The notes beneath the pieces were generated by a model. It saw only the letters and a list, made by a program, of their open reading frames with translations, did no database searches and had not been told where the DNA came from. DNA of 64,000 nt, taken from the NCBI GenBank assembly GCA_037043015.1, contig CM073322.1, positions 23,216,364 through 23,280,363 on the forward strand, read 5' to 3'. A program made the position numbers and the translations under genes. This document shows, piece by piece, positions 1 to 64,000 of the stretch (positions are counted from its first letter, which is position 1; each line of letters begins with the position of its first letter). This stretch comes from Bryum argenteum (taxonomy: Eukaryota; Streptophyta; Bryopsida; Bryales; Bryaceae).

Positions 1-930
1 ATGATTTCTACATAGGCGAGTTGGTACAATAGCCCTCCTGTTATTAGGGTTTTGCACCAATTTGTTCGCCACTGCATTGACTTCTGCTACAGTGCAGTGC
101 TCTATTTTAGATTTCGTAGTCCCATTCTCACAGTGCCCCTAGAGATAGCACGTTCAAAATCGTTCGTGGTTTTCTGGTGAGTGGCAGCTGCAGGAGTATC
201 GATGTTTTTGTTTTTTAGATGCTCTCAACGTTGCATCTTATATCGAAGAATGATTTCTACACATCTCTCTGATCAGGAGTTGTTCCTGTAATGTGTTTCG
301 TGGAGTACGAAGGTGATGATTGTGTTTACCTCACTCAAGGGCTCAATGATTTGGGGTCATAGGCTCAGTGGTGAAATAACATTCACACTTGTTCATGCCG
401 ACCTCGTCTTGAGACCCTGGTACTTTTCCTATTTTCCGTGGTTGGAATCTTGTGGTTGGCATTGTTCTCTGCTTGATGTCTTGGAACATCTCAATACATT
501 TTTGAACCTCCGTTATCGGATCACTCTTCAACATTTAATTGTTCTCATCCATTGTTTTGTGACTAGCTAATAAATCCATTGTAAGTGACTCCTTGTGAGG
601 CAACCAGGACCTCAAGACCTAGTCATGGGTGATTGGCAGAAGAGGTACATGCCCACAATGGATTCACAACTCCTGTACCATGTGTCATATTTTTGTGAAA
701 TTGGTATTTTGGTAACAATTGTTTGAATTGGAAGAACATATTGACCTAAAAGCCTTCATGTATAAAGAATGAAACTCTCTGTCACAAATATGTTGTCATT
801 CTATACTGCAACCACACAGATGCTCGCAGGATAATGCCTAAAATTCAATTGAGAGCAGTAATGGTCCAATTGCTCAATCAGCAAACAAATACGGTAATGA
901 CTAGCACTCAGCTTGTTTTTTAAGGATAAG
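1..930. other. No gene recognised; AT-rich left flank
   Basis: Only short open frames without recognisable domains occur here. The sequence is AT-rich. I see no terminal repeats, RNA gene or tandem array. It lies just outside the outermost point at which I can match the two arms of the inverted duplication. Confidence 0.5.
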
Positions 931-2097
931 CCCCAGCAGCATGTGGACAGCACCAGGTTGCTTCCCTGCTATGAAATTAGATATATCAACTTCTGTGTCT
1001 TGACCTACGGTTACATGATCAGCTCCACACAACCCTTTATAATTGCACTGACTGCTCATGATTTGTCGATATTGGGTACCCTGCAGGAATGGCAGTTTCG
1101 GACAAAACCCATTCAGAATGTGCCAGGTACTGCAATTAGAAAAGTCTTTCACTACACGGTGCCTTTAGTAGGATGAATTTTGATCGGACAACTCGCTAAG
1201 TGATGAAGAATTAACATCCTGAGAGCAACTACTAACAGCACTTAAGAATAGATCCTTCCTTTAATTTGCACGCAGCTAGGTAGGAGGTCAAATCTTTAGC
1301 TGTTGGAATTATGGTATAAGTATCAACACTGGTAACCAGTGTCCACATAAAATAGTTCCCCGCTAGCACACTAATGCATTCAGCACGTGTGGTGATACTG
1401 CAGACCAGGGAGCTTACCCTAATTTTTCAACTATCAGTGCTGCCTGATGGATGAGAAGTGCAACTCCTGGGGGCAATGATGTCTGGCTATATGCACTACA
1501 CTGAATAGATTTTTCTAAGATTTGAAAATGCTATAAGTTTTTACTTTTGGTAATTTTTTTTTATCAAGAGTATTGACTCCAATACTCTCAAAGGATCCAC
1601 ATCTTTCCACATCTTGACGGATGTAGAGGGTAAAAATATTGACCAACAGTAAAAACTCATACACATGTTTATATAAATTAGTGTATCTAACACTAATTTA
1701 CCTATTTAGTGTACCACTTCGGTAGGACAGGATCTAGCTTTGCGGCTAAGTTGCTGCAGTTGATCAGCTGCTGTTCGCATGTCATGTGAAGTGGTAACTA
1801 CCAGCGCAGATCAGTGGCTACAGATATTTTTTCATTCTTTCATTTTCTTTAAGACCAATTCATTTTACTGATCAACTGAGAAGTCAATACAGTCTGAACC
1901 AGAAGGAGGGCAACCGATGGTTGAAGACCTGATCAAGCATGCACTTCCACCTATTCAGCCTACTGAACCTGCACAAGCATGCACGCACATCGGGCCTCTT
2001 CACTTTCTGATGCTTTCAGACAAGGCAGAAACCCATGTCTGTGTACGTACCATTCAACTGCCCTTGTAAAAGTATGCGTGCGAGCTCGCCAGCTTTT

Positions 2098-2105
2098 GTC
2101 CGCTG
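2098..2105. repeat. 8-bp target site duplication, left copy (GTCCGCTG)
   Basis: GTCCGCTG directly precedes the left end of the hAT element. The same eight bases follow its right end at 5892-5899. Eight base pairs is the target duplication length of the hAT superfamily. Confidence 0.9.
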
Positions 2106-2353
2106 CAGAGTCCGGGGAGTTCTGTGAGCCATCCAGTAGATTTCCGTGATAATTTCAGACACCTCGGTTTTCTTCAAAATTGCCCGGAAGTGTGCCGGGA
2201 AGTTGCAAAACTGCCCGGTTAATTTCCTAAAAGTTAATTGCTCTACCGGTGGCATTTCCGCCATTCTAAAATTCCAATCGGAAAATTTCCTTCAAATCAT
2301 AATTTCATTCGGTTTCGTTTATTTTTTTGATCTTTTCCTTAGCACATAGCTGT

Positions 2354-2407
2354 ATCCCTGGCAGGATTCGAACCTGGCAGTGCCCCTACCAATTTAGGGC
2401 CAGGGAT
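2354..2407 (-). other. tRNA-like sequence lacking an anticodon arm
   Basis: On the minus strand ATCCCTG (2407-2401) pairs perfectly with CAGGGAT (2360-2354), like a 7-bp acceptor stem. Inside lie a D-arm-like hairpin (CCCT, loop AAATTGGT, AGGG) and a T-arm-like hairpin whose TTCGAAT loop forms a perfect B-box, GGTTCGAATCC. Only CACTG lies where an anticodon arm should be, so the whole is 54 nt against about 73 for a normal tRNA. It sits inside the hAT element, 3' of the transposase. It is most likely a tRNA-derived fragment with a usable Pol III B-box, not a working tRNA. Confidence 0.6.
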
Positions 2408-2653
2408 TTAGCCTTCCTAAAATGCAAAGACCCAAAAGAGGATCCGTGCATTTTTGGGAGGCTTGTTAGTACGACATGCCCACAGAACATTTACAAGAAT
2501 GTAATTCATACATATTTACATACAAAAGTGAAAGGGATCGAAAACAAACAAACTTTCAAGAAATTGAGGTCCCTTGGTCAAGTGCCTCTAAGTATGAAGA
2601 TGCATTGCTTACACTAGGACCCGGGGGAGGAATTAGACAAGTAAGTAGCCGGT

Positions 2654-4815
2654 TTAGCATACAGGGAACTTATACTTTGTTTCACTCTTCCACAAGGAGA
2701 TAGCATCTTCAATTACACCATCATACTCCTCATCCGGTCCCTCCAAGGCAACTCTAAGCAAACAATCCAGGTTTTTACTTCCCAATTTGTTTCTAACACG
2801 AGTTTTGATTAAATTTTGTATACTGAAAGCTCTCTCACAGGTAGCGGTGGACACACACTGCACTCTAGCAATCTCAGCCAAAACAAGCAAGTTTGGGTAT
2901 CGTGTTTGTAGGGCATGATTCCATGTGATCATACCCCACAAATCACGGAAGTTTTTATCTCCCCATTCCGTCGTGCACTGCAACTTAAAAGACAGAAATT
3001 CACGCTTACAAGCCTGCACGTCAAGGAAGGGGGGGAAGGAAAAACCTGAATGGGACCGGTCCTCTCCATACAACTGGAGCAACCTGTCTAATTCGGAAAC
3101 TCCCCAATTCTGCAGACCCACTTGCTTAGACGGCATATTAGAGGGGTTCAGAATTTTAAAACACGAAAGCATATCATTGTCCTTGAAACGAGCATCGAGA
3201 CCTGCGCAAACTGCCTCCGCAAATGCTTGCTGGAATGCCAGCGCTTCTTCCAAGTCTGTTCCTAGTCGGGACCTACACATTGCCACATCGTGAAACATAT
3301 TGCCTCTAATCGCCTCGACAAACTTACGCATATACCCCGAAAGGCCCATACTCGGGAGGATGTGGTAACCACTACTCTCGCTAAAAGTTGCGGCGTTCAA
3401 ATCAGAGTTTCCACAAGAAAAAGCATTCGGATTTGGGCAATTTACATCAAGCACAATGCTACCTATAGAAGTGACATCTACGAATTTGCACTGGAAGACT
3501 TTAGACAACATAGCTAGACAATGCAATATGTCCAAGAAGAAAGAACAAAATGTAGATGATTTTAAATTGGGACTACCTCTCCAAGATAGACGCTCCCCAC
3601 CATCATCAACATCACGAAAAAAAAACCAAGACCGACTCAAAAGAATCACACAAGGTACTCACAGATCGCCAACGACTCAACCACCAATCTTATGATAGCG
3701 TTTCATGCACTTTCGGCATCGAATGTCGTTACTCGCAAGGTCAGTAAGTGCGTGCTTACGCTTACTCGACTTGTGAAAAAAAAAAGAAGAAATCGAATTC
3801 AAGAGGTCATCAATTTCACCAAAATTACCTTGCGAGTTGGCGCCTTGTGTGCATCGAGTGCCGCCAAGTTGGTGCGGTGTGCTACGCAATGGGTGGCAAG
3901 CAGGTAAGGGTTTACCTCCTTCTTGATGCGTGTGGCCACTCCAGTGTGGCAGCCAGTCATCGTCGCTGCTCCGTCACTGCCGAATCCCAAGAACTTCCGC
4001 AAATCTAAACCCCAAGCGCGCAGCTGTGAAATGAGCGCTTCATAGATCACAACAGCATCTTTTCCTCCGTCGACCGGCAGTAACCCCAAGAACAAGGTCA
4101 CCGGCAGTCCCTCCTCAACGATGGTGCCGAAAACCACCAGGTGCCCTATGACGCTAATATCGGTGGACTCGTCAACCATTATACCGTAGAAAGAAGAATT
4201 CCGAACACGATTGAGTACCTGCTTCTGGATTACAACTGAAATGCAAGCCATTATATTCGCACATGACTTCTCATCTTGATACAAAGATAAGGTCATCGGG
4301 GCTTTCACACTCACGAGCAATTTGCATAAAGAAGGGAACTTAGAGTAAGGTAAGGATTGCTTCCCCAAAAAGTATGCAGCCTTCACGAGTGAAGCCACAG
4401 CTGAGTCGCATGCTTTTTGCCTACTGACGATCACCTTCTCCATCACCTTCCCGCCGCTGTTCATGGCCCAAGCAAGGCGTCTGTTCGACGGAGCGGGAGT
4501 GGTCTTGAAAGCGCTCACCTTAAAATTCTTGAGCCGTCTTTGGCGTACGCCGATCGACCGCCTTTCTCCCGCACACCCTGAACAACACCCCCCAACATCT
4601 CGCGCAAAATCGCAGCCCATTCAAACCGAATGTTCCCACTATTCCTTCCACAAACCTTGAGCAATCTCAAGATCCGAAGGAGGAGGTCGATCCAATGTGG
4701 AATGACCGGTTCGGGAGAAGACTCATTCTCGCACTCAAGACACAATCTCAATGACATCCACATCCTTCGAGCGTGAGAAGTAGTGTGACGTCAATGACCT
4801 CTGCCGTTTCGCCAT
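2654..4815 (-). pseudogene. hAT transposase (ZNF862-like), frame-broken
   Basis: A likely start at 4815 gives a lysine/arginine-rich N-terminus (MAKRQRSLTSHYF). The middle part (4620-3799) contains the RNase H-like core with MVDESTDIS, then FGSDGAATMTGCHTG and ATHCVAHRTNLAALDA, which are typical of the ZNF862/KIAA1586-like hAT branch. A following segment (ISSFFFHKSSKRKHAL, about 3750-3800) is in another frame. The final 331 codons (3649-2654) hold the C-terminal dimerisation region, with STATCERAFSIQNLIKTR. The pieces lie in order but in at least three frames, so either introns remain to be defined or about two or three frameshifts and stops have accumulated. I judge it non-functional or nearly so. 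It would cut and paste the surrounding element. Confidence 0.85.
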
Positions 4816-5035
4816 GATCGACCCCCGATCGCAATGTAGCCTTCACGAGTCACGACAAAGACGACAAATGATCGACCTAAGCATTCGAACACAGCCTTCA
4901 CGAGACACGACAAATATCAACCACAACTTCAACACAAAGGCTTATTGAACACAACTTCAATACAATTCCGATTGAATACAAAGGCTTATCTCATGCGATT
5001 GAAGCGATCCGTTCACCTCCGTATCACCAACAGGC

Positions 5036-5280
5036 AAAGAATGAGCGCACAATGAATGAGCGCACAAATGATGAGCGCAATTGAGGCACAAATGAGTCAC
5101 AACGAGGCACCGTATGAAGCGATGCAAACGATGAGCGCAATTGAAGCGACCAAATATGATCCAAATATGAGCGCACAACCGCACACTACACTTGAACCTG
5201 GCAACGACGAGCATTCGAACACAATGAAGAACGATGGCTGTTTTGCAAAGCTGAGCGCAAGAACATGCTGGAGCGAATGA
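5036..5280. repeat. GAGCGCA-rich degenerate repeats in the hAT 5' region
   Basis: The word ATGAGCGCA or GAGCGCA recurs about eight times between 5041 and 5283 with irregular spacing, together with CACGAG/CACGAC words just upstream (4845-4915). It lies between the transposase start and the right terminus. Clustered short motifs in this position could be transposase-binding sites; that is inference. Confidence 0.5.
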
Positions 5281-5495
5281 GCGCGAAAGGCATCCTGAAT
5301 CCCTGATTGAAAGCACTCAAGCAGCCGCCACTGAGCAGAGTGTTGTGACTCCTGCGAGTGGGTGACTGGCGTGGCGAGCGAGGAGTCCCATCGCCGTCAT
5401 GCACCGGTCCAGTCACCAATGAAGACCTAAAACCGCAGCCCTAAAACCGCCCCACTTCTGGCCGTCCGATGGACCATGGCAATCGTCCGGTGGAA

Positions 5496-5613
5496 GATTC
5501 AAAAATTTGAATCCAATGATTCAAAATTTTGAATCATTGGAATCAAAATTTTGAATCATTGGATTCAAATTTTTGGCTCTTTGGATTCAAATTTTTGACT
5601 CTTTGGATTCAAA
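5496..5613. repeat. Tandem AT-rich repeat with TTTGAATC/GATTCAAA words
   Basis: About six partial copies of a 20-25-bp unit containing GATTCAAAATTTTGAATC, itself a palindrome, followed by ATTGG or CTTTGG. It lies inside the right subterminal region of the hAT element. Confidence 0.65.
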
Positions 5614-5891
5614 ATTCTCTAGTATTCCTATTGTCCCCATAATAAAAATTTCCTACAAAGCCTAAACCTAGTCGGCTACGCGCCGAATAAAAAAAATTTG
5701 AATCGGTAATTTTCCTCCATATTCTTCTTGTGACCGGCCAAAAAGCCGACACTTAAATTTTTTATCCGGTTCCATTTCCGAATATTTTTTTTTTCGACCG
5801 GTACCCTTGACTAAATTTTTTTTTTTCAATCGGAAATTTTCAAAAGTAACCGGCTAGCTTGTAACTAACTGCCGGTACTCCCCGGACATTG

Positions 5892-5899
5892 GTCCGCTG
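5892..5899. repeat. 8-bp target site duplication, right copy (GTCCGCTG)
   Basis: Directly follows the right terminal repeat of the hAT element and is identical to 2098-2105. Confidence 0.9.
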
Positions 5900-6170
5900 G
5901 GTGTCGTGCATTATCTACTGGAATCGTTTCAGGTTGATATCTTACCTTTCTTCATTAAAAGTGAATACTGAGAGCTTTTATGAGGACGTGGGGAAATTAT
6001 TACGCACAATGCAGTTGATATGTGGCATTTTAGAAAGATGTTTGGGGGGAGGTCAGGCAGGTGCGTTAAGATTGCACTTTTGGGGCAACAATGCTCACAC
6101 ACTTTGCAGGAAATGCTTTAAGCTGTTACAATGAATGCCTGCGTAACAGCTCCATCCCTGATGCATTGTA

Positions 6171-7105
6171 CAGTGGGGTACAGAAATAATTCGAACTGAA
6201 TTTGAAGGCAGTTTTTGAAAAAACTTCGAAATGTGCCTACATACTCAAAAATAATCGGAATTGCAATCCGTAAAGGGCGTTGGAACCACGTTAGAGTGTT
6301 TTACACTATCATGGCAAAAAATTGCTTCTTTTTTGTGCAATTGTTCAAAGAACTAAAACTCTACATGTTCCATCCACAATTGACCATTGTCGCTTTGTGC
6401 TTCAATTACAATGTTCATTTTCACTTGCAAAATTGATATGAATGCCATAATTTGTTCTTTAGATACTTGAGCTCATTGTTGAATGTTCAAAAATACTTGC
6501 TCCCTCTAAACTTTTGAGTTGGAGTAGTTACGTGATAAATTTCCAATCAACACTTAAGGTGTGAAATTGAACTTTGATTTAAACTCGGCGAGAATGCTAA
6601 AAGAATTTGAGTTTGGCAATGAGCTTATGAAAGTAAGCACCCTAACTTTATCAAACCATCCTTTAAGTCCTTGTAGGATATTTCTAGTGGTGTGAATGGC
6701 TTGAAAAGCTTTGAGAAAAATTGAATAGTCACAAGCACATTCTAAGACATTCCTCCTACCCAAGAAGAAAACAAGGAACATATCAATGATTCAATAAGCA
6801 TGAGCTCAAGTATCTAAAGAACAACTTATGGCACTCATATCAATTTTGCAAGTGAAAATGAACATTGTAATTGAAGCACAAAGCGACAATGGTCAATTGT
6901 GGATGGAACATGTAGAGTTTTAGTTCTTTGAACAATTGCACAAAAAAGAAGCAATTTTTTGCCATGATAGTGTAAAACACTCTAACGTGGTTCCAACACC
7001 CTTTACGGATTGCAATTCCGATCATTTTTGAGTATGTAGGCACATTTCGAAGTTTTTTCAAAAACTGCCTTCAAATTCAGTTCGAATTATTTCTGTACCC
7101 CACTG
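6171..7105. mobile_element. Foldback MITE with Tc1/mariner-type ends
   Basis: The ends read CAGTGGGGTACAGAAATAAT and its reverse complement, and the element is bounded by TA on both sides (6169-6170, 7106-7107), as expected of Tc1/mariner insertions. Two arms of about 305 bp (6171-6475 and 6801-7105) are nearly identical in inverse orientation; they surround a 325-bp spacer that shows no coding sequence. Both arms can be read as the same 73-codon open frame, which I take as a by-product of arm identity. The termini and subterminal sequence match the Tc1 relic starting at 25504, so this is probably a deletion or foldback derivative of that family. Its transcript would form a long hairpin. Confidence 0.88.
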
Positions 7106-9190
7106 TACATTGATAGAGTACTACCAGGCACTTGGCTTGAGTTGGTTTTCAAGCATCATGAGCAGATTTTGCTGTATTATTCTCTTTGGGCACCAACTAT
7201 CCTTAAAAGGACTCCACGTCGATAGTGGTTGCAGAAGCAATGATTTGGTCCCTTGGGAGACACAAATGAGTGTCAAATTCATAGCGAGGTCTCGCTGAAA
7301 TATCAATGTTATCAAGGGTTTTGAGATTCTAGCTCAACTCTTATAATACAAATTTAAATTCTCATTCTGAATTATACCAATGTTGTGTTCAACTGAAATC
7401 ATTGTAGTCTCAATGTTGGCACTATGAAACAATTTCAACTTATTACAAACAATTCATTTAGAAGTTAGTTTGTATCTATCATCTTGAGCCTTGATAGTAT
7501 ATGGTGTATCCCTTGATCCTTGAAATACTTTTCTTTAGAAATTTTGATTTAAGAAAGAGAGCTCTACACCTATTTTGAGGTTGGTATGAATAGAGTGTTC
7601 GTTTGACTTACCATTGAGTGTTTAATGTCGAAAGGTCATAACACCAATGGTGTCACAAATGACCACTTTTGGAGAGAAATTTTCCCAACTTACATATTAT
7701 AATTTTGTTCAATTGCTTCCAACTCAATGTGTTTCTTAATAAGTAGACAAAATTTTCTTACATCTCAAATTTATTGCACAATAAAAGAGAAAATTTTGTA
7801 GTAAGAAAATGAATCCTACAAACCATGTGTAATGGCTGAATGAATAGTTTGGAATGCATGAAATAATCAAGTGTTCTTGCTTGTTAGTTCGAACAACCAT
7901 TTGGAGATAAATCATACATTTTCATTATACTTTAGAATAGATAGTCTATGAATAAAAAATGCCTTACTCGTTTGTAATAATAGAATCATAACAAATGTAG
8001 ATTCCATACAAGAATCAATAGAAATGCTAAAATATTAGTGTTCCAAGTCAAACCCAAAATAGTGTCAAATATATTAATTCTAAGAAAATTCTAAGAAAAC
8101 TCTAAGAAAACTCTAAGAAAATTACTCAAGACAATTTTTGTAAAATTGTCTTAAGTAAGAACAATAATTGAAATCCTCAAATTAATATGCCAAAAACACG
8201 CAATACTTAAATTTAAAAGGACATCTAGTGTGCCATTTGAAATGCTCAAATTTAAACCCTTATATGACCAAAAGACTCCCATAGAGCCTCTTTATTATTT
8301 AACTTTGAAGGCTTGGTCTTTTGGGGATTAAGTGACCTATGTGACAAGTGGAGCAAGTTATTCAAGAGTGTTCTCAAAAACGACGCCATAATATGGCATT
8401 TGATAACTTGATTGGCATGGAGGCATTTGTACTTGAATATTTCTTCCTTTAAACTTCTTTTTTCACGACCCTTTACTACTAAGAGTTATTGTTATACATG
8501 CTCTTTGCTTTAAAGTGTTAATTGCACCTAATAGATTATTGATGATATTCCCTTATATACCCTTCTGTGAACATTAGCTAACCTCTTGTGTTCATCATCT
8601 AACTTCCCATGTTTATTAGGTGGTCTTCCATATTGATTAGTTGGCCTCGTATTCATCACGTAGCACTACTTCACCTTCTTCAGCCTTCGCCATACCTTGG
8701 CTAATTTTACATCTCCTTGTTCTTTAGCTTGGCAATGTCTTGCCTTTTCAAACCTCCTTTATGTGGCAATTTCTATATTGTTTTTCCATGTTCATTAATT
8801 GTGTGTACGGTTGTATTCAAATTACCTTTCCGTGTCCATTAGCTGGACTCTCTTTACACAGGGCTATTTTCAAATTGCTTCTCCATGTTGATAAGCTATC
8901 ATTAACTACGCCGTGCGTAGCTACATTCAGTCGCTACTCCATGTTCATTAACCTCTCACAGTTTCATATTTAATGTTCATTAATTGCCTTTTGAAACCTC
9001 CATGTTCCTCTTCCTATTTCCAAGTAACCATTTGCGTTCATTAGCTTAGTTACTTTTCTCTTGAAACCTCTCACTCTAATGCACGGCAAATAGCTTGTCG
9101 ATATATTCTATATAGAATGTGCACAAGAATGCTGGAACAACATGGAGATGAGGATCATCTAGAATTGTCCAAGAGTAGGTTGCTAGAGTG
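7106..9190. other. AT-rich intergenic stretch, no gene recognised
   Basis: No convincing coding sequence. Around 7575-7660 the text resembles 27350-27440 in the same orientation (GAGTGTTC.TTTGAC, later CA.CAATGGTG), so an old dispersed repeat is probably present. The last third contains the degenerate repeat listed separately. Confidence 0.5.
8570..9060. repeat. Degenerate CCATGTTCATTAGCT repeat
   Basis: Versions of CCATGTTCATTA(G/A)(C/T)T recur about nine times at irregular spacing of roughly 35-70 bp (for example near 8608, 8790, 8840, 8890, 8940, 8973 and 9035), with short pyrimidine-rich intervals between. It looks like a decayed minisatellite. Confidence 0.5.
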
Positions 9191-9199
9191 ATGAGGCGT

Positions 9200-10394
9200 T
9201 GACGCTGGCAGAGGTGAAAAGGGAAGAGAAAACACCTGCGGCGCGGCCAACTAACCGAAAGGGGACATTCTCCGGCGCAGCACTATTGCCGGTGAAAGTA
9301 TTGCCGGTAAAACACTATTGCTCATGTGCAGCTCGGGCCAAGTCTCGAGCCTGTTTGCCTGCGCTTAAACCCTACCATATTGCGCGACCTTTACTCTGTC
9401 GTGTGTGTACACCACGAGTTGAAGCATCTGGTGGAGCTCGCACCAGGAGGATTGGAGTGCGCATTAAATGCTCAGGTACTGCTCATTCTTCCTAGCTCTC
9501 TGACACTCTCCATTGTCTCGCACGCGTGAGAACCCTCCCTGCTTTCTAGCGTAGTTCGCGCATTATTGAGAAAAGTGCGGGTGTAAGGAATCGGCATCCA
9601 AGGCTTCGCCTTCCTTTCTCTCTGCACATTTGGGGTTCTAGTACCCATCCATGAATGCGCAGAAGAATCGCTGAAGTTGCTCAAGCCCGGGGTCGTCATT
9701 GGGTTTCCATCAAGTGCTGCTGCCCGATCGTATGCGTTTCGGAATCCCCGACTATTCAGATTTTATCTTCTTCTCTTCACGAATCCATCTCAGCTCCAGT
9801 GCGAAGCAAATGGTTTTGCCAATATTGTAGTAATCATTTTGCGGCACTTACACAAGGGTTTTTTTGTATTTTTGAAGGAGCTTGTAGAGAGCCTGTCTCA
9901 TGACGCACGAAGTATCCTCGGCGTGACTACTCGACGCAAAATTCTCAACCATGTTTAGATGTTGAGGACTTTTTGCGTTTTAATGCTCACATTGTGGAGT
10001 CCTTAAATTCCACCTGAATCAACGTTATTCCGAAGTACAAGGGTTGTCTTTTTTTAAGTAGTCGATCGGCGTGCTCAAGAAGATGATACGGCAATACCAT
10101 GGGTTTAGCGGGGTGCTTCAGTTCTGGAGAGAGCTTGACTTGTGCGTTGTGGAGGAGTAGCAGAAACAAGAGGAGAGAGAGGGAGTGACTGAGAGTTGAT
10201 TTGTGGTGACGACCGAGAAGCAGTGGAAGATGCGGGTGTGGTGCTACTAGTTGTTGGAAGGATTGGTTATTGGGCGGACGAGGACAAGGAGCAGGGAGGA
10301 TGTTGTTGGCTTGGGCAGCCCGGTGGTGTGAATTAGAGACAGGTTATTGGCGAAGGGTTGAATAAAAAAGAGAGCACAGGAGAGTGGAGGAAGC
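9200..10394 (+). promoter_or_regulatory. Promoter and 5' leader region of SCAR copy 1
   Basis: Non-coding sequence upstream of the SCAR start codon that is conserved, in inverse order, upstream of SCAR copy 2. Matching patches include 9340-9570 with 24840-25020 and 10040-10210 with 24180-24350. The second patch includes an AG-rich stretch (GAGGAGAGAGAGGGAG). Conservation across the duplication, and the position immediately 5' of the ATG, make this the likely promoter, leader and perhaps a leader intron. I cannot place a transcription start. Confidence 0.55.
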
Positions 10395-13300
10395 ATGCCT
10401 CTGGTGAGGTATGAGTTGCGGAACGAGCACAGCTTGGCCAACCCGGAGCTGTTCCGGTCAGCTGCTCGCGATGACCCCGAGGGCCTTCTGGAGGGCGTGG
10501 CCATGGCAGGACTTGTGGGCATCGTTCGTCAGCTTGGGGATCTTGCTGAGTATGTTACATCGCGTCCCTTTCACCTATCAGAACTCACAGATTTTCAGTG
10601 GTACAAGTTGCAGAGAGAATCTCATTGAGCAACAACAAATGCGCGCTTTATGTAGTGGTTCCTTTGACGCTGATATCCGCTTTTGTGCCATGAGTGGAAT
10701 AGGTTTGCAGCCGAAGTGTTTCGTGACCTGCATGAGGAGTTCGTGTCGGTAGGGGGGCGAGCACACGATCTGACGGTACGCGTGCAAACGTTGGCTGCTG
10801 AGCTGCCCGCGGTGGAAAAGAGTTTACTTTCAGAACCAAATCAACTCCGCTTTGCTTACACCAATGGTACGAGATTCTTGCAACTTGGAATGGAACCAGG
10901 GTCTTTCACCATACGAAGGACCTTGAAAGCAACCTTTAGAAACTCTGGGTCTTTGTGCAGAGGTTTTGAGTGATTTAATTCGCCTAGTTTTCAGCTTCTA
11001 TGGGGATCATACGTGCTGGTAGTGTTCGTTGTTGACATGACTGGAAATGCAGGCGCGGATTGGCACGCAAGCATACGGAGTGATCAGAACCATTGCACGT
11101 CTGGTGATTTACCACGCTTTGTCCGCAAGTACTACCAAGAATGCCGAGGACCACCGCGTCTCTTTCTCCTTGATAAGTATGTACCCATACCGAGTGGTCA
11201 AGCTATGTTTCAAGTGGTAGCTTGCATCTAGTCGCTTGGTTACAAGCATAGTTTCTCTCCTCATAGGCACGGGATATGTGACCCTCCTTCTGAATTATCG
11301 GGTGTGGTGTAGATCATCTGTGCTTGGTTGTTACAAAAGACCGATTAGACTCTCTGTATTCTCACCTACACTTGTGCAGGGTCCTCGCTGAACGAGTGCT
11401 TTTGTGCATGTGTGATGTGGAGTTTCTCTTTATTAGTTTAGTATATCAAAATTGGATAGTTAGTGATATCGTGTTCAGTTTCTCCTCATGAAGCTATGAA
11501 GTTTAACGTTGGTTATATCGCGGATGTGCTGGACGCAGGTTCGATGTGGTCGGGGCGGGGGCGTGCTTAAAGAGATACTCAGATCCTTCATTCTTTAAGC
11601 TGGAATGGGCAAGTTCTGAGCTCATGAAGGCTCAACGAGCTCAGCGTGATAAGAAAGCACGGCGGGAAAAGGTTCGTGCCACCTAACAAGACGCAGTTAA
11701 TATTGAATGGTCGTACTTTGTGGAGCTCTTGCCTCTCCTTATCATCCTCACTCTATCCTGATAGTAAATATCAATGCTAGTGATATATTTATAGTTGCAT
11801 GGAGAGAATTTGTAAGCAAACCTTACCTCTGTCTAACATAGTATGCATTTCAGAAGAAGGGCAGGCGACGAAAGACTGGGCTGCCTACTCCTGCGGTGCA
11901 TCAGATTCCAGCCAGGTTTATTTCTACAGCGCTTACGTAGTTCAGTTCTCACTTATTTGTAGATTCAAGGCTCATTGTTCTCTGAACTATATGCAACTCA
12001 TAGTAGCTCACACGTCGCGTTTTCCATCGCTCTGACCCTCGAGTATATTCAAAAACTCAAAAGTGTTTAGGAGCTGAAAGGAGCGATTGCGGACATCTAC
12101 AATCGATCGTTCAGATTTAACGTTGATGCTATTATGTGTTCGAGCAGGGTACGATATGGTTCGGCTGCGTTGGAGGATCTGGATAATCTTTCTCTACTCT
12201 TGGCTCCAACTCTGAAGAACGAGGTTGATTTGTTATCTTCGAACCAAAGCGGACGGAATGGGACTCAGGCACAGAGGGAGTCCAATTCCGCTAAGGGGAG
12301 TGGGTACCCTCCGCTACCTACTGCTGGGTCACCGGCTCGTCAAGCTGAAGGAGGAGCTTCGGAGTCGTTAAAACCCAATGCTGGAGACATTGATGCTAAT
12401 ACATCTAGAATAATTCATGAGCCCAGTGAGAATGAGAAAGCTGCGGAGAGCGTGGGAGGAAAATTGTCCCAGCTAATCGATATGGAGGACCATGTTGCTA
12501 ATCCTGCTGTTGAACCTCTTCCTCGGGATGTGGACAAGATGTCCAGACGTGCAGATGAGTTGCCATTTTCAGATCCCAATGTTGTGATCGATAGGACAAA
12601 CCAGGTAGCTGGAGAGGGTCTTGAAGCAGCAGCCGTGGCGAGGGCTTTTGGACGAAAACCAGAAGGAGATGCATTGCATGCCGGAGGGGAAGTACCAAAG
12701 CTTGGTAATGGTACTGTTTCTCAGAGCAAATTGCGGACTGTCTTTACGAAGACGAGCAGCGAAAATTATCCCAAAGAGGACGTCACAACGAGTGAATACA
12801 GAACACCATCCAGCATTGTCGCTGATAATGCAGGTCCGCAAGAGGATCCGTCAAGGACTAGTTCAGAAGATGTCCGGGGTCCAGGGCAGTTGTTCGGAAA
12901 AGCTGTGCGGAAAAACTCTGTCGATTCCAAGGAGGCACATGTTATTGCAGCTAGATTTCCAAGGCAGGGCTCGGGGAAGCTCAGCAGAGGTTCGAGTGAC
13001 TTGGGTAATGCATCAGGTAGAGATTCAGCTGAGCGTCATATAGGCAATGGATCTCAGAGACGGTCATTAGAAAAGCACAAGAATCCTGCAGACGGTGGCT
13101 ATGGTGTAGATAGGCTGCCAGAGCACAACGCTGCTGCCGGTGATGGTCGAGTTTCTGCTCCTGCTTACAAGAGTGATAGGTCGGTGTCGTCAGCTTCAGT
13201 TAGTGGCGACGCTGGGTTTCAAGATGGGCGGCGTCCATTGAGAAGTGAGTTCATCACGAGCAACGCGGTCGACAGTAGTGAAGTATCAAGGAATATGAAG

Positions 13301-16300
13301 GAGAGAGTGAACAGTCCACCCCGCCTTCCACCCGTTCGAATTGAGGAGATACTTGAGCACACTTCGGTGTCGTCAGGTTTTGCGGGTGACGACGCTGGCT
13401 TTCACGATTTTCGACCTTCGAGAGGTGAGTTCATTACGAGCAACGCGGTCGACACTAGTGAGATATCAAGAAATATGGAGGGGACAATAAACAGTGCTCC
13501 TCGGCTTCCTCCCATTCGAATCGAGGAGATACCTGTGCAGAGGGCAGAGCCACCCTTGATATCATCGCAATGCTCTTCTCCAGGACCTGATGATATTCGG
13601 CCGAGTATGTCGATGCTATCAAGAATGTCATATTCCAGTGAACTATTGGGGATCTCCAGCGCGTCGGATCCGGACTCTCCACTTTCACTGGATTCGCCTC
13701 CCTTCAACCCGCGTTATTCTCCACCCGGGTCGCCATCCAGAGTCCTCGGAGGGATGGCCGAATCGCCTACCGGAATGTACATGGGCTCGTATTCACCAGT
13801 GGCCGAACCTTCTAATTACAGAAATTCCCGGTCGGAGATCCCTATCCTTTCCCTTTCCCCAAGATCATCACCAACGTGGGCAGATCGAGGAGATTTTGGC
13901 AGTGCTCCTGACCGGCCTCCACCTCCTCGTCCTACGGTGATTTCCATGGTTGAAAGTAGGGGTCAGGATGAGAGTACGCAGGAGGTCAGATCTTTAGATT
14001 CTCAACCCTCTTCCTCTACTTCTCCGTCGTTAGATCTTCCGACAAGTTCGAAAGCGGATGGCTTCCCTTCCGGTTCAAATGACAAACCTGGTCATATTGC
14101 CAGTTCTCAGAACACTGCAGTAGTGCATGCACAGCCTGCGGGCGGGAGTGGTGACTACCTTAAACGAGTGGCTCATTTGGAGGCACCTCGTGAACATAGT
14201 GAAGGAATGCGATCTCCAGATGCAAATTCGGAAGCAGAAGGTTCCTTTCGAAGTGCCGCATCAAGTCCTGGTATGAGAGGTCCATTGAGGTCATCTATGC
14301 CGTCTTCATTTGATAATTTAGATTCAGATACTACACAGCCTTCATCGACAGGTCTCGTTGACTTGGGCCCTGCAGAATCGCATAGCGTGGATGTTCCCTT
14401 GGAAGAAACCACGCTACGTATTGGCGATTCACCCCCGATCCCAGTTGGAGAGGATGGAGCGTTTAGTCCTTTTGAACCCCGTGTAGGTAGTGCAGCTGAT
14501 GCTTCCAGTAATGCAGTACCTGTACATCATGCACCAAGCTCTTCTGGACAAGGCATGAATGGTGGAGTATATAGCATGTTCGCGGAAGGCGAAGAAAGCG
14601 AGCCTTCAAGTCCTTCCGGGAGTGTAATCATAAAAGACACTCCAAGTCGGGGAAGCCGTAGCTCAGACGATTCTGAGAATGAAGCCGAGGCCCATGACTA
14701 TTATGCTTCCCACGGCCCCGTGTCACCTCGTTCAGTTGCGCATGCATTGGAGGATGTGATAAACCGCAGGAGAACGGGCAGCGGTGATTTGAGTGTACAC
14801 GAGGATCTCATTGACGAGGCTTCTGAGGGTGCGCAAACGAATGCTGCAAGTACACAGGAGGGTGGGGTCGTGAACTCAATAGCGGAGCATGTGGTGCAAG
14901 CTGCGTGTATTGCTCCAGAGGAGCGTGTGGAAGCCTTTGTATCACAGACTTCAACTGAGCTTGACAATCCTCAGGAGGTGAGCGGTCTAGACAGCACTTC
15001 CTACAATTGAAGTCCGGTCCTTAGTTCAGGTTAGACGTTAAGGGACTTCGAGAATCAAGTCTGTCTTCATGGCTGTAAGGACCAGCTTCTTTCCTGCTTC
15101 ATCTATAATTTAGCCAACCGCGTGCTATGTTCACCAGATGTCACATCGGCTCCCCTTTGAGAGTCGGCTTGTCTCGTTGTCAAGGTGGTCCGGTAATAAG
15201 TTCATGATTATCTGTGTTTTTGCAGGCAATGCCGTCGCAGGATCCCTCGAGCGCGCTTGATAGCATAGGAGCAACCACTCTTAGAGCCATTGTAGTAAAT
15301 ACAGCAGACGTCCAATCCCAGAAGAGGTCTGCATCGAACTCTCCACCGGATACTCCGCCCGGGAAGGCGTGTATTGCAGGGGAAGATGAGGCTTCGACAT
15401 TGCAGTGGGAAGGAACGTCTCGACCCGAGTCGCCATACGGAAGCGAAAGCAGAGTAGCACCTGCGTCATCGGGGACTTCGATGACAAATTCGCCCCCAAC
15501 TTCTCCACCCAAGTTGTTGGAGCATGCAAGGTGGCGGGCACGACCTAATCCTGCTTCGGCTGAACAGGACTTCTCACTTCTGCCTAATCTTGGGTCTGAG
15601 ACGGGCTCTCCACCGTATTCACCTCCTCCAGCGTCAGACTTGGAGTTTCCACGTCAATGGGACGAAGTCTCGGAGTCCAGTACGAGCTCAGAGTCTAGTA
15701 CGAGCTCAGAATCTACAGAACGGAGGCGCGAGGAAGATGACAATGTGGACGTGTACCGTTTGCCAGACTCACCTGCTCCTCCAGAGTCACCAATGATGTC
15801 GGAAGAGGGTGATAGTTTGTCAAAACGAGCACCTGATGAAGATGATGATGATGGTGCGGCCCTCGAGGAAGTTGAGATGGCAGAGACAGCCACAGGCAGA
15901 ACTGATGCTGAGCTGCCCTCGGCGAAGCCATTGCAAGCTCTCCCATCTGCACTGCAAGTCTCGGATGATGCCCTTCCAGCCAGTAAGGTGCAGTACTCAA
16001 GACCAGACTTAGAGGTGGAGCATAGCCAACAGTCACCTCTTGAGAATGAGTGGAATCATGAAGAGACTCCGCCCCCTGCTGGAGCACCAGAGCCCACAGA
16101 TCCTCCTGCAGATGCGTTAGGATCCACCACCGCCCAGAAGAACTGGAGTGTGGTAAGGGTAAGCATCATCTAAACTTGGTAGTAGGACCTCTTGGTGAGA
16201 GTTAAGCCGTTTCAACAAGACGTATGAATGTTGTGATTCCGTGTAGCGTTATCAGATTGAGTGGTGGCATGCAGTCCATCCTGACGCACTGATGTGTGGG

Positions 16301-16673
16301 TTGCAGATGAAAGCGATGTCAGTTCAGGAGGTAGATGTAGGACATTCACCATTTCAAGGTGGACAATCCGAAGCGACTCAGGGGGCCGAGGGGAAAGAGA
16401 CAATGGTTCGACCTGCCTCGATGATCAACGTGGCCGCTATTCTGGAGAAAGCCAATGCTATTCGACAGGTAGAGCTCCAGCACCTGCGATTTGGAATGTG
16501 CTATGCAAAACCGTTCTCTTCTGCGTTTGTTTCTGATGATGCCTTAAATCTTTTCTGCTGTGCACACAACCGTATTGTAGAGAAGGAAGGATGATTCTGA
16601 CACTTGTTTTTGAGTGTAGGCATTCGTTGGGAGTGATGATGAAAGCGACGATGAGGATGAGTGGAATGCTTGA
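10395..16673 (+). CDS. SCAR: SCAR/WAVE family protein, copy 1 (Arp2/3 activator)
   Basis: Nine exons by consensus GT-AG sites and phase: 10395-10549, 10703-10866, 11053-11176, 11539-11671, 11854-11915, 12148-14977, 15226-16152, 16307-16468, 16620-16673; 4611 nt, 1536 codons plus stop. The N-terminal SCAR homology domain (residues 1 to about 190) begins [20 protein letters not shown] and includes [22 protein letters not shown] and [13 protein letters not shown] basic stretch ([18 protein letters not shown]) follows. A long Ser/Pro-rich disordered region makes up most of the protein, as in plant SCARs. The C-terminus has a WH2 motif ([16 protein letters not shown]) and an acidic tail with the conserved Trp ([12 protein letters not shown]). 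SCAR acts in the WAVE complex at the membrane to nucleate branched actin through Arp2/3. Exon 6 contains a 60-codon internal duplication absent from copy 2. Confidence 0.95.
13200..13555 (+). repeat. In-frame 180-bp duplication inside SCAR copy 1 exon 6
   Basis: The word GTGAGTTCATCACGAGCAAC at 13245 recurs with one change at 13425, so the period is 180 bp (60 codons). Both units encode a DAGF...[14 protein letters not shown]...PRLPP.RIEEI segment. SCAR copy 2 has one such segment only. This accounts for most of the 213-nt difference in length between the two exons 6. Confidence 0.85.
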
Positions 16674-18032
16674 CCTCATTTGGGACATGTTTTTGGTTGC
16701 AATGCGAGAATGGAAGGGTTTTGTAGAGATTGCTTGGAAATTGAAATCGTGTTAGACATTTCTAACTGTAAAAATTTGTTGTAAACTTGAACATCATTAT
16801 CTGTAGAATCGAGAAAAGGTCCAATTGGACGAATATGTTGTACACTTGATTGTCATCATTTTTAAACAATGAGAAGGGATCTTTCCCTCTATCTCTGAAA
16901 GGTGTCCTTTTTCACAATACACTTGTATACAGCAAATGCTCTTTGCAGTATTGTTCTCTTATGGGCACTTTAGCAACTAGTCTCTTGTTTAATTTGGTTT
17001 GGGCTGATTTTATATCATATTTAATTATACTTAAATAGAGAATACCATCGTTTTCTAGTGAACTTTTGATAATGTTTAGTTGAGTGCATGCTGTAAAAAA
17101 AAAAAAAAATCCACTCGTGATTGAAATTTGATTCGAGCAAAAATGCACTTATAGAATTTTTTTTGAATGATTTCAAATCTTCTTTCGTTTCTTGTTTTAT
17201 GATTCACAAACAGTTCTCTTATGGGTACAGACTCGAGCACCATAATAATTCGAAATATAAGCAGAAAGTTTACAACTTTGCCTCATTTAAAGAGAAGGTA
17301 GTGCAAGAAGCATGGGTTTTGAACCAATGTTGAAGTACTCTCTGAGCTTCACTCGATGGACTTGCTGAGTTCAATGAATGCAATTTCTCTTTTACAGGAT
17401 AACTTTATCGATGAACATTTCCAAGTACGATAATTAGTGTGCATATATTAAGTTCTGAAGTGTTTGGATTATGTTATTGCATCTTATAATTATATCAAAA
17501 TTTAGAAGCAATGGATTGGTATTGATTTTCAACTTACAAAATCTAGAATGAACCTTTCATCAAAATTGAGCTCATGTATCTCAAGAACAACCTTGTAAGC
17601 TCATTCCAAATATGCATGTTGAGATGAACATCCAAATTGAAGCAAAAACTGGCAATACTTGATGGAAGATAGTGAAAGAAGTATTTGTAAACATTTTCAC
17701 TGATACATGTATACATTCATTTATGTTGACCATGTGGATGTACTCCATTGTGGATCCAATGCACGGTTTTCAAAAGTTCCTGAAAGTGAGTGGAAATTGA
17801 CCCCTTAAGCGAAATTCGGAAATCATGGTCAGGGTACTGTACAGTAACGAGAGTTTTTCTCATATTCTACAAAAGATGACAATCGAGTGTACAACGTATC
17901 TTTACAAATGGAAACGTCTACTACGGTTCCATATTCCCAAAGATGCCGAGAAATCTCCACAAACACCACCATCTGGCATCTTGCCCAAAAGAATACACTG
18001 TAGGCAAAAAATGAATGCCACCAATATGCATG
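16674..18032. other. Spacer between the two converging SCAR genes
   Basis: This 1.36-kb AT-rich spacer between the two stop codons should hold both 3' UTRs. It includes a run of about 14 A at 17095-17109. I see no coding sequence, no terminal repeats and no clear homology between its halves, so it is the loop of the inverted duplication. Confidence 0.6.
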
Positions 18033-21000
18033 TTACGAATCATTCCACTCATCCTCATCGCTCTCATCGTCGCTCCCAACGAAAGCCTACAATCCCATTA
18101 AAAAAAAACGAGTGTCAGAAGTATCTTCAGTTGCAAAATCAACGAAAATTACTAAACAATGGTGTGCACTGCACAACAAGCTTGAGGTGTCAGCACTTCT
18201 ACTTTTCAGAAACAAACTCAAGAACGGTTTTGCATGGCACATTCCAAATCGCAGGTGCTGGAGCTCTACCTGTCGTATAGCATTGGCTTTCTCCAGAATA
18301 GCAGCCACGTTGATCATCGAGGCAGGTCGGACCATTGTCTCTTTCCCCTCGACCTCCTCAACCGCTTCGGATGGTTCACTTTCAAGTGGTGATTGTCGTT
18401 CATTTAAATCCTGAATTGACATCGCAACCCACACATCAATATGTCACGATTCACTGCAAGGCATCACTCAAGGCCCGCAATCTGACACCGATAAAACGAA
18501 ACACGAGATACAGAAGTTGATACTACTTGTTGGAAACTCCAACCACAGCTCACACTATGAGGTGCCAGCAACTGATGCTTACCACATTCCAGTCCTGCTG
18601 CGTACTGGCAACTCCCAACGCCTTTTGAGGAGTATCTGTAAATTCTGGTGCTGAGACAGGCGGCGGTGTCTCATGCGCACTATATTTCTCATCGAGATTT
18701 CCTTCATTTTCAAGAGTTAACTCTTGGCTATGCTCCACCTCTACGTCTGGTCTTGAATACTGAAAGGTGGAAGGAACCTCACTGGCTGGAAGGACATCAT
18801 CTGACACTTGCGGTCCAGATGACAGAGCTTCCGATGACTTCTTCAAGGGCAGTTGATGATCAGCTCTTCCTGAGCCTGATTCTGCCACCTCAACTTCCTC
18901 GAGGGCCGCGCCATCATCATCTTCATCAGATGCTCGTCTTAGCACACTATCACCCTCTTCCGACCTCATTGGTGACTCTGGCGAAGCAGGTGAGTATGGC
19001 AAAGGGTACACTTCCACATCGCCATCTTCCTTTCGGCTCCGATCTGAGCTCATACTAACCTCCGAGACTTCGTCCCACGGACGTGGAGACTCCAAGTCCG
19101 ACGCTGGAGGAGGTGAATACGGTGGAGAGCTTGTCTCAGTATGGCACACAAGATTAGGCGGGAGTGAGAAGTCCTGTTCGGCCGCTCGTCCCCGCCACCT
19201 CAATGAACTCGCATGCTCCAACACCTTGGGTGGAGAAGTTGGGGGCGAATTTGTTGCAGAAGTGCTGCTCGAAGACGCGGGTGCTACTCTGCTTCCGCTT
19301 TCGTATGGTGACTCGGGTCGAGACGTCCCTTCCAATTGCAAAGTCGAGGCCTCATCTTCTCCTTCAATAAATGCCTTCCCCGGAGGAGTACCCGGTGGAG
19401 AGTTCGATGCAGACCTCTTATGAGATTCGACATCTGCTGTGCTTACTGAAATGGCTCTGAGAGAGATTGCGTCTATCCTATCAAGCGCGCTCGTGGGATC
19501 CTGAGACGAATTTGTCTGCACCAAGAAGAAAATCATGAGCCTACTAACTCAACACCTTGAGGTTAGAGAAGCAAGAAGTATACGAGAAAGGCTGCGTGCA
19601 AAGCTTAGATCAATCTCTTGCATCCAAAACCTGGCTTACCTCCTGCGGAATGTCAAGCTCAGTTGAAGTCTGGGATACGAAGGCTTCCACACGCTCCTCT
19701 GGAGCAATACACGCAGCTTGCACCACATGCTCCGCTATTGAGTTCACGACCCCACCCTCCTGTGTACTTGCAGCATTCGTTGGCGCACTCTCAGAAGCCT
19801 CGTCAATGAGATCCTCGTGTACACTCAAATCACCGCTGCCTGTACTCCTGCGGTTTATCACATCCTCCAATGCATGCGCAACTGAACGAGGTGACACGGG
19901 GCCGTGGGAAGCATAATAGTCATGGGCCTCGGCTTCATTCTCAGAATCGTCTGAGCTACGGCTTCCCCGACTTGGAGTGTCTTTTATGATTACACTCCCG
20001 GAAGGACTTGAAGGCTCGCTTTCTTCGCCTTCCGCGAACATGCTATATACTCCACCATTCATGCCTTGTCCAGAAGAGCTTGGTGCATGATGTACAGGTA
20101 CTGCATTACTGGAAGCATCAGCTGCACTACCTACACGGGGTTCAAAAGGACTAAACGCTCCATCCTCTCCAACTGGGATCGGGGGTGAATCGCCAATACG
20201 TAGCGTGGTTTCTTCCAAGGGAACATCCACGCTATGCGATTCTGCAGGGCCCAAGTCAACGAGACCTGTCGATGAAGGCTGTGTAGTATCTGAATCTAAG
20301 TTATCAAATGAAGACGGCATGGATAACCTCGATGGCCCTCTCATACCAGGACTTGATGCGGCACTTCTAAATGAACCTTCTGCTTCCGAATTTGCATCTG
20401 GGGATCGCATTCCTTCACTATGTTCACGAGGTGCCTCCAAATGAGCCACTCGTTCAAGGTAGTCACCATTCTTGCCCGCAGGCTCTGCATGCACTTCTGC
20501 AGTGTCCTGAGAACTGACAACATGACCACGTTCTTCATTTAACGAAGAAGGATCGCCATCCGCCCTCGAACCTGTCGGAGGACTTATCGACGGAGAAGTC
20601 GAATGAGAGGGTTGAGAGTCCACTGATCTAGGCTCCTGCCTACTCTCATCCTGACCCCTACTTTCAGCCATGGAAATCACCGCAGGACGAGGAGGTGGAG
20701 GCCGCACAGGAGCACTGCTAGAATCTCCTTGATCTGCCCACGATGGTGACTCCAGTCCTGATCTGGGCGATAGGGAGAGGACAGGGATCTCCGACCGAGA
20801 ATTTCTATAACCAAAAGGTTCGGCCACTGGTGAATATGAGCCCATGTACGTTCCCGGGGGCGATTCGGCCATCCCGCCGGAGAATCTGGATGGCGACCCT
20901 GGTGGAGAATAGAGTGCATTGAAGGGAGGCGAGTTCGGTGAAACTGGAGAGTCCGGTTCCGACTCGCTGGAGATCCCCAAAAGTTCACTGGAATATGACA

Positions 21001-23984
21001 TTCTTGACAGCATTGACACACTCGGCCGAATATCATCAGGTCCTGGAGAAGAGCATTGCGATAATATCAGCGGTGGCTCTTCCCTTTGCACCCGTATCTC
21101 CTCGATTCGAATGGGTGGAAGGCGGGGAGGACTGTTTGTTCTCTCCTGCATATTCCCTAAGGCTTCACTGGTGCCGACCGCGCTGCTCGTAATGTGCTCA
21201 CGCCCATCTTGAAAGCCAGGCTCGCCACCAGCTGAACTTGACGACAGCGACCTTTCACTCTTACCAACAGGAGTGGGAACGTGACCAGAGGCTTTACTTG
21301 TGTAGTGCTCTGGCTGCCTATCTACACCCTGACCACCGTCTGTAGGGCTCCTGTGCTTTGCTATGGACTGTCTCTGAGATCCATTCCCTAAATGATGCTC
21401 AGCTGAATCTCTGCCTACTGCATTACCTAAGTCACTCGTACCTCTGCTGAGCTTCCCCGAACCCTGCCTTGGAAATCTAGCTGCAATAACATGTGCCTCC
21501 TTGGCATCAACGGAGTTTTTCCGCACAGCTTTTCCGAACAACTGTCCTGGACCCCGGACACCTCCTGTATTAGTGCTTGACAGATCCTCTTGCGGACCTG
21601 CATCACCCGCGACAGTCCTGGATGATGTTCTGGATTCACTGGGTATTACATATTCTTTAGGTTGATCTTCGTTGCTCGTCTTCGAAAAGACATTACGCAA
21701 TCTGCTTTGAGAGACACTACCATTACCGAGCTTTGGTACTTCCCCTCCAGCATGCAATGCATCTCCTTCTGGTTTTCGTCCAAAAGCCCTCGCCACGGCT
21801 GCTGCTTCAAAATCCTCTGCAGCTACCTGCTTAGTCCTGTCGGCCACAACATTCGAACCTGATAATGGCAACTCAGCTGCATGTCTGGGCATCTTATCCA
21901 TATCCCGAGAAACTGGTCCAACAGCAGGCGTAGCAACATGGTCCTCCATATCGGTAACCTCGGCTACTTTTCGATATATTCTAGGTGAGTTAGCTTCAAT
22001 CTCTTTAGCATTGAGTTTTAACGACTCCGAAGCTCCACTTTCAGCTTCAGGAGCCGGTGACACAGCAGTAGGTTGCGGAGGATATCCACTCTCCTTGTTT
22101 TGAGGACCCAGATTGGACTTCCTCTGGGTTTGAGTTCCACGTTCATCCCTTCCGCTTTGATTCGAAGATGACAAATCAACCTCGTTCTTCAGAGTTGGAG
22201 CCAAGAGTTGAGATAGAGTATCCAGATCCTCCAATGTAGCCGAACCATATCGAACCCTGCTCGGAGACAAGATGATTAAACTCAAAGTTTTAATGAACAG
22301 ATTCCACCAGTTGTGAATGTACGCAATCGCTCCTTCCACTTCCAACATAACACATCTAAATTGTCGGATATACTCGCGGGTCACGCAATGGCTACTTTTA
22401 AGTTACGTATCATTCGGAGAACAATGAGCTGTATATATAAGTGAATAATATTTGACTTTAACAATCAAAGCGTTGTGGAAACAAACCTGGCTGGAATCTG
22501 ATGTATCGCAGGAGTAGGCAGCCCAGTCTTTCGTCGCCTGCCCTTCTTCTGAAATGCATACTAAGTTAGAAGCAGGTGAGGAATGCTCACAAATCCTCTC
22601 CATGCAACTATAAATATATTACTAGCATTGATATTACTATCAGGATAGAGTGAGGATAATAAGGAGAGGCAAGAGCTCCACAAAGTAAGAGCATTCAATT
22701 CAAACTGCGTCTTGTTAGGTGGCACGGACCTTTTCCCGCCGTGCTTTCTTATCACGCTGAGCTCGTTGGGCCTTCATGAGCTCGGAACTGGCCCATTCCA
22801 GCTTGAAGAACGAAGGATCTGAGTATCTTTTTAAGCACGCCCCTGCCCCTACCACATCGTACCTGTGTCCAGCACATCAGCGAAATGACAAATGTAGAAC
22901 ACCACGAGGAGATACTGAACACATTAACTTTCCTACTACATATCAGGATTTGGACCAGTTAACTGATAAAGACACGATGCACGTGATACAAAGACAAAAC
23001 ACCCGTCAACGAAGAACCTGCACAAGTGTAAGTGCGAGTATTTGAAGTCTAATTGCTACCGTAACAACTGAGTAGAATTGTTCTACACCACACCTGATAA
23101 ACAATTATCTCGTGACTGAATAGGAGTAACTATCCCTGTAATCCATTCCACTAAGTGCAAGGTACCACTAGAAACATAGCTTGACCACTCGGTTTGGGTA
23201 CATACTTATCAAGTAGAAAGAGACGCGGTGGTCCTCGGCATTCTTGGTAGTACTTGCGGACAAAGCGTGGTAAATCACCAGACGTGCAATGGTTCTGATC
23301 ACTCCGTATGCTTGCGTGCCAATCCGCGCCTGCATTTCCAGTCATGTCAACAACGAACACTACCAGCATGTACAATCCCCATAGAAGCTGAGAACTACGT
23401 GAACCGAATCACTCAAAACCTCTGCACGGTTTCTGAAGGTTGCTTTCAAGGCCCTTCGCATGGTATAAGACCCTGATTCCATTTCAGCCTTCAAGTTGCA
23501 AGAATCTCGTACCATTGGTATAAGCAAAGCGGAGTTGATTTGGTTCTGAAAGTAAACTCTTTTCCACCGCGGGCAGCTCAGCTTCCAACGTTCGCACTCG
23601 CACCGTCAGATCGTGTGCTCGCCCCCCTACCGACACGAACTCCTCATGCAGGTCACGAAACACTTCGGCTGCGAACCTATTCCACTCACGACACAAAAGC
23701 GGATATCAGCGTCAAAGGAACCACTACATAAAGCGCGCATTTGTCGTTGCTCAATGAGGTTCTCTCTACAACTTGTACCACTGAAAATCTGTGAGTTCTG
23801 ATAGGTGAAAGGGACGCGATGTAACATACTCAGCAAGATCCCCAAGCTGACGAACGATGCCCACAAGTCCTGCCATGGCCACGCCCTCCAGAAGGCCCTC
23901 GGGATCATCGCGAGCAGCTGACCGGAACAGCTCCGGGTTGGCCAAGCTGTGCTCGCTCCGCAGCTCATACCTCACCAGAGGCAT
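18033..23984 (-). CDS. SCAR: SCAR/WAVE family protein, copy 2 (Arp2/3 activator)
   Basis: Nine exons on the minus strand: 23984-23830, 23676-23513, 23329-23206, 22862-22730, 22548-22487, 22256-19640, 19515-18583, 18410-18270, 18086-18033; 4383 nt, 1460 codons plus stop. The first five exons have exactly the same lengths as in copy 1. The SCAR homology domain, basic stretch, Ser/Pro-rich middle, WH2 motif ([16 protein letters not shown]) and acidic tail ([12 protein letters not shown]) are all present. The acceptor used for the WH2 exon in copy 1 (TTGCAG, then ATGAAAGCG) has been removed by a short deletion; an AG 12 bases downstream, in phase, would serve instead. The last 330 codons of exon 6 show a region almost identical to copy 1 while the middle of that exon is clearly diverged. 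No disabling change is seen. Confidence 0.93.
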
Positions 23985-25110
23985 GCTTCCACCACTCTCC
24001 TATGCTCTCTTTTCTTAAGCCCTCCTTTCAATCCTTCGCACAACTTCGCCAATCACCTGTCTCTCATCACACCGTGTAAACCACCACCGGGCTGCCCAAG
24101 CTAAAACCATTTTCCCAGCTCCCTGTCCTCGTCCACTCAATAACCAGACCTTCCAACAAGTTGTAGCACAACTTCCGCATCTTCCACTCCTTCACCAAAA
24201 ATCAACTCTCATACACTCCTTCTATCTCCTCTCGTTTCTGCTACTCCTCCATAACGCATAAATCAAGCTCCCTCCAAAACTGGAGCACTCCGTTAAACCC
24301 ATGGTATTGCCGTATCATTTTCTTGTGCACGCCAATCGACTACTTCAAAAAAGGCGACCCTTGTACTCCTAAACGTTGTGCCAGATGGAATTCCTTGTAG
24401 CTGTAGACGAAGAACTCCGCACTGTGAGTATAAAACGGGAAAAAAAAAAAAAAAAAAAACCTCGGCATTTTACATCGTTGAGATTCTCGCGTCCAGTAGT
24501 CACACTGAGAATATTCTATGTGTCACAACACACGCTCCTTCAATCAACCTGCATGCACAATGCCGACTAAAAATTGCATAACTAATAAAAAACACTCGAA
24601 ACAAGAACGACTACTACAAATTTGACAAACTATTGCTTTGGAACTTAGTGAGCATGAGGAGAAGAAGAAGATAAGAACTGAGAATTCAGGAACGCATACG
24701 ATCGTGCTAAAAAATCCGATGACAACGGCCGAGCTCCAACTACAATAATCAGAAACTTCTCCAATTCTTTGATGGACGGGAACTAGAACCAAATGGGCAC
24801 AGAGAAAGGCTAGAATGCCTACTCCTTCCACCCGCACTTTTCTCAATAATGCGCGGACAACGCTAAATTACAAGGAGCGTTCACGCGTGCGAGACAACGA
24901 AAGAGTGTCAGAGAGCTAGTGAGCACTACCCGACCATTTAATGCGAGCTCCAATCGTCCTGCGAAAGCTGCAATTCGTGGTACCCACCAAGCAAAGCGAA
25001 GCTCGCGCAATAGGGTAGGGTTTAAGGGGGACTGGGAAAACGAACACAAATGCAGTGACGGTGCAGGAATCCGTCACGTCGTCGGTCGGTTGGCTTGGCC
25101 CCGCAACGGA
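23985..25110 (-). promoter_or_regulatory. Promoter and 5' leader region of SCAR copy 2
   Basis: Counterpart of 9200-10394, read on the minus strand. It keeps long patches of similarity with the leader of copy 1, including the pyrimidine-rich stretch near 24210-24250, but has gained an A-run at 24440-24459. No transcription start can be placed by eye. Confidence 0.5.
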
Positions 25111-25503
25111 ACCATTCAATGCGCCTGTGCCCCGGTGCCCCCACACCAAGGAAGGCTGGCTGCCGTGCTTCCTTTTCTCGGGACCTCGTTCGGGCCTTGG
25201 CTGGGGTGTCGTCGCTGATACTTACCCCCGGATTCTCAGGAGTGTGACTTCCGGACTTGTCGAAGTCTTCCTATTGGGGGCGTTCCCGCTATTCCGGACC
25301 TGGTGACGGGGCACGACAGTCGGTTGTTCCCGCGGGTGGCGCTGAGGGCGGAAACAAAGGGGGCGGATAAAGGGGGCTCTTCTGCGTCCATGGGAATGTG
25401 GGCCGGCCATCTATAAATGGCCATCATGGACGCTGCCAAATTTTGGCTCTGGGGGACTTGTCTTGCGAAGTCAAAGCAGCTGAGCACATTCTTGTTAGAT
25501 GTA

Positions 25504-26950
25504 CAGTAGGGTACAGAAATAACTCGAACTTTCCTTGTGTATATTGAAGTTTGAAATGATTGGAATTACAATTCGTAAAAGGTACTGGAACCACATCGGA
25601 GTGTTTCATTATATCTCTGCTAAAACTTGCTTCATTTTAGTAAAATTGTCCAGAAAACTTATGTTTTCATCTAATGACAAATGTTGATTAGCGCTAAATT
25701 AACTTTGGCGCTATGTTACATTTGTCATTAGATAATTTGGCGCTATGTTTTCATCTAATGACAAAAAAAATTCAATTTTTTTGAGGTTATCAGTTACTTG
25801 ATGTTCACATGTTCCTATAATTGCAAAAGACCTATAGTAGGAGTTGATTAGGAATTCAAACGATGTTCTATCAGATTTAGGTTTGGGGATTGAGCTGGCC
25901 ACTCTAAAACAATAAATGGTTGCTCTAAGAACCAATTCCTAGCAATCTTTGTTTTAAGTATGTGAGCATGTTCTATCGGATTAAGGTCTGGGATTAAGCT
26001 ATCCACTCTAAAACAATAAATGGCTGCTCTAAAAACCATTTCCGAACAATCTTCGCTTTATGTATGGGAGCATGTTCTATCGGATTTAGGCATGGGGTTT
26101 GATTTGGTCTCTTTAAAACAATAAATGGCTGCTCTAAGAACCATACCTGAACAATCTTTGTTTTATGTATGGGAGCATTATAATCATATTAGAAAATGAC
26201 GTTATCGAGATTTAAATATCCTAATCTCTCTAACTCAAGTACAAATCTTCATGCAAGATTGGAATACAGTCCTTTGCACTTGAACGCACTTGAACGCCCA
26301 TCCACCTTCTGTAAATCACCTACACCTCTTGTTGTCATGCAACTCCATAGCATCAAAGACCCTCCACCATGCTATACTTTGCACAATCATGTAAGCTTTT
26401 TTTGTCATTGACCCAACACCAAGTCCTCCCATGTGAATTGAAACGATTTATCTTCATTTCATCACTTGATACAATTCTGCTCCAATCCTCTACTGTCCAC
26501 TCTTTTTAAATTCTTGCAAATCATAGCCTCTCTCGTATACTTTCATGTGACAAAAAAAATTGAGGAATCTTCTCACAAGCACTCAATACAACATCTCTCA
26601 AAGCAGACCGCAAAGTGTTATCACATTAACCTACTTCTCTACCCTCTCTCAGTATTTTTCATGCCTATAGTGTCAACCGTGACCAAACGCACTCTACATC
26701 GTCTCTTTGAATTAGTAAGTAGTAATAGCTCGTTTTGGCAATTCTAAGTTACTAAAATGTTTTTTCTTCACTCTATTCACCGTACTATGTGAAAAGCCCA
26801 AAGACTTTGCAACCACTCTTGTACTCTGACCGTTCATCAAAAAAGCACAATATCTCTCACTTTGTCTCCTGAATTGGCTTCATTATACCAATTGTAATTC
26901 CTGTTCTCTAGAATATGCTCTATTTAAAGGAAGAGAAAAAAAACCACAAA
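25504..26950 (-). mobile_element. Decayed Tc1/mariner transposon
   Basis: The end at 25504 (CAGTAGGGTACAGAAATAAC, preceded by TA) matches the ends of the foldback element at 6171. On the minus strand, fragments of a Tc1-type transposase are visible: about 26480-26390 gives SSDEMKINRF followed by a GRTWCW-like segment, the region of the first or second catalytic Asp, and 26039-25848 gives the hallmark WPAQSPNLNLIEH and IPDLNPIEHA. Many frame changes are present and I could not find the opposite terminus, so the right limit is approximate. It cannot encode an active transposase as it stands. Confidence 0.8.
25855..26170 (-). repeat. 105-bp tandem repeat inside the Tc1 transposase
   Basis: The word AATAAATGG.TGCTCTAA begins at 25911, 26015 and 26120, giving a period of 104-105 bp, about 35 codons. 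Each unit encodes the segment around the third catalytic residue (PFIVL.W..QSPNLN.IEH). Three units are recognisable, diverged from each other by roughly a tenth to a fifth of positions. Confidence 0.85.
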
Positions 26951-28900
26951 TTTTATTATAGAAAACACAAGTTTCTATGTGTTCTACACTCAAATTAAGT
27001 TGTTCCAAGAGTCACCTCAAAAAATGGGTGTACAAGAGTACATACACATATGTGATCATAACTCATGATATAGGTATTATTTAGGAAAAGTGCCATGTGG
27101 TAGGCTTTGGAGCGCATCAGGCACAATTTTTTTTTTTAAGGCTTCACTTGCCTTATAGTTTACAAGTTGGCCCTCATTGTTCCTTCATGACATGGACATT
27201 GACTCATTCGTTGAGGTCGTTGTACTGAATAGACTCCAAATCTAGAGTATACCCGAACCATCCTTAATTGCACTATTCATTAAGATTTGCAAGAATAAGA
27301 TAAGGAATCTAGAAAAAAAGAAGAAAATATGAACATCCATATATTTTGAGGCATGAAGTGTTCATTAGAGTGTTCATTTGACGTATTCTTGAATACATAT
27401 GTCCGGAGGATATGACATCAATGGTGGGTCTATTGACTTCTTTAGGGTGAACACTATACAAGTTTCTACCTAGCTATTAGTGTGTAGTAAAACCAACATG
27501 CATCCCCTCAAAGGACTTGTGGTATCCTTACAACAAGGTTTAGAAATCTCCTACTGTAGTTCGGCGGACTAAGGTAATAGAGCACCATGTTGCCATAGGA
27601 AATAAAAGCCACAGTTAACTTGTTTTTATGGGGGTCATGACTTCATTCTATTTTCAATCCTCACTACACATCTTCATCTTACTTTCAACCTTGAGAGTTC
27701 CTTAACCCCTAATATGCTAATAGTTTGAATCTAGTCCTTGTAAAAAGAAGCTTTGTTATATCCCAAATGTAAGGAAGATATGACAATCATTCTAATGCAA
27801 GGGATTAAGTTTTGGACTTTTTTTCTTTTGTGAGGTTTGGGCAATTCTCACTATTGCAAGGCTATTATTAAATCACAAGATTTTTTCTAATAATTACGAT
27901 TAGTACATGACCAATTCATCTCTGACCCTTTTAGAGAATTTGTATTCCTAGCATGGAAAAACAAGAGTACATAGTTGACACCTAGATCTTGAACCCTAGC
28001 TTCACATCAACGACCTTGCTTCATATTTAGCTACCAAGTGTTGAAACCGCTGGCCATCAAATGATTGCCTTCTTCGCAACAAATTTCCCTGTTTTTGTGA
28101 AGAATTTGGGAATACTGATGTTAAGTCGGCTTCTAAATTCCAATATGCAAGTAACAGAGGTTGTTACGAAATATAATGTTTCAGGTAGTAAATTTTGTAC
28201 GTGCTCTTCCCACATTTAAATCTGGGGGTCAGTGTATATTTACTCTGACAATGTTCGATCTGACATCCTCTTCCCCAGAGAAAAATGAAGAGATTGTCTC
28301 CATGCTTGCCCTAAAAGAAAAGAAAACCACTGCTTCTGCATCCACTATCAATGTGGCGTCCTCTGGGAGTAGTTGGTGCTCAGACAGCAATACCTACTCA
28401 TGATGCTTGCAAAAAAACGGAAGCCTAAGTACTGTAGTAGTATCGTATGTACGGTACAGTGCGATGCGTCAATTGGTATTGCTCAGGCATTCATCATGAA
28501 TAGGAATTGCTTGCCTCGATCAGGAGTGTTGGGCCGGGGCACCACCTCAGTAACCAGGATTCAGCAGACAACAGAAAGTACACTGCAGCTACTTAGCATT
28601 CAAAGCTGGCAGGCACGACCTTTTCTTTTTATTTTTAAGGTTGCCTGCTGCAAAGGCAGTTCGATGGTACACTGGGACATGGGGTTGCTGCCTTGTCTGT
28701 AAACAACAGCAAATCATTCAATGGCTCCTGCTGAGTGCGGAGGCCCAATGTGCATGGGTGTGCAGCATGTTCAGTAGGCTGCTCAGGTGGAAGTGCACCA
28801 TTTGTTGCCCTGCTGTGCTCTGGTTCCACTTCACATGACATGTGATCGAACTGCAGCTCAGCTACAGCAACTTTGCCCTAAAGCTAGATTCTGTCCTATT
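26950..28900. other. AT-rich intergenic sequence with old repeat fragments
   Basis: No gene recognised. It includes 27350-27440, similar to 7575-7660 in the same orientation, and the piggyBac-MITE fragment near 27815. The rest holds short frames without domain features. Confidence 0.45.
27815..27895 (+). mobile_element. Fragment of the piggyBac-type MITE family
   Basis: The stretch containing CACTATTGCAAGGCTATTAT and the following AAGATTTTTTCTAATAATT matches 42285-42365 inside the complete MITE at 41680-42651. No terminal repeat remains here, so it is an internal fragment. Confidence 0.6.
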
Positions 28901-29689
28901 GCAAATAGCCAGACATCATTGCTGTTCTCATTCATCAGGAAGCACTTCCAATTGAGTGATGAGTTTAATTATTTAGTAAGCTTCCCACGTCTGAAATAGG
29001 TGCAGTATCACCACACTTGCTGAATGCACTATTTCGTGTGAACACTGGTACCAGTTTTAGTGTTGATACCATAATTCCAACAGCTAATTAAGATGTGACC
29101 TCCTACCTGCACAAACACTGAAGCTGCAGGACTACTCGTATTTGCTACCAGTAGTTGGCTTTTCGGACATGGTCAGCGCTCCAAAAACCACACCCGAACA
29201 GTTTTGAGGATCTCGATCGAGTGACCTTTAAGATTCTCATCTACAGTAGACTTGAGCGGTTTTGGATACGTGCATACTTCAAGCCTGCAAATTTAAAAGC
29301 CCTTTCACTACAAGGCATTGTCATAAGTGTTTTGACGAAACGCTCAAGGGAAACGGAAACGGACTACAAGTCCTTGACCGTGCCTTGGATGTTTCCGTAT
29401 CCGTTGACTTGCCTCTCTCAACCTCCCAATTCACTGCACCATTAAATTCACTGGTAGCGTGTACCTTTCTGAAGTGTGTATAGCAGTAAGAGTACATAGC
29501 ACTTCTCATGACAACTTGAATTGATTTTGTCCAAAACTGCCATCGCCGTAGGGTGCTCGACATTGAGAATTTATGAGTAGGCGCTGCAATCATACATGCA
29601 TCCAAAATTCAGGACAATCAAGTTTCACATCATAGAAGTGGCAGGGAAGCAAGCCAGTGCTGTTCACATGCAAATGGCAGTTACTCAAA

Positions 29690-30683
29690 TGGGATGCCGT
29701 CCACGCAGAGTACTTCGTAAAACAAGCCAGAATGCTAGTCATCATTTGTTTGCTGAGTCTCATCACTTTCTGATCGTGCGATTGAACTATTCCAGGTCTC
29801 AAATGAAGCTATTGGATCACCGGTGCTTTCATATCAGCTGCTTGTTGCTTTTGAAACGAAATCTGAAGCTAATTTGGTAGCTATGCTTATTAAGTCTCAA
29901 TTGCGATTGAGTATTCGAATAAGAAACGGCTGGAATTTGCATCGATTCCGTTTCAACTTGAGCTTGTTTTGTTTATGCATGCATTGATTTGCTGAAGACC
30001 TACATCTCTAAGATCTTAAAGATTTGATTTTCTTTTTAAAAGTGAGAAATAGAATGGAGACACGGTCAAACATTTCCATTTAAGTAACCCATGATGAAGC
30101 TTAGAGTGTTCTTCCTTTGACCAAGGTACCACATCCTGTACCTCCAAATCTCGAACACTCTCTTCGATGACGATCCCAAATATCTCTCACTAGGAAAGTA
30201 GTTGGGACCCAGCAATAGATTCGTCACATATAAGCTATTTTTTGGTGGCTCAAAAACTTGGTTAGGAACGGAAGCAGAACTTCTGGCAACCCAAGCCACT
30301 CTGCTACTTCCTAGTTACCAACAAGAGTGAATACAAGCACACTGACTAGTTACCTCCCATTTCTTTTTGTTGTCAAGCATCCACCTAATAAAATTGAAAC
30401 TCGACCTCAAACTGTTAAAATGGTTTCGGATGGTTTTACGGAAGACCATAGATCCAAAGGTTTCCTGAAAATGTACATGTGACTGCATTTCTATACAAAG
30501 TCAAACCTCACATATGAGCAGACGAAATCCAGCCATGCTGATTGTCGCATCCCTATCAACTTTAGAAAGAATAAAACCGTGACAATGATACAGTATGAAC
30601 CCTAAGATCCTGCGATCTTGAAGCTGTGACTAAATTGGGACTGACCTCACGTCAACCCTCATCATGCCAAATATTGCATTGCA
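29690..30683. other. No recognised gene; 3' side of the splicing gene
   Basis: A 77-codon minus-strand frame (30299-30066, starting MAWVARSSASVPNQVF) is present but has no features I recognise and no supporting splice structure. The rest is ordinary AT-rich sequence and should include the 3' UTR of the gene at 30684. Confidence 0.45.
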
Positions 30684-32365
30684 TCATATATTCCCGTACA
30701 GCAGTTCAAACTTCGGTATTCTCTCTTTCGGCAGTGGACATGTTATAATCAGCTTCCCTTTCATAGCTCCTCTAAAGAACACCTACATCATTCACAATTT
30801 TCATGAGAGCATCGTTAGCGGTAGATTGCAACTTCGCCAATAGGACGCAGAAACTGAAGCATACCACCGCTTTCGTACCAGAGCCTGCCATAAGGGAAGA
30901 TGATAGCAAGCGGAAAACAGCCCGACAACACATTCTAACATAAACGCTCGGATTCATCAACTCAAACTTTACCAAAATGATAGCTCATGTCTAACTGCAC
31001 CTTATCCCCCACGAGATCCCTCACTGTTCTACATCACAGTCGGCAAACCAAGTGGCTTTTTAGCCTTAATCAAGATGTAAAGCACACAATGTCTCGCTCA
31101 ATACATGATATCCAATATAATATATCCTCGTCAAGAACATTCCATAAACGGAGAACATACCTCTACAACATCAATGAAGTCTTGCTTCGAGTGAAAGGCT
31201 CCAATCCACTTCGTGTGATCAGGAGTTCTGTCAAAATCAACATGATCTTAGAAAGAGGAGTAATCATACAATAAGGATCAGAAATAAGGATTTCAGGGAC
31301 TAAAGTACTCAACTTCGAGAACGAGTATGCACCTGATACCACTCCATAGGTATGGGCTTAACAAGGAGCCTACAGAACAGAAAGAGCATACCCGGAGTCC
31401 ATCTTCATGTGATGCGCATTGAAGAAGAAAATCGTGGCCGGTATGAGCGTTATATCAAAGTACTTGATGTAAGCTTGAATTTCAGGAGCGTCAGCGTCAA
31501 TTAATCCAATCGAAGCAAACTTGCTCACATCTCGAACCGATTTCGCAAGCTGAACATGCAAGAAGCAATTAGGCTTATCGGAGCTCTACAAACTTACTCG
31601 TCCCAAGTACTCTCATGTGACTTTCTACTAAACCGAAGCGGCAATCATAAAACCCTAACCCCCGATCTCTAATCAGTAGCCGCGATATCAATACCGAGAA
31701 TTTCAGTGATGAGATTCACAAAAATCTGACTACGAACAAGCTACCAAAATAGCAATGGCTCTAAAGAGACAAGATATTTGATGAATCTTTGTGCACTTGC
31801 TGTTATTATTTCTTAGTACATTGAGGATTTACATGATGAACCTTTTGATCTTAGCTTTTCAGTCTTTTGAGGCGGCGATTGTTTCGATTTTTCGCAAAAA
31901 TAAGTACGTTTCAGAAAGAGCTGCAAATTAAGTGAAGGAAGTATGACTGCTTTACACATAGTAGAAACTCAAGCAGGAGATCTTTCAGCTTATATTCCTA
32001 CGATTGTTATTTTCTATTACTGACGGGCAAATCTTGTTTTGACGAATTCCGACTCAATGATACCACGCTGAGATTTTCCATACTCAAATTTTGCTGCAGC
32101 TTCATATTCATCGTATCGAAATTATATAGACCTAGGCCAGGGCCCTGATACTCAAAATCAAGATAATTGAATACTTGATGCAGAAACAGACAGCGATGAC
32201 ATGGGGGAATGAAGGTGCAGTGTGTGCACTTACGATCTCGTCAAGCTGCATGCAGACAACATCAGAGGCACGGCCGATTCGAAGAACGAGCACCTTGTCG
32301 AGCGTATCGAGAATTAGCTTGTCCACATCCTCCTTCTTCGTCAAATTCTCCAACAAGTAACTCAT
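30684..32365 (-). CDS. TXNL4B: Thioredoxin-like U5 snRNP protein, DIM2/TXNL4B type
   Basis: Four exons on the minus strand: 32365-32234, 31549-31392, 31227-31161, 30782-30684; 456 nt, 151 aa, with all junctions in phase and consensus splice sites. The protein starts [16 protein letters not shown], continues [21 protein letters not shown], has [18 protein letters not shown] and [19 protein letters not shown], and ends with [21 protein letters not shown]. Length and order match TXNL4B (about 149 aa), which differs from the better known DIM1/YLS8 by its YFDI...IPATIFFFN segment. The family has a thioredoxin fold without the redox Cys pair and acts in the nucleus in pre-mRNA splicing. The start is clear because the ATG opens the conserved N-terminus. 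The gene looks intact, with the piggyBac element inserted about 260 bp beyond its 5' region. Confidence 0.94.
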
Positions 32366-32633
32366 CTTGACTCCCTAGCTCCGTCGATCGTCACCATGCC
32401 CGGCAACTCTTCGCGATTGCGATTGCTTGGCCAAGCTCCAGAAACCGAACCCTAAAAGTAAAAATAGTGCGAAAAGTAGGTTCTTATGAAACAGTTACGC
32501 TACTTTAAAGTTTCAATTTGAGGTGTAAAGTAAGGAGTAATTGTCTTTACATCCCAACTACCTAGGTTAGGGTAGGCAACTTTTCTAAATGCTCAAATTA
32601 CTGATAATTCTTGGTCATTGCAGTCACTCATTG

Positions 32634-32724
32634 TTGAAGTCAAGAAGTAATTATGTTTTTCTAATTGCTTACAAAATATTGAAGTCAAGAAGTAACTATG
32701 TTTTTCTAATTGCCTACAAAATAT
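32634..32724. repeat. Two-copy 45-bp tandem repeat
   Basis: TTGAAGTCAAGAAGTAA begins at 32634 and again at 32679, followed each time by TATGTTTTTCTAATTGC. It lies between the TXNL4B-like gene and the piggyBac element. Confidence 0.85.
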
Positions 32725-33615
32725 TGATAACTTTTGGTCGTAAAAGTCATTCATTTGGGGGGCCGCACATGGGGTTGTGTTGGGTTTGGGTTGAATTTCC
32801 AACTAGTTTGAGTGTGTTCAACCTAGCTTTTTGTGGGCCCACAAGTAAGTTGTGTTGAGTTTGGATTGAACGTAAACTGAGATTTCAACACCGTTGGGAT
32901 TGAGATTTCAACCCTAGTTGCCCAAGTAAGCTGAGCGGTGACAATTTCACTGTTAACCCCTAACTCTCCTTAACCCTTAAGCGGGCCGAATGTTGATTTT
33001 CGACATTCTGGATGACACCACGGATGTTTGAACGCTCCCCGCCTTCTCGTCGTCGCGATTTTTCATCCATCGATTTTTGCCCTTTGTGGGTAAGTGGGGA
33101 ATGTTTATTGTGGGCTTTACTGCCCTTCCAAATTTTATTTTCACAATTTACAATGGCGATTTTAGTGGCAGAATTCTTGGTTTTTTTAGGAGTTTCCTTC
33201 GTTTCGGTGTGAAGTTTTGCCATTTGGGCATTGAAATGGGGCAGTTGGGCATGGGGGCTAATTTGCAAAAGAAATATTAGTGGAAAGAGGGATTTGGGAA
33301 GATAAGTCATAATTTGGAAAGAAGTGGGAGGATTAGTGCATAAATGCAACTGTCATGGCGGTTGAGCCACCAATTTCAGCCCCCATCACCAATTTGAAGG
33401 GCCCAGCCTTAGAGTATTGAACACCATGAACTTATTCAAATTCAAACTTCTTGCCAACATAATTTCTCCATGCCAATCCTATCCAGCATCAATACTCTAA
33501 TGGAAATTTGCATCATATGGTAGCATCCATCAATTCACATTCAAATTTCAAACCACCACAATCACACCTAAGATATCACATCAATCAATGCCATAATTTT
33601 TTAGTTTCAATTTGA

Positions 33616-34113
33616 ATGTACATGAGTTTTCAAACAAACTCCTCCTCAGTTGTGTCCAACACACGTTCCTCCTATTTCTATCTAACACATATAATGGAGA
33701 GTTCAAAAGAGAGGTTGCTTCATGATGCAAGGGAGGAGTTAGTAAGATGGGCTACAATTGACAAGGGTTTGGGGGAGCAACAAGTGGGTTTTTTGTTAGA
33801 GCTTTTGGATAGAGATGTGTTACTCAATTTGCCATGTTCAAACAAGGTTGACAAACGTAATACCTCTGAGGGAATTCGTCACCTGTTCTATCACCATGTT
33901 AGCAATATTTTAGGATGGAAGGAGAGGGTTTGTGAGGGAGATCCATTAGGAATTAGTTCTCTATTATATTCTTTGATTCACAAATCGGCCTCTCATCAAC
34001 ACCATGCTAACAACGAGGAGCACAACACACCAAGTATCAAGGGAGATGGGGGAAGAGGAGACAATCAACAGCTTCCAGGTATGCTTACATGTCACCAAAT
34101 CTTAGTAGCATAG
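33616..34113 (+). CDS. Unrecognised 165-aa frame inside the piggyBac element
   Basis: This frame gives a hydrophilic protein; an internal Met (33691) begins MESSKERLLHDAREELVRWA, followed by a predicted helical segment with GLGEQQVGFLLELLDRDVLL and a His-rich C-terminal stretch. I recognise no domain. Its position between the left terminus and the transposase suggests an accessory exon or a first exon of the transposase transcript. The base composition is like its AT-richer surroundings and unlike the GC-rich sequence that begins just after it. Confidence 0.35.
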   Translation: MYMSFQTNSSSVVSNTRSSYFYLTHIMESSKERLLHDAREELVRWATIDKGLGEQQVGFLLELLDRDVLLNLPCSNKVDKRNTSEGIRHLFYHHVSNILGWKERVCEGDPLGISSLLYSLIHKSASHQHHANNEEHNTPSIKGDGGRGDNQQLPGMLTCHQILVA

Positions 34114-34149
34114 AATTTCCATGGAAATTGGGTTTCAACGAGCTGGGAG

Positions 34150-34870
34150 GATGGTATCCAGGGTCAACAAATGAAGAAGGGCAAAGGCGTCTGAGCCGCT
34201 CCCATCGGACAAATAGAGGAAGAGATCTCGCCCAACGGCCGCGAAAGTCCACCGACGATTCCTCCATCGGACCGAGCGGCCGCGAAGTCCGCATCACCAG
34301 TGCGGTCGGCTGCAAGAGCCAACAAGTCTGTTCCATCGGAGGAACCCCGGCCGACAATGGCAAATGGAGCGTGGATCCACCGACAAATGGCGGCCGACCT
34401 GCAGCGACTTCGGCGGAGAGAGAGCGACCCAGCCGGGCGGGAGGGGAGCGGCCGAGCCAAGCGACCACCGAGCGGAGCGACCCGGCCGACAATGACTGAG
34501 GGGACCCAATGGCGGGGATGGGAGGGGCATCGCGCGAGCGAACGGAGCGCTGCGGAGCCGTTGGGGACCCCGGGCCGACAGCCCGCCTTCGCGAGGATTT
34601 CGGCGGCTCCCGATCGCATGCGACCTCCGTCTCCACCGACAGCGCGATTGATCTCCACCGACGGCGCACGGACGCCCCCAACTCCTGTTCGACCTCCACC
34701 GACGGCGCAATTTTACAATGACGGCCCGGACAAATACTCCCCAACCTCGGTGAGGATCTCCACCGACGGCCTAGTAACCCAGCGACGTGGGAGTAACCCG
34801 CCTGCAGCAACAGGAGGGGGAGGATCAGTTCGGGGGGGTCCTAGACGCTGCGCAACAACGTTCAAAGATC
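34150..34870. repeat. GC-rich insert with repeated TCCACCGACGGCG words
   Basis: GC content jumps relative to both sides. Variants of (T/C)TCCACCGACGGCG recur about five times between 34635 and 34770, and CGGCCG/CCGACC words fill the rest. Long frames here on both strands (for example 229 codons from 34300) are a by-product of the high GC and have no domain features. Confidence 0.5.
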
Positions 34871-35051
34871 CAGCGCGCACCAATCTCATGGACATGCAAC
34901 GAAGCCATCATGTCGCGAATCCACAAGAGATTATCGAGCCTCTAGAAGTTAGAGTATTGCAAAGGCAACGCATAGATCCGAGAAAGTGAGATTGGAGACG
35001 AAGAAGAGGAAGGATTGATTCGATGGGTTAGGGGAATAGCTACTAGCGATT

Positions 35052-35280
35052 TTGTGTGTCAATGTCGTGAGATTGATATATGTGGTGCAAATGAACAATG
35101 AAACTAAGCAAGTGCCATTTGGTGAGATTGCTCCCATCTTTGCTCACACCATACTGCAGGAAACACAGGAAGAAGAATGCTTGGGGGAACCTGAAGAACC
35201 AGGGCTTGATTCTGAAAGCGATTTAGAAGATTCAGACAGTGGAGAAGAACTGGAATTCTTACTCCTAAATGATGACCTTG
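35052..35280 (+). CDS. Acidic N-terminal exon of the piggyBac transposase (probable)
   Basis: An acidic run (LDSESDLEDSDSGEELEFL, about 35208-35260) preceded by TQEEECLGEPEEP resembles the acidic N-terminal region that many piggyBac transposases have ahead of the catalytic domain. The frame then runs into a GC-rich stretch (35280-35690) that does not look like the family. I therefore take the part before 35280 as original and the rest as insertion or intron. Confidence 0.5.
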
Positions 35281-35700
35281 GCGGGCGGGAGTCCCGCTCG
35301 GCGGCGACCTGCTCCATCGCGAGGAATTTCGGAGACCAACGGTCGAGGGCACCTACCGGCCGAGCCGGCCGGTCGTCGGACCAAGCCCAGGCGAGGGGCA
35401 AAGACCGGCCAGCCGGCCATCCGACCGACCCCGGCCGGGCCTGGAGGCTCTGACTCGGCGGCCGGCCAGGTCATCCGGCCCGGCCACCGAGGCGATGTTG
35501 AGCTACGACCCGGCCGGCCAGGCGACTGCAACGACTCGGCGAGCGGCCAGGTCGGCGATTTATTTGGATGGTGGAGCGGTGTTGGGCCCTCCAAACCCAA
35601 GAATCGGCGAGCTCTCGGAGGTTCGGCCCTCCACGCACCTCGGCGGGGTTGGGGGGGTCGGCCTCGACTTCAAAAACGACGGATGCTATTGGAGTGGAAG
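35280..35700. repeat. Second GC-rich insert in the piggyBac element
   Basis: Dense in GGCCGG and CCGGCC words, with composition like 34150-34870 and 37700-37960. It separates the acidic N-terminal exon from the catalytic part of the transposase. Just after it, CTCCCATGCGAGAGAGC (35751) recurs at 37637, next to the third GC-rich stretch. Confidence 0.45.
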
Positions 35701-35839
35701 GTATGGGGAGAGGAACCGCCACCCGAGCCCATTGTGGGCCACAATCAAGTCTCCCATGCGAGAGAGCCCATTGTCGGGCACGACCCGTATCACATTCGAG
35801 TTTTGATCATACAAGGGTAAGTGGGCCACATGGAAGGGG

Positions 35840-37462
35840 CGGAAGGGGGTGTAGGAAGGGGACTAACTAATTGGGATGTTGGTCTAAGTTTCAAGGAATG
35901 CTTTGAAGACAAATATTGGGGAAATTTCGATCAACTTACACTCATGATAAAGTTGTTTTCACCGGACCTAGTGAGGGTCCTCCACGTGTTTTTAGGAAAA
36001 TCTCTCCCGTGTTAGACTTGTTCCACAAATTCTTCACTAGGAAGACTTTGAGGAAAATAATGAGAGAATCTAACCGGTATGCCGCTTCTATTGACCCGAC
36101 CACGGGAATGACTAGGGGGCCAAAAGATTGGTGGAGTTTGACCGTGCCGGAGTTGGAGGCATGGTTGGGCATTAGTATACTAATGGGGTTAAAAATTTTA
36201 CCTAACCGTAGATGCTATTGGAAAAGTAGCGAGAAATTTTTCTATTGTCATACTATTGCTAACACTATGAGCATGAAGAGGTATGAGGCTATAACGAAGT
36301 GTTTACATATTCATGATGATTCCATGGCCCCCATGGATAGAAATGACCCTAACTTTGAGAAATTAGTGAAGTTGAGGTGGCTAATTGAGGAGGTGAGGCA
36401 CCAATGTGTGTCAAACTGGAATCTTGGTCAATACGTAACCGTTGATGAGCTAATGGTGAGATACAAGGGAATCTACGGCCATGGCATGAAGCAATACATG
36501 CCTAACAAGCCGGTAAAATTTGGATTCAAGATTTGGGCGGCCGCAGATTCGAAATCCAAGTACCTTTACAACTTCCAAGTCTACACAGGGGCGGATTTGA
36601 AGAAAAATCTTCGAACGGCGAAACCGGGGGAAGCAAAAACGGGGTACGAAGTGGTGATGGGATTGATGGACGGATTGCATGGGCGGGGCCACTTTGTCGT
36701 CACCGACAACTTCTTCACTTCACCGAAACTCTTCGTCGATTTGCACTCCTTGGGCACATACGCCACGGGCACCGTGCGTTCCAACCGGATTGGTTTGCCG
36801 AGCGACTTAGTGGACAAGCGGAGATGGGTGAAGCAACCCCAAGGGAGCTCTGATTGGCACATGCATTGCACCGGTACGTTATGTTTTCTTGTTTGGGTAG
36901 ATAAAAACCGGTGCTTTTATTGTCAACCCATGCGGAGCCGTTGTCACCGGATCCGGAGGTGCCTCTCACGGTGCCCCGTTATACTCGTGGGAGGACGGAG
37001 CACATACCCACCTCTCCTATCCACTTGGAGTACACCCGCATGATGCGGGGTGTGGATGTGAGTGACCAACTCCGGGGAGTCTACACGGCCTTATCCAAGA
37101 CCCACAAATGGTGGCATAGGATATTCATGTTTTTGGTAGATTTATCAATTACGAATGCATGGATCATTCACAAGCGGGAGAGTTTGGATTTGGGGCTTGG
37201 TGCTATGAACCATTTAGACTTTGTCACGGCATTGGCATTCTCTCTCATGGAGAATTGGCGGCGGGACCGGATGGGCGTGGTCTCTCTATGCACTTATACC
37301 CCGGGCACTCATGGGCTTGAGAAGGTTCCCCGAGCTAGACACCAATGTGCCACGTGCAAAGACAAAAAAAAACTTACAAATTATGTTTGCAAGGATTGTG
37401 GTGGTGCATGGTATCACATGGGGGATTGTTTCAAGAAGTCACACTTTGTACTCCGAAGGTAG
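35840..37462 (+). pseudogene. piggyBac transposase (DDE_Tnp_1_7), near-complete with frame changes
   Basis: The catalytic domain shows all three expected aspartates: YVTVDELMVRYKG (about 36437), VVTDNFFTSPKL (about 36704) and MRGVDVSDQLRGVY (about 37043). Flanking family motifs include WWSLTVPELEAWLGI, THKWWHRIFMFL and a C-terminal Cys-rich finger (CATCKDKKKLTNYVCKDCGGAWYH). The frame changes near 36907: GATAAAAACCGGTG appears to have five A where six would give the family sequence VDKKPVLLLSTHAEP. A second frame change lies near 35920, at the N-terminal side. The protein as written cannot be made in one piece, but so few lesions suggest recent activity or a sequencing slip in a homopolymer. 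It would excise and insert the element at TTAA. Confidence 0.88.
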
Positions 37463-37599
37463 TGGGTTATTCATCTAAATGTAAGATCCCATTTCTTCCA
37501 TCTTCTTTTGTTTATATTTGGCTTGTCTTATTTTTAATCTTTTTAGCTATGATTTTAGAATATCAATGAACTATACCAATGTGTTTTTTTTATCGATTG

Positions 37600-37960
37600 A
37601 AATACTCCAGGGACTCCTGCTTTGCAAGTCCAGGGACTCCCATGCGAGAGAGCACCAGGGATTCCAGCGTGGCGAGGCATGGGGGGGGGGGGATTTAGTA
37701 GCGACATTTGTTTTGCCAGCATGATGGCGGGGCATCGGGTCAGCGGCAAGGTGGGGGGGGTGATCACAAGCTCAGCCCATTCCACTGACAGGCGGACGAC
37801 CAGCAGCGGGCTTCGTGGCAGCTGCCGGCCCGACCCCTTCCACAACGGCAGGCTTCCTGCCAGCTGCCGGCCCGACCCGAGCGGAGCGCCCCATCACGGA
37901 GCATCGACGGCTCATAACGCTCCTCCTCTTGTGTAATCCAGCGGCCGGGGATGGGCGTGG
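37600..37960. repeat. Third GC-rich stretch with CCAGGGACTCC direct repeats
   Basis: CCAGGGACTCC occurs at 37608 and 37630, and CCAGGGATTCC follows at 37653. A G-run of 10 lies at 37681-37690. A GC-rich part with two copies of GGCAGCTGCCGGCCCGACCC-like text (37818-37880) follows. It lies 3' of the transposase. Confidence 0.5.
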
Positions 37961-38629
37961 CGGGGGCATCAGATCAGCCCTTTTGGGGTTTGGTCCAAAT
38001 CGTTTCCAAACCTGACAGCCCTATTAGATGGTGGCAGACACCTTTATCCGGAAGGACAGATTTTATAGTCTCTTTTAGCTATCCTCCCATTATTTTTGTG
38101 TTTTGTGTGTTCTTCTTTTCAATCTATCTTTATAAAAGGCTGCCCCCTCTTACACCAACTCTTGTCCACGGAGGACAAAAGCGTGGGTGGGCAGCCTTGA
38201 AACACTATTGAGAAATAGCTCTTTCCTCAACCCACATGCGTTTCAAATAGTACTATGTGCAAATGGAAGCTCACAATTATGTTTTTTTTTTTGGAATAGC
38301 TCCTTTGCTTCATGCCGGATATTATTGTACTTGACCAAATTTGATTTTGAGGGAATTCTTGATACGACTTTTCACTCCAAAGTCTAAACTTGGTGACTGC
38401 CCCACTATTTTCAGCCCCCCATTTTTGCCTTCAATCATGTGGATGAAGTACCCCCCCAACTCCAAATGGCATGAAACTTGGCATTCCAACTATTTACAAA
38501 AGGGAGAAGAAGATCCTACGGTTAGAATTTAAGTTTACTGCCTCTCTTTTCTTTTAACGACCTTGACATTTTTTCACAAATTGGACCCCTCTCCAACTGC
38601 CCCGATGGATTGAAACGTTTAGGGGTTAA

Positions 38630-39623
38630 AACCCGAATCGGGTTTGGAGGTTCCCGCAGGAGAAAAACTCAGCCAACTTTGACCATTATAATCTTACAAA
38701 TGAGGAAGAATGAACGGTTCAAATTTGGTATGTGAGAAGAATGTCAAGTGAAATTTGAGATCTTACGGCTGAATCTTTTAAATAATGCTTGGATTGAGAT
38801 TGTTTGAGCTTAATCCAAAGGAAGGTCACATTTTGTGACTTAGACCGTTTTGCAACAAGGAGAGTTAGTAGTTAAGTTTACTTGAGCAAACTAGTGTCAA
38901 AATGTCAACATGATGTAATTTAGTTAAAATTTATTGTATAGAACAAACTTTCCATTTTTCCTTGCTACGTTATACAAGATATAAAATTAGGGAAGCTTGC
39001 TTGATAATGATAACACATGGCCCACAAGTCAATGATGACTGTGAAGGCTCATTTTCAATGTACTCAATATGAACATTCACGATTACTTCATTATTAAATC
39101 GCCTACAAGTCCAATTTCAAAAATTGATAACAAAATTTGGAAGACTTCAAGATTGCTCACTTCAAGTAATTCAATTTTCTACTTACTTTGCCCATGTACA
39201 TAAATTGTTGGTGCAACTTAATTTAATACAGGTATGCCATACTAAAATTTGTATCGTTGTTGAGTAGGTAACCTTCCTTGTTCTATTGACTAACCTTTGT
39301 GCGAAGAATTTTTTATTTTTGACAAGAAGACAATTCTTCTTTCATAATGACTATTGGGCCTTATCAATGTCCTAGGTAGTATTTGTGGAGATTGGAGACT
39401 TTAACTCCTATTAGCTTTGAGGTCTTAATTTGGGGCAAAAGTATGCATCCTCATTGCCCTAATTTAATTCTACAATTTATTATCAATTTACCCTGAAACA
39501 CATGGCCTATTTGAAGTTGAAATTTTGTGGTATAACTATGAGGTAATATTTTCAGGCTTTGTTCAGATTGTGGGTGGTCATATAATTGATTTGTATGACT
39601 CATATTTATTCAATATGTGTCAT
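38630..39623. other. AT-rich intergenic sequence between piggyBac elements
   Basis: No gene recognised. Only short frames are seen. Confidence 0.5.
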
Positions 39624-39627
39624 TTAA

Positions 39628-40010
39628 CCCCTCAACGCACCTCGCTATTTTTAGCCAAACTTATATAATTTTGAAAAGTGTCATAAATGAAAATGAAGGC
39701 AAGCTCTTGAGATCTAAATCCTACAAACTTGTAAAAGACTTATTGTAAAATATGTAGACCAAAGTTTGAGTCATGAGGTCACATAGATTGCAAGATCATA
39801 ACATATTATTTAGTATTCAAAACAGACGACAAAATTCCATGATTTTCACTTTGAAGTGAAAATATTACCAACAAACCAATTGCAATTGAAAATTCACCAA
39901 CTGGAAAATTGTTCACATTCATCCTAATTACACCCTTGCACCAAAAAAATTCATCAAAAAAAATTCCTGCCTCAAAGAATAGTCTTCCTATGAGAAAAAA
40001 CCTTACGAAG
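39628..40010 (-). mobile_element. piggyBac-type MITE, partial copy in inverse orientation
   Basis: After TTAA (39624-39627) the sequence CCCCTCAACGCACCTCGCTATTTTTAGCC matches the reverse complement of the right end of the MITE at 41680-42651. Similarity continues for about 370 bp, including GACAAAATTCCAT.ATTTTC, GTTCACATTCATC and the AAAAAAATTCATCAAAAAA block. Beyond about 40010 it fades and I could not find the opposite end. Confidence 0.78.
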
Positions 40011-41675
40011 GGAAAGTATTCCAAAACTAAACCTCGTGCACTCAAATCTACGGCTTACCTACAAAAACCTTGCAAGTACATAGAAGAATCCTCCAAGTTC
40101 ATTACAAGCCAAAACTCATGCTCTAATATTTAAAAATGTGCTAAGCAATCAAAACTTTTTGAGCAAACAAGATTCTCTCATGAGTCAAAAGAAGTGGAGT
40201 ACAAGCTTTGCATTCATCCATTACAATACTAAGGTACCAACGTCACACACTTGCATGAATCAAACAAATAAACATATTCTTGTAAATGTGCAACCGACTC
40301 TAAGGTTTCAATCACACGCCAAATTGATAGGAAGAAGATTGACAATAACGTCACTAAAACTAAAACGATGTTATCCCAAAGAGAGTGAGCTACACATAGA
40401 CACATGCATGCATCCTCATGGTGACTAGAAAAGAACAAAAAGAAACCCCCAAAAACTAGTTTTCCATTTCTTCAACAAAGTTATAAATGATTGTTGACTC
40501 CAAGTTTGTAATTATTTTATCTTTGATGGGTAATTGCGAAAGTACTATCCTCCGATACCAAAGTGTTGTTTGTTGGTGCATGGGCATGCCGGGTTCATTA
40601 TTACGCATGCCATGTGAATCGGAGAATGTTCCCTTGAGCTATTTTTTTAATCTTTTTGTTTTTCGGTCTACTGTTCGTTGTGCCTTTAGAGCCAGTGAGT
40701 GATGATGACTTAAATGGGCGCTAGGGGTAAGATAACTTGCAAATGACATCATTCAAGTGGTCCACTATGTTGTATGTAAAAAGTGATGGCTATGGAATGT
40801 GCAGTATCCTATTCTATGGAGCATGATTGAGTCTTTGTAAAGTTCCAAGTGAGCGGGCATGCGCATCGCAACATTTAAAAATCGAATTATGAGAAACTTG
40901 AGGAAGGTGTCAAAGAAGTACTAATGTGGTTGGTGCAATTGTTTGTTTTCACGTGGACAAAAAAAGTGTAGGCATGGGAGGTCGCACGGTAAGATCTATT
41001 TGTTCGACTTCTCTCCGGCTTTGAGTCATCAATTTGGATATGTTGGATTTGTAACACAAGTATTACTATCGAGACGTTCACTTGGCGAAAGTCTTCGCAG
41101 GCTAGCTTGAAGCAATCAAATACTCTATGATAGTAAATGGTAATGTAAAGAATTATAGTGATGGTGTTACAAAGAGTTAGGTGAGTATTTAAACCTTCAC
41201 AAAACCACTTGTGGCATTATTTAGTATCTGCTTATTTATTGTCTCCTATTAATTGCTTTTTTAAAAGTACTTTTTTTCGCATAATTGCAACAAGAGAAAA
41301 TAAGCATCTTCTTAAAAGTCAACGCAACATCATGCCCTTTTTCTAGAATGGCCATATGAGTTTTTTTTGTAGAGTTCAACTTCAAGAGTCTTAATCATAT
41401 AGTAGGTGAAGAGTGAAGAGCAAGATTCGCCTTGAACTTAACGTTATGATAGCTCATCAATTACTAGCAACTTTAAGTACATAGGAGGCTCAACAACGGT
41501 ATGAATATGAAGTTGGCAACTCATTAGGGACCGGTAGAGGGAATCAACTTTGTGCAAATTTCTAGGAGATCGGACCAAGTGAGACCATTAACTTTGGGAT
41601 TTTTCATGAATTTTGGAAGTAGGAGCCGTAGGTGTACCAGACATTGCTGACATCAAAATGCACATCATGTGTCCC
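40010..41675. other. Intergenic sequence, no gene recognised
   Basis: AT-rich, with several short frames lacking features. It may include the decayed remainder of the MITE starting at 39628. Confidence 0.45.
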
Positions 41676-41679
41676 TTAA

Positions 41680-42651
41680 CCCTTCAACGCGCCGAATGTT
41701 GAATTTGATCATTTTGGATGACAACCCAGAACTTTGACGAGCCATAACTTCTTCATCCAAACTCTGTTTTGCATGAAATCACTTGCGTTGGGTCCCAAAT
41801 CAAGTCTAGTTTGTGTGGTAAAAATTTCAGACCCATACAATAAAGTATGAATTAATGGCATACATTTTAGTAGCGGTTTTGTTTGTTTTTGGGTTTTCAA
41901 ACATGGGGCATGTTTTACCATTGCAAGCCAATTAAGTGAAATCCAAAATATTTTTTCATGAATTCTTTTTACATATTCATGATCTTAAGATGCATCCCAA
42001 CAACTTTCTTGTTGGAAGATTTTTGATCCACATACTTTTGGTATTAGATTTGCAATGATGTTTCTTTAATGAAAAAAGTGAAAAAATGGATGATTCTTGA
42101 GGAGCTATATCTCCTTCATCCACCGTTGGATTTTGACTTCATTTTTTGGGATGGATTCCAATTAGAGTCTAGTTATAGTAGTAGAAACCTTGAATAAATC
42201 AAAGATGTTTTGAAGATAAGGCATAGATTTAAGTGCAAAGGGTCTAGTTTTGCATTATTTTTCCTTTGTAGATTTTTTGGGAGTTTTCACCATTGCAAGG
42301 CTATTATTTGAGCCAAGAAATTTTTTGATGAATTTTTTTGGTTCAAGAGTGTTTTTGAGATGAATGTGAACAACTTTGTAGTTGGAGAATTTTTCATTGT
42401 AGTAGCTTTGTTGATAGAATTTTCACTCTAAAAAGAAAATGATGAAATTTTGTAGTCTGTTTTGAGTACGAATACATTATGATCTCGAAATCTATGAGGC
42501 TTCATGATCCAAATTTCGGTCTACATGACGTACAATAAGTCTACTACAAGATTGTACGGTTGAGATCTTAATACCTTATAATCATTTCCATCTATGATGC
42601 TTTTTTTGAAAACGTGTTTTTTGGCTGAAAATAGTCAGGGACGTTTAAGGG
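41680..42651 (+). mobile_element. Complete non-autonomous piggyBac-type MITE
   Basis: Flanked by TTAA at 41676-41679 and 42652-42655. The left end is CCCTTCAACGCGCCGAATG and the right end, reverse complemented, is CCCTTAAACGTCCCTGAC. The left 45 bp follow the autonomous element at 32974 closely (GCCGAATGTTGA, then TGGATGACA). The element is 972 bp, AT-rich and has no transposase frame, so it depends on a related element for movement. Confidence 0.88.
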
Positions 42652-43040
42652 TTAAACTTGAAGTTGAAAACTATAAACTACCCCCGAGTGAGCAGCTTTT
42701 GATGTTGTGTGGTTCTTGAGCCTCCTACCTCATGTCTATAACTGCGAGGCATGTCATGAGAAGAAGTTGCATGAATGTGTCTATCATAGTTGCAGTTTAT
42801 GTTTGAGTAAATACCAAAGCATATTGTTCCAATTAAATTATGTTATTTTTGATTATTGATAAAATGCATATACTCGTCAATAGTAGCAATGAAAAGTGCA
42901 TACGTAAACCCATGCAGAGAAATTTTGCCTTCTCATTGCGGATATGTTGTCATACGTTATCCCTTGTTGTGTAGAATTTTCCTTGTAACAGGGGATTGTG
43001 CGAATATTATCCGCAGCCTTCCTCTAGTTTCAAGTTTCAT

Positions 43041-43351
43041 TGCTATTTTCAATGATTCTTGCAGACGTTTATGTACTAGAGAGCGGTCAGGGTTCTGCCG
43101 ATTCTGCAGATTAGCGAGCCCGTAGGGCGAAATTACGGCGACCGGTGACGTGCTACCACCCTGATGTTGTCGCCACATTTGAGACATACTTTGCTCACCA
43201 ACCGAGATGGACTCCGGAAGAAATCGAGAAAGGCGTTCGTCCGTTGTTTCACAGAGCAATAGACGGCATATTGAGAGATCCTGGTGTTGTAAGTGTGTTC
43301 CACAAGATCTCATTCTTGATCTGCCAGTGTAGTTGCATGATCGAAGAGTAG
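43041..43351 (+). CDS. Short plus-strand exon-like fragment
   Basis: From 43145 the frame gives HPDVVATFETYFAHQP, then RWTPEEIEKGVRPLFHRAID. It could be closed by a donor-like GTAAGTG at 43290. An acceptor-like TTCTTGCAG lies at 43058-43066. I recognise no domain. It lies at the left edge of the palindrome block and points toward the minus-strand genes. Confidence 0.3.
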
Positions 43352-43983
43352 TCAGTGCAGACACAATCGGATCTAGGCGGCACTCATTGAACTGTTATTT
43401 GTAACGGGTATTTAACTAATTCTGGACAATTTGACAGTCCAGAAATCAATCGGCTCCCATCCGACACACCTCGAAGGAGCAAAACAAGGCAAGGTAGAGA
43501 ATGAGAATGATTGACATTATTAGCAAGTCGGAGAAAATATAGATGATAACACTCTTGGAGTTAGGAAACAAATCCGTTTCATTAAAAGAATAAGCGAATA
43601 TTCCAAACGAAGCTCGTCCCACTAGCATGTGGTATCGGCGCGCAGCCGACAGCACTAACTTCGTATCAATAAATATTACAACACCCTATATAATATACAA
43701 CAACACTAGGTATCGAAGCAGACAGAAGTTTAACATAGGTGAACTGCAGCGGTGTCGGCTCGCAGCCGATAAGTAGCAACGCGACTCCATCATCAACTTC
43801 CTCCTTTCTGGCGCTCCATCTTCAACAATCCAGGATATTAATCCCGGGAAAATCTCGATTTGAAGACCAACAGCGATAAGTCGACGAGTGCGAGTGCTGA
43901 CCGACTCATCGCAGGTTGTGCTCCACCGGCTGATCGCGTGAAGTGTCGGCTCGCAGCCGACAGGCATGCAGACTAAGTAAAAC

Positions 43984-44655
43984 CTAGGAACAGTGCGATC
44001 TGAGAGGAACACCGTACTTGAGGGAATGAGCAACTTCATAATGAAGTTGACCGGGTCTATTAGAAAGACTCATATATTGACTAACAGATTCGAACTGGTA
44101 TAAGGGGTAGATGAACGGAAGAATATCTGTAGCTACATTGGGAATAGTAGTACTTGAAGACGACAAATCACCTCGAAAAGGATAAGGCATGTAGCAGGCA
44201 GAATCCGGCGCCAACCTTAATGCCAGGGGAGAAACATCAACGAGGAGAAGCTGGTCGGGCCTGCACACCTCACGGGAACGACGCTTGCAATAGAGAGTCT
44301 TCAAGAGCTTGTAACACCACGGAAAATTCATAGGACGATCACAAAATTCTCTACCATAAACAAAGGATAGCCTGTCGATGACGCCAGAAGGTAGAATGTA
44401 AGATAGAAGAGGCTTCAAGTCACGCATCGGCATCGTACACCAGAGACCAACATGGAAGCGCTCCAACAACATGGCAAACAACTTCGTTACACCTGGCCGC
44501 TTGATTACATTACGGTGAGCATTCCAACGATCCGTCGGAATATTAGGGCTGATGTAGCATAGCAATCCAGATACGGATAGAATGATACATTTCTTGGAGG
44601 TAGAAGTACCAGCAATGTCATAATCCAAACGGCAGTCACCCTGAACAATACAAGC
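43984..44655 (-). CDS. FCP1/NIF-like phosphatase domain with degraded catalytic motifs
   Basis: The exon opens after an acceptor TTATTACAG and reads ACIVQGDCRLDYDIAG, then KKCIILSVSGLLCYI at the position of the HAD motif I, RPGVTKLFAMLLERFHVGLWC at motif II, and LLLVDVSPLALRLAPDSACY at the place of the DDSP motif. The general layout is that of an FCP1/small CTD-phosphatase domain. The motif I aspartate and the second aspartate of motif IV are both replaced (SVSG, VDVSP), so catalysis is unlikely. It lies downstream of a second, better kept copy at 45251 on the same strand. It could be a pseudo-enzyme domain of the same protein or a decaying duplicate. The hydrophobic sequence preceding the acceptor is intron, not a signal peptide. 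Confidence 0.6.
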   Translation of the reverse strand, partial: ACIVQGDCRLDYDIAGTSTSKKCIILSVSGLLCYISPNIPTDRWNAHRNVIKRPGVTKLFAMLLERFHVGLWCTMPMRDLKPLLSYILPSGVIDRLSFVYGREFCDRPMNFPWCYKLLKTLYCKRRSREVCRPDQLLLVDVSPLALRLAPDSACYMPYPFRGDLSSSSTTIPNVATDILPFIYPLYQFESVSQYMSLSNRPGQLHYEVAHSLKYGVPLRSHCS

Positions 44656-45250
44656 CTGTAATAAGTCAGAATGATGAATAGAAACGCAATAGACAGCAAT
44701 AGATTGATAAGGGCAGGCATATCGGCCGGCAGCCGACAAGAAGACAAAACCAAAATTAACATAGAAGAAAACAAACAAGAGAGTCAATGAGTAAAGACGA
44801 CAAGGAGACAATGACAAGAAGAAGCCATGGATCCTAAAGCAAAAAGGAAAACAAAAGAAAATACCAAACATAAGAACCGATACCAAGAAAGGGAATATGA
44901 TAGAAAACTCTCCACGTTAAGATTAAGAGAGTCTTCACAAATTAAACATCCTTGAAATATACAGTTAAGAAAAAGTCTCGAGTGGAACCCTGGAAAATTT
45001 ACAGAACTAGAAGAAAATCTAAGTGATCTACAAATTCTAGCTCGCTAGATCATCGAATTGGATGACTGAAAAATCTATACACCCATGCTAAGGACATGTA
45101 TTCATATGGTAATCTATGTAGGGTAACAAGAGGTATATCGGCCGGCAGCCGACAACTGGAGCATCTTGAACTTGCTCCACCATCTTGAACAACTCGAACG
45201 CCAAGGTCGAGAAGTAATCAATCCATGATCACTCCCTCACTTGACCAAAA

Positions 45251-46005
45251 TCAAGCGTCCTGTACTGCTCGTACAACGGATTTCCCGGGAGCATACGGCG
45301 CTTCCCTAACTCTGCGTCTTTGAAGCATAAACTCGGGAACATTTTTCCGAGAATTATAGAGGGCGTATAATGAGAGGCCGCAACCCTCTCGAAAGTAAGG
45401 TGGCCACTCACATTCTCGAGAGGTCAAAGTGCGTGTGTGAGGGTGGAACGCATTGTAAGGATTGTTCAAAACGTTCTTGTAGGGGGAGTCGTCGATGAGA
45501 AGCATGTTCTCGGGATTAGCACCACGAGCCTTGAGTTCAGGACTCATATCAAGAAGATGATCAATCGACTTAATAAAGAAGGGCCGGTCAGGATTATGAG
45601 GCTCCCGGTAGCAACTCCGGAAGCAATATCTCTGATCAAACTCCAAGATGTTCCTAGGGAGCCTTGGAAAAACAGAGCGAATAAATTCGATCCTCGGAGT
45701 AAGGTTCTTCAGAGTGACCGAGGACCAGAAACAAATTTGCCAGTCTGCATCGACGCAAAACTGTAGCACTGAGTGAAGGCCAGGTCTTGCCCTTGCCTCC
45801 TCCTTCTGCCACCGGGGACGTTCACCACCTTTAATGATCCTACGAGGAACGTAGTGAATGAGAGTGCCATTCACGTCGAAAAGAATAAAATATTATCGAC
45901 TGGCTACCTGCCCTCCAGATACGAGAGGAGTCGATATGGAGGTGCCCGGCCGCGATCCATGAGAAGCGGAGCCCACGAACTCCTCGTTCTCAGATTCACC
46001 TGACT
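45251..46005 (-). CDS. FCP1/NIF-type HAD phosphatase domain
   Basis: The exon starts at 46005 after TCTCTTGCAG with an acidic linker (ESGESENEEFVGSASHG), then the phosphatase domain begins near 45890: FILFDVNGTLIHYVPRR carries the motif I aspartate in the D-x-N-G-T form found in plant FCP1-like proteins. ICFWSSVTLKNL is motif II, PFFIKSIDHLL supplies the lysine, and MLLIDDSPYKN is the DDSP motif. The domain runs to about 45300 and is of usual length (about 190 aa). One in-frame stop lies between linker and domain (about 45893), so either a small splice event is missed or the copy is damaged. Family members remove phosphate from Ser/Thr, classically on the RNA polymerase II C-terminal domain; the substrate here is unknown. 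Confidence 0.7.
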
Positions 46006-46413
46006 CTGCAAGAGATTAGGGCATATGTACAATAAGCAAAAGAGCAGCAAGAATTAAACAACAAAGTGAGCCACGAGCGATACAGAGGTGGCAGTGGAAA
46101 CCAATAACATCAAACACCATGACAGAAGGGAGAAGAATAGTGCAAAGAAAAGACATGAAGACTTGTCGGCTGGCAGCCGATATGCCGAAAAACACTGTTG
46201 AGAGAAATCGACATCGGAGACAAGGAATACAGGCGGAAACGTGAAACGATAATAGGGAGTCGGCTGGCAGCCGATACAGTATTACAGGGGAAGGACCTGG
46301 CCGAGCACATTGCAACCAGGAGATTCTAATACCATATGCAGACTAGAACCTAAAATGCGTATGCAATGGTGAGAAGAGACTATATACAAGAAACGCCGTC
46401 GTCTAGGACAAAC
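46006..46413 (-). other. 408-bp intron with two palindromes
   Basis: GTTTGTCC donor and TCTCTTGCAG acceptor with a long T-rich tract between. Palindromes lie at 46164-46182 and 46258-46276. Confidence 0.65.
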
Positions 46414-47008
46414 CTTCATGTAATTGTTGATGCTGCGGGGAAGCATGATCCGCCGCAGGTGGAGACAGAGCCTCATTCGGGGCGTCGATGGCGAACTCAT
46501 TGTCGTCTACTAGGGCCGCCTCGTTTTGGGCGCTGATGTCATACACGTCGTCCTCCTGGAGAGCGTCCTCATTTGTTGCGCTGATGTCGTTAGCGTCGTC
46601 CTCCAAAAGAGCCGCCGATTCAACAGCAACATCCCTTCGTGTATAGAAGGCCTGCACTGCCGAGTGAGCCCTCTGACCTTCCCTACATGAAGGAGCGGGA
46701 GATGTCGGCTGCCGGCCGATAAGGGCAGGAACTGATTGGGAAGGACTCTGACGGGCACGGGACGGAGGAACCTGCTCCACGACAATAACCTCTTCCTCCG
46801 GGGCGTTGTGCAAATCAACCTGCATCGTGGTCGCAGCACATACAGACGCGGTCTGGCCGTAGTATCGGGAGGCGGGCGACGACATCATTACAATGTGTCG
46901 GCCGGCAGCCGATACAGGAGAAGGGATAAGTGTAGCAGTGGATTCAGGTGGAGCCGTCGGCGTGGTTGCAGGTGTGAGTGACAAAGGAGTAAGGTCAATC
47001 TCATCCAA
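46414..47008 (-). CDS. Low-complexity acidic region of the minus-strand gene
   Basis: A Ser/Pro/Thr-rich segment (DEIDLTPLSLTPATTPTAPP) is followed by a set of imperfect acidic repeats of about 17 residues (LLEDDANDISATNEDAL, LQEDDVYDISAQNEAAL, VDDNEFAIDAPNEAL). It ends at a donor GTTTGTCC after 46414. The next exon is the FCP1-like one at 46005, so this is probably the linker ahead of the phosphatase domain. Two palindrome copies (46703, 46896) lie within it and would be translated as IGRQP and SAAGR. No folded domain is evident. Confidence 0.5.
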
Positions 47009-47028
47009 CGCACTTCCTGAATCCTAAC

Positions 47029-50000
47029 ACTGCAGGCGGGACGTCGTCCGGGGTTGGCGAGCTCGCGAGACGAGATCGAGGACCAAAGATCGGTCTCCAT
47101 ATCCTCGGAAGACGACGGTGGAAGCTCGACCCTATCCAAGTTGAGTCCCTTCGCACGTTGGATCGCCCGACTGACGTGGTCCCGAGTTACGACGAACTCG
47201 ATCACGGACCTCCCATTTCTCTGCAAGACCATGAACAAGAGTAAGAGACAGAAGAGAACCGAACAAGGAGAAACAGACAAGTATTAGGAGGTGTCGGCTG
47301 GCAGCCGATACAAAGCAAAGGAGAGGATGCCTTACCAATCCAAGCTCGGTGACGTTTCCGCCACCCCAGACGTTGATGACGGTGACCTTCTTCGCGGTGA
47401 GAGTTGGCTTCAAAGAACTTCTCGGCGTGTCATGGTCGACACCGCGAACCCCCTGTTCCAATCGACAAAGACTTTCGGAGATGCCTGGAACCAATCGACT
47501 GGCTTGGCGATTCCAATATACTTCCTGAAAGTAGTCCAACGATCAACATCCCCGCGTACCTTTGGGTACGTCATGTTGAGCGTAACGAGCGGGGAAGATT
47601 CCGTCACCGACTTCTTGAACCCTCCACGAAGACACGGCTTGTAATAGACCGTCTGGACATACCACTCCGTATCTTCGGTTGTCCAGACAGCACAGAGAAG
47701 ATCCCGTTGCTTCGCGCTCGTGATGAACAACATCGGGATAGGATCTGGCCAAGTCGGAGCGACGTCGTCGTCGTCCATCGTGAGGTTCTCATCCGTGAAT
47801 GGAACCTTCGACCGTTCTGCAAGCGCACGAAGCTCCGACCTACTGGTTGGAACTGAGACTCCGCCATGACTGTACCCGAAGTAAACGATTAGGAGTGGGT
47901 CCTTAGCAATTCCCTCATGGCCAACAGCTGCGTCAATCACGTGCAAGACTTCTGCAACTGTGTCCGCGAATTTGCACTCGAAATGCGCCTTCTCGGCATC
48001 GACCTCCTCCGTCCTAACCTCGACTGCGCGATACGATTGCGGGATGGTGCTGAAAATGGGCGGCGCAACACCGTTCTTCGACTTGTCGATCGTCGGATTC
48101 ATTCTTGGCCGGGCGCGTCCATTGAGCCATTCATTCCCATCGGTGAATTTCTTCGGTCCGTCCGGATGTTGCGAACGACACTCGGGGTGAAATGATGCTC
48201 CTTCGCCAACTTGTCCCACTCCGAGTCAAGGTACGGCGTCGAGTTTGCATCCTTGCAGGGAAGCGGATGCTTCTTTATCTGATACATAAGCTCGTTCATA
48301 ATAACCCGGTCGAGCTTCTTGTCGCGGCACCAATCCGGCAGTGTGAGTCTGTCCTTCGTCCTGCTGTTGGCCTTGATGCAGACACGATTTGCGATCACCT
48401 CCGCTGCAAGCTCTTCAAGGTCGCAGTCACGAAGACCGAGTGTGGGTACAAGGTCAGTCTTCGTGATGTTCGAGATTGGCGTCGCTGACAATCGGCCCGC
48501 TCCTTTCCCGTCGTCGCCAATGAGTTCACCTGCTTCCCAGGCATTGAAGACCTCAATCCAAGTATTCCAGGCCTTGTCACCCACGAATACTAAAGGGAGC
48601 TTCGTGGACACCTTCTCGTTCACGAAGTGCGCCATGACTTGCGCCTTCGCAGCCTGATGAACATCCATAAACCATTAGTTGTATGAAAGCAAAATGAAGA
48701 GCTGTCGGCTGGCAGCCGATAGCTCTGGATTAAAGAAATGTGTCGGCTGCCGGCCGATAGAAAATGCAGAAGGTAACCATACCTCGAAGGCCGGCGACGG
48801 CTTCCCGCCTCCCTTGTGTGGCTCGGGGCTCCCGAGACGCTTCCATGCCGCCCTCCCGAGTTCCGCGCACGATCGGAAGTTCTCTTTGGCGACCTTCTCT
48901 GCGATATTGAGATTAAGGGCGTTTGACACCCTCACAAGATCGATGGGGTCCCTTGAGAACACAGGGATGATCTCGAATTCGAGAAGCTCCTTCTTGGCAT
49001 CCGATCCCTCGGGGTACTCGTCCGCCAACTGGCGGCAGTATCCATCAGATGCGACCACCGATAATATACCAGTGGACGGTAGGGTGTTGCCACCAGGGGA
49101 CTTTGGGGGCGGTGTCGGGGTCGGTGTCGTTGAGCTTCCACATTTCCAACTCCCCTGGCATAAAATCCATTACAACCATCATCCCGTGCTCGGTTTCAAG
49201 TGGTTCCGCTTAAGCGGGATACCATGGATCTCGAGCTTCTTCCCGATCGCCCGTAGCCCCTTGTAGATGGCCTTCACTGCGAAGAACATAACAAATGAAT
49301 AATCATGAATCGGATATGATGATCGGAGGATGTATCGGTTTGCGGCCGTCTACACGAAAGCGAAACCTCGTAAGATCGGTGAGAGAATCAAAATACCTGC
49401 CCCAGACGATCTTTCGCGATGCGTCTCGTTTTGAGCTCGTCCGGAGCGATGTGAAGCTTCTCGCTAGGAATAACCCCCAGCACCTCCGCTTCTTGTAGGG
49501 GAAGAGATGACCAAGACCGGTCTCCAAAGCCTTGTAGATTGCGTCGATCTCGACGTCCTTCATCTTCGAGGTCATTTGGTTGCCCTTTTGACGGGGCCTC
49601 GTCCAAGGTATACTCGATGGCATCCTTAGTCGATTTTGCCCGTCTCTTGGGCTTGCTTGGATCTTGTGACCCTGCACGTCTTCATCGGCGTCATCGCCTA
49701 CATCGATCATGTCTCTGCTGCAGTCGCTTCTTCTTTGAAGGAGTGGGCTTCTCTTCGACGACGACGGAGCCTCGGCCAGCTGCAAAGATCGATGGCGGTG
49801 TTTACTGACCAACCTAGCGTAGTCGATAGCGACTGTGCAGGCCTCCATGAACTCCTCGATGGTAGCAGCGCAGCTCCCATTGAAGGTCATGCCACCTTAT
49901 TCGCCGGCTCACCGCAAACCGCCTCGGTGCATTGTCTCCACGGCATTGATACGGCGATGTACTCGGTCGGGCGGAGGATCTCTCGGGGTAGGTAGGTGAT

Positions 50001-50894
50001 GAGAATGTCGACGTGCTCCACATTCTCCAAAATTTCGAAGCACATCCCCGTCCCGGGGATCATATTACCCTTGTAGAGAGTACGAGCAAGCAATCTCGAT
50101 TCGCCGGGTGGGGAGGACTCTCGGCAGATAGTCCCCATCACCGGATGATGGGATTACACGCCCATCTTGCACGCGGGACTATGTCTCCATGCTTGACATC
50201 CGTGTGTGCAAGTTCCACACTGCGAGCGATCAGCTAGGGGTGGTGGTTTTCTCGAGAATAAACACATGTGAGGGTATATTAGCACACGCACATTATTGTA
50301 TATCAAGAAAGAGTACCATATCGGTTTGCCGACCGATAGCAACCATGGTATCGGTTTGCCCGGCCGATATAGCGACAATGCAAAAATATACATCGCGACA
50401 CTGCAATAGTTACGATGATAGTCTAATGACCTTCAGCAAATAGCATGCTATTGGCTGCCAGCCGACAGAATAGAAGCTATCGGCTGCCAGCCGATACACT
50501 AAGCAATGTAGCGCTAAGGCAGAGGAGCCACTAACGGTCTGCGAGTAAACTATGATTTACAAGAGAAAACAGGCTATAGCGCGATAGCTATCATTGCCGG
50601 TAAACACACTAAGATCAGTATTCTAAGATAAAACATCACTGAGCCGTTTACCGCTACCGATAGCTTGTGAGCTATCAGCTGCTAGCCGAAGGCTCACGAG
50701 CTATCGGTGGCGGACAAAATTACTGAGGCTATCGGTCGCGCCGACAAATTATTTCGCATATATCGGTGCCGGTAAAATTGACACACAAGGCACAAGAAGA
50801 TGACGAAAAGCTCAAAATGAAACGACGCCCGGTCAAACGGCGCAAATCAAACGTCACAAAAGAGTGAGTCGACCTACCTCTTCGACGACGCCAT
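47029..50894 (-). CDS. Unrecognised multi-exon protein on the minus strand
   Basis: A plausible start is ATG at 50894 (MASSK) with a donor after 50878. Coding segments follow at about 50141-49890, 49890-49303, 49058-48783, 48653-47336 and 47220-47029. Two introns are firm: 48654-48782 (GTATGG to CATCAG, phase 0) and 47221-47335 (GTAAGG to TTGCAG, phase 0). Readable parts include FEILENVEHVDILITYLP, FSRDPIDLVRVSNALNLN, LPLVFVGDKAWNTWIEVFNA, RVIMNELMYQIKKHPLP and VTLNMTYPKVRGDVDRW. I recognise no known domain. At least two frame changes occur inside 48219-47410, so the gene is decayed or more complex than read. Its company suggests a transposon-encoded protein. Confidence 0.5.
47221..47335 (-). 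other. 115-bp intron with a central palindrome
   Basis: GTAAGG donor next to 47336, pyrimidine-rich tract and TTGCAG acceptor next to 47220, coding phase kept (LGL then RNGRSVIEF). The palindrome TGTCGGCTGGCAGCCGATA lies at 47292-47310, close to the donor. Confidence 0.75.
48654..48782 (-). other. 129-bp intron with two palindromes
   Basis: GTATGG donor and GTTCATCAG acceptor, joining SPAFE to AAKAQVMAHF in phase 0. Copies of the palindrome lie at 48703-48721 and 48741-48759, 19 bp apart and of mixed type (CTGGCAG and CTGCCGG centres). Confidence 0.78.
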
Positions 50895-51860
50895 CGCAAA
50901 TTATCGGGCCGGGCGAGTGCTCGGTGTCGGCCGTGGTGCGTAGATTGCCTCCTCCTCCCGCAAAAAGTCGTCGGGCCGATGCGTAAGGAATGTCATTCTT
51001 CCGCCTCCGCTCCCTCCAGCAGGTCAGCTTACCGAGCGTAAGAAATGTCGGCCTTTGCTTGAAACCCTAAACCCTAAAACTAAACCAACAATGCCAAAAA
51101 CAAAAACGGCTAAGGCAAGAAAGCAGAGAGGAAAGGTGAGAGCATGAAAGCAGAGAGGAGAGAAACAGCAAGGAAGAAGAGATGAGGCAGCGCGTAGCGA
51201 ATGAGAGGAGGAGAGAGCGCGTAGCGAATGAGAGGAGAGAAACAGAAGAGAGGAAATGCAAAAGTGTGGAGAGAGCAAAAGTGAGAGGAGAGCGCAGAAG
51301 TGAGAGAGGAGAGCAAATTACAAATGAGAGCAAATTAGGGAGGGTGAACGGTTTACCCCCTCCGGAATTTTCGCAATGATGGCTATCGGCTGCCCGCCGA
51401 TTTGCGCCTTGCCCGCTTTTCAATCGGCTTGCCCGCTCTCGAATCCGCTTGCCCGACCGCCAAAACTTTACTCAAGCTTCGCGCCGCAAAACGTCATTTC
51501 GAATTTCTTCATCCATTTCATCATGCTTTTCATCCTGCCTTGCAATTAGCCCTCCAAAAATTCAAAATCATTTGAAATTTGATTTTGAAATCTTCTTGAT
51601 TTGAGCGCCATCCACGCTCTGTCGTCTCAGATGGCTATCCATTCCCAACTGTTTCTGACATTTTATTTTATTTCTCCCGTGTTTCCTGACGCTCTGAGCG
51701 ATTTGCTCTACTGTTTTTGTAGTTTTCCCTGGCCAGAAATAGTCAAGAATTGCGTCATTGTGTTCCTCGTGTTAGTGCGCTTCTTTCTATATAGAGAGCG
51801 GTAGATAGCAGCCTTTTATTACTTCAATTTGCACGATTTAATAGCTAGAGGCTCAATACC
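50895..51860. promoter_or_regulatory. Shared divergent promoter region of the palindrome block
   Basis: The minus-strand set starts near 50894 and the plus-strand set begins after about 51860, so this roughly 1-kb interval should drive both. It contains a purine-rich stretch on the plus strand with AGAGGAGAGA repeats and GCGTAGCGAATGAGAGGAG twice (51190 and 51220). A pair of telomere-like CCCTAAA units lies at 51064-51077, and one degraded palindrome near 51384. No coding sequence is recognised. Confidence 0.5.
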
Positions 51861-52009
51861 CTGGTATTAGACGCCAGCCGACATTGTGAATGTCGCCAGC
51901 CGATACGATTCCGTAGGACTCAGTCGGATCTCCTCATATCGGCTGCCAGCCGATATAGAACTATCTCGTCTGCGTCATTGTCCTGTCTCCCGCGAGCTTC
52001 AGATCAAGG

Positions 52010-52212
52010 TGTCGGCCGGCAGCCGATACCTCAGGTGGTTGTGTCTACTGCAGCTGTCTCATTATTTCCTACGTCTCCTCAACCTTTTAGATTCGCAATT
52101 GTGTCGGCCGGCAGCCGATACCTCAGGTGGTTGTGTCTATTGCAGCTGTCTCATTATTTCCTACGTCTCCTCAACCTTTTAGATTCGCAATTGTGTCGGC
52201 CGGCAGCCGATA
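52010..52212 (+). repeat. 92-bp tandem duplication bounded by palindromes
   Basis: TGTCGGCCGGCAGCCGATA begins at 52010, 52102 and 52194. The two 73-bp intervals (CTCAGGTGGTTGTGTCTA... ATTCGCAAT) are identical except for one base. The repeat ends five bases before a candidate start codon at 52218. Confidence 0.92.
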
Positions 52213-52217
52213 GATCA

Positions 52218-53260
52218 ATGAAGAGATCATGCTCCATCATGCTGGAAACCGAACCGATTGATAGCTTTCTCAAGAACGGCGGATCCGGGAGATGGCGTAT
52301 AGAGAAGGGCGCAGTTGTCGCTCTGTCTTTCGCAAAATTTTATTACGCTGGTACTGCTTCCATCAACCGAATTATCTCGCGAAAGCCATTTCTTTTGGAC
52401 GTCCATGTTATTGACGTCGCTCCAAATATTGAGATGATCATTCCGTTTCCCACTCCTAGCGTTAAGTTTCTTAGTCAGTGTCCTGGTAACAACATTACAT
52501 GGGACGTGAATGACGTGAGACCCTTCGTTGATAACCTCGATGAGTCACCCGAAAGCATATCGGCCGCCAAATGACACCGGCGCATTAGATGAGAAGCCCA
52601 TAAATCAGTTCCTCACTCTCTCTGTTAACATGGAGGTTGCTCTATTGCATGTTGATGGGACCGATCATCACTGTGTCGGTGTGGGCGTCATCGTTGAGTG
52701 CTCGCCTAAGGGCACCTGGGAGGGTTTTCGCGTCCCGCATAGCTTCTTTGCAATTGTCAAGCTCACTACTGTGTATAAGGACTTTGTTGGTCTTGTAGCT
52801 TACTGTGAGAATCCTTCTCTCACTCTGCTTGGTGAGTGCCTTGGGTACGAAATCCTTTGGAGCGGTTACAAACTTCGTCCCCTTGACGCTACGCCGCTGA
52901 ATGGCAACTCTATCGGCGGCGGCCCGATACACCCCACGCCGAGGAGTGTCAAGGTTGAACCAACCAAATATGTCGGTCTTAAGGACTCACCCTCAGCAGA
53001 TCACTGTGGTAGTTACGGTAACCCGCATCATTCAACCGGTCTCTCTCATTTTGAGGGCGGCGACATCGCGGGTCCGGGACGAATCCGCCAACCCGCGTCG
53101 ATGTCCTCTCCTCTCAAGTGAATGAATCTGCTAGTGATCTTCATGCTACGCTGTTTGACAACGGTATTTTCTCGCAGCCCTCCTCGGATAGTTACGCGCC
53201 GCAGTAATGTCAACTTTCGACCCTCTGTCTCACGCGCGCACTTTGAACATTTAAGACCGG
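52218..53260 (+). CDS. N-terminal part of plus-strand gene: two DUF8039-like repeats
   Basis: From the ATG at 52218 (MKRSCSIMLETEP) the first frame gives VVALSFAKFYYAGTAS, then DVHVIDVAPNIEMIIPFP and NITWDVNDVRPF. It stops at 52574. A second frame from about 52590 gives a similar pattern: EVALLHVDGTDHHCVGVGVI, then RVPHSFFAIVKL and GYEILWSGYKLRPL. The succession of a variable-strand start, a VH-type middle, a hydrophobic-Pro stretch and a final W-x-V-x-x-V/L-R-P resembles the DUF8039-type domain found in plant CACTA-like transposon proteins. That comparison is from memory of the pattern and is tentative. Change of frame between the repeats means a hidden intron or a frameshift. Confidence 0.5.
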
Positions 53261-53276
53261 GAACCTCTGGCGGTCC

Positions 53277-54163
53277 TTGATCGGCCCGACCGAGGAGGAA
53301 CAAGTCTTTGCGACTTCATCGAACGAGGATCATACCTTATTTGGGCAGGCGATCATTCAAGTCTGTCTTCCGGATGAAGCTTGCGATGAGGATCTTCTTG
53401 GCGATACAAATGTCGGAGTAATGTTCATATCAGAGCACGATACCCTACAGCTCACGACAATGAGATGGCCTCTTTCGCGGACTCGACTTGAAGGCGGTCA
53501 ACTCCTGTCAGACATTGTCATGCTCTGCTCTGAGGCCGCTCAGAATTCCACCTTCGATCATCCGGGACTTCAGGGCGTGCCTCGGAATCCCTACAGATCC
53601 GTTCGTCGGAGACTATTGTCAAAGGAGCAGCCCGCTGGGTCTAGGCTTAAGTCGAAGTCCTCGGATGATGAAATTCGTAAGGTTAGTTCGCGATGTCTTT
53701 GCAAGAGTAGGTCTTTGTCGGACGTTTCCGTGGGAGTCTACTCGAATCCTTCGTCGTAAGTACTATGCTTGCTCTTTTGAAATTAGAAGAGAGACAGGCG
53801 TATGCCGTTCAAAGTCAACTTCATGTCCATGAACCGGGAGGCGGGAAATTCATCACGCTTGAGAATGTTGAGGTGCGCGAAAACGCTTGGTATATCATTC
53901 ACGGTGTCTCGGATCGCCTTACCACGTCTACAAGGTCAGCGGCGATGGGTGGATCGGTGAGCGGATCGCATGGCAATTCTCGGAGGCTGTTCGTCCACGC
54001 CCGCATACGATTCGAGGCGAGCCACCTGCGAGAAGATTATTGACGAGAATGCGGACCGATGCCTAACGAGTTCGGGCTTGTTGGAAATAAGCGAGTTGAC
54101 AACTTTGAAGGTTGTTCCATCTGCGCTCAATCGGGGGACACCATGCGCGAGCAAGTGAATCAA
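53277..54163 (+). CDS. Third repeat and linker of the plus-strand gene
   Basis: From 53290 the frame gives EEEQVFATSSNEDHTLFGQA and, further on, GVMFISEHDTLQLTTMRWPL, possibly a third repeat of the preceding kind. A Ser/Arg-rich part follows. The segment ending at 54163 (EFGLVGNKRVDNFEGCSICA ... REQVNQ) joins the next exon through a confirmed intron. Frames change about twice on the way. No catalytic motif lies here. Confidence 0.45.
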
Positions 54164-54443
54164 GTAAGTCCCAATCATTCGATTTCCTCTTCGTCCTCGA
54201 TGTCACGCCGGCCGATACACTATGTTGTTATGTTTCGATTGTTTTCAATTACATCTTACGACTTTAGCTTCTTACATCGATTCCTTCATGCCTTATTTAG
54301 TCAATGCTCACTACACAGCCAACCGCCGGCCGATACTCCGTTAGCGATTAGTTCCTGCTTATGTCAGGGCACTCCTGTCGGCTGCCGGCCGATAGGAGGC
54401 GTCGACCTGGATCATAACGACCTACCTTATCTCCTCCTTCCAG
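54164..54443 (+). other. 280-bp intron with palindromes
   Basis: GTAAGTCC donor and CTTCCAG acceptor joining VNQ to VNVKCHHK in phase 0. It holds one full palindrome (54376-54394) and two half-copies (CGCCGGCCGATAC near 54206 and 54323). Confidence 0.75.
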
Positions 54444-55520
54444 GTGAATGTCAAGTGCCACCATAAGCGGTCTCTCGACCCACCATCGGTCGGCCGGAAG
54501 AACCATTTCAAGAATGTCGAGGTTAAAGCTGTTGGGAGCAGCTTCTCGAAGTGTACTGAGTGTGACTTCCTTGTGGAGTGCATATCCAAGTACCCAAGGG
54601 GCTGTGATGAATGGCAGTCATTAGTCGATGACCGGAATCGCCATCTCAATTATCGGCGTGCCTGCCGCCATATATATGGTGGCTGGAGTTCCCAGTCCTG
54701 CGAGAACCCCTCTGAGTTTCTATGTATAATCCATGACAAGATGGATACCACGAAGACGGCCATTCCAAGAATGCAGAGGATTACTAAAGCCACTGCTGGC
54801 CTTGGGCAGATTCCGGTTTCTGTTACCGGCATGTTAACGCACGGCCACGCGGTGATGGTGCGTGACACACACTACTCCACCAAGCTCTCGGCGGGGATTC
54901 CAACTTCACCATCTCATCTTTGTGTCGTGTCTGCGAGCGCTTGAGAAGCCACCGTGCGTGAATCCCGGGAGCTCTTTCCCACACCTCCCACGAAACGACT
55001 TCTTCCAAGCTTTGCTACATGGCAAGTCCAGTGTGTTTCGCGATCGATCCCACCCGCCACCGGAACTCAATTTGGTCCTTCACAACCTGGACGTCCGCTC
55101 GTTCCGCTTCCTCGTAAGCTATTCCCGCAACTTGATAATTCCGCGAAGGACAATAAAAACAGATTTGTGATGGCCTTACGCTCTCCTTCTTGACCGCTCG
55201 GCGCATTTTTAAGAGAGGTCACTGTTGGGTTCCTCATTGTTGGCCACACTCACGAGGATATTGATGCCCATTTCGATTACCTATCCAAGCTCATCAAGCG
55301 GAAGAACACGTACGTTCTAGGCGATCTCATGAAGGCCTTTATGGACTCGCGAGAAGACGATCGCCTTCATTCCCGAATTCGTTCAAGAGGTTGCGGATTT
55401 CAAATCCTCGTCAAGGACTTCCATCACGACGGTGTCAACAAAATTGTTGGACTTGGTGATATGCATCTTTTCAAGTTACGGGTTGAAGAGGACGGTGACG
55501 ATCGCGGGCGGCTGTCATGA
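54444..55520 (+). CDS. DDE-like transposase core of the plus-strand gene
   Basis: The exon begins VNVKCHHKRSLDPPSVGRKN, passes a possible zinc-binding KCTECDFLVEC, and reaches FLCIIHDKMDTTKTAIPRMQ (54715-54775), a likely first catalytic Asp. A segment LGQIPVSVTGMLTHGHA follows. In another frame QLDNSAKDNKNRFVMA (55128-55175) supplies a likely second Asp, and GFLIVGHTHEDIDAHFDYLS (55227-55286) a third acidic site. I recall the same trio of motifs in unannotated proteins of scattered eukaryotic transposons, but cannot assign a superfamily. Frames change between motifs, so the copy is probably decayed or has short introns I have not placed. Role inferred: the catalytic protein of the palindrome block. 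Confidence 0.6.
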
Positions 55521-55639
55521 GGTACAAGCGAAAATCCACCGATTCTTCATGGCTCCCACCCGGTCCCCCGTCAAGATGTGGACTTGACGAGCATGGAAGA
55601 CCTAGAATTCCATCCGCGACCCACGTCCTATTCCATTTA

Positions 55640-56460
55640 AGCCGTTATGGGGCGTCACGGAGGTGAACCCCAACAAGTTGAACTCTGTGAAGGAGCAAGC
55701 TCGTGCCTCCGAGTGCAATGACAAACAGGGTTTCATCAAGCACGGCATATCTAAGTTCATTGAGTTTTGGAAGTCCGGTATGGCGCGTAATGCAGGCGAT
55801 CTGCGAGGAGATGGTTTGGACCCGGTTGGTTCTTGGGAGCGTATCAATCGAGAGATCAATTCACCATTACCGTCTACCCCGACGTTCTCGTAGAAGGATT
55901 TTGGCCTATTTCAGACTGGACTCGTGATCATTCTCGTGCCTCCCAAGATTCTGGATCTAGCTCTTCTTTCTCACAGGACATTACGCCTGAGGATGATGCA
56001 GATGCTTATCCTTACTGTGGTCCTGCTAAAGACCGACCGAGGCTCAACTTTAATCCATTCCGTGATGTTCTTCTTGGCGACTTCGTCTTATGCCGCCCCA
56101 GCGACGACCATTTCCTTCCTGTCTGGCTGGGGCGTGTCCTTGAGTGTGTTGATCTAACGCCTGGTCCTACCTATGGCAATTTCAAGATCGAATGGTGGAC
56201 CCCTATGCGAGCTAAGAAGGAAGGAAAAGCGATCATCGCTAGGGAGTGCTGGACTCGCCGCTGGCATAAGGAGCCTTGTCTTCCTCAGATTGTTAATGTC
56301 AACATTGTTCTGTTCTCTCATAGGATGCCGTCACATGCAAAGAAGGGTCCACCAGCTACACATATCATTCCCGAGCAGGCCGCTGCAGCTGCAATGTCTA
56401 ACCTTGAGGCCGCTGGAGCGCGATTCTCTAAGTTTGTTCATCATACATTTGTATCGGCTT
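55640..56460 (+). CDS. C-terminal part of the transposase-like gene with SH3/chromo-like segment
   Basis: The first part (NSVKEQARASECNDKQGFIK, then HGISKFIEFWKSGMARNAGD) follows directly on the catalytic region. From 55833 a frame of more than 200 codons gives QFTITVYPDVLVEGFWPISD, an acidic linker (EDDADAYPYCGP), then DVLLGDFVLCRPSDDHFLPV, WLGRVLEC and FKIEWWTPM. Small beta-rich domains of this type (a protein 'allowed to pass' its W-G-x-V and V-x-W-W core) often close eukaryotic transposase or integrase proteins and may contact chromatin. The coding signal fades after the palindrome at 56452. Confidence 0.5.
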
Positions 56461-56852
56461 CCGGCCGACACGCTTCATGTGACCCTCCCTCGCATCCTCC
56501 TCTCTCTACGGACTGCTCTGCACTTGTCATTTGCCGCCGGCGATCTCGATCTCATATGCTTTCCCACCTGCAACTCCGACCTCCTATCGGCTGCCGGCCG
56601 ACACCACGCTCTACCCGCTGGTTCTTTTCCGACTCACCTCACTACTGCGATTAGTGTCTATAATCCGTGCATACCCGTTGTGTTTCTGCTTCGGCATTCT
56701 CATCATTATGAATATGCTACAGCTCTTTCCTTTACTCTTGTTTTCGGCATTCCTATCCTTGGCAGTTGATTGGAGTATATTCATCGTTTTCACGTTTGTA
56801 GCGTCTATCGGTTGCTTTGTTGTACTTTCTCCTTCTCTATGGTTTACTGTTT

Positions 56853-57102
56853 CTCGGCTGGCGGCCGATATGTGACTTAGCTACCTATGGCTTTCCGATA
56901 CACTATAGCCTACTCTCTCTTTAATGAAGCGATCATTGTTTCGTACACTTTTAATGTACTCCGCTTTTCTCGGCTGGCGGCCGATATGTGACTTAGCTAC
57001 CTATGGCTTTCCGATACACTATAGCCTACTCTCTCTTTAATGAAGCGATCATTGTTTCGTACACTTTTAATGTACTCCGCTTTTCTCGGCTGGCGGCCGA
57101 TG
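56853..57102 (+). repeat. 116-bp tandem duplication bounded by palindrome variants
   Basis: CTCGGCTGGCGGCCGAT begins at 56853, 56969 and 57085. The two intervals (ATGTGACTTAGCTACC... ACTCCGCTTTT) are identical as far as I can read. It has the same architecture as 52010-52212 but a different unit. Confidence 0.92.
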
Positions 57103-57330
57103 TTGGACTTCTCTGTTCATGGCTTTGTATCCATGTATCCCTCTCAATCATATTGAATTGATCGTGTATGAATGAGTGCAACCTTTTGGATTCCTTTTCT
57201 AAGTTCGAGTTACGATATTGTTACTACTACTTCGTCATATTCCTTGGGTTTCTATCGGCGGCCGTCCGATACGGAATTTTAGTTAATGTGGGTTGGGGAC
57301 GGGAACAGTATTCTACGGTCTAAGGTTCGG

Positions 57331-57430
57331 GGTTTAGGGTCTAGGGTTCAGGGTCTTTAGGGTTTAGGGTTTAGGGTTTAGGGTTTAGGGTTTAGGGTTT
57401 AGGGTTTGGGGTTTAGGATTCAGGGTTTAG
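57331..57430 (+). repeat. Interstitial telomere-type repeat (TTTAGGG)n
   Basis: About seven perfect TTTAGGG units from 57356 to 57406, flanked by imperfect ones (CTAGGGTTCAGGG, TTTGGGG, TTTAGGATTCAGGG). This is the usual plant telomere unit. Non-telomeric sequence continues on both sides for kilobases, so it is an internal array. It falls at the right edge of the palindrome block. Confidence 0.95.
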
Positions 57431-57464
57431 CGGTTTTAGTTGTATTGGCCTTCGGCCGATATAA

Positions 57465-58767
57465 TTTAGATAGTTTTATGTTTTACATGCACTTTTTAAT
57501 ATATAATGCTTGATTTTCAATATATCTTGCTTGGTTTTCTATTATTTATTAATCTGCCATACATTTTGATACTTATGTTTTTAGTGAAAATATCCATAAG
57601 TTCGGAATTTGTCCATAATTAGTTAAATATCGGTTTTGTCTGTTGTAGTAGTGCTTTTCGTTAAGTGATTTTGTCAAGTTGCCTTTTAGAAGATCTGAAT
57701 CAAAGTAGTATCCATTCTTTCTCATCTGTTGTGGCTTAATTCATCAGCACATGTTTCATTAGTCGGTGACTTCTTGCACTTGTTTTCGGTGTTACCGGTG
57801 AGTTGGTATTCTGTGTTCTTGATTTAACCTTCGATTGATTGTCACCTTGTTCCAGTGGTATTCTAAGAGCCGTGTTGGATTGAAGTCCATTGCAAAATGG
57901 CTCAAACTCATGGTTGAAGGCATCTCTGGATGTGATGTAAGCAATATAACAAACAAAAGTGCTCGAGTCACGATTGTCAAGCGATTGAACGCTATGGGAG
58001 TTCCGTGAGATTGGCATGAAGTTGGTGACACACATCATCACGCGTGAAGGTTACATGAGATACGATCTGATGGTGATGGGATAGAGATGCGGGCCTTGCA
58101 AAACATTGCAAGTCTTTATTCACTCGAATCAAGGCGACATTTCTTGGAGTGCCGCTTTGCAATCTGAACGACAACGATACGAAGAAATCTTGATGGAAAG
58201 CCAACACCACCAAAACCTCTGTTTATAGAAGAACGCCATCTCCTTTTGAGATATTGTTCCTTTCGAAGGAGTTGCTACGGATGCCGTTTGAAGCGGCCGG
58301 CGCCTTGAGTTCCAACAAGAGTGCAATTATTAATCAATACCAATCATCTCCGTTTCGATTGGTGGTCAAATCCCGACGTTGTGGAGGAACTTGATCGTCA
58401 ACTCGATTTCTCACAAGAAGAAAGCCACGGAGATATCTCGTGTAGCCAACACTATTGGAAGTCTTGTCTTTCATGGAAATCTCAAAGAATCGTACAATTC
58501 ATCTCAATGTTGCGGAGCGCTGTTTCGCTACTACAATTCTCAAGAATTTGGCGGTCAAAGTAGCTATGAGTGAGAATCGAATATCGATACTCCGAGTAGA
58601 TTCATTCAAAACTTCATTCGATTTCATGGTAGTTGAATTTCAATCTGCACTTTTAATCGATTCCGATCTACTTGTTTCAATCTCGTTAGTTCAATCTACT
58701 TGTCTCATTGATCAAGATGCACTGTTGACTTCGTCTCATGTTTCCGTCCCGAAAATCAACAAAGAAT
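57465..58767. other. Right flank of the palindrome block, no gene recognised
   Basis: AT-rich to 57700, then mixed. A plus-strand stretch around 58350-58560 has frames such as NPDVVEELDRQLDFSQEE but no domain I know and no splice support. It could be a decayed end of the block. Confidence 0.4.
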
Positions 58768-58936
58768 GCAATCTTGAAATGTCTCGGTGATGAGGTGTAG
58801 TATTTATGATCTTGAAAACGTCTCGGTGATGCGGTGTAGTATGTATGATCTTGAAAATGTCTCGGTGATGCGGTGTAGCATGTATGATCTTGAAAAACGT
58901 CTCGGTGATGCGGTAGCATGTATGATCTTGAAACGA
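58768..58936. repeat. Minisatellite, about 42-bp unit, four copies
   Basis: The unit GTCTCGGTGATGCGGTGTAG followed by (C/T)ATGTATGATCTTGAAAA repeats four times, the last with a short deletion. On the minus strand it would read as a 14-residue repeat (RFQDHTYYTASPRH), which I regard as incidental. Confidence 0.9.
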
Positions 58937-58939
58937 CTG

Positions 58940-61900
58940 TTGAACTTCTGGATCCGCGAATGCCCTGCATAGAAAAAATAATCGGCAAAGCGAGCCGATT
59001 CTGGAAAATAATCAAGCTCGAAATGAGCGGAATACGCAGCCTCAGAGCTTAACGTTGGGGCAATCACGTGCTCCTTGTTTGCCTTGGCTCTCTTCGGGAG
59101 GCAAATTACACTGTACGAAATAGTAGCTAAACTACACCAGAATGTCTTTGAGATTGTGATGCTGCTTTTATGATAAGTTAAGCAATCATCCATGGTACAT
59201 TACTACTCAGAAGACAGAAGAGAGTATGGCTCCACATACAGAAGAAGGAAGGAGGAGTTTGTTGGATGAAGTTATGGGTCCTAACTCCTACACTAGTACA
59301 AAAGTGTCCATCAAACACCCACAATTACACCTGTGAGTACACCCGCGTCATACTGAGTACACGACCGGTCTAAAACACCACTCTGACAATCTCGTGCAGT
59401 ATTAAATTCCAACCGAGGCGAAACAAAACCGATAGACCTGCGATGGCGAGCAGCACTGCACCGTCGATGAGGATGACGCGATGACCCGCGTCACTGCTCC
59501 GTCAATGGGATGAGACCGGCTCCCTGGAGGAAGACTGGCGATCGAAGCATCCGGTGGGGATTCGAAGCCTCGCGGACGCGAAGGGGACCAGCCACTGCCG
59601 GAAGTCATACGGAAGCACCCCAAAGCATGATCAAAGACAATGGAGCGAAAAAATATGTTTTCACAGAAAGAGCACCATTTCTACAGGAGCTGGAAGCATG
59701 CTCGAATGACAAGAGTTGCTAAGGACAAGATTCTTGCGCTGTCTCATAAGCCTTGTCTTTTCTACTACTGTAATCCAACAAAGACAAATTTCTCTGTTTC
59801 TCCATTAATGGCCCGGATTTAGGACTGTAATGCCAATTTCACACTCCGGTTCAGGCAGCTCCCCCCCCGACTGGGCAATGGTTCGTGGTCGCTATCAGAG
59901 AGGCACCCTAGAATCCGTGGAGACCTAGAATCCATGGAGACCGCTCAGGCCATTTTTGATGATTTTGGATTCAGAATTGGGGACTGCGGCGCCAAGTTAC
60001 TTGGTGGATGTAATTCTTGGGAGTTTGAACCAATACATTGAAAACTAGGGGGCTCCTTTACCCCTCCCCCATCCACCTTGGTAGCTGCTACGAACGCTTA
60101 CCTCCCCCCACTCACACCATAACAAGCAATTTTCTCCTCGGTGTGTTCGGTCCCTTTACCGAGGACAATTTTCCTCTACTGTAGTGCTAAGTAGGGTTGT
60201 CATGTACATGAGGTAGGCAAACCCAATTGTAAACAAATGCTCATTCCCAATCACTCCAGACTCCTACCTATTATTTGAATTTTGGAAGGGATATTGTACC
60301 CATCACGACACCTTTGAATAGCCAAGAATTTACATGCAAATTGTAATTCTATTCTTGTTTATTATTTGGTTTGTATTAATTCTTGAAGTTTCTTGCAGAG
60401 TTCTATTTGTTTATCAATAGTTAACATCTATCATATGGTTGCATTAGAAGCTTGACAAATATTATAGAACGTATGTTATAGGAGTTGGTTTCAAGCTTCA
60501 CATTGATTCTCACTTACTTGGTTTTGGAATTGGGCATGCTTGGTACTCCAAGGAAGTCCCCAACAACTACCTAAAGTCCATTCGACCCAAACGCGTTTAG
60601 ACTATGAATTTCAAGAGTTAACAACATTAGGTGCAAGACTTTGTGTTCACTCTTGCGGCATGCACGCAGATTCTACTTTTGAGTCATATTCTTTGTTCTT
60701 GTTTCCAGCTACACTAAAATATACATTCTCTTGCGTAGGTACAAGAAATTGTTGACGATACAAGTAGGTTAATCTGTACCCTACTGAAGTCAATAGAGTT
60801 AAAAATATATAACCTTAGGCATTCTTTCTAAGAGAGTCAACCTTCGGAGGAATCTACCGTGGAATGGAAGGGTGAGACACACGTATGACTCAAATAAGGT
60901 ATGAAAGTTCATCCTCAAGCTTGTGATGGGTGTACGTGGTAAGTACAAATGAGACTTTAGAAGCTTTTCATTGACAAGAGTGAACTGATAAGAAACTCCA
61001 ATTCACTTTGACAACTTGATTTCCTTTAGAATTTTAATCTCCATTAAATTCCGCGAGCTACTCATTGCTTTTCTCAAAAGCATGCGACTAGTGCACTGCT
61101 TCTGCCACAAGTCAAATCCTCTGTTAAAAAAGAGCCCACGAAAAGTTTAGCATACATTTTGCTAAAGAATGCGGAGAGTCAACTGCCAGAGCAAATCTGG
61201 TTCTCCCCAAAAATTCTTGCACTCTAAAGTACTTACTACGTAGCACCTTGATGTCACTTAGACTGGCCGCCATGACACTGTGCTATATCTTTCTTTCCAA
61301 GATATTTTCCCATTGAAAAGTGGGTGTCAAAATGGAAAGAATCTGCAACAACAACCAGCATTTTATATGGAACGACCTGTTGTAACAGTGACCGACTATT
61401 TGTCTCTTTTGAAGCTTCTTTTCACGGTGACAGTGGTCAAGTTTCGAGTTTTTTTTTCTTTTTCATCCAGATTTGTGACTCGGAAGTAATCCGGGAGGCA
61501 ACTGTCAATTGGTCGTGGTGAGCTATGTCTTGGTAGAAACTTAGATAAGATAGACTAGGTATCATATTTACTTACGGAGTAGTGAATAGGAGTCTTACTT
61601 TATTGCGTTACTATACCACATGAATGTTGTGAAGAGCTTGTAATAGTTTTTTAATGGCTTAGAGTGAAATGTCAATTGTGGCCCATATTGTTTTGTCCTA
61701 TTCATATGTTGTTACATATTGTAAGAATGTACTCACTAGTTGCTTGGGGATGTTTAGTGGATTACATCCATCTCACTCTGGGAGCATTATAAAAGGTGCA
61801 ATGGTCTGCACTTGTATAGCTATGGATGCACTTTAATTGTAAACATTCTACTTGCGGTGAATCTTGTTAGCAAACAATGGAGAGATAATGATAAGAGCGC

Positions 61901-62355
61901 AACGAACCGACTTCAATACAGGCGGAGATTGCCTTGATACTCTCAAACCATATCTCCAAAAATTCTGACATAAAATTTAACTTTCATCAAACAGCTGTAA
62001 CTCTAGGTTTGTAGGTTTTGAGAGAGTCATGAATCACGTTCACAAGTATGTTTCACGTTAGTTCATAACCTATTGAGGCTCGATTGGAGAAGGAATCGCA
62101 CCACCATGAAGTATTCAAACACTACTGTACCAGTTTGAATATCCTGCAAAAAGAAGTTGGGGGTAACTGATCCGTGGCACATGATGTATTGAAATTTGCT
62201 AAATCCTGACTCGTAAATCCAAACATCCTCACAACAAGTGCGAGTGCCGGACATGGTGGAGAAAGCTCTTGTATTTTATCTGTGTAGTAAAGGTTTTCCA
62301 GTTTATTCGCGTCTAGAAAAGAAAACAAACATCCTCACAACTTGTCAGCTACTTA
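58940..62355. other. Long stretch without a recognised gene
   Basis: Short frames only, for example 60540-60755 (LVLQGSPQQLPKVHSTQTRL) and 61324-61521, none with domain features or matching splice sites. Composition is AT-rich from about 60250. No terminal repeats or tandem arrays were noticed. Confidence 0.4.
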
Positions 62356-62359
62356 TTAA

Positions 62360-62651
62360 GGTAGACAGACCTACAACCGACACCTTAAGGATTTTAGCAC
62401 ATGATATTAAGGTATATATATTTTTTAGAATTTTTCATGTGTGCAAACATAAGGTTCTTGTTGAATGCAAAAAGTTTTGTGATTTTATTTGCATTATTCA
62501 AATAGTTATAATTGTTTGAAGTGAAAAGTTGCTTGCGACCTAAAACCGATCTCATGCTCAAATATACAAATGAGGTACATCTGTCCTTTCAAAATCTAGG
62601 AATTGGGCTAGATCGGTTATTGGTCGCCTGTCGGTTTTGGGTCTGTCTACC
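62360..62651. mobile_element. 292-bp MITE with TTAA flanks
   Basis: TTAA lies at 62356-62359 and 62652-62655. The left end is GGTAGACAGACCTACAACCG and the right end, reverse complemented, is GGTAGACAGACCCAAAACCG. Identity is 18 of the first 20 bases. The interior is AT-rich with CCGAT/ATCGG words near the ends and no coding sequence. TTAA targeting is consistent with a piggyBac relative, but the termini differ from the other piggyBac family in this window, and PIF/Harbinger (3-bp TWA target) is an alternative. Confidence 0.82.
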
Positions 62652-62655
62652 TTAA

Positions 62656-63841
62656 GGTTCCGCTACAACTCACAACTCTTGTGAGTTCAGAGAGAGTGCT
62701 TAAAACTAGAGTGGTACCAATAATGGAGCACTAGGCTTCTTCACCCGTAGGTACATAAAAGCTTCTTCACTCAACAGTAGTGTTGTACTCACAGCAAACA
62801 TTATAGGGTTGCAGAATTAGGGCACCATTTTAGAAACACACATGATGATCACCTTCAAAAATTGACAGCACTTTGTAGAAGAGATTGAAATTCACAAATC
62901 TACTATGACTATCCTTCCATTTACTTTTCTCAAACATGAAAATTGCTTACACTGGTCACTTCTCTACAGATTAGTAAGCCATTATTGAGCACTCTCCCTC
63001 CACTTCAATATAATTTTCATGAGCAACAGCAGAACTGAACCCCAATACTTCTTAACAATGATCGGGAGAAACCGATGGCTAGTGTATTATCAGCCGATGG
63101 ATTTAGATCACTGGCCGGTCCATTTATGAAACCACCGGCTAAGAACCGATGAAAATTACAAATAAATTTCTATTCTCAGTATAAAATAAGAATAAATATT
63201 GCCGGAAGAAATCTGTGAAAACCGATTAGGTGTGGGAAATACCGGTTATTAGCCAGTAAAAGTCAGAACATTCCCCGAACCCTGCTTCTTGAGTCTGAAA
63301 TATTTGGCAATAATTCACTGAAAAGCGCTGGTTCCGAAAGATTCAAAGAAATTATAAAAGTGATGAATTGATGTGTCCTAAAAGCAGATCATTCAACGTT
63401 GGTACTACACAAGAGAGAATGGTGGAATGAGTCCATATCCCAAGGACGAATCTTTCCATTTGTACAAGTTCGTGGCAATACTCGTGCACAAGGTAGTGAA
63501 TGTTTGGTCATTTGGTAGGAAGGAGGCTGTGAATTTGCTGCGAAGAAGTACACTACGTTGTCCTTGTGCATAAAGCGGCAAATCCCTATGACCACAACCA
63601 TTGGTTTTTAAAGTGATTTAGTTTCGGCTAGAATAACATGACTATGCGGGAGAAAGTTGGAGTACTTAGGATGAATCTTTCTTAGCAAGTTTGGAGTATG
63701 TTATACTTCAAAGTAATATCTATTTTATGTATTGCTCTCGTAACTTCGAAATTCACCATATTTTGAGATTTAACACATTAAGTAGTTAACAAGATAGCTT
63801 CGAGTAACCATATTGACTTCAATCTTCATCCCATGCCAATT
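62656..63841. other. Intergenic, with CCGAT/CCGGT-rich patch at 63060-63260
   Basis: No gene recognised. Between 63070 and 63250 the words ACCGAT, CCGGT and CCGGC recur about nine times in AT-rich sequence, which resembles hAT subterminal regions such as that of the element at 2106-5891, but I see no terminal repeats. Confidence 0.4.
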
Positions 63842-64000
63842 TTTTGACGGTACTTGTTGGGTTGGAGCCATGATCAAGTTCATTTTTAGTGGTAAAATCC
63901 TACAATCAATACAATTGGCATGAGTTTATGGCATGTATTTTTGTACAAGCAGTTTTGTTTGGTGTTGAAACATAAGACATGTCTTGTGATTGCAAGCCAA
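63842..64000 (+). mobile_element. piggyBac-type MITE copy running off the window
   Basis: Collinear with 41735-41935: shared text includes GGTAAAA.TC, TATGGCAT or ATGGCATA, AGCAGTTTTGTTTG or AGCGGTTTTGTTTG, and the ending GATTGCAAGCCAA or CATTGCAAGCCAA. The left terminal repeat is missing or diverged, and the right part lies beyond the window. Confidence 0.78.

What the first reader, a model, noticed from the sequence alone, without database searches (positions are those of the whole stretch)
42900..57500. A large transposon-like block of an unnamed kind, with divergent transposase and phosphatase genes
Seen: two divergent multi-exon gene sets, a shared interval near 51 kb, GC content unlike both flanks, and a private 19-bp near-palindrome repeated over 14 kb. 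The plus side carries DDE-like motifs and the minus side two FCP1/NIF-like phosphatase domains. I know of no described DNA transposon that couples an FCP1-type phosphatase with such a transposase. Inference: a large element whose accessory phosphatase might act on the host transcription machinery or on its own transposase.
Basis: partly seen in the sequence, partly recalled or inferred. Interest (0 to 1): 0.85.

Follow-up and report, generated by a model that had tools for sequence, protein, structure and literature searches.

The report
Giant plant transposon carrying phosphatase-like genes
This stretch of a plant genome is one of many copies of a large jumping gene that carries, besides its own transposase, a gene resembling an RNA-polymerase-tail phosphatase and over two dozen copies of a private DNA signal, which hints at a way to influence host transcription or escape silencing.

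Summary
The block is a real, complete DNA transposon: 43,403–57,635 (14,233 bp), with inverted ends starting AAC and a 4-bp target duplication (TTGT). Ten of ten copies with both ends read (11 examined) show a perfect 4-bp duplication. The right half encodes a DUF7869 protein with a likely D-D-D triad (open over 677–678 codons in 3 of 9 sister copies, broken in the window). The left half carries two NIF (FCP1/SCP-like) domains and an unknown gene. In the capped hit lists these genes are linked far above chance, mostly in one geometry, in families down to about 30% NIF identity, so the coupling looks old. The 19-bp palindrome is real (28 sites, all inside the element, none in the coding core). 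A distant family has a related end sequence but a different private palindrome, which recalls the VANC/VANDAL motif systems of Arabidopsis. Corrections: 4-bp duplications, a DDD-like transposase and a plant host fit the known Sola superfamily, though homology could not be tested. 'Phosphatase' is doubtful: of eight aligned NIF domains seven have DxNG and one NxNG instead of DxDx, and the window's second domain lacks the nucleophile. Functions of NIF, middle protein and palindrome are inference.

The parts
43403..57635 (.). complete transposon copy, 14,233 bp
   Evidence: inverted ends, copy boundaries, 4-bp target duplication
43399..43402 (.). target duplication TTGT, left
57636..57639 (.). 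target duplication TTGT, right
43403..43432 (+). left terminal inverted repeat (AACGGGTATTTAACTAATTCTGGACAA...)
57606..57635 (-). right terminal inverted repeat (AACCGATATTTAACTAATTATGGACAA...)
45251..45892 (-). NIF (FCP1/SCP-like) domain A; FDVNGTL, WSS, K and IDDSP motifs; its 3' part is out of frame with the sister copies
   Evidence: Pfam NIF E 3e-6; copies; alignment
44185..44589 (-). NIF-like domain B, degenerate (SVSGLL instead of DxDGTL)
   Evidence: Pfam NIF E 5.7e-4, below cut-off; same motif in L003, L004, L005
47410..48674 (-). middle gene of unknown function (two overlapping frames in the window; open frames of about 520 aa in several sister copies)
   Evidence: kept in other families beside NIF; no Pfam match over its cut-off
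54396..56430 (+). transposase main exon, DUF7869 (right limit approximate); broken by stops and shifts in the window, open over 677-678 codons in 3 of 9 copies
54735..54737 (+). first aspartate of the proposed triad (IHDKMD)
   Evidence: alignment to intact relatives; position checked
55134..55136 (+). second aspartate (QLDNSAKDNKN)
55242..55265 (+). third acidic motif (GHTHEDID)
43633..57461 (.). 28 copies of the 19-bp palindrome, all outside the coding core, some in repeated units of 92 and 116 bp
50449..52212 (.). interval between the divergent gene sets with 7 palindromes, inferred shared promoter region
   Evidence: sites; promoter role is inference

Best explanation
The block is a cut-and-paste DNA transposon of a Sola-like kind (inverted ends of 27 bp or more, 4-bp target duplications, DUF7869 transposase with a likely D-D-D triad) that carries an old accessory module on the opposite strand: a NIF (FCP1/SCP-like) gene and a conserved gene of unknown function. 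Shown: ends, target duplications, many copies, three-gene linkage above chance in one main geometry at three levels of divergence, and a private palindrome kept out of the coding core. Inferred: the transposase cuts at the ends; the palindromes are sites for a dimeric element protein (the middle protein or the transposase); the NIF protein, perhaps a weak or dead phosphatase because of its DxNG motif, helps keep the element transcribed by acting at RNA polymerase II or at a phosphoprotein of the silencing machinery.
For: 4-bp duplications: 10 of 10 copies with both ends read, of 11 examined including the window; 7 of 9 further pairs; 4 of 8 exact in distant group A. Ends: 209 + 201 matches genome-wide, reversed control 0 + 0. 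Linkage: 66 of 134 NIF loci have a DUF7869 hit within 20 kb in back-to-back geometry, random mean 1.7 and maximum 7 of 300 runs; for 120 of these loci, within 60 kb, 86 pairs are back-to-back and 16 in other orders. 95 of 128 middle-gene loci have NIF downstream on the same strand within 8 kb, one pair in another geometry. NIF and DUF7869 identities to the window fall together (Spearman 0.75, 71 back-to-back pairs). Group A ends are related, ATGCAYTATTTAAGTATATATGGAC. Palindrome: 1,360 sites, control 0; 0 of 28 window sites in the coding core, 8.2 expected, P 7e-5. Group A palindrome: 809 sites, control 0; 58 of 63 checked lie within 20 kb of group A genes, 3.1 expected. Transposase frame: pN/pS 0.17 over three copies.
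Against: No Sola reference was available for comparison; the transposase frame has no solved relative by sequence. The NIF frame shows only pN/pS 0.56 among five close copies, weak evidence of constraint. The middle protein has no known domain, so a DNA-binding role is a guess. 68 of 134 NIF loci have no back-to-back DUF7869 within 20 kb in the lists used; the lists are capped, so these are undecided, not shown unlinked. A first count with the two top-150 Pfam lists gave 9 pairs against 5.1 random, maximum 13, not significant over all geometries. Most of the 150 listed DUF7869 loci have no listed NIF within 25 kb, so NIF may not belong to all DUF7869 elements.
Confidence: 0.72

Rival explanations
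1. NIF and the middle gene are passenger cargo captured once and copied along without function.
For: Gene capture by plant transposons is well known (PMC13317346, passages read); NIF-A pN/pS of 0.56 among close copies is weak; NIF-B lacks the nucleophile.
Against: Open NIF frames and HAD-type motifs persist in families only about 30% alike, mostly in one geometry with two other genes. Passengers should be lost or scrambled over such divergence.
Confidence: 0.12
2. The palindromes are internal binding sites of the transposase, used for synapsis or self-regulation, and have nothing to do with silencing.
For: Palindromes suit a dimeric binder, and the two families examined have their own motif together with their own end sequence.
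Against: Sites are spread over the whole 14 kb rather than near the ends, and occur in 28/29-bp arrays in the middle of a related element, more like the VANC target repeats (PMC5735166, passages read).
Confidence: 0.35
3. Two neighbouring or nested elements, one with the transposase and one with NIF, seen together by chance.
For: Of 27 paired left and right matches 10 lie 16-67 kb apart, which suggests nested insertions in this genome.
Against: One pair of ends and one target duplication enclose both gene sets; 16 of the 27 pairs lie at 10.66-11.08 kb.
Confidence: 0.01
4. A host gene cluster or a virus-like element rather than a transposon.
For: Multi-gene content and size; one capsid-like Pfam match at E 0.26, far below its cut-off.
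Against: Hundreds of end matches, target duplications at different sites, no viral family over its cut-off in the frames scanned.
Confidence: 0.01

Closest known systems
Sola DNA transposon superfamily
   Same: 4-bp target duplications, DDD transposase, inverted ends of variable sequence, some members over 15 kb, known from a moss (PMC10741241, passages read); the host here has a SAM_LFY match, a family of land plants and their kin (recalled)
   Different: No accessory NIF gene or repeated private palindrome is mentioned in the passages read; homology of DUF7869 to Sola transposases could not be tested here
VANDAL elements with VANC anti-silencing proteins (Arabidopsis)
   Same: Family-specific short motif repeated in non-coding parts, often in tandem repeats, with different motifs for different families (PMC5735166, passages read)
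   Different: VANDALs are non-TIR Mutator-like elements (PMC13317346, passages); the VANC21 motif is a 9-base non-palindrome; a VANC homologue was not searched for here; binding and demethylation untested
TET/JBP-carrying fungal DNA transposons (Kyakuja, Dileera, Zisupton, EnSpm, Plavaka and others)
   Same: DNA transposons with a captured regulatory enzyme gene that may counter silencing (PMC12730594, abstract and two sections read)
   Different: The captured gene here is NIF-like, not a dioxygenase; different ends and duplications
SCP1/FCP1/UBLCP1 phosphatases (NIF family)
   Same: A profile of eight NIF domains of this genome finds SCP-type and UBLCP1 structures (E down to 1e-6); WSS, K and DD motifs are invariant in the eight
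   Different: Seven of the eight have DxNG and one NxNG in place of DxDx; L068, a single-frame gene that is probably the host's own and 32% identical to the window domain, also has DxNG, whereas the host SCP-type L067 has DLDETL

Membership tests
Sola superfamily | 4-bp target site duplication | tested here: met
   10 of 10 with both ends, 11 examined; 7 of 9; 4 of 8 exact in group A
Sola superfamily | DDD transposase | tested here: inconclusive
   Three acidic motifs aligned to intact DUF7869 relatives; fold and catalysis not shown
Sola superfamily | Sequence homology to Sola transposases | not testable with these tools
   No Repbase or Sola profile held; Pfam calls it DUF7869 only
CACTA/CMC | CA..TG termini, 2-5 bp duplications (PMC12730594) | tested here: not met
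   Window family ends start AAC; the 4-bp duplications alone would be allowed. Group A ends start ATGCA
Kolobok / piggyBac | TTAA-specific duplications (PMC9587614, passages read) | tested here: not met
   Duplications vary, e.g. TTGT, TCAT, CCTT; one of ten is TTAA
FCP1/SCP phosphatases | DxDx(T/V) catalytic motif (recalled) | tested here: not met
   Seven DxNG and one NxNG among 8 aligned domains
FCP1/SCP phosphatases | NIF domain profile match | tested here: met
   Domain A E 3e-6 over cut-off; group A copy E 6e-18; domain B below cut-off
VANC-like anti-silencing system | Family-specific motif repeated in non-coding DNA | tested here: met
   two families compared
VANC-like anti-silencing system | Element protein binds the motif and removes DNA methylation | not testable with these tools
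   needs experiment

The most novel reading that the evidence does not exclude
A second, independently evolved sequence-specific anti-silencing system in land plants: Sola-like giant transposons whose middle protein binds a family-private palindrome and brings a transposon-owned FCP1-type (pseudo)phosphatase to RNA polymerase II or silencing factors, keeping the element expressed.
Probability: 0.22. Interest if true: 0.88.

Novelty: new variant of a known kind. Interest (0 to 1): 0.62.

Why it matters
If NIF is a working part, a transposon has turned a member of the polymerase-tail phosphatase family into its own tool and kept it through deep divergence, with many copies in one genome. The change of palindrome from one element family to another gives a natural experiment on how mobile DNA tells self from non-self, and would make anti-silencing outside Arabidopsis directly testable.

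Tried and rejected
Nested or chance neighbours: rejected by common ends and duplications. Virus-like element or host cluster: no viral family over a cut-off in the frames scanned, many copies. CACTA, Kolobok, piggyBac: ends or duplications do not fit. Structure of NIF-A from a single sequence: pLDDT 37.9, useless, so no fold search was made. phmmer of window NIF-A against solved structures gave only two weak hits to isopullulanase; the profile of eight did better. The transposase found one hit at E 0.21 only. The first linkage count with the two top-150 Pfam lists gave 9 pairs within 25 kb against 5.1 random (maximum 13), not significant over all geometries; seven of the nine were back-to-back, six of them at 15.4-17.1 kb. 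The protein-query lists gave the clear result. Papers: DUF7869 occurs in 0 papers of the held library, and the searches found none. Searches held 970, 112, 134 and 56 papers, of which only the top 15 of each were listed to me; none of the listed titles or abstract beginnings describes a NIF-carrying transposon. Passages of PMC6431247, PMC7466625 and PMC10294476 had nothing on it. The library lacks most subscription journals, so absence in print is not shown.

Counts to read with care: the 134 NIF loci are 120 that I made by merging fragments of the listed matches (152 in all), plus 14 group-A-like ones picked; the 128 middle-gene loci were merged in the same way (151 matches). Lists are capped at about 150 scored candidates, those at 40. 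The gene lists were compiled by hand, for contig C1 only (window-type genes only below 3.7 Mb); the sites checked are the first listed ones, 63 of 809 and 50 of 1,360. Of the 50, 24 also lie within 20 kb of group A genes, since elements neighbour each other; of the 63, 5 lie near no listed group A gene and 4 also near window-type genes. In one search two of the four group A pairs without an exact duplication agree in 3 of 4 bases by my reading. The coding core (4,559 bp) was chosen by me. The NIF alignment holds 8 of the 10 sequences first sent; L061 (stops) and L059 (not read in a proper frame) were dropped.
Full report
What is there. The genome is 258.8 Mb in 25 contigs and the window lies on C2. 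A SAM_LFY match (E 1.1e-28) points to a land plant or close kin (the spread of that family is recalled); a bryophyte is likely but is inference. Its ends are a 30-nt inverted repeat, 87% complementary. Where a copy's end was fetched, its match stops within 10 bp of these points. The window copy is flanked by TTGT on both sides. Of eleven copies examined including the window, ten had both ends in the fetched DNA and all ten show a perfect 4-bp duplication, in different surroundings. Nine further end pairs picked gave seven duplications; the two without lay 24 and 17 kb apart and may be wrongly paired or nested.

How many. A 2-kb probe from the left part has 41 matches, one from the right part 46, including pieces. 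Of 40 left matches 27 have a right partner on the same strand within 80 kb, 16 of them at 10.66-11.08 kb. The lists hold only the 40 best scored, so the 13 without partner are undecided. The end sequence with up to three mismatches occurs 209 + 201 times, the reversed control never.

Transposase. The plus side matches DUF7869. In three of nine sister copies the frame is open over 677-678 codons; the other six have shorter frames. One of the three matches DUF7869 at E 1e-42. Three acidic motifs, IHDKMD, QLDNSAKDNKN and GHTHEDID, align with IVDGMDQ, QADNCGRENKN and GHTHEDIDQ of DUF7869 proteins from other families with frames of about 1,000 codons. I read them as a D-D-D triad; that is inference. 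Among the three open copies pN/pS is 0.17. In the window the frame is broken by stops and shifts.

NIF genes. The minus side holds a NIF domain at 45,251-45,892 and a second stretch below the family's cut-off. Domain A keeps the HAD motifs, but the first motif is DVNG. Of eight NIF domains aligned (the window, six other repeated loci and L068, probably a host gene) seven have DxNG and one, L064, NxNG. Of the six repeated loci L060, L065 and L066 have a back-to-back DUF7869 in the lists; for L062, L063 and L064 none was seen. Domain B reads SVSGLL in the window and in L003, L004 and L005; the other four copies are shifted there. A profile of the eight finds SCP and UBLCP1 structures and, weakly, TIM50. 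The 764-codon frame on C3 (L068) also has DxNG and is 32% identical to the window domain, so the element may have taken a gene of that class. Activity as a phosphatase is open.

Middle gene. A frame at 48,099-48,674, continued in another frame to 47,410, has no Pfam match over a cut-off but is kept in the other families, down to 22-33% identity. Of 128 loci 95 have NIF downstream on the same strand within 8 kb; one pair has another geometry.

Do the genes travel together? Yes, as far as the lists reach. Of 134 NIF loci 66 have a DUF7869 hit within 20 kb in back-to-back order; random placement gives 1.7 (maximum 7 of 300). For the 120 loci from the protein query, within 60 kb, 86 pairs are back-to-back and 16 in other orders. 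The pairs span three levels: the window family, a second level (NIF 40-59%, DUF7869 mostly about 70%; one member, C1:1,604,635-1,619,150, has GGACAT in its ends) and group A (NIF about 30%, DUF7869 about 50%). The two identities fall together (Spearman 0.75, 71 pairs), which fits common descent of the module. A first, coarser count with top-150 Pfam lists was not significant over all geometries (9 pairs, 5.1 random, maximum 13), but six of those nine share one back-to-back layout at 15.4-17.1 kb and belong to further NIF types, whose ends were not tested.

Group A. The right end was found where its palindromes stop. The end sequence occurs 24 + 21 times, control 0, for example at C1:8,202,783 and 8,224,216, which enclose hits of NIF, middle gene and DUF7869. 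With three more bases it reads ATGCAYTATTTAAGTATATATGGAC; four of eight pairs have an exact 4-bp duplication. It shares most of the core TATTTAA-TA--TATGGAC with the window family.

Palindromes. The window family's 19-bp palindrome occurs 1,360 times genome-wide, control 0. The 50 sites listed, all on the first 3.1 Mb of C1, lie within 20 kb of window-type gene hits, and one 14.5-kb element holds 41, some in 28/29-bp arrays. In the window none of 28 sites touches the coding core (8.2 expected, P 7e-5). The 9.6 kb of group A right-hand DNA read has no such site; group A has ATCGGGSGATCSCCCGAT instead, 809 sites, control 0, 58 of 63 checked near group A genes. A private motif per family, in non-coding DNA, partly in tandem units, is what was described for VANC targets in VANDAL elements (PMC5735166, passages read).

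Mechanism and place. The best reading is a Sola-like cut-and-paste transposon with an old three-gene layout. The review PMC10741241 gives Sola a DDD transposase, 4-bp duplications, sizes mostly 2-9 kb with some over 15 kb, and names a moss as host (passages read). Membership is left open because no Sola protein could be compared. The palindromes most likely bind an element protein as a dimer; the middle protein and the transposase are candidates. NIF may help expression by acting at the polymerase tail or at a silencing factor, perhaps by binding rather than cutting. These last steps are inference.

Noticed in passing
window 35907-37043 (+): Long frame matching DDE_Tnp_1_7 (E 5.1e-62), probably a piggyBac-type transposase (recalled); another element close to this one.
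   Followed up: partly
window 2654-3658 (-): Frame with a hAT dimerisation domain (E 1e-6).
   Followed up: partly
window 12071-16173 (+) and 18550-22402 (-): Two pairs of long frames that look closely alike by eye in opposite orientation, probably a large inverted duplication; the two longest frames have no Pfam match.
   Followed up: no
G000 genome-wide: DUF7869 has 1,809 first-look candidates; all matches listed are over the cut-off, several with open frames of 1,076-1,099 codons (L041, L042, L053) and no listed NIF within 25 kb: further, perhaps active, families.
   Followed up: partly
G000:C1 (44 Mb): 88 of the 150 NIF matches listed lie on this one contig, a strong enrichment that may mark a repeat-rich or sex chromosome.
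   Followed up: no
L060-L063: Further NIF types with a longer insert after the DxNG motif; L060 and L061 come from loci paired back-to-back with DUF7869 at 16.0-16.1 kb. Their ends and palindromes were not examined.
   Followed up: no
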